Shown: one piece after another, positions 1-64,000 of the stretch
Numbering within the stretch: the first letter of the stretch is position 1
How the letters are laid out: every line of letters begins with the position of its first letter
From: Nitrospira sp.
GTDB lineage: Bacteria; Nitrospirota; Nitrospiria; Nitrospirales; Nitrospiraceae
NCBI GenBank assembly: GCA_022226935.1
Contig: CP092081.1
Span: 1,247,760 to 1,311,759, forward strand
Direction: 5' to 3'
Length of the DNA: 64,000 nucleotides
Position numbers and translations under genes: made by a program
Notes under the pieces: generated by a model
Seen by the model: only the letters and a program-made list of their open reading frames with translations
Databases searched by the model: none
Told to the model about the DNA's origin: nothing

Positions 1-1
1 C

Positions 2-181
2 TTCCCCTTCACGGTGAGTTTGGACGGGAAACTGGAATACTCCAAGTCACTCGATCAATGTGTGGAGGGCCGCGGGACTCAGACCCTGGTGGTACGGTGC
101 AAGCGCACCTATCCTCATGGCGGTCAACGTGATGCCTATTATGGGAATAGTGAGGTGGGTGATGGCACAGGCACTCGATGA
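2..181 (+). CDS. 3' end of an unidentified gene (partial)
   Basis: An open frame enters from the left edge and runs 59 codons to a TGA at 179-181. The peptide looks protein-like (TVSLDGKLEYSKS, two cysteines, then a Gly/Tyr-rich tail) and its codons resemble those of neighbouring genes. It overlaps the start of the first HEAT gene (162) by 20 nt, and that gene's ribosome binding site lies inside it, which suggests translational coupling. I do not recognise the family. Because only the tail is visible, it could also be a chance open frame. Confidence 0.45.
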   Translation, partial: FPFTVSLDGKLEYSKSLDQCVEGRGTQTLVVRCKRTYPHGGQRDAYYGNSEVGDGTGTR

Positions 182-1532
182 TCTGCTGGATTCCCTCGAA
201 GATCCGGATGATGCAACCCGGGAAGAGGCGGCCAAGGCATTGGCGCAGTTGGCGAACCCGAGCACGCTGGATGCGCTGATCGGCGCCTGCGGTGACGAGT
301 ATTGGTCCGTGCGCACGCGTGCCGGCTGGGGCGTCGCCAAGATCGGCGGCCCGAAGGCGATCGAAGCGCTGATCGCACTGTTCAACGATCCCATCATGGA
401 AGTTCGCAACGAAGCGGTCGCGGCCGTGGTGTCTTTGGGGGCGGGCCAGATGGATCGGCTCCTTGCGGCGATGAAGGACGAACGGTGGCGTGTCAGGGAA
501 CATGCGGCCAAAGCCTGTGGCGATCTTCGCGATGCCCGCGCGGTGGACGCGTTGATCTTTGCGTGCCGGGATCGTGACGGTGCTGTGAAAAGCGCGGCGG
601 CGGAAGCGTTGGGAAAAATCGGCGACGCCAAGGCCATTCCCGCCTTGATCAAGCTGTTCCGGGATTCCTCGAAGATCGTGCGTGAGACCGCCGGCATTGC
701 GCTGGTCGCGATCGGACAGCCCTCCGTCGACCTGCTCCTTGAAACGATGAAGGACAAGGATTTTGTTGTGCGCTGCCATGCAGCCCGGGCATTGGGTGGA
801 ATGACGACGGACTATCAGATCGGCCGGAGCTGGGTGCGCGAACCGCGCGTTGTGGATGCGTTGATCGAGGCGCTCAAAGATCCGGACCGCGCCGTGCGCG
901 AAGATGCCACGATTGCCTTGGGCATGATCGGTGATCCACGGGCGATCGATGGGCTGCTGGAAGCCATGAAAGATGGCGCCGTGAAGCGGCACGCCATTGC
1001 GTCGCTCGGCATGATCGGTGATCCACGGGCCCTTCCTGCGGTGTTGGCGGCCCTCAAAGGGAAAGGTGTCCGTCAGGATGGGACACCGACCCCTGGGTGT
1101 ATCGTCAGCGAAGATGCCTTTATTAAGGAAGCCGCCGCGACGGCACTCGGACATTTCCGCGATCCCCGAGTGATCCCCGATCTCATCATGCTGTTGAAGG
1201 ACGGAGTGTTGCGCGAGAAGGCTGCCGCAGCGCTGGTGTTGATCGGCGATTCGGCCATCGAGCCGCTGATTTCGTTCCTGTACGATCCGAAGGCCTCCGA
1301 AGTTGAAGCCGAAGGCGAGCGGGTGCTGTCCTACGCCTCAGTCCGGTTGACTGCGAAGGATTCCCTGCGGTTACTGGTCGTGGAAACGCTGGAGCACCTG
1401 GGATGGACACCGCCCGATGAAGAGACTTCGGTGGATTCCAGCCAGGCTGACAATCTTCGCGTCGATCGTCCGTTGGGAGATATCGGACGCTTCGGTCCGA
1501 GCGGAGATTTCGCGAAAGGATCGGTGCGGTAA
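162..1532 (+). CDS. HEAT-repeat protein 1 (456 aa)
   Basis: An all-helical HEAT/PBS-lyase-type repeat protein, about ten repeats of roughly 31 residues with the recurring pattern of an acidic residue, VR, A-A-LG, IGD-RA and PLI. No catalytic domain is visible, so a scaffold or protein-binding role is inferred. The ATG at 162 is preferred over upstream starts because GAGGTG lies just before it and the repeats begin directly after. Two longer loops interrupt the repeats: one with TTDYQIGRSW and one near residue 315 with GTPTPGC. After the last repeat comes VVETLEHLGW, then a non-repeat tail of about 40 residues. It is the first of five HEAT genes in a row. Confidence 0.88.
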   Translation: MAQALDDLLDSLEDPDDATREEAAKALAQLANPSTLDALIGACGDEYWSVRTRAGWGVAKIGGPKAIEALIALFNDPIMEVRNEAVAAVVSLGAGQMDRLLAAMKDERWRVREHAAKACGDLRDARAVDALIFACRDRDGAVKSAAAEALGKIGDAKAIPALIKLFRDSSKIVRETAGIALVAIGQPSVDLLLETMKDKDFVVRCHAARALGGMTTDYQIGRSWVREPRVVDALIEALKDPDRAVREDATIALGMIGDPRAIDGLLEAMKDGAVKRHAIASLGMIGDPRALPAVLAALKGKGVRQDGTPTPGCIVSEDAFIKEAAATALGHFRDPRVIPDLIMLLKDGVLREKAAAALVLIGDSAIEPLISFLYDPKASEVEAEGERVLSYASVRLTAKDSLRLLVVETLEHLGWTPPDEETSVDSSQADNLRVDRPLGDIGRFGPSGDFAKGSVR

Positions 1533-1712
1533 TTTTCGGCCTTCTCTCGCGGGGTGCCTGGCCTGTTGAGAGCGTCCGGCGTCCCCGCGTCTCTTCTTCT
1601 CCGTTTCGACCAGCGTGCGGGATGGTGCGATGTCAGGTCGTAGGGCCAACCCGCGTTGACCCCTAAAAAATTGCTGTGTTAAGGTCGATGGCCTCCCAGA
1701 GGCCGAGGTACC

Positions 1713-2795
1713 ATGGCCGACACCGTCAGTGAACAGATCGCAGCCCTGTCGGATGAGGATTGGGCCATTCGGGAGGAGGCCGCGATCCTGCTCGGCGTAT
1801 TGAAAGATGCGCGGGCCGTACTGCCTCTGACTAACGCGCTGCGTGATAGTGACCGCGCCGTGCGCGAAGCTGCGGTCGGCGCCTTGTCATCGCTTGGCTC
1901 CGTTTCTGTTCCGGCCCTGGCGGGCTGTTTGACCGATCCCGCTTTGCAGGTGCAAGAAGCGGCATCGGCCATTCTGGCTTCCCTAGCCGATGCGCGAGTC
2001 TTGGTGCCGCTCACGCAGGCCTTAGGTAGTCGCGATTGGATTGTGCGCATGCATGCGGCGAAGGGCCTGGGGCGGATCGGTGATCCGGACGCTGTTTCCG
2101 CGTTGATGCCGCTGTTGCAGGACAAGGTCAAGGCCGTCCGCGAGGAAGCGTCCAGTGCGCTGGCCGCCATTGGCGTGGCTGCGATGGCCGGATTGATCGA
2201 TGCCTTGCAGCATGACGATTGGCTGGTTCGCCTCCATGCGGTGGAAGCATTGGGGAAATTGAAGTCGCCGGAGTCCGTCGAGCCCTTGCTACGGGCCTTG
2301 TTCAATGAGCGGGATTCGGCGATTCGGGAAGACGTGGTCCGGGCGCTGGGCGCGATTCGGGATGGGCGTGCCGTAGACTATTTGGTCGCGGTGATGAAGG
2401 AGCCGGGGTTACGTCTTTTGGCGGTTGAAGCCCTCGGCCATATCGGCGACCGCCGGGTGGTGCCGATTTTGCAGCGGGTTGTCGAGGGCGTGCCGATGGG
2501 TGAGCCACGGGATTCGGCTACGCCCTGTGCCGACGGATGGACGGATGAGATGGCGACGATGGGAATGGCAGCCCGCGCATTGGGGATGATCGCCGATGCC
2601 GTGGCGATTCCTTCTCTGATCGTGGCCCTGCGGAATACCATCACGAGGTCGGAAGCAGCGGCGGCCCTGACGAAATTCGGTCCGGCGGTGATCCCGTCTC
2701 TCTTGCCGATGCTGGCCAAAGAGCAGGATGAGAATGTCCGGTATCACGTTCGGGAAACGCTCACGGCGGTTGGCTGGCGCGCCGGGCGAGTCTAG
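1713..2795 (+). CDS. HEAT-repeat protein 2 (360 aa)
   Basis: A second HEAT/PBS-lyase-like repeat protein, built of nearly continuous 31-residue repeats from the N-terminus (LSDEDWAIREEAAILLG onward). The C-terminal quarter matches HEAT protein 1 in layout: a longer loop carrying SATPC, a repeat with ARALGMIAD, then a final repeat ending RETLTAVGW. No enzyme domain or signal peptide is seen, so it is probably cytoplasmic. A GAGGT motif lies about 8 nt before the ATG. The 180-nt gap after gene 1 could hold its own promoter, but I could not pick one confidently. The function is unknown; a scaffold role is inferred. Confidence 0.88.
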   Translation: MADTVSEQIAALSDEDWAIREEAAILLGVLKDARAVLPLTNALRDSDRAVREAAVGALSSLGSVSVPALAGCLTDPALQVQEAASAILASLADARVLVPLTQALGSRDWIVRMHAAKGLGRIGDPDAVSALMPLLQDKVKAVREEASSALAAIGVAAMAGLIDALQHDDWLVRLHAVEALGKLKSPESVEPLLRALFNERDSAIREDVVRALGAIRDGRAVDYLVAVMKEPGLRLLAVEALGHIGDRRVVPILQRVVEGVPMGEPRDSATPCADGWTDEMATMGMAARALGMIADAVAIPSLIVALRNTITRSEAAAALTKFGPAVIPSLLPMLAKEQDENVRYHVRETLTAVGWRAGRV

Positions 2796-2889
2796 ACCAT
2801 GATCATAGGTTGATCGAGTAACGGAGCGGTTCCGGAAACACACGTCATTGTAAGCCAGTACGATCATCGACCGGCGCAATTCTTCCACG

Positions 2890-3990
2890 ATGCCCAAAGA
2901 ATCGATTGATACCTTAGTTTCCGAGTTGACCCATGAAGAGGAATGGCGGCGTATGCGAGCCACTGCGGCTTGCCTGGCTGGCGGTCCTCGGGCCGTCCAC
3001 GCCTTGACGCAGGCGTTACAGACGGGCGATGTCCCTCTTCGTGTTGAAGCAGCCGCGATGTTGTCCCGCATCAAGGATCCGGCCGCAGGTGTGGCGCTGG
3101 TCACGTTGATTCGGGATCCTGAAGCGACGGTACGGCAGGCGGCGTTTGCCGCACTTGAGCAGATGGCCGGCAATCTGGACGACGAGACGGCGGCAGGCTT
3201 AGTGCGCACGCTCCACGAGTCACCGGATGAGGAGGTGCGTCACCGTGTTCGGCAGCTCTTGGGTGTGATCCCCAATGCGATCACGCCGTTGTGTGAGATG
3301 TTGAGGCATCCGGATGCGGACGCGCAGACGACGGCGGCCACGATTCTTGAGCACCTGCTGGATCCGCGTTCGGCCGACGGATTGATCGATGCCATGGCCT
3401 CGCCGGCGGTCCGCGAAATTGCTGTGCGGACGCTGAAGAAGTTGAGCGCCGTGCGGGAACGGATCGATGCGACATTTAATGCGTTGCGCGATGTCGAAGG
3501 TGCCAGTGAACGCGAGGAAGCCCGTATGGCCACGGTGATGGATCTCTTGGGGATCGGGCGGCCGGCTGTTGAGATTCTAATCGAATATCTTGAGGACGAC
3601 GATTGGCTTATCCGTGAAGCCGCGGCGGATTTGCTTGGCAAAATCGGGGATGTGCGCGCGGTCGAACCGTTGATGAAACGGCTCCAGAAGGATAAGGATA
3701 CCGGCGTGAAGGAGTACGCCGTGAAGTCGTTGGGGCTGATCGGCGACCCGCGTCCGGCACAATTGTATATCGAAGCGATCCCGATTCGGCCCTTGCGAGT
3801 GATGGCCATCGAGGCGCTGGCGAAAATCAAAGATGTCGAGGTCTTGCGTCCGTATAACGAGCTGTTCAACCGGTTGCGAAGCGACCGGGATGGCATCGTG
3901 TCGTACAGCGCCGGGCTCATTGCGGATAAACTTGCGGCACTCGAAGGCGAGCAGCCGGTCGGGCAGGAGGAGTCGGACGATCATGAGTGA
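2890..3990 (+). CDS. HEAT-repeat protein 3 (366 aa)
   Basis: A HEAT-repeat protein, more diverged than its neighbours in its N-terminal half (EEEWRRMRATAACLAGG). Clear repeats resume near residue 230 (EDDDWLIREAAADLLGKIGD). It differs from the other four by ending in an acidic tail (GQEESDDHE) instead of the LGW-type signature. Its stop overlaps the ATG of the next HEAT gene (3983) by 8 nt, so the two are almost certainly translated together. No enzymatic motif is visible. It is perhaps a binding partner of the other HEAT proteins, but that is only inference from the gene order. Confidence 0.86.
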   Translation: MPKESIDTLVSELTHEEEWRRMRATAACLAGGPRAVHALTQALQTGDVPLRVEAAAMLSRIKDPAAGVALVTLIRDPEATVRQAAFAALEQMAGNLDDETAAGLVRTLHESPDEEVRHRVRQLLGVIPNAITPLCEMLRHPDADAQTTAATILEHLLDPRSADGLIDAMASPAVREIAVRTLKKLSAVRERIDATFNALRDVEGASEREEARMATVMDLLGIGRPAVEILIEYLEDDDWLIREAAADLLGKIGDVRAVEPLMKRLQKDKDTGVKEYAVKSLGLIGDPRPAQLYIEAIPIRPLRVMAIEALAKIKDVEVLRPYNELFNRLRSDRDGIVSYSAGLIADKLAALEGEQPVGQEESDDHE

Positions 3991-4744
3991 TGCCGAGCGA
4001 ATTGCACAATTGATAGCGGCCTTGCGCGACGACAATGAGGCGTTGCGCGACCATGCGATGGCGAGTCTCGGACAGATGGGGATCGAGGCCGTTCCCCAAT
4101 TGATCGGCCTGATGGCGGATGAGGATGTGGTCATTCGCGAAGCGGCTGCCACTGCCGTGGTGCGCATCGGTCCCATTGCGTTCGATCAGTTGCTGGAGGC
4201 CTTGCGAGACGATGAATGGGCGATACGCGAGCAGGCGGCCAACGCGCTCGGACGGTTCCGCGATCCCCGCGCCGTTGATCCCCTCATGGCAGCGCTCAAG
4301 GACAAGGATGGGGCCGTTCGGACGGCGGCAGTGTGGGCATTGGAGCGTATCGGCGACTCGCGGGCCACGCCTGGATTGATTGAAGCACTGGGTGACGGCA
4401 CGGTGCGCGAGGATGTCGCGCGGGTGTTGAAAAAAATCGGCGATACCAGGGCCGTTGATGCGTTGATCGGCGGTCTCTTGGGACCCAATTGGATGGTTCG
4501 ACGCCATGCGGCGGAAGCGCTCGGAAAGATCGGCGACCCGCGCAGCGCCGAAGCCTTGATCCAGTCGCTGCAGGATGAGGACTGGCTCGTCCGCCGGAAC
4601 GCGGCTGAATCCTTGGCGCGACTCGGGGCCAAGCAGGCCATTGAGCCACTGCTTCCCCTTTTGGAAGATGAAAATACGATGGTGCAGGAGACCGTCGAAG
4701 GTGTACTCGCAAGTTTGGGATGGAAACAGGCGACCTCGTCATAA
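3983..4744 (+). CDS. HEAT-repeat protein 4 (253 aa)
   Basis: The most regular member of the array: about eight near-identical repeats (for example DDEWAIREQAANALGRFRD and NWMVRRHAAEALGKIGDPR) filling almost the whole protein. It ends with a repeat closing on VEGVLASLGW, the C-terminal signature shared with genes 1 and 2. The start at 3983 is chosen because the repeats begin right after it, GGAGGAG lies 12-18 nt upstream, and it overlaps the previous stop. An upstream in-frame start at 3833 would only add residues that shadow gene 3. A protein-interaction scaffold is inferred; no catalytic site is seen. Confidence 0.87.
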   Translation: MSDAERIAQLIAALRDDNEALRDHAMASLGQMGIEAVPQLIGLMADEDVVIREAAATAVVRIGPIAFDQLLEALRDDEWAIREQAANALGRFRDPRAVDPLMAALKDKDGAVRTAAVWALERIGDSRATPGLIEALGDGTVREDVARVLKKIGDTRAVDALIGGLLGPNWMVRRHAAEALGKIGDPRSAEALIQSLQDEDWLVRRNAAESLARLGAKQAIEPLLPLLEDENTMVQETVEGVLASLGWKQATSS

Positions 4745-4764
4745 CCCGATAAAGGAACTCTACT

Positions 4765-5475
4765 ATGGCAGAAGAAGCACCGGTAAAACTGATTCAGATC
4801 GGACCGAAGGGCGGCCCCAAGAAAGACGGATTCAACCTGGTGACGGAGCGGGTTGTCGCCGTCAACCCGGAAGCCAAGCAGTTGGAAGTCGAACTGTTGG
4901 CCTATGACGGAAAAACCGTCGTGCTCGATGTCGGGGATGAAGCCCTCGAAGATTTCCTCAAGATCAAGCCGGGCGACGGAGCCACGATTCGTGTGGTGGA
5001 AGAAGGCGGCAAGCGAGTGGCCAAGAGCTTTCGGATTCGCGCGAAAGATCCGAATGCCGCTAAAGCCGACGCGATGCTGATCGACTTGAAGGATTCGCAC
5101 TGGCTCAATCGTAAATACGCGGCGGAAGTCTTGGGCGACTTGAAGGACCCGCGCGCGGTGGTGCCTTTGGTTGAGGCGCTCACCGATGAGGTGGGCGATG
5201 TGCGGCAACGGGCCTATGATTCGTTGATCAAGATTGGCGGGTCGGCGGTTCCCTCGCTTGTCCCATTGCTGGCGTCCGAAGAAGACGATGTGCGTCAGTC
5301 CGCAACGGAAATCATCCGGAAGATCGGCAAGCCGGCCGTCGAACCTCTCGCCACGGCGTTGGCGGAGGCTGACGACCGGTTGAAGACCAAGATCATGAAG
5401 GTGCTGGATCGAATGGGCTATAAGCCGAAGGCGAAAGAAGGGGCTCAGCCTGAACCGGCGAAGTTGCTCAGTTAG
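4765..5475 (+). CDS. HEAT-repeat protein 5 with N-terminal beta domain (236 aa)
   Basis: The only array member that does not start with repeats. Residues 1-90 are beta-rich and resemble a small barrel (VKLIQIGPKGGPKKDG, then VVAVNPEAKQLEVELLAYDG and a GDGATIRVVEEGGKRV strand pair). I cannot assign this domain to a named family. Residues 100-220 hold four HEAT repeats (DSHWLNRKYAAEVLGDLKD and so on) ending KVLDRMGYKPKAK, a Tyr version of the shared LGW signature. It lies 20 nt after gene 4 and is the last gene before the terminator hairpin, so it probably closes the operon. Confidence 0.86.
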   Translation: MAEEAPVKLIQIGPKGGPKKDGFNLVTERVVAVNPEAKQLEVELLAYDGKTVVLDVGDEALEDFLKIKPGDGATIRVVEEGGKRVAKSFRIRAKDPNAAKADAMLIDLKDSHWLNRKYAAEVLGDLKDPRAVVPLVEALTDEVGDVRQRAYDSLIKIGGSAVPSLVPLLASEEDDVRQSATEIIRKIGKPAVEPLATALAEADDRLKTKIMKVLDRMGYKPKAKEGAQPEPAKLLS

Positions 5476-5484
5476 CGGGGACCG

Positions 5485-5512
5485 TCCGGCCGCCGTTAGG
5501 CGGCCGGATTCT
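5485..5512. terminator. Hairpin between convergent HEAT5 and ugd
   Basis: A perfect 10-bp stem, TCCGGCCGCC / GGCGGCCGGA, with a GTTA loop (5495-5498), followed by TTCTTGG on the plus strand. It fits a terminator for the HEAT operon. On the minus strand it spans the last ugd codons and its stop, but no T-tract follows there. Confidence 0.65.
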
Positions 5513-6815
5513 TGGTGGGACGACCGACCGACACGTGGCGGAAGCCGAAGGGGACGACCCGGTCCGACTCGTAGGTGTTGCGCAGATCCAGCAACAGCGG
5601 TTCCCGCATCGCTTTCTTGAGCCGTTCGAAATCGAGATTTCGAAACTGGTTCCACTCAGTCATGATGATGAGGCCGTCGGCTCCGTCCGCGACGTCATAG
5701 GTGTCCTGGCAGGGAACCATGCCGGGTAACAGTTTCATCGATTCTTCCATCGACGCCGGATCGTACGCCCGGATCTTTGCTCCCTCCTTCATCAACTCGC
5801 TCAAGATCGTCAATGACGGCGCTTCCCGCATGTCGTTCGTGTTCGGTTTGAAGGAAAGCCCCAGCACGCCGAGGGTTTTCCCCTTTACTCCTCCGCACGC
5901 CTCCGTCACTTTCTGAACCATTCGCAGGTGCTGCTCGTAGTTGACTTTGGCCGCCGCGCCCGCAATTTGGAACGGATATCCTACACGCTCACCGGTTTGG
6001 ACCAGCGCGGCAAGGTCTTTCGGGAAGCAGGACCCGCCGAAGCCGGGCCCGGCATGCAGAAATTTGTTGCCGATCCGATTGTCGAGCCCCATGCCTTTGG
6101 ACACCAGCTGAACGTCTGCTCCCACCTTTTCGCACACCGTCGCGATCTCGTTGATAAACGAAATTTTGACGGCCAGAAATGCGTTGGAGGCATACTTGAT
6201 CATCTCAGCGGTCGGAATGTCAGTGACCACGATCGGAGTTTCGAGCAGATAGAGGGGGCGATACAGGTCCTTCATGATCGCGACGGCCTGCTCGCTGTCT
6301 GCGCCGATGACCACGCGGTTGGGACGCATAAAGTCTTCGATGGCGGAACCTTCCCGCAGGAATTCCGGATTGGACACGATATCAAACCGGAACCGGCCGG
6401 TTTGGTTGGCTTTAATCACTTCGCGCAGCTTTTCGCCGGTACCGACCGGCACCGTGGACTTGGTGACGATGACCTTATACCCGGTCATGTTCTTCGCAAT
6501 CCCGCGTCCCACCTCTTCCACGTACGATAAGTCGGCAGATCCGTCCGATTTCGGAGGGGTTCCCACGGCGATGAAGATGACCAGGGCTTTATCGACCGCT
6601 TTGGCGACATCGGTCGTGAAATGGAGCCGGTCTTCCTTGATGCCTTTGGCAACGAGTTCGGTGATGCCGGGCTCAAAAAACGGCACTTCGCCCTTTTCGA
6701 GTTTGGCAATTCGGCGCGCGTCCGTATCCATACAGGTGACGTTGACGCCGAATTCTGCGAAGCAGGCCCCGGTGACCAAGCCGACATAGCCCGTTCCAAT
6801 CACGCTGATATGCAT
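5496..6815 (-). CDS. ugd: UDP-glucose 6-dehydrogenase
   Basis: Oxidises UDP-glucose to UDP-glucuronate with two NAD+, supplying precursors for exopolysaccharide or envelope sugars. The NAD-binding loop GTGYVG is at residues 7-12, the central STVPVGTG element near 120-127, and the catalytic cysteine is C263 in GPGFGGSCFPKDL. The length of 439 aa is normal for the bacterial Ugd family. A GAGGAG ribosome site precedes the ATG. It is a single gene facing the HEAT operon. A GDP-mannose dehydrogenase is possible, as the superfamily is shared, but overall motifs favour Ugd. Confidence 0.93.
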   Translation of the reverse strand: MHISVIGTGYVGLVTGACFAEFGVNVTCMDTDARRIAKLEKGEVPFFEPGITELVAKGIKEDRLHFTTDVAKAVDKALVIFIAVGTPPKSDGSADLSYVEEVGRGIAKNMTGYKVIVTKSTVPVGTGEKLREVIKANQTGRFRFDIVSNPEFLREGSAIEDFMRPNRVVIGADSEQAVAIMKDLYRPLYLLETPIVVTDIPTAEMIKYASNAFLAVKISFINEIATVCEKVGADVQLVSKGMGLDNRIGNKFLHAGPGFGGSCFPKDLAALVQTGERVGYPFQIAGAAAKVNYEQHLRMVQKVTEACGGVKGKTLGVLGLSFKPNTNDMREAPSLTILSELMKEGAKIRAYDPASMEESMKLLPGMVPCQDTYDVADGADGLIIMTEWNQFRNLDFERLKKAMREPLLLDLRNTYESDRVVPFGFRHVSVGRPTKNPAA

Positions 6816-7010
6816 GGATGCATCTCCTCTTCAAGAAAACTGCGAATCGTGGGTGAGAACTCGTGTAGCGTCGGTAGTATAGCAATGCCTGCCAAACCGA
6901 GCAATCTTCTCGCAGGTTTTTGCGATTCGTGCCGGATGATGCCCCACAGGATGAATTGCAGATTGTGGCGTACTTCAGTAAAATTCGGCCTCTTCGCAGG
7001 AGGGATACGC

Positions 7011-7421
7011 ATGGTGGTTGCAGGTGGGCCTATCCAACGACCGTTGGCCATGATGATGCGTCCCATCACGAGGACCGTGCGACCCGATGATTCATTGTTG
7101 ATTGTGGCGCAGCAATTGCGTGATGCCCGGGTCGGGGCCATGCTCGTTGCTGATCGTGGCGACTATGTGGGTATTGTCAGCGAGGCCGATCTCGTCCGCA
7201 AAGCCATGGCAAGCGGGGCTGCGTCCGAGCACGTGACGGTCCGCTCGGTGATGAGCGCCCCGATCATGACGATCGATATCGCCCAATCCGCGCATGAGGC
7301 GAGTGATGTGATGGCCGAACGGGGAATCCGGCATCTGGTGATTACCGAAGAAGGGCGTGTGGTGGGAATGATTTCTGTGCGCGATCTCCTTCGATACTTC
7401 AAAAACTGGGGGACTGTGTAG
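7011..7421 (+). CDS. CBS-domain protein (136 aa)
   Basis: A small stand-alone protein of two CBS motifs, which in this family bind adenine nucleotides and sense energy state. The first spans about residues 15-70 (VRPDDSLLIVAQQLRDARVG, then YVGIVSEADLVRKAM), the second 80-133 (HEASDVMAERGIRHLVI, then VVGMISVRDLLRYF). The start at 7011 is chosen because GCAGGAGGG lies 6-14 nt upstream; the longer open frame from 6621 would run antisense through ugd. No partner domain is attached, so the regulated target is unknown. Confidence 0.85.
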   Translation: MVVAGGPIQRPLAMMMRPITRTVRPDDSLLIVAQQLRDARVGAMLVADRGDYVGIVSEADLVRKAMASGAASEHVTVRSVMSAPIMTIDIAQSAHEASDVMAERGIRHLVITEEGRVVGMISVRDLLRYFKNWGTV

Positions 7422-7427
7422 CATGGT

Positions 7428-9059
7428 GTGGTCGCGCCCCCGCTGTCGTCGTGCCTCCTCACTGTGTCCTGCGGTCTTTTGTCGATGATGGCACAAAGAC
7501 CTGCCGCTGTTTCCATTCCTCGTCTCTTTTTGCTCCTCACCGCGCTCGTGACCGGCGCGATCGTCATGGCGCTCGAAATTTTGGGCAGCCGGCTGCTGGC
7601 CCCTGTATTTGGAAATTCTCTCTTTGTATGGGGCGCATTGATCGGGATCATTCTCGCGGCCATGAGCTCCGGGTATGCGTTCGGTGGCTGGGCCTCCGAT
7701 CGGTATCGCGTGGCGGCGGTGCTGGCCTGGCTTCTCCTTGGATCCGGCGCATGGACGTTGCTGATGTCCTGGATGGGGCAGGGTGCTATTTTCCAAGTCG
7801 CCAAACTGGTCGAGGATCCACGATGGGGCCCCAGCCTTGCGGCTTGTGTGTTGCTGGCTCCCCCGGCATTTGGGCTGAGCGGAGTGATGCCCGCATTGCT
7901 CCGATTAGCCGTCGTCGACATGGGATATCTGGGTCGCCATACAGGCAGCATGATCGCCTTATCCACGGTCGGTAGCTTGGCGGGAACGTGGGGGACGGCG
8001 TTCTTCCTGCTTTCGTGGTTGGGAACCCAGACCCTCGTAGCCACGCTGGGGGTGATTCAACTGCTGCTGGGGTTGCTCTGGTTACAACAAGGAAGCGGGA
8101 AGGTCGCAAAGGTGACCGGGTTGTTTGTAACAGGTGGGCTCATAGTGGGATGGCAATTGTTCGGTCAGGCCCCTCCCGTTGCAGGATTGGTGTATCAGGA
8201 AGATAGCCCCTATCAGCAAGTCCGTGTGCGTGACGATGATCTGTTTCGTTATCTCGTGCTCGACCGCACCTGGCATGCGGTCATGTGGCGGTCGGATCCG
8301 ACCGCCCTGTTTTTGCCCTATAGCCAACTGATGGTGGCGGCGGTCGCATTGGCTCCGGAACCCAAACGAGGACTCATTTTAGGGCACGGCGGCGGTTCAC
8401 TGGCCAAGTGGCTTGCTCAAGTCTGGCCTGAGCTAGAACTGGATGTGGTTGAATTCGATCCCGTCGTGGTGCGGATGGCGGAACAGTATTTTGACTATCG
8501 GCCTCCTGCCAATCATCATGTCTCGGTCAAAGATGCCCGCGTGTTTCTCCGCGACACGAAGGCCACCTATGACGTCATCTGGGTTGACGCATTTGCCCGG
8601 CATCTTATTCCCTTCCATTTGACCACGGTCGAATTTTTTTCAGAGCTGCGTGGCCGACTGAATTCCAATGGCGTGCTGGCTCTCAATCTGGCTTCTTCTG
8701 GAGAAGGAGGGGATCTGCTGCGTGCGAGTGCGGTCGTGCAGACGCTGAAGACATCGTTTCCCTCAATTGAATCGTTTGGTGTGAAGGGGCCGTGGCGTGC
8801 GCACCAGACCACCGCAGAAAATCTCATTTTCTTCGGTGGCGGCCCGATTGACACGATGTCGTACGATGAGATCGTGAGGCGTATTCACCTGCAGGTCGAG
8901 GCTCGTCGATTACCCCCCGAGGCGATAGCGTTGTTGGCCTCGCGACGCACTACTCCCTGGTCGCCGGGCCTGACGCTCACGGATGACTACACGCCGTATG
9001 ATCTGCTGATTGGGTCTCACGCGGTCGAAATGTCGCCAGAGGGGAACGCGGTTCCGTAA
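7428..9059 (+). CDS. Membrane-bound spermidine synthase-like protein (543 aa)
   Basis: The N-terminal part (about 25-240) holds six to seven hydrophobic helices starting LLLTALVTGAIVMALEILG, with SRLLAPVFG, typical of fused MFS/spermidine synthases. The C-terminal part (about 255-500) has a Rossmann-type aminopropyl/methyl-transferase fold: LGHGGGSLAKWLAQ for nucleotide binding, DVVEFDPVVV, and DVIWVDAFA. Family knowledge suggests transfer of an aminopropyl group from decarboxylated SAM, but many fused members have no proven substrate and no SAM decarboxylase gene lies nearby. The start is uncertain: GTG 7428 or, more likely, ATG 7485 or 7488, just before the first helix. Confidence 0.8.
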   Translation: MVAPPLSSCLLTVSCGLLSMMAQRPAAVSIPRLFLLLTALVTGAIVMALEILGSRLLAPVFGNSLFVWGALIGIILAAMSSGYAFGGWASDRYRVAAVLAWLLLGSGAWTLLMSWMGQGAIFQVAKLVEDPRWGPSLAACVLLAPPAFGLSGVMPALLRLAVVDMGYLGRHTGSMIALSTVGSLAGTWGTAFFLLSWLGTQTLVATLGVIQLLLGLLWLQQGSGKVAKVTGLFVTGGLIVGWQLFGQAPPVAGLVYQEDSPYQQVRVRDDDLFRYLVLDRTWHAVMWRSDPTALFLPYSQLMVAAVALAPEPKRGLILGHGGGSLAKWLAQVWPELELDVVEFDPVVVRMAEQYFDYRPPANHHVSVKDARVFLRDTKATYDVIWVDAFARHLIPFHLTTVEFFSELRGRLNSNGVLALNLASSGEGGDLLRASAVVQTLKTSFPSIESFGVKGPWRAHQTTAENLIFFGGGPIDTMSYDEIVRRIHLQVEARRLPPEAIALLASRRTTPWSPGLTLTDDYTPYDLLIGSHAVEMSPEGNAVP

Positions 9060-9152
9060 GTATTTGAAATACTGCGATGAAAAGTCAGCATTGCTCAGAA
9101 CATTGCGAGCGTTTCCCGCCGAGAAATGCCCGTTAAGGGTCCAAGAACTTTC

Positions 9153-9182
9153 TTGCTTCCTTTTAAATCCCTATGCTATAAG
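9153..9182 (+). promoter_or_regulatory. Promoter of the cupredoxin gene
   Basis: TTGCTT (9153-9158), an 18-nt spacer and TATAAG (9177-9182) resemble a sigma-70 promoter. It leaves a leader of about 145 nt before the cupredoxin ATG. Upstream of it, 9060-9152, I see nothing clear. Confidence 0.5.
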
Positions 9183-9227
9183 GTGACCCTCGTCAGCCTT
9201 TTATTTAGGACATTTTCCAGCAGTGTG

Positions 9228-9326
9228 TGCTAGCCTCCTGGGCGCGGTGTCTAGCAGAAGGTTCAGAGCGCGGTGGTCATTATTCACCAACCTAATCGCA
9301 TCTCTTCTTAATCTCTTTAAGGAGGT
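9228..9326 (+). promoter_or_regulatory. Structured leader with possible anti-Shine-Dalgarno
   Basis: TGCTAG (9228-9233) and CTAGCA (9251-9256) can pair around a 17-nt loop. That loop contains CCTCCT (9234-9239), which is complementary to the perfect ribosome site AAGGAGGT at 9319-9326. The leader could therefore switch between open and closed ribosome-site forms. This is seen by eye only. Confidence 0.3.
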
Positions 9327-9331
9327 AGGTC

Positions 9332-9811
9332 ATGGGCAAGACGATGGTAGCAGTATTCTTTGGCCTGGTCATGTTAATGGCTGGGGCATCCGGCGCGTAC
9401 GCGCTGCAAGCTGGTGGTGTCGAGATCGGTGATCTGGATACCGGCTCCGTGGTCGGTCAACCGTTTAAGGAATTGATTGTGGATGCGGAACTATATGCCG
9501 TGGAGATCGGAAACTTGAAGGCCTGGTATCCCCCGGTGACGGTGATTGATTTTAAAGTTCGTCCAGGCCGTCCGGTCGTGCTGAAAGTGACGAATAACTC
9601 CTCGAGCGAACATGGCTTCCAAATGACCGATCCGGTCAACGCGGCTTCTCCGTTTGTGATGAAGGCGGAAGTGGTGCTGAAGCCTGGCGAGACCAAGTAC
9701 ATTGGTGTGCCGACCAGTGATATGTTCAATGCCACGCAAGGGAATACGCTGACCTACCGCTGCCATTTGCACCCGGCTCACGTCGGTGGCAAGATTGTGA
9801 TGATCAAGTAA
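9332..9811 (+). CDS. Secreted nitrosocyanin-like cupredoxin (159 aa)
   Basis: A secreted copper protein, probably an electron carrier or copper site in the periplasm. A signal peptide occupies about residues 1-25 (hydrophobic core AVFFGLVMLMAGASG, cut near AYA-LQ). The cupredoxin fold follows: VRPGRPVVLKVTNN, then SSEHGF with E93/H94, VLKPGETKYIGV, and the copper loop CHLHPAH with C144, H147 and H150. The Cys-x-x-His-Pro loop and the SEGF-like element recall nitrosocyanin of ammonia oxidisers, which binds copper through Cys, two His and Glu. A perfect AAGGAGGT site 5 nt before the ATG suggests strong expression. Ordinary type-1 copper is the alternative. Confidence 0.78.
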   Translation: MGKTMVAVFFGLVMLMAGASGAYALQAGGVEIGDLDTGSVVGQPFKELIVDAELYAVEIGNLKAWYPPVTVIDFKVRPGRPVVLKVTNNSSSEHGFQMTDPVNAASPFVMKAEVVLKPGETKYIGVPTSDMFNATQGNTLTYRCHLHPAHVGGKIVMIK

Positions 9812-9836
9812 TCCGCCCTATAACGGTACGAATTGC

Positions 9837-9875
9837 AATGCCCCATCTGCAGTGATGCAGATGGGGCATTGTTGT
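9837..9875 (+). terminator. Strong hairpin after the cupredoxin gene
   Basis: A perfect 15-bp stem, AATGCCCCATCTGCA (9837-9851) with TGCAGATGGGGCATT (9856-9870), and a GTGA loop. The following GTTGTAT is only weakly T-rich. It sits between convergent genes and probably ends the cupredoxin transcript or stabilises its 3' end. Confidence 0.7.
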
Positions 9876-9911
9876 ATCGAGGGCGCAGTCTGGAATAACA
9901 GTCGTTCTTGC

Positions 9912-10247
9912 CTAGACCTCCTGCTCCTTTTGACATTCTGCGGCGGCGTCCAACGGAATGTTTTGAATGCCTTGCAGACGTCCTTCCACGATCAACAGCA
10001 GGAATCGGCTCTCCGTCGGCGGTGTCTGCCGGCGGTCCGTCACAATGGTATTCATGTCCACGATCATTTCGTCGCCGTCCCATTGGGTGTCGTTGACCAC
10101 CCAGAAATGACTGGCTGCATCAGGAAATTGTTTTGCGACGAAACCTTCGATGATCGTGCCGATGTCGCCCACGTCGGTCATAGCTTGGGAAGGCAGCGGT
10201 GCGATGGCGAGGATGGCAAAACATGCGAGGCGAGTGAAGCATTTCAT
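9912..10247 (-). CDS. Small secreted protein of unknown function (111 aa)
   Basis: It begins with a clear signal peptide (MKCFTRLACFAILAIAPLPS, cleavage near SQA-MT). The mature part of about 88 residues contains HFWVVNDTQWDGDEMIVDMN and a C-terminal FLLLIVEGRLQGIQNIP strand, suggesting a small alpha/beta fold. One cysteine lies near the C-terminus (AAECQKEQ). GGGAGG lies upstream of the ATG. It stands alone, facing the cupredoxin gene and following the ferredoxin gene in the same direction. I do not recognise the family. Confidence 0.72.
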   Translation of the reverse strand: MKCFTRLACFAILAIAPLPSQAMTDVGDIGTIIEGFVAKQFPDAASHFWVVNDTQWDGDEMIVDMNTIVTDRRQTPPTESRFLLLIVEGRLQGIQNIPLDAAAECQKEQEV

Positions 10248-10395
10248 GTGTACCTCCCGTTGAGAGGGTGGTCAATGAATGGATGCGGCGGGCCACGTCA
10301 GGGAGGGTGGCCTGCGCATGCCATAATGTACTTAAAGTCTACAGCGATCGACTGCGGAAAGCCAGGTCTGTATCTGTTGTTGCAGCGCTGCGGTG

Positions 10396-10430
10396 GCGGA
10401 AAAACAGCGAAGGCTCCCGGAGGAGCCTTC
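10396..10430 (-). terminator. Terminator of the ferredoxin gene
   Basis: On the minus strand a 9-bp stem, GAAGGCTCC / GGAGCCTTC (10409-10430), with a 4-nt loop is followed by GCTGTTTTTCC. This is a typical intrinsic terminator just downstream of the ferredoxin stop at 10461. Confidence 0.8.
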
Positions 10431-10460
10431 GTGGTGCCACGCACATGTCCTGAAATCTGA

Positions 10461-10808
10461 TTAGTTGCGAACGCCGCTCCAGACTTTAGCCGGATCAATT
10501 TCCTTGTCCGGATTCAATGTTTTGGCTTTTTCCAACAATACGTCAGTCGTTTCCGGATAGGCTGGGTCAGCAATGCAGCAGTTGTCCACCGGGCAAACAG
10601 CTGCACATTGGGGCTCGTCAAAGTGCCCGACGCACTCGGTGCAACGATCATGGGTGATGACGTAAATATTATCGCCGACTCCCTGCCCGTCTCCGACATG
10701 ATTGCCCTTGCCTTCAGCATCGCTTCGCGTTTCGAAAATGGCTTCGTTGGGACATTCTGGCAGGCATGCCCCGCAGGAAATACACTCATCGGTGATCAGA
10801 AGCGCCAT
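10461..10808 (-). CDS. 2[4Fe-4S] ferredoxin (115 aa)
   Basis: A soluble low-potential electron carrier. The first cluster motif is C9-x2-C12-x2-C15-x3-C19-P. The second is C56-x2-C59-x8-C68-x3-C72-P, with the longer spacing and a C-terminal helix (TDVLLEKAKTLNPD) typical of Allochromatium-type ferredoxins, which have very negative potentials. A 25-residue Gly/Asp-rich insertion separates the two clusters (DAEGKGNHVGDGQGVGD), longer than in the usual members. GAAGGAGG precedes the ATG, and a clean terminator follows. In autotrophs such ferredoxins can feed reductive carbon fixation; that role here is inferred. Confidence 0.9.
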   Translation of the reverse strand: MALLITDECISCGACLPECPNEAIFETRSDAEGKGNHVGDGQGVGDNIYVITHDRCTECVGHFDEPQCAAVCPVDNCCIADPAYPETTDVLLEKAKTLNPDKEIDPAKVWSGVRN

Positions 10809-11055
10809 GGCCTATGCCTCCTTCGCAGTTCCTTTAATGACGGATAAGATGTTGACAATTTCGTGCCGCCGCGACCATAGTTCGCGGCGAAACAGGTCCG
10901 CATTCTATGCTGGCGTTCTTCGGCAAGTCAACAGAATGAGGCTTGGGAAGAAGGCCTAGCACCCGGAAAGTCATGGGGCTTTGGGCCCAATGTACATGCG
11001 GTTCTACGCAGGTACGACTACATGAGGATGCATCCATGTCCGACAGCATTTGGTT

Positions 11056-11553
11056 ATGGTGACGCGCGCGAGCGGGTCTGAATCGGAACAGCGCCGCAAG
11101 AAAATTGTGACGTTCGTGCTCTTAGTGATCCTGCTGATCAGTGTGAGCCTGTTTCTCGGCGGTCCAAAGGAATCCGAACTCATCATTGTGGAATTCCCGA
11201 ACGGGAAAACGATGGAAACGGAAGTGGCCAGCACGCCGGAGAAGCTGCTGTTCGGTTTGGCATTCCGGGAAGGATTGCCAGCTGATACGGGGATGCTTTA
11301 TATCTTTGAGTCGACCGGATTACACCGTGTCGCAACCCGTCAATTCCGCATTCCTGTCGATATGGTGTGGATTGATGAGAGTCACCATGTGGTGCAAATT
11401 CTGGAGCAGGTCCAGCCCTGCGTCCAAGATCCTTGTCCGTTCTACGGTCCTCCTCCCGAGCCGGTTCGGTACTTAATCGAGGCAGAGGGAGGGTATGCAA
11501 AGCGCGCAGGCATTACGACCGGGATGGAGCTCAAGTTTACATTGCGCATGTAA
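11056..11553 (+). CDS. DUF192 family protein, membrane-anchored (165 aa)
   Basis: One N-terminal membrane helix (residues 18-38, VTFVLLVILLISVSLFLGG) anchors a periplasmic DUF192 domain, with TEVASTPEKLLFGLAFRE, GMLYIFE and FRIPVDMVWID, and a Gly-rich GYAKRAGITTGMEL end. The biochemical role of DUF192 is not established. A TTG at 11050 is an alternative start two codons upstream of the chosen ATG. The family's typical cysteine pair may be represented by CVQDPCPFYGPP. The gene leads a short same-direction group with the Rieske and chagasin-like genes. Confidence 0.85.
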   Translation: MVTRASGSESEQRRKKIVTFVLLVILLISVSLFLGGPKESELIIVEFPNGKTMETEVASTPEKLLFGLAFREGLPADTGMLYIFESTGLHRVATRQFRIPVDMVWIDESHHVVQILEQVQPCVQDPCPFYGPPPEPVRYLIEAEGGYAKRAGITTGMELKFTLRM

Positions 11554-11576
11554 AGCAAGGGGAGTCGGAATCATTT

Positions 11577-11894
11577 ATGGAAGGGTTTCAGTGCGTGGCC
11601 AAGGTTGAAGAGATTCCTCCCGGCCAAGTCAAAGTGGTCAAGGTGAACGAGCGCGCCATTGCAGTGTTTAATATCGAGGGGCATTTTCACGCTATCTATA
11701 ATTCGTGTCCTCATGAAGGTGGCCCTCTCAATAAGGGCCGTGTGAAAGGACATGTGGTCTCCTGTCCCTGGCACGACCTGGCCTTTGATGTACGAAACGG
11801 GCAAGGAACCGATGGCGGAGGGTATTGCGTCGGAAGTTATGATGTGCGGGTGAAGGACGGGCAGATATTCGTCGGAGGGCGGCGCAAAGTGTAG
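11577..11894 (+). CDS. Rieske-type [2Fe-2S] ferredoxin (105 aa)
   Basis: A small soluble Rieske protein. The cluster ligands are C44 and H46 in CPHEGGPL, and C63 and H66 in CPWHDLAFDV, matching the CxH...CxxH pattern. The length fits the NirD/BphF-type ferredoxins that pass electrons to a reductase or oxygenase, but neither partner gene is near. The frame is open further upstream, but only the segment from ATG 11577 aligns with the fold. A GGGGAG lies about 15 nt before the ATG, rather far. The gap to the DUF192 gene is 23 nt, so they are probably cotranscribed. Confidence 0.9.
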   Translation: MEGFQCVAKVEEIPPGQVKVVKVNERAIAVFNIEGHFHAIYNSCPHEGGPLNKGRVKGHVVSCPWHDLAFDVRNGQGTDGGGYCVGSYDVRVKDGQIFVGGRRKV

Positions 11895-11934
11895 CCGCAC
11901 GGAATTATATTATGAGGTTGGAGTTGTCAGGAAG

Positions 11935-12267
11935 ATGAGCCCACTGAGCAAAGCGGTTCCTGCAGGTACCGAGCAGGAGCCGGGTGCCAAGGTTGTCAAG
12001 GCGCGAGTCGGATTGCCGGTCCATATCCGTCTCTGGGAGGATCGCACGAGGGGAGAGCTGTGGGTCCCCATATATGACGCTGCCGTCATGCCTCTGGTGG
12101 AGGATGATTTTCTGCGAACGGCGAGCAACAATGCGGTCGATCAAGGGCAGCGCAGTTTCGAGTTCAAGCCCTCGGTTCCCGGAACCCACCGGCTGGTCTT
12201 TGAAAAGCGATTGGGATGGAAATTCACGGCCGAAGACCGGCAAATTTTTTATGTCACCGCGTCTTGA
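11935..12267 (+). CDS. Possible chagasin-like (I42) protein (110 aa)
   Basis: A small beta-rich protein with no signal peptide. The stretch VGLPVHIRLWEDRTRGELW resembles the opening strand and loop of the chagasin/I42 cysteine-protease inhibitors, and GQRSFEFKPSVPGTHRLVFEKR resembles their second conserved loop (PG....L...R). The match is loose: the typical NPTTGY motif is replaced by DRTRGE. AGGAAG immediately precedes the ATG. It sits between the Rieske and aminotransferase genes, and that context does not explain a protease inhibitor, so the name is tentative. Confidence 0.6.
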   Translation: MSPLSKAVPAGTEQEPGAKVVKARVGLPVHIRLWEDRTRGELWVPIYDAAVMPLVEDDFLRTASNNAVDQGQRSFEFKPSVPGTHRLVFEKRLGWKFTAEDRQIFYVTAS

Positions 12268-12293
12268 AGTGAGGGAGCGGCGAGAATAAGGCC

Positions 12294-13133
12294 ATGCCTG
12301 ACATTGCGTACGTGAACGGTCGCTTCGGTCCTCTAGCGGAAGCCATGGTCAGCATCGAGGACCGGGGATTTCAGTTCGGGGACGGGGTGTATGAGGTCAT
12401 TCGCACCTATCGCGGAAAACCATTTGCTATAGATGAGCATTTTTCCCGGTTTGAGCGGAGCGCGCAGGCATTGCACCTTTCGCTCGGGCACACCAAGGAT
12501 CAGTGGATGGCGCTGGTTCAGGAAGGCCTCCGGCTGAGCCGGTTTCCTGAGACTAAAATTTATCTGCAGGCGACGCGCGGGCAGGCTCCGCGGGATCATC
12601 CCTTCCCTGCCTCGCTCGCGCCGACGACCGTGCTCACCTTTCGCGAGCTCCATCCGCTGGATGCCTCAATTCGCAAGGCCGGAGTTCGAGCCATAACATT
12701 AGATGACATTCGCTGGGGGCGATGCGATATCAAAAGCGTCAATCTCTTGGCGAATGTGCTGGCGCGGCAACGAGCTAAGGAAGCCGGTGTGTTTGAGGCC
12801 ATTTTAGTTCGGGATGGCCTTGTCACCGAAGGATCAGTCAGCAATGTCATGGTGGTGCGAAATGGGGTGATTGAGACGGCGCCCGAAGGGCACCGCATTC
12901 TCTCAGGGGTCACGCGGGCGATTGTGCTGGAATTGGCGAAGAAGGAAGGGCTTCCCGTAGTGGAGACATTTGTCGGTCGGGAAGATCTCTCGGCGGCGTC
13001 CGAGGTGTTTTTGACGGGAACGACGGTGGAAGTATTGCCGGTTGTGCACGTTGATGGGCAACCCATCGGTGCAGGAGTTCCAGGCCCTCTGTCACAACTT
13101 TTGTCTCGCCGTTGGGAGGCCCTGGTCGGCTAG
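12294..13133 (+). CDS. dat: D-amino-acid (class IV) aminotransferase
   Basis: A PLP-dependent fold-type IV aminotransferase, most like D-alanine transaminase, which makes D-glutamate from 2-oxoglutarate and D-alanine for peptidoglycan. The N-terminal EDRGFQFGDGVYEVIRTY is the family hallmark. The PLP lysine is K147 in CDIKSVNLLANVLA, and the phosphate-binding end is EVFLTGTTVEVLPV. The length of 279 aa is normal. Branched-chain aminotransferase (IlvE) or aminodeoxychorismate lyase (PabC) are alternatives; the DIKSVNLL sequence favours Dat. It begins 26 nt after the preceding gene. Confidence 0.82.
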   Translation: MPDIAYVNGRFGPLAEAMVSIEDRGFQFGDGVYEVIRTYRGKPFAIDEHFSRFERSAQALHLSLGHTKDQWMALVQEGLRLSRFPETKIYLQATRGQAPRDHPFPASLAPTTVLTFRELHPLDASIRKAGVRAITLDDIRWGRCDIKSVNLLANVLARQRAKEAGVFEAILVRDGLVTEGSVSNVMVVRNGVIETAPEGHRILSGVTRAIVLELAKKEGLPVVETFVGREDLSAASEVFLTGTTVEVLPVVHVDGQPIGAGVPGPLSQLLSRRWEALVG

Positions 13134-13139
13134 CGTCCC

Positions 13140-13168
13140 TTGCTTTCACTCCTATGGCATGGTAAGGT
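13140..13168 (+). promoter_or_regulatory. Possible promoter before rimP
   Basis: TTGCTT (13140-13145), a 17-nt spacer and TAAGGT (13163-13168). It lies upstream of the hairpin-plus-T-tract at 13181, so transcripts from it would meet a terminator before rimP. Confidence 0.35.
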
Positions 13169-13180
13169 TCCTCCGCTGTA

Positions 13181-13206
13181 AGTGGGCCTGGGCCCACTTT
13201 TTTGTT
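13181..13206 (+). terminator. Terminator or attenuator before rimP
   Basis: AGTGGGC (13181-13187), loop CTGG and GCCCACT (13192-13198), followed directly by TTTTTGTTTG. It is a canonical intrinsic terminator shape ending about 17 nt before the rimP ATG. It may end the dat transcript or attenuate the nusA operon. Confidence 0.75.
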
Positions 13207-13222
13207 TGAGCAACTTTTACCT

Positions 13223-13744
13223 ATGAGTGATGCGGGAGCGGTGTCGGCAGGGAAGCCTTCGGTGAAACGCGCTGAGGCGCTCAACCTCCGCGTGCAAGAA
13301 GTTGCGGCTCCCATTCTGCAATCCCACGGCCTTGAGTTGGTTGAGACGGTATGTGTCGGCCAAGGTCCCCGGACCGTGATCCGGGTTTTCATCGACAAGC
13401 CCGGTGGAATTTCGCTGACCGACTGTGAGCAGGCGCATCGCTCTCTGAGCCCGGCACTAGACGTCATTGACCCGTTTCCACATGCCTATACGTTGGAAAT
13501 TTCGTCGCCCGGACTGGATCGACCTCTGCGAATCCCGCAGGATTATCGGCGTGTGATCGGCCAGCCGGTGACGCTCAAATTGCGCGAGCCGATTCAGTCG
13601 CAATGGCGGCTGGTGGGAACTGTGCTGGAAGTGGAGGATAGCGCCGTGACGTTGGCTATCCAGCAGAAAAAAACGACGGAGACGATCCGGGTGGAGTTTG
13701 ATCATATCGCCCTAGCGCGTCGGAAGGTCGAGTTTTCCAAGTAG
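13223..13744 (+). CDS. rimP: Ribosome maturation factor RimP
   Basis: Needed for maturation of the 30S subunit. The N-terminal domain has VAAPILQSHGLELVET and RVFIDKPGGISLTDCEQ; YTLEISSPGLDRPLR is the family signature. The C-terminal SH3-like domain has VTLKLREPIQSQWRLVGTV and ends IRVEFDHIALARRKVEF. The length of 173 aa is normal. I chose ATG 13223. No good ribosome site is seen because the T-tract of the preceding hairpin lies where it should be. It is first in the conserved order rimP-nusA-infB. Confidence 0.93.
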   Translation: MSDAGAVSAGKPSVKRAEALNLRVQEVAAPILQSHGLELVETVCVGQGPRTVIRVFIDKPGGISLTDCEQAHRSLSPALDVIDPFPHAYTLEISSPGLDRPLRIPQDYRRVIGQPVTLKLREPIQSQWRLVGTVLEVEDSAVTLAIQQKKTTETIRVEFDHIALARRKVEFSK

Positions 13745-13785
13745 CAGGCGGTGCCCGCTGCTGTGTTAACCATGAGGTGTGAGCT

Positions 13786-14925
13786 ATGAACCGAGAGTTG
13801 ATCGCCGTCATCGATGAAATCGGCCGTCAAAAAGGCATCGATAAGGCCAGGGTCATTGGCGCGATCGAATCAGCGCTGCAAACCGCTGCGAAGAAACGAT
13901 TCGGCCAGGCCGAGAATATCCAGGTCGAGATTGATAGCAAGACCGGCGAAATTTCGGTCGTGTCGAAGAAAATCATTGTCGATACGGTAGCCAACCCGAA
14001 GGCTGAGATTTCCCTGAAAGAGGCGCGTGAATATGATGAGGGCGCAGAAGTCGGTGACGAAATCGGCTCCCTCATCGAAATGGACGAATTAGGGCGCATC
14101 GCCGCTCAAACGGCCAAGCAGGTGATTTTTCAGAAGGTGCGGGAAGCAGAATGGGAAGCCGTTCAGAAAGAGTATTCGACCCGCCAGGGGGACCTGGTGA
14201 ATGGCATCATCCTGGGTATGGAGCGGAGAAACTTCCTGGTCGATCTCGGTAAGACGGAGGCGATTCTTCCGATACAGGAACAGATTCCTCGCGAAACCTA
14301 TCGCCGAGGAGATCGCGTGAAGGCCTTGCTGCTGGAGGTGCGTCGCACACCGAAGGACGTGCAGGTTATCCTCTCCCGTAGCCATCCTCAGTTTGTCGCG
14401 AAGATGTTCGAGCTGGAAGTTCCGGAAGTCGGCGAGAAGATCGTCGAGATCAAATCGATCGTGCGTGAGCCGGGCGATCGTACCAAGATTGCGGTGTCGT
14501 CACGTGACAAAGCGGTGGATCCGGTCGGGGCCTGTGTCGGGATTAAGGGGTCGCGTGTGCAGGCTGTGGTGCGAGAGTTGCGCGGAGAAAAGATCGATAT
14601 CATTACATGGACGCAGGATCCTCGTGTATTCATTGCGGAAGCCTTAAATCCGGCGACGATCGAAAAAGTCGGCATCGATGAAGAAAAGAAGTCGGCACTG
14701 GTGGTCGTGGCGGATTCGCAGCTTTCGCTGGCGATCGGGAAGAACGGGCAAAATGTCCGACTGGCTGCCCGACTGACCGGCTGGAAGATCGATATCATCA
14801 GCGCGACGGAATACGAGAAAGAAAAGGCCGAGCGGGATCGTGACATCAAGGCAGCTTTGGCCGAAGAGACCGAGGCTCAGCGCCAGCAAGATGAAGCGCG
14901 AGCTGCGGCGCAGCAAGCGGAGTAA
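13786..14925 (+). CDS. nusA: Transcription elongation/termination factor NusA
   Basis: Binds RNA polymerase and nascent RNA to control pausing, termination and antitermination. The N-terminal domain is about residues 1-130; an S1 domain follows (GDLVNGIILGMERRNFLVDLG), then two KH domains (DPVGACVGIKGSRVQAV and LSLAIGKNGQNVRLAARLTGWKID written here in two parts: LSLAIGKNGQNV, RLAARLTGWKID). It lacks the two C-terminal acidic repeats of the E. coli protein, and instead ends in a charged helix (AEETEAQRQQDEARAAAQ). The length of 379 aa fits the short form. GAGGTG precedes the ATG. Confidence 0.95.
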   Translation: MNRELIAVIDEIGRQKGIDKARVIGAIESALQTAAKKRFGQAENIQVEIDSKTGEISVVSKKIIVDTVANPKAEISLKEAREYDEGAEVGDEIGSLIEMDELGRIAAQTAKQVIFQKVREAEWEAVQKEYSTRQGDLVNGIILGMERRNFLVDLGKTEAILPIQEQIPRETYRRGDRVKALLLEVRRTPKDVQVILSRSHPQFVAKMFELEVPEVGEKIVEIKSIVREPGDRTKIAVSSRDKAVDPVGACVGIKGSRVQAVVRELRGEKIDIITWTQDPRVFIAEALNPATIEKVGIDEEKKSALVVVADSQLSLAIGKNGQNVRLAARLTGWKIDIISATEYEKEKAERDRDIKAALAEETEAQRQQDEARAAAQQAE

Positions 14926-14988
14926 AGGAGCTCGAAACTCACGAGCTGAATGGCAATTATCTAAGCGGGTGGAGCTGAGCGGTACTGT

Positions 14989-17574
14989 ATGCGCGTGTAC
15001 GAATTAGCAAAGCAGCTGGGGATGGAAAATCGGGAGCTGATTCCTGAACTGAAGCGGCTCGGGATTCCGGTGGCGTCCCACAGCAGCGCGTTGGATGACG
15101 ATTCGGTCCGCATGGCGCTGGAAAAGCTTGGTTCGAAGGCGCGCGCCGGTGAGGCATCTTCTTCCGGGCATGAGGCTAAAAAAATGGTTCGCTTGCCGAA
15201 AGAGCCCGCTGGATCGCACGCCGTCGCGCATGAAGAGGCTCCAAAGCCCGACAAGAAACGCATTCTCATCAAGAAGAAACGTGAAGAGGGCGCCGAAGAT
15301 GCTGTGGCGTCGCTCGCCGCGGCGGAAGCCGTGTTTGCACCGGCCGTTCCCGCCGTGCCGGACGCCGGAGTTGTGGCTCCAGCCTCCTTGCCTGGTGCTG
15401 AAGTCAGTGAAGCTGCTCCGATCGAGCCCGCACCGGCTGAAGCAGTCGAGCCGCAGCCACCTGTTGTGGCGACTTCCGAAGAGGCGACGATCAAGCCATC
15501 CCAGGCTCCTGCGGCCACGACCCCTCCCACCGATCCTCTTGCGGCAACCAAAAAGAAAAGCCTGGTTCCTGACGCATCGGAAAGCGAAGCCGCCGCGCGG
15601 GAGAAATTGAAAAAAGCCAAGAAGGCGCCCCGGACCCGGGAAGAAGACGAAGCCAAGTTTAAGAACGATGCTACCCGGTGGGGAGACTTGCGGGCGATCC
15701 CCGTGCAGCGGCGCGAAGACCGGTCCAAACATATTCACCATGCCTCGCCAACGGAAATCACCAAGCCGAGAAAGAAAAGCGTGAAATTGACCGCAGGAGT
15801 CAGCGTCAAGGAGTTTGCGGAACTCATCGGTCAGCGGCCGGCGGACGTGGTCCGGAAGCTGATGGACATGGGGCAGATGGTGACCTTCAATCAGTCGATC
15901 AATCTCGAAGCGGCGTCGTTGATTGCCGAAGAGTATGGCACCAGGGTGGAAGTGTCGACAGAGAAGGTCGGCGAAGCCTTGTTGGAAGAGGCGGCTCAAT
16001 CCTCCGGTGAAGAACATGCGGTGCCGCGCCCCCCGGTCGTCACGATCATGGGCCATGTCGATCACGGAAAAACGTCCCTGCTGGATGCGATTCGTGAAAC
16101 GAAAGTGGCGGAAGGCGAGGCTGGAGGCATTACGCAGCATATCGGCGCCTATATCGTCGGGGTGCACGGCAAGCAGGTCACCTTCCTCGATACTCCTGGC
16201 CACGAAGCGTTCACCGCGATGCGCGCACGGGGAGCAAAGGCGACGGATATCGTCATCTTAGTCGTGGCGGCAGACGATGGTGTCATGCCTCAGACCGTTG
16301 AGGCGATCCATCATGCCAAAGCTGCCGGAGTGCCGCTCATTGTCGCCATCAATAAGGTCGATAAACCGGGAGCCAATGTCGATCGAGTGAAAAATGCTCT
16401 GACCGAGCATGGCCTGGTAGCCGAATCGTGGGGCGGTGACACGATTATGGTGGAAGTCTCCGCGAAGCAGCGGACCGGTCTGGACCAACTCCTGGAAATG
16501 ATTCTCCTGCAGGCGGAAGTATTGGAGCTGAAAGCGGACCCCACACGGATGGCGAAGGGCCTGGTGATCGAGGCCAAGCTGGACCGCGGCCGGGGCCCCA
16601 TCGCGACGGTTCTGGTGCAAAGCGGGACGTTGCATGTCGGCGACGCGTTTGTTGTCGGCAATTTCAGCGGCCGCGTTCGCGCGTTGGTCACGGATACGGG
16701 CAAGAAAACCACCGAAGCGGGACCATCGGTGCCGGTCGAAGTGATCGGATTGCCGGGCGTGCCGTCTGCTGGTGATGCCTTCACCATTGTGAAGGACGAG
16801 CGGGTTGCCCGTGAGATCGCGCAGGAACGAGCGATGAAGCAGCGGGCTGCTGATTTGGCCGGTCCGGCGAAAGTCAGCCTGGATGATTTGTTTGCCAAAA
16901 TCCAAGAGGGCAATGTCAAAGAGCTGCCGATCGTGATCAAGGCTGACGTGCAGGGCTCCTCAGAAGCCTTGGCGGCGGCCGTCGAAAAAATGCCGGCCGG
17001 TGCCGTCAAATTGCGCGTCATGCACACCGGAGTCGGAGGGATTACCGAAACCGACATTCTGCTGGCGGCCGCTTCGAAGGCGATTGTCATCGGATTCAAC
17101 ATTCGTCCTGAGCCGAAAGCCGCCGCATTGGCGGAGCGAGAGGGTGTGGATGTCCGTCTCTACAGCATCATTTACGATGCCTTGAACGATATCCGTGCGG
17201 CCATGGAAGGGTTGCTCGAGCCCACGCTCAAGGAACGGATTCTCGGACGTGCCGAAGTCCGGCAGATGTTCACTATTCCCAAGGCCGGGCTGGTGGCCGG
17301 TTGCTACGTGGTGGATGGCGTCATCTCACGCGCCAGCGTCGGTGTGCGTGTGATTCGGGATAGTGTGGTGGTCTACGAAGGGAAGCTGGGCTCGCTCAGG
17401 CGTTTCAAGGACGATGTGCGAGAAGTCCAGCAAGGCTATGAGTGCGGTATCACGGTTGAAAACTTCAACGACCTCAAAGCAGGAGACATTATCGAGGCCT
17501 TTGCCATCGACAAGGTCGCGGCGAAGCTCGAATCGGCACACCGCGGCACTTCCCCGCAACCTCATCGGGCATGA
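14989..17574 (+). CDS. infB: Translation initiation factor IF-2
   Basis: The GTPase that places initiator tRNA on the ribosome. An IF2_N domain begins the protein ([20 protein letters not shown]). A long Ala/Pro/Lys/Glu-rich linker follows to about residue 250, then a second IF2_N-like domain ([20 protein letters not shown]). The G domain has G1 GHVDHGKT near 354-361, G3 DTPGHEAF, and G4 NKVD; the C-terminal domains end with the usual [22 protein letters not shown] split as [12 protein letters not shown] and [10 protein letters not shown]. The length of 861 aa is typical. Its last 4 nt overlap the next start. Confidence 0.96.
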
Positions 17575-17852
17575 TCGTCGGGCTGTGTACCGTCGAGTTG
17601 TTCATCCCCGATGGGCATTCATTGAAAGACAAACGGCAGGTGTTGCAAAGTTTGAAAAGCCGTTTGCGGGATAAGTTCAATGTGTCGGTGGCTGAAGTGG
17701 GGGATCAAGAGTTGTGGCAGAAGGCGATTTTGGGATTGGCCTGCGTGGCGAATGAGTCTGCCCACGTCAACCAGGTACTGGACCAAGCCGTGAATTTGAT
17801 TCAGGGGGTGCCCACGATTCAGCTGCTCCGCTCTCGGATCGAGTTGTTGTAA
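17571..17852 (+). CDS. DUF503 (YlxP-like) protein (93 aa)
   Basis: A small protein of the DUF503 family, often found between infB and rbfA. It starts [20 protein letters not shown] and has [20 protein letters not shown], the conserved core, followed by [10 protein letters not shown] at the end. The ATG overlaps the infB stop (ATGA), implying coupled translation. No enzymatic function is known; its place in the operon suggests a role in ribosome assembly or initiation. Confidence 0.9.
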
Positions 17853-17861
17853 GGCCACGTC

Positions 17862-18260
17862 ATGACGAAATCGACGTATAGCCGGGCCGAACGGGTGGCC
17901 GATCAGATCCGCATGGAAGTGGCCGACATTTTAATGCGCAAGATCAAAGATCCGCGCGTGCGTTCCGTGACGGTGACCGATGTGGAGTTAACCAAAGATT
18001 TGCGCATTGCGCGTGTCTTTGTCACCACCATGGAACAGAACAAAGACGAGCGGCTGGTATTTGATGGGCTAGCGAAGGCGAGTGGTTTTGTCCGGGCGGA
18101 ACTTGGGCGGCGTCTGGCGTTACGGTATCTGCCGGAATTGATTTTTATGAAAGACGTCAGCGGGCCCCGGGCTGATCGGGTTCTAGCGCTGTTGGACGGA
18201 TTGCATCAGGATGAAAGTAAAGATGACAGGCTCACTGAATCCCCTCGCGACGATGTCTAG
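17862..18260 (+). CDS. rbfA: Ribosome-binding factor A
   Basis: A KH-fold protein that helps mature the 5' end of 16S rRNA in the 30S subunit. Family features are the opening SRAERVADQIRMEVADILM, KDPRV, SVTVTDVELTKDLRIARVFV, and the closing LRYLPELIFMKD followed by R-x-D-R-V. The length of 132 aa is normal, with a short charged tail. It starts 9 nt after the YlxP-like gene and ends 3 nt before truB. Confidence 0.94.
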   Translation: MTKSTYSRAERVADQIRMEVADILMRKIKDPRVRSVTVTDVELTKDLRIARVFVTTMEQNKDERLVFDGLAKASGFVRAELGRRLALRYLPELIFMKDVSGPRADRVLALLDGLHQDESKDDRLTESPRDDV

Positions 18261-18263
18261 CCG

Positions 18264-19292
18264 ATGATGATCGCGGCGACGGAATCCCATACGGCTACCA
18301 TGCTTCAGGATGGCGTGCTGAATGTCCGCAAAGAAGCAGGATGGACGTCACACGATGTGGTCGCCCGTGTTCGAGGAAAATTGCGCGGAATGAAATTGGG
18401 CCATGCGGGTACCCTCGATCCTGCCGCAACCGGGGTCCTGCCGTTGCTAGTCGGCCGTGGCACACGCATCGCTGAATATTTGCTCGAATGGGACAAAACC
18501 TATCTGGCCGGACTGCGATTGGGGGAAACGACCGATACGCAAGACGCCACTGGAACAGTGCTCCAGCGCTCGCCTATTACGGACTTAACCGAAGCGCGTA
18601 TCCGAGAAATTGTTGCTGGCTTTGAAGGCCGTATCCAACAGGTTCCTCCCATGTATTCAGCCGTGAAAGTGGGAGGGGTTCCCCTGTATAAGGCTGCGCG
18701 AGCAGGGAAGGATGTGGCACGCCAGGCCCGTGAAGTCACTGTCTTTCGTTTGGAAGTAGTCAGCATGCAGCTTCCTGATGTGATGCTCCGTGTGGTCTGC
18801 TCCAAGGGAACGTATATCAGGACGCTCTGTGCGGATATCGGAGAAAAGCTCGGGGTCGGCGGGCATATGGCGACGTTGGTACGCGAACGCGTCGGGCCGC
18901 TGATGGTAGAGCAGGCCTTGACCGTCGATGAAGTCGAGACACGCCTCGCCCAGGGGACATTGGCCGGATCAATGCTCACGTTGGATGAGGCGCTGGTGGG
19001 ACTTCCAGTCTGCATCATCGGCGGGGAGACGGCACGGAGGGTCGGCCATGGCATGCCGGTGCCGACCGCAGATGTATTGAGTTGGCAGGGCCTGCCGATA
19101 AGTCTTTCGGAGGCCTCGGGCGGAGCCATCCGTATCAAGGACAGGGCTGGACGGTTGTTAGCGATCGGCACCATACCCGCCGGATTAGACGACCAGGCGA
19201 GAATGCCGGGTGATCTGTCGATTGCGGTGTCAAAGGTATTAGTCACGGACGAATCACAGGGCAGTAGTATTGCGAACTCAATAGAGGAGTAG
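18264..19292 (+). CDS. truB: tRNA pseudouridine-55 synthase
   Basis: Converts U55 in the T-loop of tRNAs to pseudouridine. The opening GVLNVRKEAGWTSHDVV and the catalytic motif GHAGTLDPAATGVLPL (catalytic Asp in TLDP) are clear, followed by YSAVKVGGVPLYKAARAG and SKGTYIRTLCADIG. The C-terminal part resembles a PUA-type domain. The frame starts MMIAATESHTATML; a later ATG at 18300 (MLQDGVLNV) sits closer to the usual family start, so the true N-terminus is uncertain by 12 residues. Confidence 0.94.
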   Translation: MMIAATESHTATMLQDGVLNVRKEAGWTSHDVVARVRGKLRGMKLGHAGTLDPAATGVLPLLVGRGTRIAEYLLEWDKTYLAGLRLGETTDTQDATGTVLQRSPITDLTEARIREIVAGFEGRIQQVPPMYSAVKVGGVPLYKAARAGKDVARQAREVTVFRLEVVSMQLPDVMLRVVCSKGTYIRTLCADIGEKLGVGGHMATLVRERVGPLMVEQALTVDEVETRLAQGTLAGSMLTLDEALVGLPVCIIGGETARRVGHGMPVPTADVLSWQGLPISLSEASGGAIRIKDRAGRLLAIGTIPAGLDDQARMPGDLSIAVSKVLVTDESQGSSIANSIEE

Positions 19293-19298
19293 AGACGT

Positions 19299-19568
19299 AT
19301 GGCACTGGTAAAAGAAGTGAAGACGGAGTTGATGAAGAGTTTTCAGCAGCATGACAAGGATACCGGTTCTCCGGAAGTCCAAATTGCCATTCTGACGAAC
19401 CGGATTACGTATCTGACGGAACATTTTAAAATGCACAAGAAGGACCACCACTCCCGGCGTGGATTGTTGACGTTGGTGGGACGCCGCCGCCGGTTGCTGG
19501 ATTATCTGCGGCATGTTGAAGAGGGCCGGTATCGCGCCGTGATCGAACGTTTGGGTATTCGTAAGTAG
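19299..19568 (+). CDS. rpsO: 30S ribosomal protein S15
   Basis: An 89-aa primary binder of 16S rRNA helix 22. Family features: [38 protein letters not shown] and [13 protein letters not shown]. The start follows GAGGAG at 19284-19289. It ends 160 nt before pnp. In E. coli S15 represses its own mRNA; I cannot see the pseudoknot here by eye. Confidence 0.97.
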
Positions 19569-19581
19569 TCGGGTGATCGAA

Positions 19582-19607
19582 TCGGCCGCCACGAGTGTGG
19601 CGGCCGA
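19582..19607 (+). promoter_or_regulatory. Hairpin in the rpsO-pnp gap
   Basis: A perfect 11-bp stem, TCGGCCGCCAC / GTGGCGGCCGA, with a GAGT loop, 13 nt after the rpsO stop. No T-tract follows, so it is more likely an RNA processing or stabilising site than a terminator. In E. coli the same gap carries an RNase III site that controls pnp. Confidence 0.6.
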
Positions 19608-19728
19608 ACCATTGTCCCCGCAGGTGAACACTGAAACAAGTTCAAACGCACGAACCTGTGCAGGTTTCGCATTCGAATTGAGCTTATCTCTGTGGGCATC
19701 TGTGGGATTTAACCGGAGGAGACCATAG

Positions 19729-21846
19729 ATGAAACAAGTTGTAGATATCGAGCTGGCCGGTCGCCGCTTGACGCTGGAGACCGGCCGTATTGCCAAGCAG
19801 GCAGACGGTGCGATTTGGGCCACATATGGCGACACCGTGGTGCTCGCCACGGCTGTCGCCTCACAAACCGCGAAGCCTGGCGTAGATTTTCTTCCCCTGA
19901 CGGTGGATTACCAGGAAAAGACCTACGCAGCGGGTAAGATTCCCGGCGGGTATTTCAAGCGGGAAGGACGACCCTCCGAGCGGGAAGTGCTCACCAGCCG
20001 GTTGATCGATCGTCCGCTGCGCCCCCTCTTTCCCGAAGGCTACTATTTCGAAACCCAAGTCATCACCTCCGTGCTTTCGGCCGATAAGACCGGCGTGTCC
20101 GATGTGATTGCGATCACCGCTGCATCCGCTGCGTTGGCCATCTCGTCCATCCCATTTAATGGCCCCATCGCCGGTGTCAAAATTGGTCGCGTCAACGGCC
20201 AGTTTGTCGTAAATCCCGACTTGGAAACGCTTGAGACGAGTGATCTGCATCTCGTCGTGGCGGGAACTGCCGATGCGGTGATGATGGTCGAAGCGGGGGC
20301 CAATGAATTGCCTGAAGCGACCATGCTGGAAGCGATCGAGTTGGCGCACAGCGAGATCAAGAAAATCGTCGCGAAGATCGAAGAACTCCGTGCCCTGGCC
20401 GGTAAGCCGAAGCGGGTGGTGACTCAAGAACCGATCGATGCTGCTTTGGCCGAACAAGTCCGTAAGCTGGTGGCGGGACCGATTCGTGAAGCCATTTTGA
20501 TTCCGAATAAGAGTGCACGGCAGGAGCGATTGGATCAGGTCTTGTCGGAGACGCTTGCTGCGCTGAAATCGGACGAGCCAAACCGGGACCGGCATGTCAA
20601 AATCATTTTCCACGGGTTGGAGTACACCGAAGTTCGCAACATGATTCTCGAAAAGCGGGTGCGTGCCGATGGGCGCGGTCCATCGGACATTCGCCCGATC
20701 ACGTGCGAAGTGAGTGTGCTGCCGCGAGCGCACGGGTCGGCGGTGTTTACCCGCGGAGAAACCCAAAGTTTAGCGGTGGTGACGTTGGGGACGACAGATG
20801 ATGAACAGCGCATCGACGCCCTGGAGGGCGAGTACATGCGCACCTTCATGCTGCACTACAATTTCCCGCCTTTCAGTGTCGGCGAGGCGCGGCCGTTGCG
20901 ATCTCCGGGGCGCCGCGAAGTCGGGCACGGGGCTCTGGCGGAGCGGGCATTGAAGTCGATCATTCCCGGCAAGGATAAGTTCCCCTACACGGTTCGGATC
21001 GTGTCCGAAATTCTTGAATCCAACGGCTCCTCTTCCATGGCCACGGTCTGCGGCGGCACGCTGGCGTTGCTGGACGCGGGTGTGCCGATCAAGGAACCGG
21101 TGGCGGGTATCGCGATGGGCCTGATCAAGGAAGGTGATCAGGTCTTGGTGCTCTCAGACATTCTCGGGCTAGAAGATCATTTGGGCGATATGGACTTCAA
21201 GGTGACGGGGACAAAAAACGGCGTCACCGCACTGCAGATGGACATCAAGATCGGGGGCATCGATGCCGCATTGATGCGTGAAGCGCTGGCGCAAGCCAAG
21301 GCCGGCAGACTGCATATTCTGGGATGCATGGCGCAGGCGTTGACGGCTCCTAGGACGAAGTTGTCCGCCTTCGCTCCACGCATATTCCCGATGAAGATCA
21401 AGCAGGACAAGATCCGAGACGTCATCGGCCCGGGTGGAAAAATGATCCGCAGCATCATCGCGGAAACCGGTGTGAAGATCAATGTCGAAGACACGGGCGA
21501 TGTGACGATCGCGTCCTCGGACGAAGCCTCGGCACAGAAGGCCATCGATATGATCAAGCGCCTGACCGAAGAAGTCGAAGTCGGCAAGATTTATCTGGGG
21601 ACCGTTCGGAAAATTATGGATTTCGGGGCTTTCGTCGAGGTACTTCCGGGCACGGATGGCCTGGTCCACATCTCTCAGCTCGCCCATCATCGCGTGAAGG
21701 CGGTGACCGATGAGGTGTCGGAAGGGGACCAGATCCAGGTGAAAGTGTTGGAAATCGATAAGCAGGGGAAAATTCGTTTGAGTCGGAAAGAAGCGATGCC
21801 GGCGCCCGCGGGGTCTCCCGCCACCGAACCGACTCCCGCAGGATAA
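19729..21846 (+). CDS. pnp: Polynucleotide phosphorylase
   Basis: A 3'-to-5' phosphorolytic exoribonuclease working in mRNA decay. It has two RNase PH-like domains (first with LLRP-type RLIDRPLRPLFPEGY; second with GRGPSDIRPITCEV and FTRGETQSLAVVTLGT), a KH domain (IRDVIGPGGKMIRSII) and an S1 domain (GTVRKIMDFGAFVEVLPG). The length of 705 aa is normal. GGAGGAG lies 8-14 nt before the ATG. It follows rpsO as in most bacteria. Confidence 0.97.
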   Translation: MKQVVDIELAGRRLTLETGRIAKQADGAIWATYGDTVVLATAVASQTAKPGVDFLPLTVDYQEKTYAAGKIPGGYFKREGRPSEREVLTSRLIDRPLRPLFPEGYYFETQVITSVLSADKTGVSDVIAITAASAALAISSIPFNGPIAGVKIGRVNGQFVVNPDLETLETSDLHLVVAGTADAVMMVEAGANELPEATMLEAIELAHSEIKKIVAKIEELRALAGKPKRVVTQEPIDAALAEQVRKLVAGPIREAILIPNKSARQERLDQVLSETLAALKSDEPNRDRHVKIIFHGLEYTEVRNMILEKRVRADGRGPSDIRPITCEVSVLPRAHGSAVFTRGETQSLAVVTLGTTDDEQRIDALEGEYMRTFMLHYNFPPFSVGEARPLRSPGRREVGHGALAERALKSIIPGKDKFPYTVRIVSEILESNGSSSMATVCGGTLALLDAGVPIKEPVAGIAMGLIKEGDQVLVLSDILGLEDHLGDMDFKVTGTKNGVTALQMDIKIGGIDAALMREALAQAKAGRLHILGCMAQALTAPRTKLSAFAPRIFPMKIKQDKIRDVIGPGGKMIRSIIAETGVKINVEDTGDVTIASSDEASAQKAIDMIKRLTEEVEVGKIYLGTVRKIMDFGAFVEVLPGTDGLVHISQLAHHRVKAVTDEVSEGDQIQVKVLEIDKQGKIRLSRKEAMPAPAGSPATEPTPAG

Positions 21847-21852
21847 TCGATC

Positions 21853-23106
21853 GTGTATCGCAAGATCGTTCTCGACAACAAGTTGCGGGTCGTGGCCGAA
21901 TTACTGCCGACGTTGAAGTCCGTCACGATCGGGATTTGGGTCAATGTCGGCTCCCGCGACGAGCAGCCGGGCGAGGAGGGGCTGTCTCACTTCCTGGAGC
22001 ATATGTTTTTCAAGGGGACGCGAAGCCGATCGGCGACGCAGATTTCCCGTGAAATCGATGCGCTGGGCGGAGAGATGAACGCCTTCACGACTCGCGAGAC
22101 GACGACGTTTTATGTGAAAGTGCTCGATCAGCAATTAGAGGCAGCGCTGGAGCTCCTTTCCGACCTGTTCTACCGTTCGCGGTTTGAGTCCAAGGAAGTC
22201 GAAAAAGAAAAGCAAGTGGTGCTGGAAGAGATCCGAATGGTTCAGGACGATCCGGAGGATCTCGTTCAAGAACTCCACATGAAGCATACTCTCGGCAGCC
22301 ATCCGTTAGGCCGGCCTATCCTGGGGCAAGCTCCGAGAATCCAAGCATTGGGTCGTCATGACCTGGTTTCTTATGTCAGTTCTCACTACGACCCTGAGCG
22401 CACAGTCGTCGCAGTCGCGGGAAACTTTACCTGGAAACGCCTCGAACAACTCCTGGCTCGCTACTTCTCCGCCCCTCACAAAGGCGTCGCGGTCAAGCAG
22501 AGTCGGCGGCCTCCTGAGGTCCGTGGAGGAGTGCTGGTGAAACGTAAAGCGCTTGAACAGGTCCATCTCTGCTTGGGCCTGCAGGGATTGGGTGCCGGCC
22601 ATAAGGATCGGTATGCAGCCCATGCGCTCAATGGAGTGCTGGGCGGAAGCGTGAGCTCGCGCCTGTTTCAGGAAGTGAGAGAGAAGCGCGGTCTCGTGTA
22701 TTCGATTTATTCGTTCCTGTCCACCTACTCGGACGGCGGGATGACGACGGTGTACGCCGGCACGCGCCCTAAAGAGGTGGAGCGTGTCGTCAAGGTTGTG
22801 TGTCGAGAGCTGAAGAAGCTCCGTAGCAAGGGCATCGATGCAAAAGATCTGGCCCGCGTGAAGAATCAAATGAAGGGCAGTCTCATGCTTAGCCTGGAAA
22901 GCTCGCATAGCCGGATGAGTAAACTGGCGAAGGATGAGTTGACGCAAGGGAGCCATGTCTCGCTCGAACAGATGATCGGTGAGATTGATCGTGTTACGAC
23001 TGATCAGGTCTATCGTGTGGCCCAGACCTTGTTGGATCAGCGGTGTCTCGCCATCACGGCGCTTGGGCCCATACCGGCGAATAGCCTTCAGTCGTTTGCG
23101 TCATAA
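21853..23106 (+). CDS. M16 family zinc peptidase (processing-peptidase type)
   Basis: A pitrilysin/insulinase-type metallopeptidase. The inverted zinc motif HxxEH is H46-F-L-E-H50, with the third ligand at E125 or E126 in VVLEEIRM. The C-terminal half-domain carries RG-LVYSIYSF and related family features. The length of 417 aa is that of the single-unit PqqL/YmxG-like members commonly found directly after pnp. The start lies 6 nt after the pnp stop. The substrate is unknown. No signal peptide is visible, so it is probably cytoplasmic. Confidence 0.9.
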   Translation: MYRKIVLDNKLRVVAELLPTLKSVTIGIWVNVGSRDEQPGEEGLSHFLEHMFFKGTRSRSATQISREIDALGGEMNAFTTRETTTFYVKVLDQQLEAALELLSDLFYRSRFESKEVEKEKQVVLEEIRMVQDDPEDLVQELHMKHTLGSHPLGRPILGQAPRIQALGRHDLVSYVSSHYDPERTVVAVAGNFTWKRLEQLLARYFSAPHKGVAVKQSRRPPEVRGGVLVKRKALEQVHLCLGLQGLGAGHKDRYAAHALNGVLGGSVSSRLFQEVREKRGLVYSIYSFLSTYSDGGMTTVYAGTRPKEVERVVKVVCRELKKLRSKGIDAKDLARVKNQMKGSLMLSLESSHSRMSKLAKDELTQGSHVSLEQMIGEIDRVTTDQVYRVAQTLLDQRCLAITALGPIPANSLQSFAS

Positions 23107-23467
23107 TCGATCACGCGCATCGAGGTGGTTCGGCAACTGGTGAGTGAGGGAAGCCTAGCGGCGTGGTTCAAACCGCCTAACTAATTGATCAGACAGAACT
23201 TTGATCATGTCGCCAGCAATGGAATTTTCGAAAAACATTTTCTTGACACGTTTGGTGGATTTAAGTACCATGGCCGCGTTTTCATCCTATACGTTCGAAT
23301 TCATTTCGACTGCATTACAGGGGAAGGTAAGCAGAGAGAAAGGGGGTGTGTGTCGCACTTCCTCCTGCTAGCGCGTTCTCTGAATTTTTTTGTTTTCTTG
23401 AACTCTTTTTTTGGATACTGTGATTCAACGGTTCTCTGGTCATCATTTTTCCAAGGAGGGTAGGGTT
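23107..23467 (+). other. 361-nt intergenic region before the secreted pair
   Basis: No gene is supported here; the in-frame extension of the next gene to 23411 lacks a good start. The segment is more AT-rich than its surroundings, contains the promoter at 23243-23271 and, from about 23370, several T-runs. It ends in the ribosome site CCAAGGAGGG (23450-23459). Confidence 0.6.
23243..23271 (+). promoter_or_regulatory. Promoter of the secreted-protein pair
   Basis: A perfect -35, TTGACA (23243-23248), a 17-nt spacer, and TACCAT (23266-23271) as a moderate -10. It would give a leader of about 190 nt before the first ATG at 23468. Confidence 0.5.
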
Positions 23468-23980
23468 ATGAATAGGGTCGGAATTCTAGCCGCACTTGCA
23501 GTCTCCTCCGTTGTCGGCTTGTTGACCGCCGGTGTCTCAATGGCGGCCGACGCTCCAGCCGGGGGCGGGCCCAGCGAAGTCACCACAGGCAGTGGTAAGT
23601 TTTTCAAGGGCGAACCCACGAATACCTTAAAGGGTCGCGTGTGGTCGCAGTGGGCCGACAATCCCGACGGCGAAATTTTGTTCGGCATTCAATATTGGAA
23701 CACGGGCGATCCCGCATCAGGTGAGGGTGGTGGGCGTTCCTCAACCTCCATGGATGTGAAGCCGCCGGATCCTCTCTTCACGTGCTGCGCCTGGGGCTAC
23801 ACCGGTGGCACGGACAAGAATAATCCGTATGCTGGTTGGCACCATGCTCAGACCACGGTTCGGTTGGCCGTGAAGGACAAGGGCTTGATGGATCAGCTCA
23901 TCAAGGCTTCGCAAGAGCTCGTGGCGATGGAAGTGACCCTCGACGGTCGCACGATTACCGGTTTCAAAGTATTGAAGTAA
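23468..23980 (+). CDS. Secreted protein of unknown function A (170 aa)
   Basis: A signal peptide spans about residues 1-27 (ILAALAVSSVVGLLTAGVSM, cut after MAA). The mature protein has NTLKGRVWSQWADNPDGEIL, a CC pair in FTCCAWGYTGG, and GWHHAQTTVRLAV, then a C-terminal unit LVAMEVTLDGRTITGFKVLK. The start at 23468 follows a strong AAGGAGGG. The next gene (protein B) has the same plan: signal peptide, a T-L-x-GRV strand, and a C-terminal LVxF/M...ITxxKxL strand pair. I recognise no named family; a periplasmic or outer-envelope role is inferred. Confidence 0.82.
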   Translation: MNRVGILAALAVSSVVGLLTAGVSMAADAPAGGGPSEVTTGSGKFFKGEPTNTLKGRVWSQWADNPDGEILFGIQYWNTGDPASGEGGGRSSTSMDVKPPDPLFTCCAWGYTGGTDKNNPYAGWHHAQTTVRLAVKDKGLMDQLIKASQELVAMEVTLDGRTITGFKVLK

Positions 23981-24037
23981 ATTTTATTCGCGAGGCGACA
24001 TTCTTGAGACTCTTTTGTCTTCTTTAAGGAGGATGTG

Positions 24038-24712
24038 ATGATGAAGCTTCAAAAGCAAGGGTGGACCTTCATGGCTGCCGCAGCTTTGGTGGTAAGTTTT
24101 GCCTCCACTGCGCTGGCCATCGAGGCGTTCCAGGAGAGATTTGAGTGGGGAGATCTGAGCAAGCCCACCACGTTGCAGGGCCGAGTGATCATCTTGGATC
24201 CGTATGATGAAGCCGTGTGGCTCAACATTGCGGTGTTCGGTGGCAACGCCGAAAGCGGATTGTGGTGGCAGAGAGTCCATCCCGGAAAGAACCTCAAGTT
24301 CTACCCTGCGGATAAGAATGTGTGGGAACAGCTGAAGTCCATGGCCCGTGCGCATTCCGGACCGGCTGCGGCAAAGGAAGTGCCCCCTGGATCTCCGACG
24401 ACGTTGGTGGAGTTTGTGGCGCAGGAGACCGAGCAGAATCATCGGGTGATCACGTCCGTGAAAAAGCTCAATGACAATGCCGGCGAAATGGGCAAGCCAA
24501 AGAGCATTTCTTCTCTTCGTTTGAAGGATTGCGAAGGCAAGAACGAAGTCGACTCAGCTTGCTATGCGGCGAAGCAGGCGTTAAATACGTCTCCGAAGAC
24601 GCCAGATGGAGCGATGCTTCCTCTGCAATATGATGTGTTGTTGCCGGATGGTAAGCCACTGGCGAACTTGATTCCCTGGACGGCCCACTACAACCGGGGT
24701 AGCAAGCACTAA
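24038..24712 (+). CDS. Secreted protein of unknown function B (224 aa)
   Basis: The signal peptide covers about residues 1-27 (WTFMAAAALVVSFASTALA). The mature part opens FEWGDLSKPTTLQGRVIILD, then YDEAVWLNIAVFGG, and includes TTLVEFVAQETEQNHRVITS, followed by a region with two cysteines (KDCEGK, DSACYAAK) that could form a disulfide. AAGGAGG precedes the start; GTG 24035, ATG 24038 and ATG 24041 are all possible. It lies 57 nt after protein A, with a strong terminator behind it, so the two form an operon. No family is recognised. Confidence 0.82.
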   Translation: MMKLQKQGWTFMAAAALVVSFASTALAIEAFQERFEWGDLSKPTTLQGRVIILDPYDEAVWLNIAVFGGNAESGLWWQRVHPGKNLKFYPADKNVWEQLKSMARAHSGPAAAKEVPPGSPTTLVEFVAQETEQNHRVITSVKKLNDNAGEMGKPKSISSLRLKDCEGKNEVDSACYAAKQALNTSPKTPDGAMLPLQYDVLLPDGKPLANLIPWTAHYNRGSKH

Positions 24713-24742
24713 GTTCTAGCGCGTTATTGCGCTCGAGAAAGA

Positions 24743-24782
24743 AGGCGACACTCCGAAAGGGGTGTCGCCTTTTTCTTTGTTC
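24743..24782. terminator. Intrinsic terminator shared by convergent genes
   Basis: A 12-bp stem, AGGCGACACTCC (24743-24754) with GGGGTGTCGCCT (24759-24770), one T-G wobble and a stable GAAA loop, followed by TTTTCTTTGTT on the plus strand. The minus-strand flank TTCTTTCTC is also T-rich, so it may also serve mutS. Confidence 0.88.
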
Positions 24783-24822
24783 GGGAGCGTGCGCTAGACG
24801 AAACGGTTCGATGGGGAAATCG

Positions 24823-27471
24823 TTACTCGCTTAGAAGGCGTTGTTGCAATGCAGCGAGTCGATTGAGGGCATCAAGGGGTGTCATGGAGAAGAGGTCCAT
24901 TTGTCGGACTTCTTCCAGCATGGGATGGGGTGCTGGGAGAGTGGAATCAAACTGAAGGGCTTGCTGAGTTTCAAGAATGGGACGCGGGGTTGTTGTCGAT
25001 TCCAGTTGGGCAAGGACGGCCTTGGCTCGCTGTATGACCGTTTCGGGAAGCCCTGCCAGTTGAGCAACGTGGATTCCGTAGCTACGATCAGCTCCCCCTT
25101 GGATGATCTTCCGCAGAAATAAAACTTTCCCATCGCGCTCCTTCACCGCCACAGAATAATTTGTAATCCCTGTTCGCAACCCTTCCAATTGCGTCATTTC
25201 ATGATAGTGCGTTGCAAAGAGCGTGCGGGCTCCGAGTCGCTGGGGATCCTGGATGAACTCCGCAATGGCCCAGGCTATGCTCAGTCCGTCGTAGGTACTG
25301 GTCCCCCTGCCGATTTCATCTAATAGAATCAAGCTCCGCGCAGTCGCGCAGTTGAGGATGTGAGCTGATTCGGTCATCTCTACCATAAAGGTGCTTTGGC
25401 CGCCGGCAAGATTGTCTGACGCACCGACCCGGGTAAAGATACGATCGACCAATCCGATCCTGGCCTCCGCTGCTGGAACGAAACTCCCCATTTGCGCCAT
25501 CAACGTAATGAGGGCCACCTGACGAAGGTAGGTGCTTTTTCCCGCCATATTGGGGCCGGTCAAAATGTGAAGGCGGCTCGTGTGCAGATCCAGATGGGTG
25601 TCGTTGGGGATGAATCCTCCAGAAAGTTCGAGTCGCTCGACGACGGGGTGTCGGCCTTGCTTGATGTGGAGCACGTCACCCGTGTCGATGGTCGGCCGCA
25701 CATACCGGTTCAATCCCGCAGTTTCCGCGAGTGCTGCGAGAACGTCCAGAACGGCGAGCCTCCGACTGATGTCTTGCATGCGGGCAGTTTCGGCGGCGAG
25801 GCCTGTTCTCAGCTGTTCGAAAAGCAATTGCTCGAGTGCCATGAGTTTGGCATCGGCTCCGGTGACCCGTTCCTCCAGTTCCTTTAGCTCAGCCGTCATA
25901 AATCGTTCAGCATTGACCAGTGTTTGCTTTCGAATATAGTCAGGCGGAACCTTACCGAGATTGGCTTTCGTCAGTTCGATGTAATATCCGAAGACCTGGT
26001 TGTAGCGAATTTTCAGAGACTCGGCGCCAGTGCGCTCCCGTTCCTTGGCCTCAAGTCCTGCAATCCATCCTTTCCCTTCACGACTGGCTTTACGAAGCTC
26101 GTCGACATCGGGGTGATATCCGTCCTTCAACATGCCCCCGTCGCGAATTGAAACCGGCGCTTCGGGAAGAATGGCTTGTTCGATCAGCTCGTACAGGTCC
26201 TGCGCGTTGTCCCAGGACGCTGAGAGCTCGGCCAGTAGTGGGGCTTGCAGGTGAGACAGTTCAGTCTGAATGGCAGGCAAGGAGGATAAGGAGAGTTTCA
26301 AGGCCAACAGGTCGCGTGGATTGGCCACGCCGAGAGAGATCCGGCTGCAGAGTCGCGAAATATCCTGGACGGTTCGTAGCGCCGTTCGAAGTCGAACCCG
26401 TGGCTCGATGCTCTGTTTGAGCTCATCAACGGCGGTGAGACGCGCTTCGATAGGAGCATAGCTGATCAACGGGCGCAGGAGCCACTCGCGGAGCAACCGG
26501 CTTCCCATAGCAGTGACCGTGCGATCGAGGACACCTAATAATGTATACGGAGAGCGGCTATTCGGCGCTTCGTCCCAGCGGCCGGCGGGTTTGACGAGTT
26601 CCAAATTTCGGATGGTGACGCTATCCAGATGCATGGCGTCGTGGGACTGTCTCACCCGCAGCTGTCGAATATGGTCGAGCGAGGCCGAGGGCTGTGTCTC
26701 CCTGACATAACGCAACACGGCCGCTCCCGCTTGAATGCCCACTGTGAGTTGGTGGCATCCGAAGGCGTCCAGCGAATGCACATGAAAATGTTCCTGAAGC
26801 AGAGTGCGACCGCTGTCCAACTCAAACCAGGTGGCCGGTTGTGCGCAACAGCGAGGTCCGGTCAATTCAGCCATCCAAGATTGTTCTCCCGGTGCACTCC
26901 CTTCGGCATACAGCAATTCTTTCGGGTCAAGCCGTGCGAGTTCGTCCATAAGAGCGATCTGCGCTTGTGAGCCATGAAATTCACAGAGCCAGTACTCTCC
27001 CGTTGACACTTCGAGCGTCGCAAGCCCGAACGAACAGGCGGTAGGTTCGTAGCCTGCAGAGCGTGAGCGGGTGGCCACGGCTGCGAGGACATTAGATTCC
27101 GAGGAGGGGAGGAATTCGCTATCAATCAGGGTGCCGGGAGTATAGAGCCGGACGACTTCGCGGCGGACCAGCCCCTTGGCCAATTTGGGGTCTTCGACTT
27201 GCTCGCAGAGGGCGACTGTTCGGCCCGCACGAAGGAGCTTGGCGATGTAGTTTGTCGCGGCATGGTAGGGCACGCCGCATAGAGGAATCGGCGTTTCGCT
27301 GGATTTATCTCGGGATGTCAGCGCAATCGAGAGAAGCTTGGAGGCTTCGATCGCGTCTTCCTGAAACATTTCATAGAAATCGCCGACCCGGAAAAACAGA
27401 ATGGCATCACGGTAGGCCTGTTTGATCTCGCGATACTGCCGCATCAACGGCGTGCCGTCAGCGTCACCCAT
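24823..27471 (-). CDS. mutS: DNA mismatch repair protein MutS
   Basis: Recognises mismatches and small loops in DNA. The N-terminal mismatch-binding motif is in FFRVGDFYEMF (Phe-x-Glu). The ATPase domain has Walker A GPNMAGKSTYLRQ, then the Walker B region ILLDEIGRGTSTYDGLSIAW and FATHYHEMTQLE. The length of 882 aa is typical. It is the last gene of the minus-strand group pdxJ-nnr-tsaE-lapA-mutS; its start overlaps the lapA-like gene by 8 nt. No mutL is in the window. Confidence 0.97.
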   Translation of the reverse strand: MGDADGTPLMRQYREIKQAYRDAILFFRVGDFYEMFQEDAIEASKLLSIALTSRDKSSETPIPLCGVPYHAATNYIAKLLRAGRTVALCEQVEDPKLAKGLVRREVVRLYTPGTLIDSEFLPSSESNVLAAVATRSRSAGYEPTACSFGLATLEVSTGEYWLCEFHGSQAQIALMDELARLDPKELLYAEGSAPGEQSWMAELTGPRCCAQPATWFELDSGRTLLQEHFHVHSLDAFGCHQLTVGIQAGAAVLRYVRETQPSASLDHIRQLRVRQSHDAMHLDSVTIRNLELVKPAGRWDEAPNSRSPYTLLGVLDRTVTAMGSRLLREWLLRPLISYAPIEARLTAVDELKQSIEPRVRLRTALRTVQDISRLCSRISLGVANPRDLLALKLSLSSLPAIQTELSHLQAPLLAELSASWDNAQDLYELIEQAILPEAPVSIRDGGMLKDGYHPDVDELRKASREGKGWIAGLEAKERERTGAESLKIRYNQVFGYYIELTKANLGKVPPDYIRKQTLVNAERFMTAELKELEERVTGADAKLMALEQLLFEQLRTGLAAETARMQDISRRLAVLDVLAALAETAGLNRYVRPTIDTGDVLHIKQGRHPVVERLELSGGFIPNDTHLDLHTSRLHILTGPNMAGKSTYLRQVALITLMAQMGSFVPAAEARIGLVDRIFTRVGASDNLAGGQSTFMVEMTESAHILNCATARSLILLDEIGRGTSTYDGLSIAWAIAEFIQDPQRLGARTLFATHYHEMTQLEGLRTGITNYSVAVKERDGKVLFLRKIIQGGADRSYGIHVAQLAGLPETVIQRAKAVLAQLESTTTPRPILETQQALQFDSTLPAPHPMLEEVRQMDLFSMTPLDALNRLAALQQRLLSE

Positions 27472-27835
27472 CGACGGGTTCTCCCTCAGAAGGGATGTCC
27501 GACGAGGTTCCGACGCGGCGGGCGGCTTTGTCGAGCGCCTGGCGCAGCCGTTCCAGATCGACTTCGGCTTCCTGCAAGGCCTTGGTTTTTCGCCGCAGCT
27601 CGATTCGCCCGCGGACCCAAGCTGGAAACAGCAGAATGCCGGATACCAGCAGGCCGACGCCGAAGGCGGCCAGAATCGGCTTATAGATCAGAATCGATGC
27701 CGATCGAAGGCCGAAGAAATACCGGAGGGTGACCTCCTGTTCTTGATTCTGAAGGAAGAACGACAGAGCGAGCAGCAGTACCGTCCCGACCAATATCAAG
27801 CGGATCAACGCGAGGCCCTCCTTGGCCGGGGTCAT
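27464..27835 (-). CDS. LapA/DUF1049-domain membrane protein (123 aa)
   Basis: Two hydrophobic helices (LIRLILVGTVLLLALSFFL and ILAAFGVGLLVSGILLFP), joined by a short loop with LRYFFG, followed by a coiled-coil-like cytoplasmic tail (RRKTKALQEAEVDLERLRQA). This layout is that of the LapA domain, which in E. coli works with LapB in tuning lipopolysaccharide synthesis. No lapB is adjacent, so the exact role is open. It overlaps tsaE by 4 nt and mutS by 8 nt. Confidence 0.82.
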   Translation of the reverse strand: MTPAKEGLALIRLILVGTVLLLALSFFLQNQEQEVTLRYFFGLRSASILIYKPILAAFGVGLLVSGILLFPAWVRGRIELRRKTKALQEAEVDLERLRQALDKAARRVGTSSDIPSEGEPVDG

Positions 27836-28425
27836 TGTACACGGGTTTGTGAAACCACTCTAGTGGGACGACGCAGCGAGATATGAGAGCGAAGCGCGAG
27901 GAGCAGGCGAGACGCCGCCGACCCTTTGGCTGTGAACACCGCCTGTCGCGCGGACGGGGGGCGATGTGTGAGGCGAACCTCGAGACGGTCAATCGGCAGC
28001 CCTGCGCCCCAGCGTTCGGCCCACTCGATAGCGATGATGGCACGGCCATCTACGTAGTCACCAAGGCCGGTATTGTCGAGTTGGGCGGCAGTGAGCCGGT
28101 ATAAATCAGTGTGGATCAGCGGAAGGCGCCCCCGGTATTCGTGGATCAAGGTGAAGGTCGGACTACTCACAGCCGTTGGTTCGGCGCCGAGTCCATCGGC
28201 AATCCCTCGAACCAGTGACGTTTTTCCGGTTCCCATTTCTCCGAACAGAGCCACGACTTCGCCTCCCTTGAGGAGGAGGCCCAGACATCGCCCCAGCCGG
28301 TGAGTCTGTTGCCGGGAGCGAAGTATGATGCTCCAGGATTTGGTGGCACCGGGAGGCCTCGCCTTCTTCTGCCGGGCAGGTGAAGCGGTCGACAGTTTAG
28401 AGATGCGTGGTTGGTGCGATGGCAT
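27832..28425 (-). CDS. tsaE: tRNA t6A biosynthesis ATPase TsaE
   Basis: The ATPase partner of TsaB/TsaD in making threonylcarbamoyl-adenosine at tRNA position 37. Walker A is GEMGTGKTS (residues 62-70), followed by SSPTFTLIHEY and HTDLYRL, then IAIEWAERWG, all family features. The N-terminus has about 28 extra basic residues (ARQKKARPPGATKS) before the domain, and the gene overlaps nnr by 29 nt; a later start may be real. At 197 aa it is longer than the usual 150-160. Confidence 0.92.
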   Translation of the reverse strand: MPSHQPRISKLSTASPARQKKARPPGATKSWSIILRSRQQTHRLGRCLGLLLKGGEVVALFGEMGTGKTSLVRGIADGLGAEPTAVSSPTFTLIHEYRGRLPLIHTDLYRLTAAQLDNTGLGDYVDGRAIIAIEWAERWGAGLPIDRLEVRLTHRPPSARQAVFTAKGSAASRLLLALRSHISLRRPTRVVSQTRVQ

Positions 28426-29953
28426 GGGGGATATGGCGAATCAGATCGCGGGCAATCATGCCGGCCTGGCCGAGCTGCTGCGCGGCGAGATCTCCGGCAA
28501 GACCATGAAAGTAGGCGGCGGCACAGGCAGCGTCCCAGGGGGCCACACCTTGAGCGAGCAACCCGCCGACCATGCCGGTCAAGACATCTCCGGTTCCCGC
28601 GGTGGCCATTCCAGGATTGCCAGTCGGACAGATCGCTGCCACTCCGTCCGGTCTGGCAATGACCGTCCGGGCTCCTTTAAGCACCACGAACACGCCGCGT
28701 TCACGCGCGAAGCGCGTCGCTGTGCCGAGGCGATCTTCATTCACGGACTGGGTAGTGGCCTCTGCTTCGAGTCTGGCCATTTCGCCGGGATGGGGCGTGA
28801 TGATCGGCGGGCGATGGCATTCCGTCAGCAAGGAAGCCTTTCCCGCCAAGGCATTGAGCGCATCAGCATCGAGCACGCAAGGCTTGTCGATGCGTTTCAC
28901 GAATTCTTGTACCAAATCGACGGTCTCCGGATGCGTCGTCAGCCCAGGACCGATCGCCACGGCATCGCGGGATCCCGCGAAGGTGAGGAGGCGATCTAGG
29001 CCCGAGCGGGCAAAGGTGCGGGCCTTGGTTTCCGGCATCGGCAGGGTCATGGCTTCGAGTAATTTAGCCTCCAGGACGTCATTGACGCTCGAAGGAACGG
29101 CGGCCGTGACGAGACCGGTTCCGACTCGAAGTGCCGCCAGAGCCGCCATGGCCGCGGCGCCCGTCTTGCCGACCGATCCTGCGATGATGCCGAGATGCCC
29201 ATAGGTGCCTTTATGCGAGGACGGACGTCGCGGAGGAAGCGCTGCCTGTGCGGAGTCGCTGGTCAGAAGCAGCAGACGGCTCCCGACGGCGTCGACAAAC
29301 GAAGATGGAATGCCAATATCGGCCAGACGCACCAGCCCGGCGCAATCGATGCCGGCTCCGCAATAGAGGCCTGCTTTTGGCAATCCAAAGGTGACGGTGA
29401 GGTCCGCGCGTACCGCAGTGCCCAGGATAGATCCGGTATCGGCATGGAGGCCTGATGGAAGGTCTACGGCGACGGTGAAGCGTCCGGCGACATTGATGGC
29501 GTCTATCGCATCGCGGTACAAGCCGATCACCGGCGTGGAGAGTCCGGTGCCTAAAATGGCGTCGATAATGATGTCGCTTGGCGCCAGCCGTTGTTGAAGG
29601 GCGTTCGTATCAGTGGGACGAGTAATGGACGATGGGCCTGCCGTCCGGTGAAATCGCTGATACATCGCCTTCGCATCACGGCTGAGATCGGCAACTGGCG
29701 CTAATAACAACACGTGGACCCGGGCTTTTTTTCGGCGTAACAGTCGAGCGACGACGAAACCATCCCCGCCGTTGTTGCCCTTGCCACACAGGATGACGAC
29801 CTTTTTTCCTGCGACCGATCCGTACCGCGCCTCAAGATGAGTCACCACACCAGTTCCGGCTCGTTCCATCAGCACGAGGGACGGTACCTGCGCCTCGGTA
29901 ATCGTCCGATGGTCAAGTGCGCGCATTTGCTCGGCGGTCACGATCGGTATCAT
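28397..29953 (-). CDS. nnr: Bifunctional NAD(P)H-hydrate epimerase/dehydratase
   Basis: Repairs hydrated NADH and NADPH. The N-terminal epimerase (YjeF_N, 1-215) has CGKGNNGGDGFVVARLL and DLPSGLHADTG. The C-terminal ADP-dependent dehydratase (about 230-500) is ribokinase-like, with ITPHPGEMARLE and the catalytic ATAGTGDVLTGMVGGLLAQ. The length of 518 aa equals the usual fusion. The gap to pdxJ is 59 nt. The order with tsaE (nnr-tsaE) is common in bacteria. Confidence 0.95.
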   Translation of the reverse strand: MIPIVTAEQMRALDHRTITEAQVPSLVLMERAGTGVVTHLEARYGSVAGKKVVILCGKGNNGGDGFVVARLLRRKKARVHVLLLAPVADLSRDAKAMYQRFHRTAGPSSITRPTDTNALQQRLAPSDIIIDAILGTGLSTPVIGLYRDAIDAINVAGRFTVAVDLPSGLHADTGSILGTAVRADLTVTFGLPKAGLYCGAGIDCAGLVRLADIGIPSSFVDAVGSRLLLLTSDSAQAALPPRRPSSHKGTYGHLGIIAGSVGKTGAAAMAALAALRVGTGLVTAAVPSSVNDVLEAKLLEAMTLPMPETKARTFARSGLDRLLTFAGSRDAVAIGPGLTTHPETVDLVQEFVKRIDKPCVLDADALNALAGKASLLTECHRPPIITPHPGEMARLEAEATTQSVNEDRLGTATRFARERGVFVVLKGARTVIARPDGVAAICPTGNPGMATAGTGDVLTGMVGGLLAQGVAPWDAACAAAYFHGLAGDLAAQQLGQAGMIARDLIRHIPHAIAPTTHL

Positions 29954-30012
29954 GACGTCAATCGGGCCTCCGACCGGGGACTGAAGTTGGGCCTTGCGCG
30001 GGCAGAGCCAGG

Positions 30013-30726
30013 CTAGGCCACCAATTCTTTCATTTCACGAACCGCTTGAACGAGCCCCACCATGAGGGATCGAGCGATAATGCTGTGGCCGATATTGAAT
30101 TCGACGATCTCCGGCAGTTTGGCCAACCGTTTGACGTTTTTATAGGTCAGACCATGGCCGGCGTTCACTCCGAGACCGAGTTTGTATGCCAGTTTTGCCG
30201 CCTGCGTGATGGCTTCAAATTCTTCGTCTTCTTCCTTGGAGCGTTTGGCGTTGGCATAACGGCCGGTGTGTAACTCGACATAGGCCGCGCCGATTTTGTG
30301 AGCGGCTTTGATTTGATCCAAGCTGGGTTCGATGAACAGACTGGTCGGAATGCCGCCATCCCGCAGCAAATCGACGATCTTTTGGATGCGCTCGCGGTGG
30401 TTGGCGACATCCAAGCCGCCTTCCGTAGTCAACTCTTGGCGACGTTCCGGAACCAACGTGACCAGGTCGGGCTTCACGCTCAAGGCGATTTTGGCCATGG
30501 CGTCATCGGCGGCCATCTCCAAATCCAATTTGGTTCGAACGATTTCCCGCAGCATGGTCAGGTCGCGGTCTTGAATATGCCGGCGGTCCTCCCGAAGATG
30601 CACGACGAGACCGTCTGCGCCGGCCAGTTCGACGAGGATGGCGGCGGTTAGAGGATCGGGGTCGGTCCCGCCACGCGCCTGCCGGAGTGTTGCCACATGA
30701 TCGATGTTGACGCCCAGTCGAGCCAT
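30013..30726 (-). CDS. pdxJ: Pyridoxine 5'-phosphate synthase
   Basis: Condenses 1-deoxyxylulose 5-phosphate with 3-amino-2-oxopropyl phosphate to give pyridoxine 5'-phosphate (DXP-dependent vitamin B6 route). It has the N-terminal [26 protein letters not shown], the [18 protein letters not shown] active-site segment, and GHGLTY near the end. The length of 237 aa is typical. GCGGAGG precedes the ATG. It is the first gene of the minus-strand operon and diverges from the aspartate-family operon. Confidence 0.96.
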
Positions 30727-31027
30727 TACGCCTCCGCAACTCCCATGAATGACGATGGAGAAAGATTTCGGAACTGGTCGAAATTCATAGACAATTCTGT
30801 TGTTCCTGAGGCATTATTAACAGAAGACGGTGGGGCGGGGCAAGAAGGCTCCGTTCAATGGGCCGTCACGCTTTTCTCGCGTTCATGGCAGAGCGGCAAG
30901 CCGCAACTCTATAGAAATATAGTGAAATTGACTCGTTTTGAGGGCTCTATTAAAATACGCCCCTTTCAGAGGCGTGACGACGCAACCCGTTCAGCAGAGG
31001 CCCCGCCAGTAGGAGTCTGACACATCC
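30727..31027. other. Divergent promoter region between pdxJ and the alaC-like gene
   Basis: A 301-nt region read outward on both sides. It holds a clear plus-strand promoter at 30928-30956. I saw no reliable minus-strand promoter for pdxJ, although one must lie here. An in-frame plus-strand ORF through it has no ribosome site and no domain, so no gene is called. Confidence 0.6.
30928..30956 (+). promoter_or_regulatory. Promoter of the aspartate-family operon
   Basis: TTGACT (30928-30933), a 17-nt spacer and TAAAAT (30951-30956), each one base from consensus. The leader to the first ATG is about 65 nt. Confidence 0.7.
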
Positions 31028-32224
31028 ATGTCGATCAGCGACGGTTTTTACCGCATCAAGCGACTTCCTCCTTACGTATTTGCCCAGGTGCAATCCCTGA
31101 AACTCGAGGCACGTCAGCGGGGTGAGGATATCATCGACTTCGGCATGGGCAATCCCGATCAGCCCACGCCGCCTCATATTGTCGACAAACTGATCGAGGC
31201 GTCCAAGAAAGCCAAGAATCACCGCTATTCGGCCTCGCGTGGCATTACCAAACTGCGCCATGCGATTACCGGTTGGTACAAGCGGAACTACGATGTGGAT
31301 TTGGATCCCGAGACCGAAGCGATTGTCACGATCGGCTCGAAAGAAGGTCTCGCGCACTTGGCGTTGGCTACGATCGGGCCGGGCGACGTGGTGCTGACGC
31401 CGACTCCGACCTATCCCATCCACATGTACAGTTTCATTATTGCGGGCGGCGAGGTACGCGGGATTGAGCTGCGTCAGGACAGCGATTTCTTCGACGATCT
31501 GCTACGGGTCTATCGCCAAACGTTGCCGCGGCCGCGTATTCTGGTGATCAATTTTCCACACAACCCCACGACCGCGGTGGTCGACCTCGAGTTCTTCAAG
31601 AAAATCGTCGCGTTTGCCAAAGAGCACGACGTCATTGTGATTCACGATCTGGCCTACGCGGATATCGCGTTCGATGGGTATAAGGCGCCGAGTTTTCTGC
31701 AGGTGCCAGAGGCAAAGGACGTGGGCGTCGAGTTTTACACGCTGTCCAAAGCCTATAACATGCCTGGATGGCGGGTCGGCTTTTGTGTCGGCAACCGTGA
31801 AGTGGTGGGAGCCCTCGCGAAGCTGAAGAGCTATCTCGATTACGGTATTTTTCAGCCGATTCAAATCGCCAGCACCGTCGCGTTGAACGGACCGCAGGAC
31901 TGTGTGAAAGAGGTTGTACAGCGGTATCAAAACCGCCGGAATGTCCTGGTGAACGGGCTGAATCGTATCGGGTGGCCCGTGGCCTTGCCTAGGGCGACGA
32001 TGTTTGTCTGGGCTCGTATTCCGGATCCGTTTCGGCACATGGGGTCGCTGGAGTTTTCGAAATTGCTGCTCCGTGAAGCGAAGGTTGCAGTATCGCCGGG
32101 CATCGGCTTCGGTGAAGGCGGCGATGAATTCGTGCGGTTTGCCCTCGTGGAGAACGAGCACCGCACGCGGCAGGCGCTCCGCGGGATTCGGAAAGTGTTG
32201 AATTTGGATGATCAGGAATCATGA
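31028..32224 (+). CDS. alaC: Alanine-type class I aminotransferase
   Basis: A PLP-dependent aminotransferase close to AlaC, which makes alanine from pyruvate and glutamate. It has [46 protein letters not shown] and the PLP-lysine segment [17 protein letters not shown]-diaminopimelate aminotransferase is the nearest alternative, and the operon with aspartate-pathway genes could favour a lysine role. The next gene's ATG overlaps its stop (ATGA). Confidence 0.87.
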
Positions 32225-33534
32225 AGACTGAGATCGGAGTCGGATTAATCGGCTTCGGCACCGTCGGGACCGGCGTGGCTCGAGTGCTGATCGAAAACGC
32301 GGAATTGATCCGTCGGCGGGTAGGCGTGCCTATCAAATTGGTGCGCATTGCGGATTTGGACATTACCCGTGACCGGGGCGTGGCGATTCCGCCAGGCGTG
32401 CTGACTACGGACATTCAGCAGGTGCTGGAAGACCCGCGCGTCGATATTGTGATTGAGTTGATGGGCGGGTATGACCTTGCGAAACGCGTGATTCTGGATG
32501 CGGTGCAACGAGGCAAGCACGTCGTGACGGCGAATAAGGCTCTCTTAGCCGTGCATGGAGAAGAAATTTTCGCTGCCGCTTCGCGTCGCGGGATCGACCT
32601 GGGATTCGAGGCGAGCGTGGGTGGCGGCATCCCGGTGATCCGCGCCTTGATGGAAGGTTTGGCCGCGAACAATATTCAATCCATCTATGGCATCATCAAT
32701 GGTACGTCGAATTATATTCTGAGCCGGATGACCAGCGAAGGACAGCGGTTCGAGGTCGTGTTGGAGGAAGCCAAACGAGCCGGCTATGCCGAGGCTGACC
32801 CGACATTCGATGTCGCAGGTATCGATTCGGCCCATAAACTCACCATCATGGTCAGTCTGGCCTACGGCACTCCGGTCAACTTCAAGGAAATTTATACCGA
32901 AGGCATTACCGGCCTGACGCCGCTGGATATCGCCTATGCCAAGGAGTTTGGCTTTACCATCAAGTTGCTGGCGATTGCCAAGTTTTCCGATGGAGACATT
33001 GAAGCGCGCGTCCATCCCACCATGGTGCCATCGGCCTCACAAATTGCAAAAGTAGATGGGGTGTACAATGCCATTCAGTTGGTGGGTGATGCCGTCGAAG
33101 ATGTGGTGCTGTATGGGCGTGGCGCCGGATCGATGCCAACGGGAAGCGCTGTCGTGAGCGATGTGATGTCCATCGCGCGCGATCTGCTCAAGGATGCGAC
33201 GGGGCGCGTTCCACCCGCCTCATATCAGCCGGATTACCGGCGGCCGCTGCGTATCCGGCCGATGGAAGAAATCACCTCGTTATATTACATTCGCTTCATG
33301 GTTCTGGATCGGCCCGGGGTCTTGTCTCAGATCGCGGGGGTGTTGGGGCGCTACAGCATCAGCATTTCCTCGGTGCTTCAGCAAGGACGCAAAGAAGGGC
33401 AGACCGTGCCGGTCGTCATCATGACGCATATGGCGAAAGAGCGTGATATCCAAAACGCGCTTCGCGAGATCAATCCGATGCCCTACATCTCCGAACCGAC
33501 GACATTGATCAGAGTCGAGGGGAAAGACGAATGA
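32221..33534 (+). CDS. hom: Homoserine dehydrogenase
   Basis: Reduces aspartate semialdehyde to homoserine. An NAD(P)-binding motif GFGTVGTGV opens the protein; NKALLAVHG and the substrate domain ([20 protein letters not shown], then [10 protein letters not shown]) follow; a C-terminal ACT domain (residues about 355-430, [19 protein letters not shown]) suggests feedback inhibition by threonine. The length of 437 aa is normal. It overlaps the preceding gene by 4 nt. Confidence 0.96.
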
Positions 33535-33580
33535 CGGGGGCGTTTCCGACCTCAATGAGAAGGTGGTTGACTAGATCGTT

Positions 33581-34639
33581 ATGACTCGCTGGCGCGGCAT
33601 TATCGAAGAATACCGGAAGTTCCTGCCGGTGACGGCTCAGACGTCGGTCATCACGCTGGGAGAGGGCAACACGCCCCTCATCCGCGCGACGCGGCTGGCA
33701 AAAAAAATCGCCCCGGGTGTAGATCTCTACCTCAAGTATGAAGGGATGAACCCCACGGGATCCTTCAAAGATCGCGGCATGACCATGGCCATTTCCAAGG
33801 CGGTCGAAGGAGGAGCGAAAGCGGTCATTTGCGCCTCCACCGGCAATACGTCCGCATCGGCAGCGGCGTATGGCGCCCGGGCTGGCATCGCGGTGTATGT
33901 GCTGATCCCCGCTGGAAAAATTGCGCTCGGCAAGTTGTCGCAGGCCATGATGCACCAAGCCATCGTCATTCAGGTTGAAGGAAACTTTGACCAGGCGTTG
34001 ACCATCGTCAAGGAGTTATCGGCAACCTATCCGGTGGAATTGGTGAACTCGCTCAATCCGTACCGGATCGAAGGTCAAAAAACGGCCGCGATGGAGATCT
34101 GCGACGATCTTGGGGATGCGCCGACCGTCCATGTACTTCCTGTAGGGAATGCGGGTAATATCACCGCCTATTGGAATGGGTATCGCGAGTATCGTGCCGC
34201 CAATCAAACGACGCGCTTGCCTCGCATGATGGGGTTTCAAGCCGCCGGAGCCGCGCCGATCGTTTTGGGGCATGTCGTGAAAGAGCCGCAGACCGTCGCA
34301 ACGGCGATACGGATCGGCAACCCGGCGAGCTGGCAGTCGGCCCTTACGGCGGTGAAAGAATCGTCCGGCGCCATCGATATGGTCACGGATGAAGAAATTC
34401 TCCATGCCTACGCCTTGGTCGCGCGGGAAGAAGGGGTCTTTTGTGAGCCAGCATCGGCCACTTCTGTGGCCGGTGTGATTAAGTTGAGCCAAGCCGGACA
34501 ATTAAAGGAAGGTGCCACGGTCGTCTGTACATTGACTGGGCACGGTTTGAAGGATGCCGATACGGCGATCGGCATTTCACGTCAGCCTCAAACGGTGAAA
34601 GCTACTCGCGATGATGTGGCCCGCCTCCTTCATGTCTGA
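33581..34639 (+). CDS. thrC: Threonine synthase
   Basis: Converts O-phosphohomoserine to threonine with PLP. The PLP lysine is K63 in [15 protein letters not shown], and [18 protein letters not shown] binds the phosphate. The length of 352 aa matches the short class common in Gram-positives and archaea-like branches. It lies 46 nt after hom. Its substrate requires a homoserine kinase, and no thrB is present here; see the next gene. Confidence 0.95.
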
Positions 34640-34657
34640 TTACCTCAGGAACATTGC

Positions 34658-35908
34658 ATGAAATATTTGATCCTGCATGCCGACGGGATGGCAGACCTTG
34701 CCTGTGCGGAGCTCGGTGGGAGCACGCCTCTTCAAGCGGCCAAGACTCCTTATCTTGACCAAATCGCCCAGCGTGGAGAAGTGGGACTCTTGAGCCTTCC
34801 TTCCGATGCGGGCAGGACGGGCAGCGATGTCACCGCGGTTGCCGTGTTGGGATATGATCCCAAGAAATATTATCCGGGCCCCGGTCCTCTGGAGGCCGCG
34901 GGTCTCGGGGTGACGGTGGGTGAACAGGATGTGGTGTTCCGTTGCACGATGGTCACGGTGCGCGGCGAGTCCGCTTCAGGCGGGAAAGATCGCGCAGCCG
35001 ACATCAAGAAGCTCGGACCGCATGTGATCATGGAAGATGCGACGGCCGGGCTCATCGAGACGGAAGAGGCTCGGGAATTGGTTGAAGCCGTCAACGAACA
35101 GCTGGGGTCGGAGAGCATTCAGTTTTATCCTGGTTCCGGTCATCGGCACTTGATGGTGTGGGTGGGAGGAAAATCGCGCGCGGCTTGTGTCGATCCTCAG
35201 CAGCTCGTTGGCCACTCGATTGCCGAGGCTCTGCCGGCCGGTGATGGCGCTGATGTGCTGCGGAAAATCATGGACGCCTCCTTCTTTATTCTGCGCGATC
35301 ATCCGGTCAACGAGGAGCGTGAACAAGAAGGACTGAAGCCGGCGAACTGTCTGTGGTTGTGGGGGCAGGGGCGCGCTCCCTTGTGGCCACCGTTGCCGGA
35401 ACGTTATCAGATCACCGGTGTCGTGATATCAGCCAGTGATGTACACCGTGGAGTCGGCCTCTGTGCCGGAATGGACGCGGCCGAGCTGCCGGCCGATAGC
35501 GGCGATGAATCGGAAACGTTCGCCGGCTGTGTGAACGCGGTCGTCCACGAGTTGGCGAAGAAAGATTTCGTCTATCTCCATGCCGGGTTGTCGGACGATG
35601 TGTTGCATGCGACCGATATCCACGACAAGGTGCAGGCGATCGAACGTTTCGATGCCCAGGTGGTCGGGCCGATGCTTGCGGCGTTGGCCAAGTATCCGGC
35701 GTACCGGCTGCTCGTGGTGTGCGATCCCGGGTTGGCGAAGGGGCATGGCTCAGAGGTTCCGCCGATATTGTATGCGTTGTGCGACGGTGCCGCCCAACCA
35801 TCGGCCGGCTCGGCCACCCGCTTTCATGAACAGGACAAGGCCATTGCCGGATCTGCGCCTCGCGATGCCACAAAACTCATGATGCGATTATTTCCTCGAG
35901 GAGCCTAA
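34658..35908 (+). CDS. Phosphoglycerate-mutase-like protein, probable homoserine kinase
   Basis: A member of the cofactor-independent phosphoglycerate mutase (ApgM) branch of the alkaline-phosphatase superfamily. It has ILHADGMAD with a metal-binding Asp, [16 protein letters not shown], the catalytic Ser region [17 protein letters not shown] (S56), and a later [19 protein letters not shown] metal site. The length of 416 aa is standard. The gene sits between thrC and lysC; related proteins in thr operons are catalogued as proposed homoserine kinases (TIGR02535, from memory). Glycolytic phosphoglycerate mutase is the alternative. The kinase role rests on context. Confidence 0.85.
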
Positions 35909-35913
35909 GGGTT

Positions 35914-37149
35914 GTGGCACTGATCGTTCAGAAATACGGCGGCACGTCGGTTGGGAACATCGAGCGGATTCATCGCGTCGCCGAACGGGTCGAGCGTGCG
36001 CAAAAAGACGGGCATCAGGTCGTTGTCGTGTTATCGGCCATGAGCGGCGAAACGGATCGATTGCTCAAGCTGGCGCATGACGCAACCCACTCCCCGGATG
36101 AGCGTGAACTGGACATGCTGCTTTCGACTGGAGAACGCGTGACCATCGCCTTGTTGGCCATGGAGCTGCGGGGGCGAGGAGTGAACGCCCGATCGTTCAC
36201 GGGCCGGCAGGTCGGCATTCACACCGACAGCGCTCATACCAAGGCGAGAATTTCCCGTGTCACGGCCGAACGGATCAAAGAAGCGCTCACCGCAGGGGTC
36301 ATTCCGGTGGTCGCGGGATTTCAGGGCATTAACGCCAGCTCGGATGTCACGACCTTGGGGCGGGGAGGGTCCGATTTGACCGCTGTAGCATTGGCTGCGG
36401 CACTCAAGGCCGATCGCTGTATCATTTATACGGATGTTGACGGGGTGTACACCGCCGATCCCAACATTGTGCCGGCCGCGCGTCGCCTCGACAAGATTTC
36501 GTACGAAGAGATGCTGGAAATGGCGAGCCTCGGCGCCAAGGTGTTGCAGAGCCGCTCCGTCGAATTTGCGGCGAAATATTCCGTTCCGGTGGAAGTCAAT
36601 TCAAGCTTCAAGGAAGGAAAGGGAACGCTCGTGACACGTGAAGATGCCGATATGGAAGGGGTCATGGTGTCCGGTGTGACGGGAGACCGCAATCAAGCCA
36701 AGATTACGATCGTCGGTGTGCCGGATCGCCCGGGTATTGCCGCGCGTGTATTTGGAGCCGTGGCGAACGCGAACATCGTTGTGGATATGATCATTCAAAA
36801 CGTCAGCCAGGCGTCCATGACCGACATCTCCTTCACGGTGCCCAAGCCGGATCTGCGCAATGCCGTCGATCTCGTTCAGCGATTGTCCCAGGAAATCGGT
36901 GCCCGGTCGGTGGCTGTCACCGAATCTATTGCCAAGGTGTCTCTGATCGGCGTGGGCATGCGATCTCACTCCGGCGTGGCGGCGAAAATGTTCGAGGTGC
37001 TGTCACGCGAAGGCGTCAACATCATGATGATCAGCACATCGGAAATCAAAATATCCTGTGTGATCGAGGAGAAGTATCTGGAATTGGCCATGCGCACGCT
37101 CCATACGGCGTTTGGTCTGGATCGCGTGTCGGCGCCGGCCTTGAGCTAA
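35914..37149 (+). CDS. lysC: Aspartate kinase
   Basis: Phosphorylates aspartate, the first step to lysine, threonine, methionine and isoleucine. The N-terminal kinase domain has KYGGTSVGN and [17 protein letters not shown]; two C-terminal ACT domains (about 270-405) include [15 protein letters not shown] and [19 protein letters not shown], indicating feedback control. The length of 411 aa is that of the monofunctional alpha-type enzyme. The start is GTG 35914, 5 nt after the previous stop, with GAGGAG upstream. Confidence 0.96.
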
Positions 37150-37208
37150 TCGCCGGGAAGGGAGCGTCGCTGGACGAGCGGCTTCCTCTACGCGTCACGA
37201 AACGCCGT

Positions 37209-38867
37209 GTGGCTCTCACATCTATGAAACGCCGAACGACAGTATCACGCCGGTCTTCAGCTGTGGCCTCCACCAGCGTGACGACGCTCACCGCCGCGCA
37301 AGCCTCCGCACTGGAGATCTACGATACGACGTTGCGTGATGGGGCTCAGGCCGAGGACGTCAGTTTCTCTGTCGAGGATAAGCTTCGCGTCGCGCAACAG
37401 CTCGATGAACTCGGCGTGCACTTCATCGAGGGCGGGTGGCCGGGGGCGAATCCCAAAGACATTGAGTTCTTCCGGCAGATCAAAACCATTCCGTTTCGGA
37501 ATGCCACTGTCGTGGCATTCGGCTCCACGCGGAAAGCCAGCAATCCGGTCCGGAAAGACAAAAATCTCCAGGCGCTTCTGGATTCCGGCACGCCGACCAT
37601 CACGCTCTTTGGGAAGAGTTGGTCGTTCCAGGTGACGGATGCCCTCGGTATTGCGCTCGCCAAGAATTTGGAACTCATCGAAGATTCCATTCACTATCTG
37701 CGTTCCAAAGATCGGCGCGTGTTCTATGACGCGGAACATTTTTTCGACGGGTACAAAGCCAATCCCGAGTACGCGCTGCAGACCATTCGTCGTGCGATCG
37801 CCGGCGGTGCCGAGCGAGTGATTTTGTGCGACACGAATGGCGGCACGATGCCATGGGAAATTCGGGAAATCTGCCGAGTGGTGAAGCAGGAATGCCCAGT
37901 GCCCTTGGGCATCCACGCCCACAATGACAGCGAAATGGCCGTGGCCAATTCACTCGTTGCCGTGGAGTCTGGAATTCTGCAGGTGCAGGGCACGATCAAC
38001 GGAATCGGCGAGCGGTGCGGCAATGCCAATCTCTGCTCCATCATCCCGAACTTGCAATTGAAAATGCAGCGCCCGGCACTCGGAAACAAACTGACCAGAC
38101 TGAAAGATGTCTCGGGGTTTGTCACGGAGATTGCCAATTTGATGCCCAATAAGCGGCAGCCCTATGTGGGGGATGCGGCGTTTGCGCACAAGGGTGGTGT
38201 GCATATTCATGCGGTCCTCAAGAATGCGGCGACCTATGAGCACATCGATCCCGCCGTTGTCGGAAACCGGCGCCGCATATTGGTCTCCGATTACGCGGGA
38301 CGCAGCGGATTGATGGAAAAGGTTGAAGCCTACGGGATTTCGTTGACCAAAAATCATGCGAAGCTCCAGGAACTCGTCGAGACGCTCAAAGAGCGCGAAA
38401 GTCAGGGATATCAATTCGAAGGCGCCGAAGGGTCCTTTGAATTGTTGATGCGTAAAGCGATGGGAAGCCATCGTCCGTCGTTTCAGTTACTGGGATTCCG
38501 GGTGATCGTCGAAAAGAAGCAGGAACATGGGCTTCTGCTGTCGGAAGCGACGGTCATGGTGAAGGTCGGCGAGGTGGTCGAACATACGGCGGCGGTGGGG
38601 GCCGGACCTGTGAATGCGCTCGACCATGCATTACGTAAAGCCTTGGAGAAATTTTATCCGCAACTGCGTGAAGTCAAACTGCTGGACTATAAGGTCCGCG
38701 TGTTGTCTGCAGATAAGGGGACGGAATCCAAGGTTCGCGTGCTGATTGAATCGGGAGATCATAAGGACAAGTGGGGGACGGTGGGTGTCTCTGAAAATAT
38801 TATGGAAGCCAGTTGGCAGGCGTTGGCAGACAGTATCGAGTACAAATTGCTCCTAGCCGGTCGCTGA
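37209..38867 (+). CDS. cimA: (R)-citramalate synthase
   Basis: Joins pyruvate and acetyl-CoA to citramalate, giving a threonine-independent route to 2-oxobutanoate and isoleucine. The HMGL-like barrel begins IYDTTLRDGAQAEDVSFS, with HAHNDSEMAVANSLVAVE and GIGERCGNANLCSI; the C-terminal regulatory domain (about 430-545) follows. The length of 552 aa is as usual. The start is uncertain: GTG 37209 or ATG 37224. It follows lysC by 59 nt. Two routes to isoleucine precursors are thus placed side by side. Confidence 0.9.
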   Translation: MALTSMKRRTTVSRRSSAVASTSVTTLTAAQASALEIYDTTLRDGAQAEDVSFSVEDKLRVAQQLDELGVHFIEGGWPGANPKDIEFFRQIKTIPFRNATVVAFGSTRKASNPVRKDKNLQALLDSGTPTITLFGKSWSFQVTDALGIALAKNLELIEDSIHYLRSKDRRVFYDAEHFFDGYKANPEYALQTIRRAIAGGAERVILCDTNGGTMPWEIREICRVVKQECPVPLGIHAHNDSEMAVANSLVAVESGILQVQGTINGIGERCGNANLCSIIPNLQLKMQRPALGNKLTRLKDVSGFVTEIANLMPNKRQPYVGDAAFAHKGGVHIHAVLKNAATYEHIDPAVVGNRRRILVSDYAGRSGLMEKVEAYGISLTKNHAKLQELVETLKERESQGYQFEGAEGSFELLMRKAMGSHRPSFQLLGFRVIVEKKQEHGLLLSEATVMVKVGEVVEHTAAVGAGPVNALDHALRKALEKFYPQLREVKLLDYKVRVLSADKGTESKVRVLIESGDHKDKWGTVGVSENIMEASWQALADSIEYKLLLAGR

Positions 38868-38901
38868 AGCCGTTTTCCCTCCATTTCGGCGCATATAATC
38901 C

Positions 38902-38930
38902 TTGACAGGCCAGATAACCTCACGTAACTT
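38902..38930 (+). promoter_or_regulatory. Promoter of the IHF-type gene
   Basis: A consensus TTGACA (38902-38907), a 17-nt spacer and TAACTT (38925-38930) as a moderate -10. It gives a leader of about 75 nt before ATG 39014. Confidence 0.6.
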
Positions 38931-39013
38931 ATGGGGAAATTCTTTGTCTTGGACGCTCGACACCAAGAAGCACTTCCTAAGGAACGACTCTAGTGGATGG
39001 CGGGGGGAAAGGC

Positions 39014-39289
39014 ATGAGAAAGGCGGATATCGCGAACGAAATCTTCAAGCAGGTTGGAGTGTCTAAAAACGATGCAGCGGATATCGTCGAACTCGTGCTC
39101 AATCTGCTGAAAGGCGTGCTGCAGAAGGGTGATGCGGTCAAAATTGCAGGATTTGGGAATTTTGTCGTTCGAAGCAAAGGGGCCCGTAAAGGACGTAATC
39201 CGCGAACCGGTGAAGAAATCGGCATTACCCCCCGTCGCGTGGTGACGTTTCGACCGAGTCAGGTCTTTAAAAAGTACGTGAATTCCTAG
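39014..39289 (+). CDS. ihfA: Integration host factor/HU-family DNA-bending protein (91 aa)
   Basis: A small DNA-bending nucleoid protein. It has MRKADIANEIFKQVGVSKND, GFGNFVVRSKGARKGRNPRTG (given as GFGNFVVRSK and GRNPRTG) and VTFRPSQVFK. The GRNPRTGEEI arm with ITPRRVVTFRPS is typical of the IHF alpha branch. ATG 39014 with GGGGGAAAGG upstream is preferred to GTG 38993. An IHF beta partner is not in the window. An HU call would also be acceptable. Confidence 0.87.
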   Translation: MRKADIANEIFKQVGVSKNDAADIVELVLNLLKGVLQKGDAVKIAGFGNFVVRSKGARKGRNPRTGEEIGITPRRVVTFRPSQVFKKYVNS

Positions 39290-39330
39290 TCGATACCTTG
39301 TCACGAGCACACGCAGCATGAGGACCGGTC

Positions 39331-39684
39331 ATGGGGAATGATCCCAGACTGGGAAGTAAGGTTTTTTATAAAATCGGCGAAGTCAGCAAGATTTCTAAAT
39401 TGCCGGCTTATGTCTTGCGGTTTTGGGAGTCGGAATTCAGCTTCCTGAGGCCCAAGAAAAGTCGCGGCAATCAACGGTTGTATGTACAACGTGATGTGGA
39501 TACGGTGCTGGAGATCAAGCGCATGCTCTATGATGAAGGGCACACGCTGGCGGGAGTGAAGCGGTACTGGGCCCGCCGAGGACGGGCCACCGTCAAAAAG
39601 AGCGGGTCGCGGAAGGAACTGGCACAACGTGTCAGGGGCGATCTCCAGGCGATCATCCGAATGATCGATTCACATTCAGCGTGA
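39331..39684 (+). CDS. MerR-family regulator (117 aa)
   Basis: A winged-helix MerR DNA-binding domain occupies residues 12-80: [39 protein letters not shown] and [13 protein letters not shown]. The C-terminal tail is short and basic, then helical, with no cysteine or ligand domain, so it likely responds to a partner or acts constitutively. MerR genes directly after ihfA are common in many bacteria. It begins 41 nt after ihfA and is probably cotranscribed. Confidence 0.9.
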
Positions 39685-39746
39685 ATGGTTCCGGTGATGC
39701 GGGCGGCTGCGTCCAACCGTGTGGGTCACATCGATGTCGGTCGTGT

Positions 39747-39823
39747 CGGGGCGTAGCGCAGCCCGGTAGCGCACTCGCTTGGGGTGCGAGGGGTCGTGGG
39801 TTCAAATCCCGCCGCCCCGACCA
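39747..39823 (+). tRNA. tRNA-Pro (anticodon GGG)
   Basis: A full 77-nt cloverleaf including an encoded CCA. The acceptor stem CGGGGCG pairs with CGCCCCG, the anticodon stem CTCGC/GCGAG encloses the loop TTGGGGT with anticodon GGG at 39781-39783, and the T-arm has GTTCAAATC. No integrase or attachment repeat lies nearby. Confidence 0.96.
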
Positions 39824-39966
39824 TCGGCACGATGTCGTCCATCACGCACTGTCCTAACCAATCTTCGCCTATCCGTGAACCTTCTCGTCTTCTTCCCACC
39901 ATCATCCTTGAGCCAACGGTTTCAGTCCTCCCCGTTCACGGTAGTTGCCATGCAGAAGGAGTGCCT

Positions 39967-40782
39967 GTGGCGCGCGTACGGATTCTTGTAACCAACGATG
40001 ATGGGATTGCGTCTCCCGGAATTCATGCCGTGGCGGCTGCGCTCGGCGCGCTGGGAGACGTGTGGATTGTCGCACCCGACCGTGAACGAACCGCAGTGGG
40101 ACATGCGGTGACCTTGCACAAGCCGCTCCGCATCACCAAAATGGCGCCCCGCGTGTTTATGGTGAACGGAACCCCGGTGGATTGTGTCAATCTCGCCTTG
40201 GTGAAAATCTTGCCCGGGCCTCCGGCGATGATTCTCTCGGGCATCAATCGCGGCGTCAATCTCGGCGATGATGTCATGTATTCCGGGACGGTGTCAGGCG
40301 CCCTGGAGGGAACGATCCTCGGCATTCCGTCGGTGGCCGTGTCGCAGGAAGGCGGGGAGACGTTCCGATTCGAGGTCGGCGCGCGGTATGCGGCTCGAGT
40401 GGTTGCGCAAGTGTTGCAGCACGGCTTGCCGGCAGAAACCATCCTGAACGTGAATATCCCCGATGTTCCGTTACGTTCCATCAAAGGCGTCAAGGTGACG
40501 TGTTTGAGTCGGCGCCGCTTCAACAATCCCATTGTCGAGAAAGTGGATCCCCGAGGGCGCAAATATTACTGGATTGCGGGAACCCGTCAATCGTGGAGCC
40601 GCAAGCAAGACGCCGACCATGAAGCCTTGGAGCGCCGTATGGTATCCGTGACGCCGATCCATCTCGATACGACCTATCACGCGATGCTGGAACACTTTAA
40701 GGCCTGGGAGCAGCCGCTCTCCAAACTGTCTGCGACCCGGAGTGTGGTCAAAGGGCGTTCTCCTAAGAGGTCTCGCGCATGA
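39967..40782 (+). CDS. surE: 5'-nucleotidase/polyphosphatase SurE
   Basis: A metal-dependent nucleoside 5'-monophosphatase used in stationary survival and nucleotide control. The metal site is in ILVTNDDGIASPGI, followed by APDRERTAVGHAVTLHKPLR, SGINRGVNLGDDVMYSGTVSGA split as SGINRGVNLGDD and YSGTVSGA. GTG 39967 (MARVRILVTNDDG) is chosen because AAGGAG lies 6-12 nt upstream; the longer frame would run back into the tRNA. Its end overlaps the DedA gene by 4 nt. Confidence 0.92.
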   Translation: MARVRILVTNDDGIASPGIHAVAAALGALGDVWIVAPDRERTAVGHAVTLHKPLRITKMAPRVFMVNGTPVDCVNLALVKILPGPPAMILSGINRGVNLGDDVMYSGTVSGALEGTILGIPSVAVSQEGGETFRFEVGARYAARVVAQVLQHGLPAETILNVNIPDVPLRSIKGVKVTCLSRRRFNNPIVEKVDPRGRKYYWIAGTRQSWSRKQDADHEALERRMVSVTPIHLDTTYHAMLEHFKAWEQPLSKLSATRSVVKGRSPKRSRA

Positions 40783-41414
40783 GCGCCCTGATCGAATGGC
40801 TGATCGAAGTTCTCGGCCGATTCGTCATTGCGACCATTTCGATGTTGGGCTACACCGGCATCGTGATCACAATGGCGATCGAAAGTGCCTGCATTCCTCT
40901 GCCAAGCGAAATCATTATGCCATTCTCCGGATACTTGGTCTTCACCGGCCAGTTTTCGATGGTGGGTGTGACTCTGGCCGGCGCGATCGGGAATGTGCTG
41001 GGTTCCTTAGTGGCTTACTATGTTGGCGTGTGGGGAGGGCGGCCGTTTGTCGAACGGTACGGCCGGTATTTTCTCGTGTCCCAGCATGATGTGGAACTGG
41101 CCGACCGATGGTTTGCGAAACATGGGGAGGCGGCGGTGTTGATCGGCCGACTGTTGCCGGTCGTACGAACGTTCATTTCTCTCCCGGCGGGAATTGCGCG
41201 CATGGACGTCAAAAAGTTCGTGCTCTATTCATTTGTCGGAGCGCTTCCCTTCTGCTACGCGTTGGCCTATGTGGGCTTGAAGATGGGAGAGCACTGGAAT
41301 GAATTACACCAGTATTTCCATCACGCGGATCTGGTGATCGGTGTATTGCTGGCGGTGGGTCTCGGCTATTTCCTCTGGTCTCATTGGCCTAGGCGCCGCC
41401 CCTCTATGGAGTAA
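40779..41414 (+). CDS. DedA-family membrane protein (211 aa)
   Basis: An inner-membrane protein of the DedA/SNARE-associated family. Family features: ESACIPLPSEIIMPFSGYLV, GNVLGSLVAYYVGVWGG, and GRLLPVVRTFISLPAGIARM, with several membrane helices and a C-terminal helix (LVIGVLLAVGLGYFLW). Members act in undecaprenyl-phosphate or lipid translocation and membrane homeostasis; the substrate here cannot be decided. It starts within the end of surE (ATGA) and ends 9 nt before cysS. Confidence 0.9.
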   Translation: MSALIEWLIEVLGRFVIATISMLGYTGIVITMAIESACIPLPSEIIMPFSGYLVFTGQFSMVGVTLAGAIGNVLGSLVAYYVGVWGGRPFVERYGRYFLVSQHDVELADRWFAKHGEAAVLIGRLLPVVRTFISLPAGIARMDVKKFVLYSFVGALPFCYALAYVGLKMGEHWNELHQYFHHADLVIGVLLAVGLGYFLWSHWPRRRPSME

Positions 41415-41423
41415 TGCCGCATC

Positions 41424-42884
41424 ATGTTGCGTATCTATAATACGTTGACCGGAAGCAAGGAATCGTTCGAATCGATGGTGCCCGGAAAAGTCCGCATGTA
41501 TGTATGCGGGGTGACGGTCTACGACTATTGTCATATCGGACATGCCCGCAGCGCGTTGGTCTTCGATGTGCTGCGGCGCTATTTGGAATACTCCGGCTTT
41601 GCCGTCGAATTTGCCAAGAACTTCACCGATGTGGATGACAAAATCATCAAGCGGGCAAATGAGCAAGGAGTGAGTTGTGACCACATCACGGCGACCTACA
41701 TCAAGGCCTACTACGACGATATGGACAGGCTTGGAGTTCGACGGGCCACGCTTGAGCCCAGAGCGACCGAGCACATCGCCGACATTGTCGCCCTGGTCGA
41801 GACGTTAGTGGCTAAAGGCATGGCCTATCGCGTTAATGGAGACGTCTATTTTCAGGTCGACCGGTATCCGGGGTATGGTCGCCTTTCCAAACGAAAGATC
41901 GATGATTTGCAGGCCGGCGCGCGCGTGGATGTGGACGAGCGCAAACGTCACCCCATGGATTTTGCCTTGTGGAAAGGCAGTAAACCCGGCGAACCGTCAT
42001 GGGACAGCCCGTGGGGGCCGGGCCGTCCAGGCTGGCATATCGAATGCTCGGCGATGGCGATGCGGCATCTTGGTGAGACCTTCGACATTCACGGCGGCGG
42101 GATGGATCTTATTTTCCCGCACCATGAGAACGAGATTGCCCAATCCTGCGGTGCGACCGGTAAAGAATTCGCGCGGTATTGGGTGCATAACGGCTTTGTG
42201 CAGATCAACCAAGAGAAGATGTCCAAGTCGTTGGGAAATTTCTTTACCATTCGCGAAATTTTCGACAAGTCTGAATGGCCTGATACCGTGACCGGCGAGA
42301 TGTTGCGATACTTTCTGATGTCCACCCACTATCGCAGCCCGTTGGATTTTTCCGATCAAAGCCTGGCGGAAGCCAAAAACGCACTCAACGGATTGTACGA
42401 TCTCTTCGAGCGATTGAAGGAACCGGCTCCTGCCCATGGCGCGGCCGATCAACAGATGCGCGAGGCCAACACTCGAACCAGGCAGGCATTTACTGACGCC
42501 ATGGACGATGATTTGAATACGCCGAATGCTGTAGCCGCGTTACAAAAGTTGCGCGGGGAGGCGAACAAGGCACTTGATGCTGGACTGTCCGCTGAGATGC
42601 GGCATGCCGTGAGACACGAGTTTCGTTCGTTGGGCCTGATGCTGGGTCTCCTGCAGTCCGATGACTGGCAGTTCAAAAGCCAGCCGAAGCAGAGTGTGGT
42701 GGGAACATGTGCCGACGAGAGGGCAGACTTCTCGGATGAAGAGATCGCTGCGAAGATCGCCGAGCGGCTCGCCGCAAAACAATCCAAAAACTACAAGCTT
42801 GCCGACCAGCTCAGAACCGAGCTGGCTTCCCAGGGCATTACGATTGAGGATCGGCCGGATGGCACCAGCCGCTGGAAGCGATAA
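41424..42884 (+). CDS. cysS: Cysteinyl-tRNA synthetase
   Basis: Charges tRNA-Cys. The HIGH-type motif is YDYCHIGHARS with a zinc-binding Cys upstream (CGVTVYD), further zinc ligands in HIECSAMAM and HHENEIAQS, and KMSKSLGN is the second signature. The C-terminal helical part ends with ADQLRTELASQGITIEDR. The length of 486 aa is normal. Its 3' end overlaps rlmB by 26 nt. Confidence 0.97.
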   Translation: MLRIYNTLTGSKESFESMVPGKVRMYVCGVTVYDYCHIGHARSALVFDVLRRYLEYSGFAVEFAKNFTDVDDKIIKRANEQGVSCDHITATYIKAYYDDMDRLGVRRATLEPRATEHIADIVALVETLVAKGMAYRVNGDVYFQVDRYPGYGRLSKRKIDDLQAGARVDVDERKRHPMDFALWKGSKPGEPSWDSPWGPGRPGWHIECSAMAMRHLGETFDIHGGGMDLIFPHHENEIAQSCGATGKEFARYWVHNGFVQINQEKMSKSLGNFFTIREIFDKSEWPDTVTGEMLRYFLMSTHYRSPLDFSDQSLAEAKNALNGLYDLFERLKEPAPAHGAADQQMREANTRTRQAFTDAMDDDLNTPNAVAALQKLRGEANKALDAGLSAEMRHAVRHEFRSLGLMLGLLQSDDWQFKSQPKQSVVGTCADERADFSDEEIAAKIAERLAAKQSKNYKLADQLRTELASQGITIEDRPDGTSRWKR

Positions 42885-43635
42885 TTCCGCGGAGCTGATT
42901 TACGGTCTCCATGCCGTACGAGAGGCTCTTCGAGCCGGGGGCCGCCCGATTCAGCGGTTGCTCGTGTTGGGGACAGATCGGCAGTTCGGAGAAATCGTGC
43001 GGCTGGCCAGAGAGCAGCGCATCCCTGTGTATGTCGAGCCCCGCGCCGCTTTCGACCGACTTGTTCCTGCCGGCCACCACCAAGGCGTAGTCGGACTCAT
43101 CGCTGCCAAATCCTATGGCGATCCGGACGCCATTCTTGCTTCGGCGCAGGCCCCTGGTCGGACTCCTCTGTTGGTGCTGCTCGACGGTGTCGAAGACCCT
43201 CACAATCTAGGGGCGATCCTCCGCACGGCGGAGGCGTCCGGGGTGCAAGGCGTCTTCATTCCGGAACGCCGTGCGGTTGGTCTGACAAGTGTGGTAGCTA
43301 AGGCGTCAGCCGGGGCGGTGGATTATATGCCGGTCGGCAGAGTGCCCAACCTGTCGCGATGGATCGAGCGCCTGCAGCAAGCCGGCGTCTGGGTCTATGC
43401 GCTGGATGTCGACGCGCCGAAGGGGTACACACAACTGGATTTCCGAGGGCCTGTCGCCCTGGTATTCGGCGGAGAAGGGAAGGGTGTCCGCCCAGGGGTT
43501 CGGGGTGCCTGTGATGATGCGGCGCACATTCCCATGTCGGGGAAAGTCAGCTCGCTCAATGTTTCGGCGTCAGCGGCCATCGTTCTGTATGAGGCTGTGC
43601 GTCAGCGTCGGGAGCGCGGAGAGGGGCAGTCCTGA
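42859..43635 (+). CDS. rlmB: TrmH-family 23S rRNA 2'-O-methyltransferase (RlmB-type)
   Basis: A SPOUT methyltransferase that makes 2'-O-methylguanosine in 23S rRNA (G2251 in E. coli). It has an N-terminal substrate-binding region (YGLHAVREALRAGGRPIQRL) and the SPOUT knot: LDGVEDPHNLGAILRTAEAS, VFGGEGKGVRPGVRG, and PMSGKVSSLNVSASAAIVLY. ATG 42859 lies inside the end of cysS and starts exactly at the domain. The pairing cysS-rlmB is common. The exact rRNA target is inferred. Confidence 0.92.
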   Translation: MAPAAGSDNSAELIYGLHAVREALRAGGRPIQRLLVLGTDRQFGEIVRLAREQRIPVYVEPRAAFDRLVPAGHHQGVVGLIAAKSYGDPDAILASAQAPGRTPLLVLLDGVEDPHNLGAILRTAEASGVQGVFIPERRAVGLTSVVAKASAGAVDYMPVGRVPNLSRWIERLQQAGVWVYALDVDAPKGYTQLDFRGPVALVFGGEGKGVRPGVRGACDDAAHIPMSGKVSSLNVSASAAIVLYEAVRQRRERGEGQS

Positions 43636-43651
43636 AAATAAAGACTGTGGA

Positions 43652-43942
43652 CTACCTGAGCTTGAGCATTTTCCCTTGAATGGCAGCCTTGAGCAGTTGG
43701 GCGGTGTTAGAGACCCGAATTTTTTTCATCATGTTGGCTCGGTGCGCTTCGACGGTCTTCACGCTGATTTTGAGCCGCTGGGCGATCTCCTTGTTCTTGA
43801 AGCCAGTCCAGATCAACTCAAGGATTTCCTGTTCGCGTGTGGTGAGTGCTTCCGGACGTCGCTTGCGAGGGGGAAGAATCGGCTCGGGTGATGAGACTCT
43901 GGTTCGACCTTTGGTAGTCCTGGCAGCTGTCGGCATGTACAT
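43652..43942 (-). CDS. Stand-alone LuxR-type HTH protein (96 aa)
   Basis: Only a LuxR/GerE DNA-binding domain is present: LTTREQEILELIWTGFKNKE, IAQRLKISVKTVEAHRANMM and KKIRVSNTAQLLKAAI at residues 33-90. No receiver or sensor domain precedes it, only a basic 30-residue leader. It faces away from the pilus peptidase gene and is convergent with rlmB. It may regulate the pilus cluster, but that is inference from position only. Confidence 0.85.
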   Translation of the reverse strand: MYMPTAARTTKGRTRVSSPEPILPPRKRRPEALTTREQEILELIWTGFKNKEIAQRLKISVKTVEAHRANMMKKIRVSNTAQLLKAAIQGKMLKLR

Positions 43943-44080
43943 CTCGCTCCACTTGAAATAAGGGCGATTCGCAGATTGAGGCCTTCGATGCCCCGGGCTC
44001 GAATCGTTGTCGGATTATACGCAGTGCTCCTGGCGTTTGTAAATGAAAAGAGGCGGGTGCAGAGGGTCGAATGCATGCTC

Positions 44081-44109
44081 TTATTACCGTAGGATTTGAT
44101 ACGTATACT
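44081..44109 (+). promoter_or_regulatory. Possible promoter of the pilus cluster
   Basis: TTATTA (44081-44086), a 17-nt spacer and TATACT (44104-44109). The -10 is good and the -35 weak, as expected for an activator-dependent promoter. Confidence 0.4.
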
Positions 44110-44157
44110 TAGATGCGCGCGCGAGCGTAAGACGAGCGAATCGTAGCGGGAGGCTTG

Positions 44158-44931
44158 ATGGTCCCATATGTGATGCTGCTGTTGTTCGGCGCGGTCATCG
44201 GCAGTTTCCTTAACGTCTGTATCTACCGATTGCCACGCGAAGAGTCTGTCGCTTGGCCTGCCTCGCATTGTCCTGCCTGTCGGCAACCTGTCGCGGCGTA
44301 CGACAACATTCCGATTCTCAGCTACCTGCTCCTGCGGGGCCGGTGCCGTTCGTGCCATGTCCCGATCTCCATTCAATATCCGTTGGTGGAAGCGGCCAAT
44401 GCCATCGGCTACCTGTTCATATTTTGGATGTTCGGCTTCACAGCCGAGGCGGTGGTGTATGCGGCCGTACTGTCGGCGCTGATTGTGATTACGGGGACGG
44501 ATCTTTCTCATACGATGATTCCTGATGCCGTGACCGTACCGGGGATTGCCGTGGGGCTGGTCTGTGCCGCCGTGGTTCTGCCGATCGGCCTGATCGATTC
44601 TCTGCTTGGCGTCCTCGTGGGCGGAGGTATCCTGTGGTTTCTGGCCTGGGTCAGCCCCTATGTGTTCGGAAAAGAGGGCATGGGCGGCGGGGACATTAAA
44701 CTCATGGCCATGGTCGGCGCGTTCATCGGGTGGCAGCCGGTGTTGTTAGCCATTATGATTGGATCATTTCTGGGCTCCCTCGTCGGTGTCGGGCTCATTG
44801 CTGCCGGGATCACCAGGCGAGATCAATATATTCCGTTTGGACCGTTCCTCGCGGTGGGATCGCTGCTCGCCCTCCTGTTTCACCAGCCGTTCCTCAACTG
44901 GTATTGGTCTCTCATCGATCTTCCCCGGTAA
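44158..44931 (+). CDS. pilD: Prepilin peptidase/N-methyltransferase
   Basis: An integral membrane protease that cuts type III signal peptides of prepilins and methylates the new N-terminus. Zinc-binding cysteines C38, C41, C63 and C66 are intact, so the methylase domain is present; catalytic aspartates are D115 in TGTDLSHTMIPD and D179 in MGGGDIKLMA. Eight membrane segments are suggested. ATG 44158 with GGGAGG upstream is chosen. It opens the pilus cluster and can process all the minor pilins below. Confidence 0.94.
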   Translation: MVPYVMLLLFGAVIGSFLNVCIYRLPREESVAWPASHCPACRQPVAAYDNIPILSYLLLRGRCRSCHVPISIQYPLVEAANAIGYLFIFWMFGFTAEAVVYAAVLSALIVITGTDLSHTMIPDAVTVPGIAVGLVCAAVVLPIGLIDSLLGVLVGGGILWFLAWVSPYVFGKEGMGGGDIKLMAMVGAFIGWQPVLLAIMIGSFLGSLVGVGLIAAGITRRDQYIPFGPFLAVGSLLALLFHQPFLNWYWSLIDLPR

Positions 44932-45225
44932 ATCCCTGTAAAGCGGCTATCAGAGCCTGTTTATAGGCACTGATGATTCTCTCATCTGTATCCGAATGGA
45001 CTGGGCACTGTATCTGATTCGGAACAGTTCACAATTGTTCAGATCTATTGGCCCTGGTCATTTCACCGTCTGAGAACCGGCTCTGTCCACGCAAGATCCC
45101 GCCATCTCGGCATCTTATCCCGGGTTTCGAAAGAAGCTGGTCGGCGCGGGGTTTCCTGCGCCATGTGTTACCGCCAGCGGCACGGAACTTGGAAACGCTC
45201 TACGCGCTCGAAGAAAGGAGCGGAC
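44932..45225 (+). other. 294-nt gap between pilD and the first minor pilin
   Basis: No gene supported. The segment has a possible imperfect palindrome around 45020-45045 (GGAACAGTTCACAATTGTTC) and an AAAGGAG ribosome site at 45214-45220. I found no recognisable riboswitch or terminator. Confidence 0.45.
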
Positions 45226-45660
45226 ATGAATGAACGCGGAGTCAGTCTTGTGGAACTGTGTACCGTGCTTGCCATCATGGCGATCGTCGTGGGAGTCAGC
45301 GTGCCGGGGTGGTCGGCACTTATCGCGAAACATCGTCAGCGGGCAGTGGTGACAGAGATTGCGTCTGAATTGCGCATGGCGCGGCAGTTGGCCATGGCGC
45401 GGCACGAACGCATTCGAGTCGTGGTGAATACAGCGCAATCGGAGCTACGCACTGAGTGCGTGGACTGTGAGACGGCTGTGCTGCGTCGTTATGAGTTTGC
45501 GCACACAGGCACGATTGTCGACTCGATGAGCACTAGGCCTGAGATCCTCTTCCAGTCCAGCGGCCGTTCCGCGACCGCAACGACCATGGTCCTGATTGAT
45601 TCCAAGCGCGTGACGCATCAGGTGACGGTGAGCATCACGGGGCGGGTGTCGATGTCATGA
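45226..45660 (+). CDS. Minor pilin, FimT/GspH-type, set A (144 aa)
   Basis: A type IV pilus minor pilin or pseudopilin. The class III signal is very short: MNERG, cut before V6, with the conserved Glu at +5 (E10) in VSLVELCTVLAIMAIVVG. A GspH/FimT-like domain follows (RQRAVVTEIASELRMARQLA and LRTECVDCETAVLRR, with a CxxC). Start ATG 45226 with AAAGGAG upstream. The stop overlaps the next ATG (ATGA). Confidence 0.88.
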   Translation: MNERGVSLVELCTVLAIMAIVVGVSVPGWSALIAKHRQRAVVTEIASELRMARQLAMARHERIRVVVNTAQSELRTECVDCETAVLRRYEFAHTGTIVDSMSTRPEILFQSSGRSATATTMVLIDSKRVTHQVTVSITGRVSMS

Positions 45661-46184
45661 AACGACCAGAGGGGAGACATGCGAAACGACAACCTCCGAC
45701 GACGAGTATGGCGGGGTTTACGCTGGTAGAAAGCATGGTTGCCTTGGTGGTCCTGTCGATAGGCATCCTCGGGACGATCGAAATGTGCGAGTGGGCGCAG
45801 CGTGGCCTTCAGCGCGGTGCGATGACGGCGACGGCCTTGGCTCTGGCTGAATCGTGCTTGGAGGCGAAGCGAAGTCTGCCGTGGGATCAATTGCTGGCAG
45901 ATGATCTCGATCAGAACGGGACGCTGGAGTCTCTCATGCACGACGACGGTCTGCTGGACGATGAGACAAACGGCGACGGTATCTTCACGGGCAGTCAGAC
46001 GCGGTCCAATATCAGACTGGTCTGGACGGTGGAACTCAACCGCGGAGGAGAGCCGGGGACTGCGAGCCTGGCGACGATAGAGGCGCGCGCGAGTTTCACC
46101 ACGCTCGGAGGTCACTCACGCGAAGTGCGCGTACGTACGATCCGGGCAAACCCACGCGCTAGCGGCTCGATGGCGTTGTCATGA
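45657..46184 (+). CDS. Minor pilin, PilV-type, set A (175 aa)
   Basis: A pilin-like protein cut after G20 and before F21 (MAGFTLVESMVALVVLSIGI) with Glu at +5 (E25). The soluble part includes DDLDQNGTLESLMHD and DDETNGDGIFTG, two Asp/Asn-Gly loops that resemble calcium-binding sites. PilV is assigned by order and by the SMVALVVLSIGILG helix. It overlaps both neighbours by 4 nt. Confidence 0.82.
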   Translation: MKRPEGRHAKRQPPTTSMAGFTLVESMVALVVLSIGILGTIEMCEWAQRGLQRGAMTATALALAESCLEAKRSLPWDQLLADDLDQNGTLESLMHDDGLLDDETNGDGIFTGSQTRSNIRLVWTVELNRGGEPGTASLATIEARASFTTLGGHSREVRVRTIRANPRASGSMALS

Positions 46185-46957
46185 CACACACAGGAATTTC
46201 TGCTTCCCAGCAGGCGAAGCCGATACGGTTGGAATGGCATCTCAATGCGAGAGGGGTCGGTCTCATCGAACTCCTCATCGCTCTGGCGATCAGCAGCGTG
46301 GCGATATCGGCGGCCATTCAAGCGTTTGCCGCATACGGCTTTCGCCTGAGTTCCCAGCACGCCAGCATGACGGCGAATCAAGAACTGCGGCTAGGGCTGG
46401 ATGTGTTGTGTAGCGAACTGCGGTTGGCCGGTGGCGGGTTATTGGGCGGAGACACTGTCTTTGTGAAGATGGAAGTGGATGATGTCGAATTCTTTGCCAA
46501 CTTGAGCGGATCGTCAACCATCCTGACGCAGATTGCGGAAGCCGGCCGGCAAGACCTGCTGGTAGAAGACGGCGCCGATTGGCCGAAAGGCAAGCAGGTG
46601 CTCCTGTGTACCGCGACGCATTGTGCCTGGAATCGCCTGGCTGCCGACGGCCGAAAGCAAACATTGACGCTCATGGCCCCGACTCTCGAACAGTATCAGC
46701 CGAAGACCGCCGTCGTTTTGCTGAATCGGGTGCGCTATTACGTGAAGCGCTCCGATGAGGGGACTCAGCGATTGATGCGTGAAGTGGACGGCGTGGCAAG
46801 TACGGTATTGAACGATGTGAGTGGAGTACAACTGCAGTATTTCAACAGAAACGGAGGCATGACCAATGATGCGCGTGATGTTGTGCGCGTTCGTGTGACG
46901 ATACAGGCGGGCCGCCAAGGATCGAAACTCTCGCGAGATATCGCGATCAGAATGTAA
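46181..46957 (+). CDS. Minor pilin, PilW-type, set A (258 aa)
   Basis: Processed after G25 before V26 (ARGVGLIELLIALAISS) with Glu at +5 (E30). The body contains LRLGLDVLCSELRLAGGGLLGG, typical of PilW, then VLLNRVRYYVKRSDEGTQRL and GVQLQYFNRNGGM. Its start overlaps the PilV stop (ATGA), and it is followed by the PilX-like gene after 22 nt. Confidence 0.85.
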   Translation: MTHTGISASQQAKPIRLEWHLNARGVGLIELLIALAISSVAISAAIQAFAAYGFRLSSQHASMTANQELRLGLDVLCSELRLAGGGLLGGDTVFVKMEVDDVEFFANLSGSSTILTQIAEAGRQDLLVEDGADWPKGKQVLLCTATHCAWNRLAADGRKQTLTLMAPTLEQYQPKTAVVLLNRVRYYVKRSDEGTQRLMREVDGVASTVLNDVSGVQLQYFNRNGGMTNDARDVVRVRVTIQAGRQGSKLSRDIAIRM

Positions 46958-46979
46958 TTAGCAAAGGGGATCAGGGAAT

Positions 46980-48467
46980 ATGAATAGGAGTGCAGAACGC
47001 TCAGCCACGACGAAGCAGCGGGATGAACGGGGAATGGCCTTGTTGGCGGTGTTGATGGTGGTGTTTCTCTTGACCCTCTTGGGGATGACGTCCATGCAGC
47101 TAGCGGGACAGGAGGTCGTCGGTGCCAGTGCATTGCAGGAAGAGCGGGTCGCGCATCACGCTGCAGAGGCGGCTATCGATGTCGTGATGGGGTGGTTTCA
47201 CGATCCCGCACTTCGCCCGCATGAAGTCGGGACGACCTGGTTTGCCAAACGATTAATCAATGCCCAGGGGGATCCTTCCTATGTCGACGCGCAAGGGCAT
47301 CCGCAATTCGTCGGGACGAGCGCGAATCCCGATATGGTTTTCGATGCAGCGAATCTCCAGCATGACAGATTGTTAAACGATCCTCAGACAGGCTGGTTCA
47401 AATCGCTCAAGGGGCTCTCAAGAATTCTCAAGTTACGAGTCTATGGGGCGGCGAGACCAGGTTTGCTCTGCACGGTAGAAGTGACGGCGGGGGCCGGCCG
47501 TGCCTCGCGTGTAACAAAGACGCTAAGCATGGAATTCGGAGCCTATGCGGTTCCCGCTCTGCATGCGCCGTTGCAAAGCGGCACTCTTGGAAGCGAGACA
47601 GGGCAATCCCGATCGGGTTCCATTTTCGCGCATTGGGGGGAAATGGTGGTCCGTGGTCGCGCCTATTTTCCCCGGCCGGAAGACGTTCCGATCAAGAGTG
47701 GAATGGCTTCGGTGAGCGGACAACCCTATGACGAAATGAGTCATCGCGAGGATCGATGGTTGACGATCCGGCTGGGGGGCGATGCCTTTTTTGCCCAGCT
47801 TCCGGTCGAAGCCTGGTCAGGTGTGCCATTGAATGTTCATGCTCACCAGGAGCCGGTCCCCGGCATCAAGGTGGATCAGTGGGACTACACGACCTTGAAG
47901 CGAATGGCGATGCAGTTCGGCCAAGTGTATGGGATCGATCGGGACGGGTTGTTGTATGCGGGTGGCGTGATTCAACCCGGTTTGGGGCGTCCTGCCTCCG
48001 AGGTGTTTGCCTCTAAGGGACCGGGCGATCATCGGGGGCTCGTGTTTGTGGATACGCTGGATGGGATGCCGCCTCGCCTCGATAACTTGGGTTCGATCGT
48101 GCTGGATCAGGACTACGCCGAAGGCATCTTTATTGTGAACGCGCATGTTCTTTGGAAGGCAGGAAGCACTGGACGAGCCGTGCCGGCGTTGAGTCCGCCC
48201 CCTGAAGGTCAGCAGTCGCTTGGAACACGGATACCGGTGCAACTGTCCGGCATTCACCTTCAGGGGGTCTTGTACGCCGCAGGTGATGTTCGGGTTGCCG
48301 GCTATCTCAAAGTCTACGGCGGGGTGGTTGCACAAGGCGCGATTATGGAAGGTGCCAACGGATCGGGCTCATTAGAGGTGTGGTACAACCACGATCTTCG
48401 CGAAGGACTTGTGCAGGGTCTGCCGGTGGTGTTCGTCGCGCCGGGCAGTTGGCAGACCAAAATGTGA
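46980..48467 (+). CDS. Very large PilX-like minor pilin, set A (495 aa)
   Basis: Starts with a PilX-type helix (ERGMALLAVLMVVFLLTLLG, cut after G18) that has no Glu at +5, as in tip pseudopilins. The usual PilX is 150-220 aa, but here about 420 residues of extracellular domain follow, including HHAAEAAIDVVMGWFHDP and a Gly/Val-rich C-terminal part (GVLYAAGDVRVAGYL) that looks like a beta-helix. The role is probably at the pilus or pseudopilus tip. The first ATG follows GGGGATCAGGGA, a weak site. Confidence 0.8.
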   Translation: MNRSAERSATTKQRDERGMALLAVLMVVFLLTLLGMTSMQLAGQEVVGASALQEERVAHHAAEAAIDVVMGWFHDPALRPHEVGTTWFAKRLINAQGDPSYVDAQGHPQFVGTSANPDMVFDAANLQHDRLLNDPQTGWFKSLKGLSRILKLRVYGAARPGLLCTVEVTAGAGRASRVTKTLSMEFGAYAVPALHAPLQSGTLGSETGQSRSGSIFAHWGEMVVRGRAYFPRPEDVPIKSGMASVSGQPYDEMSHREDRWLTIRLGGDAFFAQLPVEAWSGVPLNVHAHQEPVPGIKVDQWDYTTLKRMAMQFGQVYGIDRDGLLYAGGVIQPGLGRPASEVFASKGPGDHRGLVFVDTLDGMPPRLDNLGSIVLDQDYAEGIFIVNAHVLWKAGSTGRAVPALSPPPEGQQSLGTRIPVQLSGIHLQGVLYAAGDVRVAGYLKVYGGVVAQGAIMEGANGSGSLEVWYNHDLREGLVQGLPVVFVAPGSWQTKM

Positions 48468-48489
48468 GGCGACAAAGGCATCATTGACA

Positions 48490-48519
48490 TTGGGCAATCA
48501 ATTCGCCGTCAACTATAGT
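48490..48519 (+). promoter_or_regulatory. Possible promoter of the assembly ATPase gene
   Basis: TTGGGC (48490-48495), an 18-nt spacer and TATAGT (48514-48519). It lies just before ATG 48538, whose upstream AGAAAGGA is a fair ribosome site. Weak evidence. Confidence 0.3.
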
Positions 48520-48537
48520 GAGAAAGGAACAGAGGCT

Positions 48538-50337
48538 ATGATCCGTGCAATGTCACCTGCGTTATTGTCAAGCGGGCCACCATCTGAGAAAACACGCTCA
48601 CCCAGAATGCGTCCGTCCGGCCTCTATGAGCCACTCGTTCGCCAGGGATTTCTCCGGCAGGAAGAACTGACGATCGCCCTCTCGGAAGCGTTGCGAAAGC
48701 GGCTTGACGCGGCCACGCTGCTCATGGACCGCTATAGAATTCCAAAACCGGCGATCGGTGCAGCCCTGGCGGAATTCTACGAGTGCCAGTTTCTCGCCTA
48801 TGATGAGCAGACCATCGTGGAGCCGGAATTGCTGAAGAATCTCAGCATCGACTACCTGCGAACGAATCATTGGGTCCCTCTCAGGCGGCAGGGGCAAGGG
48901 GTGGAGGTTTTGATTGACGATCCACATAACCCTGACAAACTTCTCGATGTGCGGCGGGCTTTCCCTGGTCAAACAGTCTTCTATCACGTTGGTTTGCGGG
49001 CAGATATCGCGCGAGTGTTGAGCGACGTCTGCGGGCGGGAGGTCGGTGATCCCATCACGGATATTCTGGGCGAGCTGGTCAGTGAAGCGCAGTTGGAAGA
49101 ACAGCAAAATGCCACCATTGCCGCCATCACCGAAAACGATTCGGCCATCGTCCGTCTCGCCAACCAGATCATCGCAGAGGCCTATCGGCGAGGCGCGTCG
49201 GATATTCATATCGAGCCGTATGCCGACCGCAAAGAAACGGCCGTGCGTTTTCGGGTCGATGGGACCTGTTTTACCTATATGAAAATTCCCGCCGCCTATC
49301 GTCGGGCCATTGTGTCGCGCGTGAAAATCATGGCCAGCCTCGACATTGCGGAACGGCGAAAACCTCAAGATGGAAAGATTCGATTCAAATTGAGCACAGG
49401 GCAGGAGATTGAATTACGTGTTGCGACACTCCCCACTGCAGGATTTAACGAGGATGTGGTGATTCGGCTCTTAAGTGCCAACGGGCCTCGGCGTCTCGAG
49501 GAACTGGAGTTCAGTCGCGAGACTCGTCGATTGGTTGGCACCTTGGCTGAGAAGCCGCATGGCATTGTGCTGTGTGCAGGACCGACGGGATCGGGGAAGA
49601 CCACGACGTTGCATGCCATTTTGGCTTCCATCAACACGGACGAACGAAAAATCTGGACGGCGGAAGACCCGATCGAAATCACCCAGGACGGCTTGCGGCA
49701 GGTGCAGGTCCATCCGAAGATCGGCCTGACCTTTGCCACCACCATGAGGGCGTTTCTGCGAGCGGATCCGGATGTGATCATGATCGGCGAAATGCGCGAC
49801 AAGGAAACGGCGGATATTGCCATTGAAGCCTCTTTGACGGGCCATCTGGTGTTCAGCACCATCCATACGAATAGTGCCGTGGAAACGGTCGTGCGGTTGC
49901 TCGATATGGGTTGTGATCCATTCAATTTTTCCGACGCCATGTTGGGTGTACTTGCCATGCGGTTGTGTAAGCGTATTTGCTCCCATTGCCGAGAAGCCTA
50001 TGAGCCCACTCGCGACGAATGTGAGGAACTGATACAGGCATTTGGAGTTGGAGAGTGGGAGCGCGCCCACCTCGGCGGGCATAGGCCGCTCACACTGTAT
50101 CGTGGGCGTGGATGTGAGGCGTGCAATCACATCGGCTATCGCGGGCGGGTACCCATTCATGAACTTATGGTGGTTTCTGATCACATGAAGGCACTCATTC
50201 AAACACGGACCCGCACCGGCGAATTGTTAGCCCTTGCCAAGAGCGAGGGCATGAAGACATTACTTCAGGACGGCATCGAGAAAGTCCTTCAAGGGCTCAC
50301 TACGTATAAACAGGTGCGAGCGGTGGCTATCAAATAG
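48538..50337 (+). CDS. Type IV pilus/type II secretion assembly ATPase (599 aa)
   Basis: A GspE/PilB-type hexameric ATPase that drives pilin or pseudopilin assembly. An N-terminal T2SSE_N/MshEN-like domain lies at about 20-170, but its c-di-GMP-binding pattern looks incomplete. Walker A is GPTGSGKTTTL near residue 347; the Walker B region is DPDVIMIGEMRD, followed by HLVFSTIHTNSAVETVVRLL. A zinc-type module has CKRICSHC near 478 and CEACNHIGYRGR near 527. ATG 48538 is chosen over the long upstream frame because of the domain limit and GAAAGGA upstream. Confidence 0.92.
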   Translation: MIRAMSPALLSSGPPSEKTRSPRMRPSGLYEPLVRQGFLRQEELTIALSEALRKRLDAATLLMDRYRIPKPAIGAALAEFYECQFLAYDEQTIVEPELLKNLSIDYLRTNHWVPLRRQGQGVEVLIDDPHNPDKLLDVRRAFPGQTVFYHVGLRADIARVLSDVCGREVGDPITDILGELVSEAQLEEQQNATIAAITENDSAIVRLANQIIAEAYRRGASDIHIEPYADRKETAVRFRVDGTCFTYMKIPAAYRRAIVSRVKIMASLDIAERRKPQDGKIRFKLSTGQEIELRVATLPTAGFNEDVVIRLLSANGPRRLEELEFSRETRRLVGTLAEKPHGIVLCAGPTGSGKTTTLHAILASINTDERKIWTAEDPIEITQDGLRQVQVHPKIGLTFATTMRAFLRADPDVIMIGEMRDKETADIAIEASLTGHLVFSTIHTNSAVETVVRLLDMGCDPFNFSDAMLGVLAMRLCKRICSHCREAYEPTRDECEELIQAFGVGEWERAHLGGHRPLTLYRGRGCEACNHIGYRGRVPIHELMVVSDHMKALIQTRTRTGELLALAKSEGMKTLLQDGIEKVLQGLTTYKQVRAVAIK

Positions 50338-50637
50338 CCGTGTTTCTGGTCGTATTCAACGACACGTTGCCTACCGTTAGACGTCGTTGTTCCCCGGCAA
50401 CTATGTAGGTTTATCTCACCAAGACTGTGCCGGGCCTGCATTGTGCCGGGGCATCCGTTGCTTCATCTGCTCGCCAGGCTCAAAGGGACTCCCTCCGCAC
50501 CGCTCCCGCTTGGAATTCTGGCTCTCTCCCAGGAACAGGACCGCAAACATCTCGACAAAAATTGTCATCTGCTAGACCACCGAACGCTCGGAATTGTACG
50601 CCTGGTTCCATGAACGAGACAGATATATCAAAGGGTT
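50338..50637 (+). other. 300-nt gap between the ATPase and the second minor-pilin set
   Basis: No gene is supported. Short inverted repeats are present: CAACGAC (50357-50363) with GTCGTTG (50383-50389), and the segment TGTGCCGGG occurs twice about 16 nt apart near 50425-50450. They may be a termination or regulatory structure. No riboswitch consensus was found. Confidence 0.4.
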
Positions 50638-51171
50638 GTGCGGCAGTATGCCTGTGGCGTCATCGGCATGGCACTTGCTCATCTGCCTGTCGCTATGTGT
50701 AGCCGTCGCTATCAATCCCGAACTGCCGTTGCCCGTTCCCAGGCAGGGTTTACGCTCATTGAGGTGATGATCGCGGTGGCGATCGTGGGCATTCTTGCCA
50801 TGGTGGCCGTACCAAATTATCTCCAATGGAATGCGCGATATCAGTTGAAGCAGGGCGCCACCGAGCTTGCCGGAAGTCTCACTCTGGCCAGAATGGCGGC
50901 GATGAACCGCAATCTTGCCGTAACTGTGACGCTGGCGCTTGTCTCCGGAAGAGTAAATGTCGATTTCGGGGGTGCGCTCGCTCCCATCGTGTTACCACAA
51001 GCAATTGTTGGATTTACCGGTGGACCAACAGTGCAATTCACTCGACAAGGGTTGAGCGGATCTACCGTGAATGTGCCGCTGACCCTGGTGTCTCAGCAGG
51101 GAACTGTCTACTCAGTGGTCGTTACCCCATCAGGGAAAGTGAACTGGTGCGCTCACGCAACATGCCCATAG
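50638..51171 (+). CDS. Minor pilin, FimU/GspH-type, set B (177 aa or less)
   Basis: A pilin-like protein whose processing site is QAG-FTLIEVMIAVAIVGILAM (G37 in the longest form, Glu at +5). From GTG 50638 the leader would be 37 residues; ATG 50695 would give a more usual 18-residue leader. The body includes RYQLKQGATELAGSLTLARMA and a GspH-type core, and ends CAHATCP, with two cysteines. It opens the second minor-pilin set, in the order known from Pseudomonas (fimU-pilV-pilW-pilX-pilY1). Confidence 0.85.
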   Translation: MRQYACGVIGMALAHLPVAMCSRRYQSRTAVARSQAGFTLIEVMIAVAIVGILAMVAVPNYLQWNARYQLKQGATELAGSLTLARMAAMNRNLAVTVTLALVSGRVNVDFGGALAPIVLPQAIVGFTGGPTVQFTRQGLSGSTVNVPLTLVSQQGTVYSVVVTPSGKVNWCAHATCP

Positions 51172-51178
51172 AGGCTGA

Positions 51179-51703
51179 ATGAAACAAACGATAGAGCACA
51201 AAACTTCGTCAAGAATGGTCGCGCGCCGTCAGCGAGGGTTCACCTTGTTGGAAGCGATGGTCGCAGCCGGCGTGCTTTCAGTCGGGCTATTGGGCCTGGC
51301 GGGATTGTCCGGAATGTCGCTGGGAAAAAATGTTGATGCCAACGATATGGCGCGCGTCACCAATGTCGCTGCCGATATGGCCGAGCGCATTCAGAATAAT
51401 CGGCAACGTGTTTTGGATTATCACAACACCGCGACGAACGCCGCCTGTCCACAGAGCGTCAGCACTCAGCGTATGGCCTGGGGCGACTGCACGCAATGGA
51501 CAACCTTGGTGGCTAACTCTGGTCTCTTGGGGGCTGTTGGCACCGTAACAGCCACACGCCTTGATCCGGATCCCACGGCGAATCCGGTAACCATGAATCG
51601 TTTCCTCGTCACGGTGACCGTCAACTGGCAAACCAGACAGACAGATGTGAGCACGGCTCGGACCAAGACCGCGGTATTTACGACGGTGGTCGCGCCGGAA
51701 TAG
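51179..51703 (+). CDS. pilV: Minor pilin, PilV-type, set B (174 aa)
   Basis: Processed after G20 (RQRGFTLLEAMVAAGVLSVG, Glu at +5). The body has the PilV pattern (DMARVTNVAADMAERIQNNR, then WGDCTQW and a C-terminal VTVNWQTRQ). It begins 7 nt after the FimU-like stop. Distinct from PilV of set A in sequence and lacking its Asp-rich loops. Confidence 0.88.
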   Translation: MKQTIEHKTSSRMVARRQRGFTLLEAMVAAGVLSVGLLGLAGLSGMSLGKNVDANDMARVTNVAADMAERIQNNRQRVLDYHNTATNAACPQSVSTQRMAWGDCTQWTTLVANSGLLGAVGTVTATRLDPDPTANPVTMNRFLVTVTVNWQTRQTDVSTARTKTAVFTTVVAPE

Positions 51704-51717
51704 GCGCAGCCTGGAGC

Positions 51718-52827
51718 ATGACTATGCGGAGATTCGACCTAAACCAGCAGGGTTTCACTCTCGTGGAATTGATGGCGGCCGTCTTGATCACCGTCGTGAT
51801 TGTGGCCGCTACTATGACCACGGTCGCCACCTCGAATCGTGCCAATGTGGTCAATACGCAAGTCGCGGATACCCAGCAAAATGTCCGATTGGCAACTGAT
51901 CTGCTTAGCCGGGACATCAAGCTTGCCGGCTTCAACTACAACGCGACCGATCCGGCGACAGCCCCGGTGGGTAACTGCAATGCCACCATCGGCGCTGTCA
52001 CGAAGCCGGTCGGATTGCTCCCGCAGGATCAATCGCCGAATGCCGCGGATACCGGGCCCGATGGCGTTTCCATGGTGCTGCCGATCATGAATACGACGGG
52101 ATGGACGCTGACGGCGGCGGCGGGCGGAACTGCTAATGCGGTGACATTTGACAATTCGATCAGTCTCTCAGGCACCGCCATAACCGAAATGCTTGCTCAG
52201 GGGCTTGCTGTCGATTCCACCATTTCGATCGGAGGGGCAGTCTCAAAAACCGTCAAGGCCATCGGTGCAACCTCTATCGGCTTTGGCGCCGGGAATTATG
52301 TGAGCGGTCAATTTCCTATCGGTACGCCTGTGTATCTGATGCAGTGTGTGCGATACCAAATCATTGCCAATACGCCGGCTACCTGCGGGAGCAATGCGCC
52401 GTGCCTGGTCCGAGACAATGTGCCGCTCGTCGATGGCGTCGAAGATCTCCAAATCACGTATGCCTGCGACGGGTGCAACCAGGTGGCGCCTAACCCACTC
52501 TATGCTGACGGGATCATCGATGATCAAGACGGGACTTCCTCCGGTGGATTCCCGACCTTTTCTCAGGGCGATTTTGTTTCCAACGGGTCGTGGGCGATTA
52601 CGCCGAGGACCCCGGACAAGATCAGGATGGCACAAGTGAGCGTGGTGGTCAGGCCAACGAAAGCGGATGACGGATTAGATGAGAAGGGAACCAAAGGTGT
52701 CAACACGACAGGGCCTGTGATCGTCGGCGATCACAATCCTTCGGCAGACGCCGGCTATGACGCCACCACTTATCAGCAGCAACGAAGGCGGGTGCTGGTC
52801 CGCACAATCCAGCCGAGAAACCTGTAG
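51718..52827 (+). CDS. pilW: Minor pilin, PilW-type, set B (369 aa)
   Basis: Processed after G12 (QQGFTLVELMAAVLITVVIV, Glu at +5). The body carries VADTQQNVRLATDLLSRDIK, LAGFNYN and later a cysteine-containing region (LVRDNVPLVDGVEDLQITYA, then CDGCNQV), all typical of PilW. The start follows CTGGAG and overlaps nothing. At 369 aa it is longer than PilW of set A. Confidence 0.9.
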   Translation: MTMRRFDLNQQGFTLVELMAAVLITVVIVAATMTTVATSNRANVVNTQVADTQQNVRLATDLLSRDIKLAGFNYNATDPATAPVGNCNATIGAVTKPVGLLPQDQSPNAADTGPDGVSMVLPIMNTTGWTLTAAAGGTANAVTFDNSISLSGTAITEMLAQGLAVDSTISIGGAVSKTVKAIGATSIGFGAGNYVSGQFPIGTPVYLMQCVRYQIIANTPATCGSNAPCLVRDNVPLVDGVEDLQITYACDGCNQVAPNPLYADGIIDDQDGTSSGGFPTFSQGDFVSNGSWAITPRTPDKIRMAQVSVVVRPTKADDGLDEKGTKGVNTTGPVIVGDHNPSADAGYDATTYQQQRRRVLVRTIQPRNL

Positions 52828-52841
52828 CGAGAGATGCCGCA

Positions 52842-53477
52842 ATGAATCTACGACAGGCACGATCTGCTGCGACAGCAGTGTATGTGGAGGAAGGACGACG
52901 AAATCAGCGAGGCATAGCCTTGCTGACCGTGATGCTGATGTTGCTGATTCTTTCCATTCTCGGCATCGCTTCCATTACCGTGACAAGCATGGAAAACCGT
53001 ATGGCGGGATTTTTTCGCACCACCGAAGCCGTGGTAGCAGCCGCGGATTCGTGTGAAGGGCTGGCGGCCAACATCATCCAGCAGACGCTGTCACCTCCGG
53101 GAGTTTTGCCGGCCACATTCATCGCGCCGGCAGGGCCGGTTCCCGCAGCCAACTCAACGATTCTCTGGCAAGAGATCTACGGTTCTTCTCCTCTGCCCTC
53201 TCCTGCTCCTACCGGCACATTGGCTGAGAATTATGCCGATTCTGCAGCGACAGATCCCAATTTTGTCATGACGAATGTGCCTGGCTTTACCGTCAATGGT
53301 GACATCGACCGCCTCTATGCACATTCGAAGTCCGGTCAGGGCACAGGGGTAACGGCGACCGAGGTGGTCTACCGGATCACCTGCACGGCAACCAATGCCG
53401 CAACTGGCTCAAGCAGTACGGTGACTTCGGTCTATGGCTGTTTGGAGGGTGATACATGCGTGAAGAAAATCAGCTAA
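52842..53477 (+). CDS. pilX: Minor pilin, PilX-type, set B (211 aa)
   Basis: Cut after G24 (NQRGIALLTVMLMLLILSIL) with no Glu at +5, followed by ENRMAGFFRTTEAVVAAADS, the usual PilX core. The C-terminal part has VVYRITCTATNAATGSSSTV and VYGCLEGDTC. It is of normal PilX length, in contrast with the 495-aa member of set A. It overlaps the next gene by 22 nt. Confidence 0.85.
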   Translation: MNLRQARSAATAVYVEEGRRNQRGIALLTVMLMLLILSILGIASITVTSMENRMAGFFRTTEAVVAAADSCEGLAANIIQQTLSPPGVLPATFIAPAGPVPAANSTILWQEIYGSSPLPSPAPTGTLAENYADSAATDPNFVMTNVPGFTVNGDIDRLYAHSKSGQGTGVTATEVVYRITCTATNAATGSSSTVTSVYGCLEGDTCVKKIS

Positions 53478-53821
53478 GAGATAGTCTGGCGATGAGAAGC
53501 GCGCGCCTTTTTATGATGATTGGTGCGCTGACATGGGTACAGATAGGATTGGGCGGATTGCCCAGTGTCTGTGCAGAATCTGAACAAACACAGGAAGCGG
53601 CGCTGTTCTCGACCGTGGGGTTTCAGTCCGGTGTGGTCGACGAAGTGCAGGGTTCGACTATTCGCATCGACGGACGGAGCTACGTGTTAAAGGCGGCAGT
53701 CGTAGTGATGACTCACAAAGGTGAGCCGCTGGACCTCGAGCGAATCATTCCAACCTCGCGAATCAAGTTTCATCTCAAGGAAGGCCACATCGATAAGATG
53801 GTGGTCACGTTGCCGCAATAA
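53456..53821 (+). CDS. PilY2-like small secreted protein (121 aa)
   Basis: A signal-like hydrophobic segment at about residues 17-40 (LFMMIGALTWVQIGLGGLPS) precedes a small beta domain: GVVDEVQGSTIRIDGRSYVL, KAAVVVMTHKGEPLDLERI and RIKFHLKEGHIDKMVVTLPQ. This resembles the single domain of PilY2, though in Pseudomonas PilY2 follows PilY1 while here it precedes it. GGAGGG lies just before the ATG. The assignment is tentative. Confidence 0.68.
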   Translation: MREENQLRDSLAMRSARLFMMIGALTWVQIGLGGLPSVCAESEQTQEAALFSTVGFQSGVVDEVQGSTIRIDGRSYVLKAAVVVMTHKGEPLDLERIIPTSRIKFHLKEGHIDKMVVTLPQ

Positions 53822-53897
53822 CACATGAAGATCTTGTCTCAACTCGTAGCCGAGATTGAACGGCTGTTGTCCTGCTTGAGATGAGGAGGAAGAACGC

Positions 53898-56800
53898 ATG
53901 AATCGCCGAACGTTTGCCTCATTGATGGTTCTTGTCGGTAGTGTCGGTGCCGGTCTGTGCGGTTCCGGCGATGCGGCAGCCGTCGTTTCCAACGCGGATT
54001 ACACCGCGGTCCCACCCTTTGTCTCCAGCGCAACGACGCCGAATATCATCATCCTGATGGACAATTCCGGCAGTATGAGCAATCGCGCTTGCGAATCGAC
54101 TTCGTGCGGCACCTTAGCAGATGGAAGCACCTCTACTACCACGACGTGGACCAATACCACGCGCTATTCGGGCTACTTTGATTCGCTCCGCTGCTATACC
54201 TACAACACGACTGACAAAAGATTTGAAGGTGGCACCACAAAGGCGGCCGTGTCGACGGCCTGCTCGACAACCGAGTGGGATGGAAATTTCCTGAATTGGG
54301 CGACACTGCGCCGGTTTGATGCGGTGAAACGAGCCATGTCCGGTGGTGACTGTGCCGTAAACAGAGCGACGGATGGTACCTGTCCGACCAGTGGAACGCC
54401 TGCCTTGAAAACCGTTCGTGCTCAAGCCACCGGAGTAACGGATGAACGGGCCGATGTCAACTATAGCGGAGGAACCGGACTTAATACGTATGTCGGCCGC
54501 ATTCCGTTAGCTGATCGTGGAAGCAATCCAGCGACCATCTCGATTGGGATTTCGGCGAGTGGGACGCCGGCTACGCCCTATTTCTGTGTGGACAATGACA
54601 CGACTTTCAATAGTAATTGCGGTGACTCATACAGCGTTCGGAAATATGAATTGAAAGTTGGGTATGCGACTGAACCCACAGGGGTCATTCAGCAGATCGG
54701 GAGCAAAGCCCGCTTTGGACTCGTTGAATTCAAGTCCAGCAGTGAAGGCGCGCGCATGTTGGTGGGAGCAGGCTCCCGTCAGTCCATTGACTGGTCCGGT
54801 ACGGGGGTCGAGACGTTCAATACGAACATGGCAGCCATGGTGGACGCGGTGCAGGAGTCGTATCCTTCGACCTGGACGCCGCTGAGCGAATCGCTCTATG
54901 AAACGGCGCGGTATGTCGCACAGATTCAATCAACGTTTACCACAGGCTATGTGTATCCGATCGCGTTTTCTGGAGGCATTTCAAACGGAGTGAATTTTGC
55001 CACGAACGGTGCCGGTTCCATCGGGACGGACGAAATCACAGCGCTCGTTGGCACGGAAACCTGCCCTGCTGGATACATCACAAATGCATGTGGCCGCGAT
55101 CCCTACTTTTTTGGTCAAAACCACACTCCACCATGGGCCTCTACATCTCAGGTGGTGAATTGCTGCCGGACGTTCGTCATCATTTTCACCGATGGTGAGC
55201 CAACAGAAGACTTGAATATCCCCTCGGCGCTCCAAGATTATGGCCATGCTTATCATGGGCAACATTGTAATGGCAGTGATAGCGCTGCTCCTCCTCGCCC
55301 CATTAATGGCACCTGTAATACCAATGCGGCGACACCGTTCAGTGATCTGTTGGCCGAACACAAGACCGATTACGCTGACAATGGAAGCCACTACTTGGAC
55401 GATGTGGCCTATTGGGCGCACACCAGTGATCTGCGTCCTTGCAGTGGAACCAGTGATGGCACGATTGCAGGGTTATCGGTCACGGGGCATTGCATACCCG
55501 GTACGCAAAATCTGACGGTGTATTCATTTTTTGCATTCGGTAATATCAATGGTCGAGGAATTCTCGCGCAAACCGCGCGGCTGGGTGGATTTGAGGATTC
55601 GAACGGAGACGGCATCCCGCAGACCTCCGAATGGGATAAGGAGAATAATTTAACCGGAGCCTCAACCCCCGACGGCATTCCGGATGCCTATTTCGAATCT
55701 TCCAACGTGGACGATCTCCAAGACAAATTGCTGGCGACGATCGCGAGCATTCTCCGGCGCAGTGCCTCCGGTTCCTCCGTGTCGGTGCTGGCCACGGCTT
55801 CGACCGGAGAGGGTGCTTTGTACCAATCGTACTTCTATCCGAGCACCATCGAGCCCTCAACGCTGAGTGACGTCAAATGGACGGGCTACACGCAAGCGCT
55901 CTTTATCGACACGTTCGGTAATACCCGTGAAGACACGAATCAAGATGGTCGTCTCGACTATAAGGTCGACAAGATCATCAAGACTCGCTTCGATTCGGTA
56001 TCGAATTCAGTAAAGGTCGATAAATACGTGGATAGTGATGGCGATGGATTGCCGAATGATCAGAATAGCGACGGTCAAGTGACATTGGCCGATTGCAATC
56101 CTTGCGGAAAATTGCTGAGCGATATTCTTCCGATTTGGGAGGCCGGCAAGCAGCTAGCGTTGAAAGATGCATCCACTCGTACCATCCTCACCTGGGTCGA
56201 TTCCGATCATGATGGAGTAGTGGATTCCGGTGAGCAGATGGCGTTCTCGACCGCGAACGAGCCGACGCTTCGTCCATATCTGCGTGCCGCATCAAGCGCA
56301 GAAGGCACCAAAATCATCAACTTTGTGCGTGGATGCGACGCCACGACCTGTACTGATCAAGCGACGACCAGAGATCGCCGCCTTCAGGTACCCGCCGGGA
56401 GTGGAACGCTCAAAGTGTGGAAATTGGGGGATGTGATTCACTCGACACCCACCGTCGTGGCCGGGCCGCGAGATCGGCACGACGCGATCTATGGAGATCA
56501 GAGTTATTCGGCGTTTCTGCAGAAGTGGTACAACCGTCGACAAGTGGCCTACGTAGGGGGCAACGACGGCATGCTGCACGCCTTCAATGCGGGGTATTAT
56601 CATCCTGGCGATGATACGAGCGCTTCTGCTCCTGCCAATACCACCGAGCATGGCTGGTTTACGACGGCTCCCGCCGACAACTCCTCCGGGGCTCCACTGG
56701 GTGATGAATTGTGGGGATTTGTGCCCTATGAACTTCTCCCGCAGCTGGAGTTTTTGAGTCGAGCCGATTACCAACATGCCTACTATGTTGACCTGCCTCT

Positions 56801-58319
56801 CAAGGTGGCAGATGTGCGAATTTTTACCGCAGATACCGACCACCCCAATGGATGGGGCACGATTTTGATCGGCGGATTCAGAATGGGTGGGAGTTGCGGC
56901 GCCTGTGTGGCTGGGACCGGGGCGCCACCGATGACGGTCACGATCAGCGGCACTAACTATAATTTTTATAGTTCCTATTTCGTCATGGACGTGACAAATC
57001 CCGATAACCCCAAGCTGCTCTGGTCGTTTAATAGCTCGGATTTGGGGTTGACGACCAGTGTGCCCGCGGTCGTCCGTGTGAATCCTGGTGGTGATGCGAA
57101 AGCCAGTAACACGAACGCCAAGTGGCACATGGTCGTGGGATCAGGCCCGACCGGGTATGATGCCAGCGTAGCGCAAGGCGCAAAGGTGTTTGTTATTGAT
57201 CTCGCTACAGGACCGGGAAGCAGCAACAGTTTGGTAACAAAGTATCCGATCGGGTCGTGGGATTCGTACGTCGGCGATATGACGGCGTTCGATAGGGATC
57301 TCGATTATCGTCATGACGTCGTCTATTTCGGTCGAGTTATTAACGATGGGGCTCTCCCGTGGAGAGGAAAGATTTACCGGTTGACGATGGGCGCCGGCGG
57401 TGCGACGTCGAAGTTCGGCACGGTGACGAGTCCTACGCAATGGGGTATCGCGTCCGGCAGCGATCGAGTCCCGACGGAGATGCTGGATACCTTTACCTCC
57501 GGAGCGGAAATGGGACCGGTCGCGACCGCGCCATCGGTGACGCTGGACGACGCGGCCAATGTTTGGGTTTTTGCGGGCAGCGGGCGTTATTACAGCAAAT
57601 CGGATAAGACGGACACCTCGACTCAGTATTTCGTAGGAATAAAAGATTCGGTACTCAATGCCGGCTGCAATCAATCAGCTGGTGTGACCAACTGCATGGA
57701 CAACGATCTGGTAGATGTCACGAGTGCAACCGTGTGTGTCGTAGGCGTTGGTGACTGCGGTCTGGCCAGCGGCACAAGCCAGGTGTCGGGCGTGACCGGG
57801 GCGTCGACGTTTACCGGCCTGATCAGCCTGGTGCAGAGCAAGGATGGGTGGGTGACCAAATTAGTCGAGCCAGCCAACCCGCCAACGAAGCCGGTTCCGT
57901 ATGGCATCGGAGAGCGGGTAGTCAGTAGTCCGACGGTCTTCGGAGGGGTCGTGTTTTTCCCCACCTTTATTCCGACAAACGACATCTGCGTCTCTTCCGG
58001 AACGAGTCGTCTCTGGGCGCTGTTTTACAAGACTGGCAGCGCCTACCAAGAGCCGATTATCGGTACTACCGCATCGGGTACGAACAAGACCGTGAATAAA
58101 TTCGGCTCCCTCGGAGAGGGATTGGCGTTCGGTATAGTAGTTCATATGGGTTCAGGCCGAGACGGCGGAAGTCCGTTCGGCCTTCTCATCAACATGAGTC
58201 AGGGAAACTTCGGTGACTGTGTAACATGTGGAGGAACGGGAGGGGCGCCGAGTTCGGGCATCAATGTTCCCGTCGCCATCGATCCGCGAAGTCATTTTTT
58301 CTCATGGACAAACCTGTGA
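53898..58319 (+). CDS. pilY1: PilY1-type pilus tip adhesin (1473 aa)
   Basis: A large secreted protein that primes pilus assembly and acts as adhesin and surface sensor. A signal peptide spans residues 1-28. A von Willebrand A domain follows: MIDAS motif DNSGSMS near 54 and TDGEPTED near 431. Four Asp-rich loops of the EF-hand/calcium type lie at about 567 (DSNGDGIPQTSEWD), 679 (DTNQDGRLDYKVD), 712 (DSDGDGLPNDQNSDG) and 769 (DSDHDGVVDSGE). The C-terminal PilY1 beta-propeller begins near 848 (VAYVGGNDGMLHAF at about 880). GAGGAGGAAG precedes the ATG. Confidence 0.94.
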   Translation: MNRRTFASLMVLVGSVGAGLCGSGDAAAVVSNADYTAVPPFVSSATTPNIIILMDNSGSMSNRACESTSCGTLADGSTSTTTTWTNTTRYSGYFDSLRCYTYNTTDKRFEGGTTKAAVSTACSTTEWDGNFLNWATLRRFDAVKRAMSGGDCAVNRATDGTCPTSGTPALKTVRAQATGVTDERADVNYSGGTGLNTYVGRIPLADRGSNPATISIGISASGTPATPYFCVDNDTTFNSNCGDSYSVRKYELKVGYATEPTGVIQQIGSKARFGLVEFKSSSEGARMLVGAGSRQSIDWSGTGVETFNTNMAAMVDAVQESYPSTWTPLSESLYETARYVAQIQSTFTTGYVYPIAFSGGISNGVNFATNGAGSIGTDEITALVGTETCPAGYITNACGRDPYFFGQNHTPPWASTSQVVNCCRTFVIIFTDGEPTEDLNIPSALQDYGHAYHGQHCNGSDSAAPPRPINGTCNTNAATPFSDLLAEHKTDYADNGSHYLDDVAYWAHTSDLRPCSGTSDGTIAGLSVTGHCIPGTQNLTVYSFFAFGNINGRGILAQTARLGGFEDSNGDGIPQTSEWDKENNLTGASTPDGIPDAYFESSNVDDLQDKLLATIASILRRSASGSSVSVLATASTGEGALYQSYFYPSTIEPSTLSDVKWTGYTQALFIDTFGNTREDTNQDGRLDYKVDKIIKTRFDSVSNSVKVDKYVDSDGDGLPNDQNSDGQVTLADCNPCGKLLSDILPIWEAGKQLALKDASTRTILTWVDSDHDGVVDSGEQMAFSTANEPTLRPYLRAASSAEGTKIINFVRGCDATTCTDQATTRDRRLQVPAGSGTLKVWKLGDVIHSTPTVVAGPRDRHDAIYGDQSYSAFLQKWYNRRQVAYVGGNDGMLHAFNAGYYHPGDDTSASAPANTTEHGWFTTAPADNSSGAPLGDELWGFVPYELLPQLEFLSRADYQHAYYVDLPLKVADVRIFTADTDHPNGWGTILIGGFRMGGSCGACVAGTGAPPMTVTISGTNYNFYSSYFVMDVTNPDNPKLLWSFNSSDLGLTTSVPAVVRVNPGGDAKASNTNAKWHMVVGSGPTGYDASVAQGAKVFVIDLATGPGSSNSLVTKYPIGSWDSYVGDMTAFDRDLDYRHDVVYFGRVINDGALPWRGKIYRLTMGAGGATSKFGTVTSPTQWGIASGSDRVPTEMLDTFTSGAEMGPVATAPSVTLDDAANVWVFAGSGRYYSKSDKTDTSTQYFVGIKDSVLNAGCNQSAGVTNCMDNDLVDVTSATVCVVGVGDCGLASGTSQVSGVTGASTFTGLISLVQSKDGWVTKLVEPANPPTKPVPYGIGERVVSSPTVFGGVVFFPTFIPTNDICVSSGTSRLWALFYKTGSAYQEPIIGTTASGTNKTVNKFGSLGEGLAFGIVVHMGSGRDGGSPFGLLINMSQGNFGDCVTCGGTGGAPSSGINVPVAIDPRSHFFSWTNL

Positions 58320-59335
58320 TAAAAGAAACTGGCCGAAACATAGTGGGGAGGGAGGGGGCTCTACGCCCGTCCTCTCTTCAAATATCTTGCTTTGGCGCGA
58401 TTGCTGTTGCCGTTGCGATGTGTTGGGGTTGCTCTTCCTCGCCTCAGGACGGATCGGTTGTCAGTGGTGCAACAAGGAATAACCACGCTCCCATCGTTCG
58501 CCTCGTGACGATTGTCCCGAATCCTCTGACACTCGCTGGGCCCATCACGGCTCATGTCGTGGCAGATGATCCTGACGGTCCCGAACCGACCAAGCGATTC
58601 CAGTGGATCATCAACGGGACTCCTCTTTTAGGAGCAACGGGCCCTGAATTAGACCCGGTCCATGCGAAGCGAGGCGACCAGATCGCGCTCGAGGTGGTAG
58701 CCCTGGATGGGGAATTGGAGAGCGCTCCCTATCGCACGGATCCGATCGCTGTGGTGAATACTCCCCCTCTCGTGTCACATGTCACCGTCGAGGCAGATGC
58801 TGAGAAGAGCAATCGGGTTCTTGCCAAGGTCGATGCCGTCGATCCTGATCGCGATGACATCCACTACACCTATCGCTGGTGGCGCAATGACAAACAAATT
58901 CAGGAAGGCGAGGAACGCACCCTCGACATCACTGGCTTTGGGCGAAAAGATGTGGTGGTGGTCGAAGTGACTGCGCGGGATCAGGATACAGCCGCTGCGC
59001 CGGTCCGGTCAGCCCCGAATGCCTTGGGCAATTCACCGCCGTTGATTGTCTCAAGTCCGGCGGCGCTCACGAATCGGGAGCAATACGAGTATGCGGTTCA
59101 GGCCAAGGATATCGACGGAGACACAGTCACCTATGGCCTGGAGACGGGCCCTCCAGGGATGACCATCGACAAGGCGACGGGTCAGGTGAACTGGAAGGTC
59201 ATCCCGGGTGTGGCGGGGACTCATCGAGTGAAGATCATGGCGGAAGACGGGCAGGGCGGGATTGCCTGGCAGGAGTTTGAACTATCGATACCCTCCACGG
59301 CCCAATCGCAGGCGTCGGCGCCGTCTCAAGGGTAG
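58304..59335 (+). CDS. Ig-like/cadherin-type secreted protein, possible lipoprotein (343 aa)
   Basis: Begins 16 nt inside the end of pilY1. A hydrophobic segment (FGAIAVAVAMCWGCSSS) precedes a cysteine that could be lipidated, though the box lacks the usual Leu. Three Ig- or cadherin-like modules follow, each opened by N-H/T/S-P-P/A-x-V (NHAPIVRLVTIVPN, NTPPLVSHVTVEAD, NSPPLIVSSPAALT), with the last like a putative-Ig domain (DIDGDTVTYGLETGPPGMTI). It is probably an envelope partner of PilY1. The frame upstream of ATG 58304 is a shadow of pilY1. Confidence 0.8.
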   Translation: MDKPVIKETGRNIVGREGALRPSSLQISCFGAIAVAVAMCWGCSSSPQDGSVVSGATRNNHAPIVRLVTIVPNPLTLAGPITAHVVADDPDGPEPTKRFQWIINGTPLLGATGPELDPVHAKRGDQIALEVVALDGELESAPYRTDPIAVVNTPPLVSHVTVEADAEKSNRVLAKVDAVDPDRDDIHYTYRWWRNDKQIQEGEERTLDITGFGRKDVVVVEVTARDQDTAAAPVRSAPNALGNSPPLIVSSPAALTNREQYEYAVQAKDIDGDTVTYGLETGPPGMTIDKATGQVNWKVIPGVAGTHRVKIMAEDGQGGIAWQEFELSIPSTAQSQASAPSQG

Positions 59336-59389
59336 CTGGCCTCTCGAACCTCAGCTGCCCTAATTTTCCCCTCACCCCCTGTTCCGACC

Positions 59390-59419
59390 TTGTTCCTCCC
59401 TTTCGCGGTTTGTTAGAAT
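59390..59419 (+). promoter_or_regulatory. Possible promoter of the phoH-like gene
   Basis: TTGTTC (59390-59395), an 18-nt spacer and TAGAAT (59414-59419). With transcription starting near 59426, the TTG at 59432 would be almost leaderless, which supports the internal GTG 59459 as the start. Confidence 0.4.
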
Positions 59420-59431
59420 CGAGATATCAGT

Positions 59432-60520
59432 TTGGCGAAAGGAGTCTTCGACACAGGCGTGCGCAAGATCAAACTACGTGAAGGCACGAACACCGCGGTT
59501 CTCTTTGGACACCACGATCGCCACCTCAAATTGATTGAGGAAGAGTTCGGGGTGCGGTGTTCCGCGCGGGGCGAAGAAGTCACGGTAGAGGGCACCGCCG
59601 AAGCCGTGAAGCAGGCTGAGCGCGTACTCAATGAACTCGCATCGCTCACCAACGAAGGATATGATCTCAGATCAGATGACGTCACCCACGCGCTGACCGC
59701 CCTCCGCCACAATCACGACGCCTCTCTTAAAGAACTGCTCTTCAGCGCATCCCCCATCGTCACCCGGAAGCGCTTCATTGTCCCCAAGACCCCGACACAG
59801 AAATACTACCTCGACGCGATCGAGAAGCATGACATCGTCATCGGTATCGGTCCTGCCGGAACAGGCAAGACATATTTGGCCATGGCTATGGCGGTGAGCG
59901 CCCTGATGAAGAAGGACGTCAGTCGCATCATCCTCGCGCGGCCGGCCGTCGAAGCCGGTGAAAAGCTCGGCTATCTGCCGGGAGACATGTATGCCAAGGT
60001 AAATCCCTATCTTCGTCCCCTGTACGATGCGCTCTTTGACATGATGGAAATGGAACGAGCCAATCGTCTCATTGATCGAGGAGATATTGAAATCGCCCCG
60101 CTGGCGTTTATGCGTGGCCGTACCCTCAACGACTCGTTCGTCATTCTGGACGAAGCGCAGAATGCGACCGCTGAGCAAATGAAAATGTTCCTGACCCGAT
60201 TGGGCTTTCATTCCAAAGCCGTCGTGACGGGCGATATCACGCAGATCGACTTACCGTCAGACCGCGTCTCCGGCCTGATTGAAGTGCGGAATATCCTTCA
60301 AGATATTGCCGGTATTGAGTTCGTGTATTTCGATGAACGGGATGTCGTGCGGCATCGGCTCGTTCAAGAGATTATCAAAGCATATGATCGGCATTCGGCT
60401 GCGTCGACACATCCTGGCTCATCGAAAAAAGGCGAACATCTAGGAAAGGGGCAGCGCTCTGATCCTAAGGCTGTTCGGTCATCGTCTCCTCCCACAGGCT
60501 CCTGGGGTCAATCACACTAA
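59432..60520 (+). CDS. PhoH-like ATPase (PhoL/YbeZ type)
   Basis: An RNA-linked ATPase, usually paired with YbeY in ribosome or RNA quality control. The N-terminal KH-like part (LFGHHDRHLKLIEEEFGV) precedes the PhoH domain: Walker A GPAGTGKTYLA near 140-147, RPAVEAGEKLGYLPGDMYAK and ILDEAQNATAEQMKMFLTRL. Its stop shares a base with the ybeY ATG (TAATG). TTG 59432 is the longest start; GTG 59459 (VRKIKLREG) fits the family N-terminus better. The C-terminal tail is basic and low in complexity. Confidence 0.9.
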   Translation: MAKGVFDTGVRKIKLREGTNTAVLFGHHDRHLKLIEEEFGVRCSARGEEVTVEGTAEAVKQAERVLNELASLTNEGYDLRSDDVTHALTALRHNHDASLKELLFSASPIVTRKRFIVPKTPTQKYYLDAIEKHDIVIGIGPAGTGKTYLAMAMAVSALMKKDVSRIILARPAVEAGEKLGYLPGDMYAKVNPYLRPLYDALFDMMEMERANRLIDRGDIEIAPLAFMRGRTLNDSFVILDEAQNATAEQMKMFLTRLGFHSKAVVTGDITQIDLPSDRVSGLIEVRNILQDIAGIEFVYFDERDVVRHRLVQEIIKAYDRHSAASTHPGSSKKGEHLGKGQRSDPKAVRSSSPPTGSWGQSH

Positions 60521-60969
60521 TGCCGGTCGTAGTCGGTATGCGGCTGACGCGGAGAAAACTGCGCCTCGCGTCTCTCAGGAAGCTCGCCAATCGTATCCTT
60601 CAGTTCATCGGGGAAAGCGAGGCGCTTCTCAGCCTCGAAATTGTGGGCGATGACCGGATGCGTCGCCTGAATCGAACCTTTCGTCATCGCGATACAACCA
60701 CCGATGTGCTGGCCTTTGCCACCAGAGAAGGGCCTGGCCCGCCATCTGACCTTCTCGGGGATATTGTCATATCGTTGCCACAAGCCATACGCCAGGCACG
60801 CGAGCATCAACAGGGTATCGATCATGAATTGGTCGTACTCCTGATTCATGGCATTCTCCATTTGTGCGGGTATGATCATGAGCGAAGTGAAGCCGAGGCC
60901 AGGCGAATGGCCCGGCGCGAGCGGGCTGTTCTGCGTGGTATTGGCCCGGTTCCAAGTCTATTGGTATAA
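60520..60969 (+). CDS. ybeY: rRNA maturation endoribonuclease YbeY
   Basis: A single-strand endoribonuclease in 16S rRNA 3'-end maturation and ribosome quality control. The zinc site is H110-x3-H114-x5-H120 in HGILHLCGYDH, preceded by TDVLAFATREGP and LGDIVISLPQA. The length of 149 aa is normal. The start overlaps the PhoH-like stop by one base (TAATG), giving tight coupling. The usual pairing with PhoH is kept. Confidence 0.94.
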   Translation: MPVVVGMRLTRRKLRLASLRKLANRILQFIGESEALLSLEIVGDDRMRRLNRTFRHRDTTTDVLAFATREGPGPPSDLLGDIVISLPQAIRQAREHQQGIDHELVVLLIHGILHLCGYDHERSEAEARRMARRERAVLRGIGPVPSLLV

Positions 60970-61048
60970 GGCGAATCAGATCCAGTATGATGCGGGACGT
61001 GGGTGCACGAGCGGGATTGTGAACGTTGACACAGGGGTGAGGTGAGCG

Positions 61049-61963
61049 GTGGGTTGGTTTCAGAAACTAAGCGAGGGCCTCTCAAAAACACGCAATGCGG
61101 TCACCGGGCAACTGGATCGACTGTTAGGCCGTGCGGCTGACCCAGCTCTGTTAGAGGAGTTGGAGGTCGCCCTCATCAGTGCGGATTTGGGGATGCCCGT
61201 CGTGGAGCGTGTCATGGAAAACCTGCGCGCACAGATGCGTGGGGGAAACTTTTCGGCTGCCGAGAAGGTGCGGGAGCTGCTGCGGCAATCCGTCTTGGAC
61301 ATCCTGCTTCCGACGCAAGGGGAGTCGATCGACCAACTCATCGCGCAAGGGCCGCGTCCCTTCGTCATTCTCGCCGTGGGAGTCAACGGTGTCGGCAAAA
61401 CCACCACCGTCGCAAAATTGACCCAACGGTTTCGACAACAAGGGAATACGGCGCTGCTGGTTGCCGGCGACACATTCCGAGCGGCGGCCATCGATCAATT
61501 GCAGGTGTGGGCGGACCGCATTCAAGTCGACATCATCCGGCATCGACCCGGCGCCGATCCCGCAGCTGTGGCGTACGACGGGATCACGGCCGCCAAAGCA
61601 CGCGGGTCGGACGTGGTGCTCATCGACACCGCCGGGCGGTTGCACACCAAAACGAATTTGATGGACGAGTTGCGAAAAATCAAACGGATTGTGGCGCAAG
61701 AGTGTCCGGGCGCGCCCCATGAAGTCCTGTTGGTTCTGGATGCGACGGTCGGTCAGAATGCGATTGCTCAAGCCAAACAGTTCCACGAGGCGGTCGGGGT
61801 GACCGGCATCGCGCTGACCAAGCTCGATGGAACGGCCCGCGGCGGCATTGTGGTGGCAATTGCCGATACCTTCAAAATCCCGGTCCGGTTGATTGGGGTC
61901 GGGGAATCCGTCGAAGACCTCCAGGACTTCAACGCCAAGGCTTTTGTCGACGCATTGTTTTAA
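61049..61963 (+). CDS. ftsY: Signal recognition particle receptor FtsY
   Basis: The SRP-receptor GTPase that brings ribosomes to the membrane translocon. The N domain begins FQKLSEGLSKTRNAVTGQLD, the G1 loop is GVNGVGKTTTVAKL (111-118), then DTFRAAAIDQLQVWADR, DTAGRLHTKTNLMDELRKI and TKLDGTARGG. The acidic A domain of E. coli FtsY is missing, so this is the short 304-aa form. The start is GTG 61049 with GGTGAGGTGAG upstream. Confidence 0.95.
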   Translation: MGWFQKLSEGLSKTRNAVTGQLDRLLGRAADPALLEELEVALISADLGMPVVERVMENLRAQMRGGNFSAAEKVRELLRQSVLDILLPTQGESIDQLIAQGPRPFVILAVGVNGVGKTTTVAKLTQRFRQQGNTALLVAGDTFRAAAIDQLQVWADRIQVDIIRHRPGADPAAVAYDGITAAKARGSDVVLIDTAGRLHTKTNLMDELRKIKRIVAQECPGAPHEVLLVLDATVGQNAIAQAKQFHEAVGVTGIALTKLDGTARGGIVVAIADTFKIPVRLIGVGESVEDLQDFNAKAFVDALF

Positions 61964-62113
61964 CCAGCCACCTGACCCCACCCTCTGCTGCCGTTCCTAC
62001 GCTTTCCTTCAATTTCTTCTCATCCCGCGAACCTCATGCTAGGCTGTTTCCTGAGACTCCGGCTCGAAAGTAGGTCTGTGAGAGCGCCTGTCGCACATGA
62101 GTGAGAATCGACT

Positions 62114-62899
62114 ATGACGACCTTGTTGGTAATCGACGATGACCGGTTGCATTGCGATCTTTTGCAGGTAGCGTTGTCTCGCCACGGGTATCAAGTCAGT
62201 ACGGCGACGAGCGGGCGAGAGGGCGTCGCCCTGTTTCGGCAGCTTCGGCCGGTCGTGACGTTGCTGGACTTGCGCATGCCGGAAATGGACGGGCTGACTG
62301 TGCTGAAAGAGATTCGGACACATGACCCGCGTGCCGGAGTGATCATTCTTGGGGGTGGCGCTACCGAAGAGCTGGAAAATCTCGCCCGAAAATTACGCGT
62401 CACGGATTTCTTTCGAAAGGGATTGTCGCTCGATGTGCTCGTGGGGGCGGTGCATCGGATCGCCCAACAGGCGAGACGGGAAGCGTCGGGCACACTGGAT
62501 GTGCCCGCTAGTGAGACCGATCAGCCTTCCGAAGAACAGATCCTCGTGGTCGATGACGATGTGATGGCGCGTGATCTCCTGATGCGCTTTCTCAGTCTGC
62601 GCGGGTATCGTGTGCGCGGCGCCAAGGATGGCCGCGAAGCCCTGCGGATGATTGAGGAGTCGGTGCCGGATTTGTTGATCCTCGATCTCGTCATGCCGGA
62701 GATGAACGGCGTGGAATTGTTGAAGGTCTTAGCGAAGCGTGACTATGCCGGCCGGACGATCATCTTGAGCGGCCATCAAAATGATCCATTGCTGGCCGAT
62801 GCTTGGGCATTGGGGCCGCAAGAAGTGCTGGACAAGCCTCTCGATTTGGAGCGCGCCTTGATGGCGATCCAGCTTGTGATGGTCTGTCGGGAGTGCTAA
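62114..62899 (+). CDS. Double receiver-domain response regulator (261 aa)
   Basis: Two receiver domains and no output domain. The second looks complete: acidic pair DDD (147-149), phospho-acceptor D191 in ILDLVMPEMNG, S219 and K241 (DKPLD). The first keeps its acidic residues and D52 (LLDLRMPEMDG) but has Gly instead of the Thr/Ser switch residue (IILGGGATEE) and an altered FFRKG lysine region. It may pass signals between proteins as a phosphorelay element or act through protein binding. The partner kinase is not in the window. Confidence 0.88.
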   Translation: MTTLLVIDDDRLHCDLLQVALSRHGYQVSTATSGREGVALFRQLRPVVTLLDLRMPEMDGLTVLKEIRTHDPRAGVIILGGGATEELENLARKLRVTDFFRKGLSLDVLVGAVHRIAQQARREASGTLDVPASETDQPSEEQILVVDDDVMARDLLMRFLSLRGYRVRGAKDGREALRMIEESVPDLLILDLVMPEMNGVELLKVLAKRDYAGRTIILSGHQNDPLLADAWALGPQEVLDKPLDLERALMAIQLVMVCREC

Positions 62900-62932
62900 T
62901 CTTCACTGTCCACCTTGGGGTGCCGGTGAAGA

Positions 62933-64000
62933 GTGAATCGTTTGCATCGCCTCATCCGTTTCAGTCTGCTTGCCGGGTGTCTCGTTCCTGCGCTCGCAGT
63001 CGCTGAGCCTGTTGTCTCCCTACCGACCATTGAACATCACCGGCTGACGCTCGAACTGTTGCCGGATTCCCATCAGCTCATCGCAACGGATCGCGTGACG
63101 CTTTCGGGAGGATCTCCCGGGCGGACGTTAGCGTTTTCCCTTGCCCCCGCTCTCCGTCTCGAGCACATCCAGGATGTCACGCACTGTCAGAATGCCTGCG
63201 AAACGGGTCCTGAACTGGCCTTCGAAAGAGAGGCCTCATCGACCCGGTCCGAGCCGCAGCGCGTGATCCTGAAGCAACCGGCCACAGCTCGCGGTAACGG
63301 CGCACTTGAACTGAAGTTTTCCTATCGCGGGCTGGTCGACGATCCGCCACGAGATCCCAGGCATCTGCGTTTTGTCACGCCCAGCGAAACGTCCGGGCAC
63401 ATCGGGTCAGAGGGCGTGTATCTCAGTAGCGAAAGCCAATGGTATCCCGATGTGGATGGTTCGCTCGCCACCTATGACGTCACTATCGCCGTGCCTGAGG
63501 GGTGGACGGCTGTCACGCAAGGAACTCCCCAGTCTGACCAGGGCCACTGGATAGTTTCCACGAAGAGCGAAGCATTGACCGTAGTCGCCAACCGTTTTGA
63601 GGTGAAGTCCCGTTCCTGGACAGCGAAGTCGGGACAGGAGATCCGGCTTGCGACCTATCTCTTCCCAGACGAAGCGGCCTTAGCGGATGAGTATCTGGAC
63701 GCCTCGGCGCGATACCTCGATGCGTACATCCCTTTGCTCGGTCCCTATCCGTTTTCTCAATTCGCCGTCGTCGAGAATTTCTTCTCCAGCGGACTGGGCA
63801 TGCCCTCCTTTACGTTGCTGGGGAGCGGCGTCATCAAGCGGCACTATATCCAGCCCTACGCGCTTGGCCATGAGATCGTGCATTCGTGGATCGGGAACGG
63901 CGTGTTCAATCGGATCGATCGCGGGAATTGGGTGGAAGGGCTCACGACCTATCTCTCCAATTATTATTACCACGAGCTTATGGGCGATGAGGCGCAGGCT
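62933..64000 (+). CDS. M1-type zinc aminopeptidase family protein (partial)
   Basis: An open frame of 356 codons runs from GTG 62933 to the right edge with no stop, so the C-terminal part is missing. A signal peptide is clear (LIRFSLLAGCLVPALAVAEP). The peptidase hallmark is H313-E-I-V-H317, then E335 in NWVEGLTTYLSN, with 17 residues between instead of the usual 18 of M1. GMPSFTLLGSG occupies the place of the substrate-binding GAMEN loop. A periplasmic role is likely. GGTGAAGA precedes the start. Confidence 0.85.
   Translation, partial: MNRLHRLIRFSLLAGCLVPALAVAEPVVSLPTIEHHRLTLELLPDSHQLIATDRVTLSGGSPGRTLAFSLAPALRLEHIQDVTHCQNACETGPELAFEREASSTRSEPQRVILKQPATARGNGALELKFSYRGLVDDPPRDPRHLRFVTPSETSGHIGSEGVYLSSESQWYPDVDGSLATYDVTIAVPEGWTAVTQGTPQSDQGHWIVSTKSEALTVVANRFEVKSRSWTAKSGQEIRLATYLFPDEAALADEYLDASARYLDAYIPLLGPYPFSQFAVVENFFSSGLGMPSFTLLGSGVIKRHYIQPYALGHEIVHSWIGNGVFNRIDRGNWVEGLTTYLSNYYYHELMGDEAQA

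Follow-up and report, generated by a model that had tools for sequence, protein, structure and literature searches.

The window analysed here is a stretch of 64,000 nucleotides from a Nitrospira genome that is a complete chromosome in a single contig (4,229,538 bp or 4.23 Mb, 99.43% complete). It carries a tightly packed operon in the order aminotransferase-hom-thrC-apgM-lysC-cimA, with all six genes on the plus strand. The first gene (31028-32224) encodes a PLP aminotransferase of the AlaC / LL-DAP aminotransferase group (NCBIfam NF006033, 659 bits, cut-off 647) and is a conserved neighbour in the relatives. It is followed by hom for homoserine dehydrogenase (32221-33534; NF004976, 546 bits, cut-off 205) and thrC for threonine synthase (33581-34639; TIGR00260, 325 bits, cut-off 167).

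The fourth gene, at 34658-35908, encodes an ApgM-family protein of 416 aa from an ATG start. It begins 18 bp past the end of thrC and stops 5 bp short of lysC, the aspartate kinase gene with a GTG start (35914-37149; NF005155, 638 bits, cut-off 346). The last gene is cimA for citramalate synthase (37209-38867; TIGR00977, 767 bits, cut-off 450). An earlier note on this DNA had reported hom, thrC and lysC with an ApgM-type gene between the latter two, and the coordinates and the NCBIfam matches confirm this, with the ORF exactly in its place.

At this locus, the closest named relatives are Nitrospira MAGs, with 94% identity to Nitrospira sp. S2bin.16 and 85% to an N. defluvii MAG. The same operon order is kept from Nitrospira to distant classes of the Nitrospirota, so the arrangement is not by chance. 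The promoter and terminator matches are at the chance level. A search for regulatory RNA in 26000-43000 of the window gave tRNA-Pro alone. Its gene, tRNA-Pro(ggg) at 39747-39823, overlaps the longest ORF of a SurE-like protein (39784-40782), the first 14 residues of which are translated tRNA, and the real SurE-like start is likely downstream.

A proposed ThrB substitute family in a genome without classical ThrB

Nitrospira grows in mineral media and therefore must make threonine. Few steps are left blank as often in predicted amino-acid pathways as homoserine kinase, a gap in 20% of 148 prototrophic genomes (PMC7311316). According to a published proposal (PMC7311316), a family of ApgM-like proteins, TIGR02535, takes the place of ThrB and transfers phosphate to homoserine from a donor, for example PEP, and the same family is named ThrB2 in gut genomes from its co-occurrence and co-localisation (PMC9026213). 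Hence, the homoserine-kinase idea for the ApgM-like proteins is an established hypothesis rather than a new one, and the genome-context proposal for this family to which the earlier note refers agrees with this literature.

Both classical ThrB types are absent from this 99.4% complete single-contig genome. The best whole-genome match to the GHMP type (TIGR00191) scores 29.7 bits against a cut-off of 168 and is IspE, while that to the APH type (TIGR00938) scores 17.6 bits against 255.9 and is an AmgK-like sugar kinase. The absence of thrB claimed in the earlier note thus holds for the whole genome with respect to these two types. A hidden GHMP-type ThrB is ruled out, as the genome has only two GHMP kinases, IspE and an HddA-like heptose kinase. 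IspE is the sole GHMP kinase in 12 of the 23 tested Nitrospirales genomes, including three (G081, G065 and G173) of genus g13. The AmgK-like APH kinase is also rejected as an alternative ThrB, scoring 18.9 bits against a cut-off of 256 and adjoining a MurU-like gene.

The genome has one copy of the ApgM family and a separate 2,3-BPG-dependent phosphoglycerate mutase, dPGM (TIGR01258, 275 bits, cut-off 82), whereas no GpmI was found in it. With its own dPGM in the genome, the ApgM-family protein need not be a glycolytic mutase.

The Nitrospira protein resembles two known groups, both incompletely. Like the TIGR02535/ThrB2 proteins such as Bacteroides BT2402, it is encoded beside hom and thrC in a genome without thrB, has the two-domain ApgM fold and shares clear descent with the orthologues above the family cut-off. 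However, its own TIGR02535 score of 337.4 bits lies below the cut-off of 446.3, while the scanned orthologues from outside the class score 558-582. Like the archaeal 2,3-BPG-independent PGM (ApgM), it matches TIGR00306 above the cut-off (355 bits, cut-off 320), and it also matches the PhpG profile NF038358.

The AlphaFold2 model is confident (pLDDT 89.5, pTM 0.90) except for the loop 362-364, where the lost histidine motif is expected. It matches the archaeal PGM structure 2zkt_B over its whole length (Z 36.9, rmsd 3.7, 359 residues, 24% identity). Unlike the archaeal ApgM (2zkt and 3kd8), the protein lacks several invariant active-site residues and the mutase motif DRRAGR, in place of which it has EDATAGL and the TIGR02535 orthologues EDYSAGH. 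The two domains are unequally preserved. The catalytic metalloenzyme domain PF01676 scores 55 bits versus 164 in an intact orthologue, but the drop is smaller in the cap domain PF10143 with 160 versus 221 bits.

The other enzymes that fill the same pathway slot are of different folds. The GHMP-type ThrB is unrelated in fold to the Nitrospira protein, and so is DvMF_0971 (NF040667), a shikimate-kinase-like homoserine kinase of Desulfovibrio with the P-loop fold. The latter is also a non-orthologous ThrB replacement and complements E. coli thrB (PMC5764234).

Distribution across the Nitrospirota

Among 295 Nitrospirota genomes, 239 match the ApgM-like protein and 40 have thrB above the cut-off, and only seven have both, two of them by weak matches. 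The two genes are thus nearly complementary (Fisher p ~5e-22, with the caveat that the genomes are not statistically independent). This distribution supports functional replacement of thrB at the phylum level. No GHMP-type ThrB occurs in this genome or the 77 other sampled Nitrospiraceae genomes, whereas each of the 15 genomes sampled from the other orders in the class has thrB.

Four of these 15 genomes have a homologue of the ApgM-like gene alongside thrB. It is intact in one (G119), degraded in another (G183) and strongly eroded in two (G131 and G270). In the latter two, the eroded homologue is still an open frame between thrC and lysC (at ~4870-5930 of loci L117 and L118), and PF10143 alone is still recognised in that of G270.

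Within the order of Nitrospira, 11 genomes of one family, f2 (genera g13 and g15), have thrC but neither an ApgM-like match nor thrB. Six of their loci were read, five from g13 and one from g15, and they keep hom-thrC-lysC-cimA in the same order with the apgM-like gene missing. These genera then must have another source of O-phosphohomoserine, make threonine without it or need external threonine. Another genome without thrB, G206, has an apgM-like copy with in-frame stops (three TGA and one TAG) between intact thrC and lysC, at 4992-6035 of its locus L119.

Active-site losses and selection

Seven residues, D9, S56, D300, H304, D343, H344 and H353, are found in the orthologues outside the class Nitrospiria, and we take them to be the metal ligands and the nucleophile by the iPGM / alkaline-phosphatase superfamily. 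The residue numbers follow an intact orthologue, L097, unless own numbering is stated. The zinc sites are confirmed (PMC9765024), for instance D12 of the structure, which corresponds to D9 of BT2402.

The Nitrospira protein does not keep all seven. In its own numbering, D9, S56, D313, H317 and D356 are kept, but the metal ligand H344 is replaced by P357 and the last histidine is in doubtful register. Accordingly the DH motif reads DP, and the C-terminal loop is shorter than in the TIGR02535 proteins. The DP motif is not an alignment artefact, as H344P is firm in two MAFFT alignments and by the distance to the next predicted strand, and the last histidine may be H363.

The losses extend beyond the ligands. 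At 52 positions, 28 intact orthologues all carry the same residue, which the archaeal mutase structures 2zkt and 3kd8 share. The Nitrospira protein has lost the shared residue at 11 of these positions (R75P, A93V, N97T, H168Q, T268S, N274T, K278C, A302V, H344P, T346L and P347A), or 13 if two positions of uncertain register are counted. In own numbering, N97, N274 and K278 have become T97, T287 and C291, and they are lost relative to TIGR02535/ThrB2 together with R75 and H344. The losses are weakly enriched at the ligands relative to the rest of the invariant set (Fisher p ~0.045).

The erosion is order-wide. Not one of the 54 aligned Nitrospirales rows retains R75 or N274, and sister genera have lost further ligands, D9 (to G or S), S56 (to G) or H304 (to Y). 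All 82 Nitrospirales sequences group in a single clade (SH-aLRT 98) of a 164-protein tree, and each of them lacks at least one of the seven ligands, whereas 65 of 65 orthologues outside the class Nitrospiria, including those of Thermodesulfobacteriota, keep all seven. The Nitrospira protein falls on the TIGR02535 side of the tree, apart from the mutase-like paralogues.

A separate substitution is seen in the second ApgM paralogues of Thermodesulfovibrionia (L098, L100, L102, L104 and similar ones), which are of the PRK04135 type and likely real mutases. All 12 examined carry E where the DxxxH metal motif has its catalytic histidine (IDSFGED).

In the genus to which the window belongs, the five kept residues D9, S56, D313, H317 and D356 are invariant in 16 of 16 species, and the sixth ligand would be H363 in 13 of the 16 under the alternative register of the loop. 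Some metal chemistry, residual or altered, is therefore possible. Other residues are newly conserved in the Nitrospirales in or near the cap domain, such as A138 R139 E140, N146 E147 Q148 and S151 E152.

The apgM-like gene is under purifying selection, yet evolves faster than its neighbours. Median dN/dS values within the genus are 0.079 for this gene, 0.027 for thrC and 0.030 for lysC. Along the protein, the constraint is strongest at residues 61-180 (dN/dS 0.046) and weakest at 241-300 (0.18) and 361-415 (0.16).

Function of the protein and the homoserine kinase of Nitrospirales

We think it somewhat probable that the Nitrospira protein is a former ThrB2, a degenerate one without the canonical phosphotransfer, and that homoserine is phosphorylated in the Nitrospirales by another enzyme. 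Its ancestor would have been a ThrB2-type (TIGR02535) member of the alkaline-phosphatase superfamily, which the Nitrospirota ancestor encoded within a hom-thrC-thrB2-lysC-cimA operon. Decay of the active site in the Nitrospirales ancestor would have removed R75, the N/K pair (N274 and K278) and the DH metal motif. The metal/phosphoserine phosphotransfer would then most likely be gone. Against this reading, five ligands stay invariant in the window's genus, the losses are weakly concentrated at the ligands, and no other kinase turned up among the GHMP and APH types in this genome or the shikimate-kinase-like type in about two thirds of one relative.

Selection may retain this protein for a role that needs the fold and the cap domain. 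The role could be, at a guess, that of a partner that binds or regulates the neighbouring threonine/lysine enzymes without catalysis of its own. A pseudoenzyme retained for binding would be expected to show such decay of PF01676 with PF10143 better preserved, and from this we infer that the protein is so retained here. In a broader and more tentative reading, the Nitrospirales, with their nitrite oxidisers and comammox bacteria, may phosphorylate homoserine by a further, undiscovered type of kinase or bypass this step, and the ex-ThrB2 may persist in the operon as a pseudoenzyme that has acquired a non-catalytic function in the synthesis of threonine and lysine.

It is rather unlikely that the protein is still a homoserine kinase, which would work via S56 and a rebuilt metal site with P357 and C291 in place of the usual H and K. 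Such a kinase would agree with the operon position, the absence of thrB from the genome and the complementary distribution of the two genes, as well as with the five residues invariant in the genus and the low dN/dS. The fitness data for its Bacteroides relative, the TIGR02535 member BT2402, point the same way, as B. thetaiotaomicron requires it for growth without threonine, but BT2402 itself failed to rescue an E. coli thrB mutant (PMC7311316).

Against the retained kinase, at least 11 superfamily-invariant positions are lost, R75 and N274 among them in every aligned row of the order, and the sister genera lack other ligands. Moreover, the TIGR02535 score is below the cut-off and genus g13 lives without both the gene and thrB. 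Hence, from the proposal of a non-orthologous homoserine kinase in the earlier note, the family, the operon position and the lack of a classical thrB stand, but the kinase role of the Nitrospira protein itself is doubtful. The classical thrB elsewhere in the genome that the note named as a refutation did not turn up, and the doubt has a different ground, which the note had not considered.

Re-purposing of the enzyme to another substrate of the aspartate pathway is improbable. The superfamily is versatile, as with PhpG for phosphonoformyl transfer, the profile of which matches this protein too, and the residues newly conserved around the cap domain would suit a new function. However, the ligands vary by genus within the order, and loss explains this better than would a new chemistry shared by all of them. 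A working phosphoglycerate mutase that sits in the operon by accident is very improbable, since the TIGR00306 match and a fold nearest to the archaeal PGM are countered by EDATAGL at the mutase motif, the lost active-site residues, the place in the tree and the separate dPGM.

Preferring a former ThrB2, we caution that the labels of 'proposed homoserine kinase' and 'phosphoglycerate mutase' should not be transferred to the Nitrospirales proteins. With the order-wide eroded copies and the genus lacking the gene, a vague gap in annotation becomes a question that can be tested. This question, namely which enzyme acts on homoserine as its kinase in the Nitrospirales, is the most valuable product of this analysis.

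The shikimate-kinase-like type is the first candidate for the missing Nitrospirales kinase. In the 1.13 Mb read of the 1.7 Mb genome of one relative, G165, no homoserine kinase was found with NF040667, and the only shikimate-kinase-like ORF scores 84 bits against a cut-off of 197. This ORF of the Nitrospiraceae relative (C4:123438, locus L359) is a shikimate kinase, with AroL as the best match at 126 bits. A second ThrC paralogue (~36% identical) was rejected as a clue. In the relative G081, this ThrC-like protein is encoded within a sulfur-carrier cluster of cysM, MoeB-like and JAMM-like genes at 3032-8000 of locus L186, and no kinase lies with it there.
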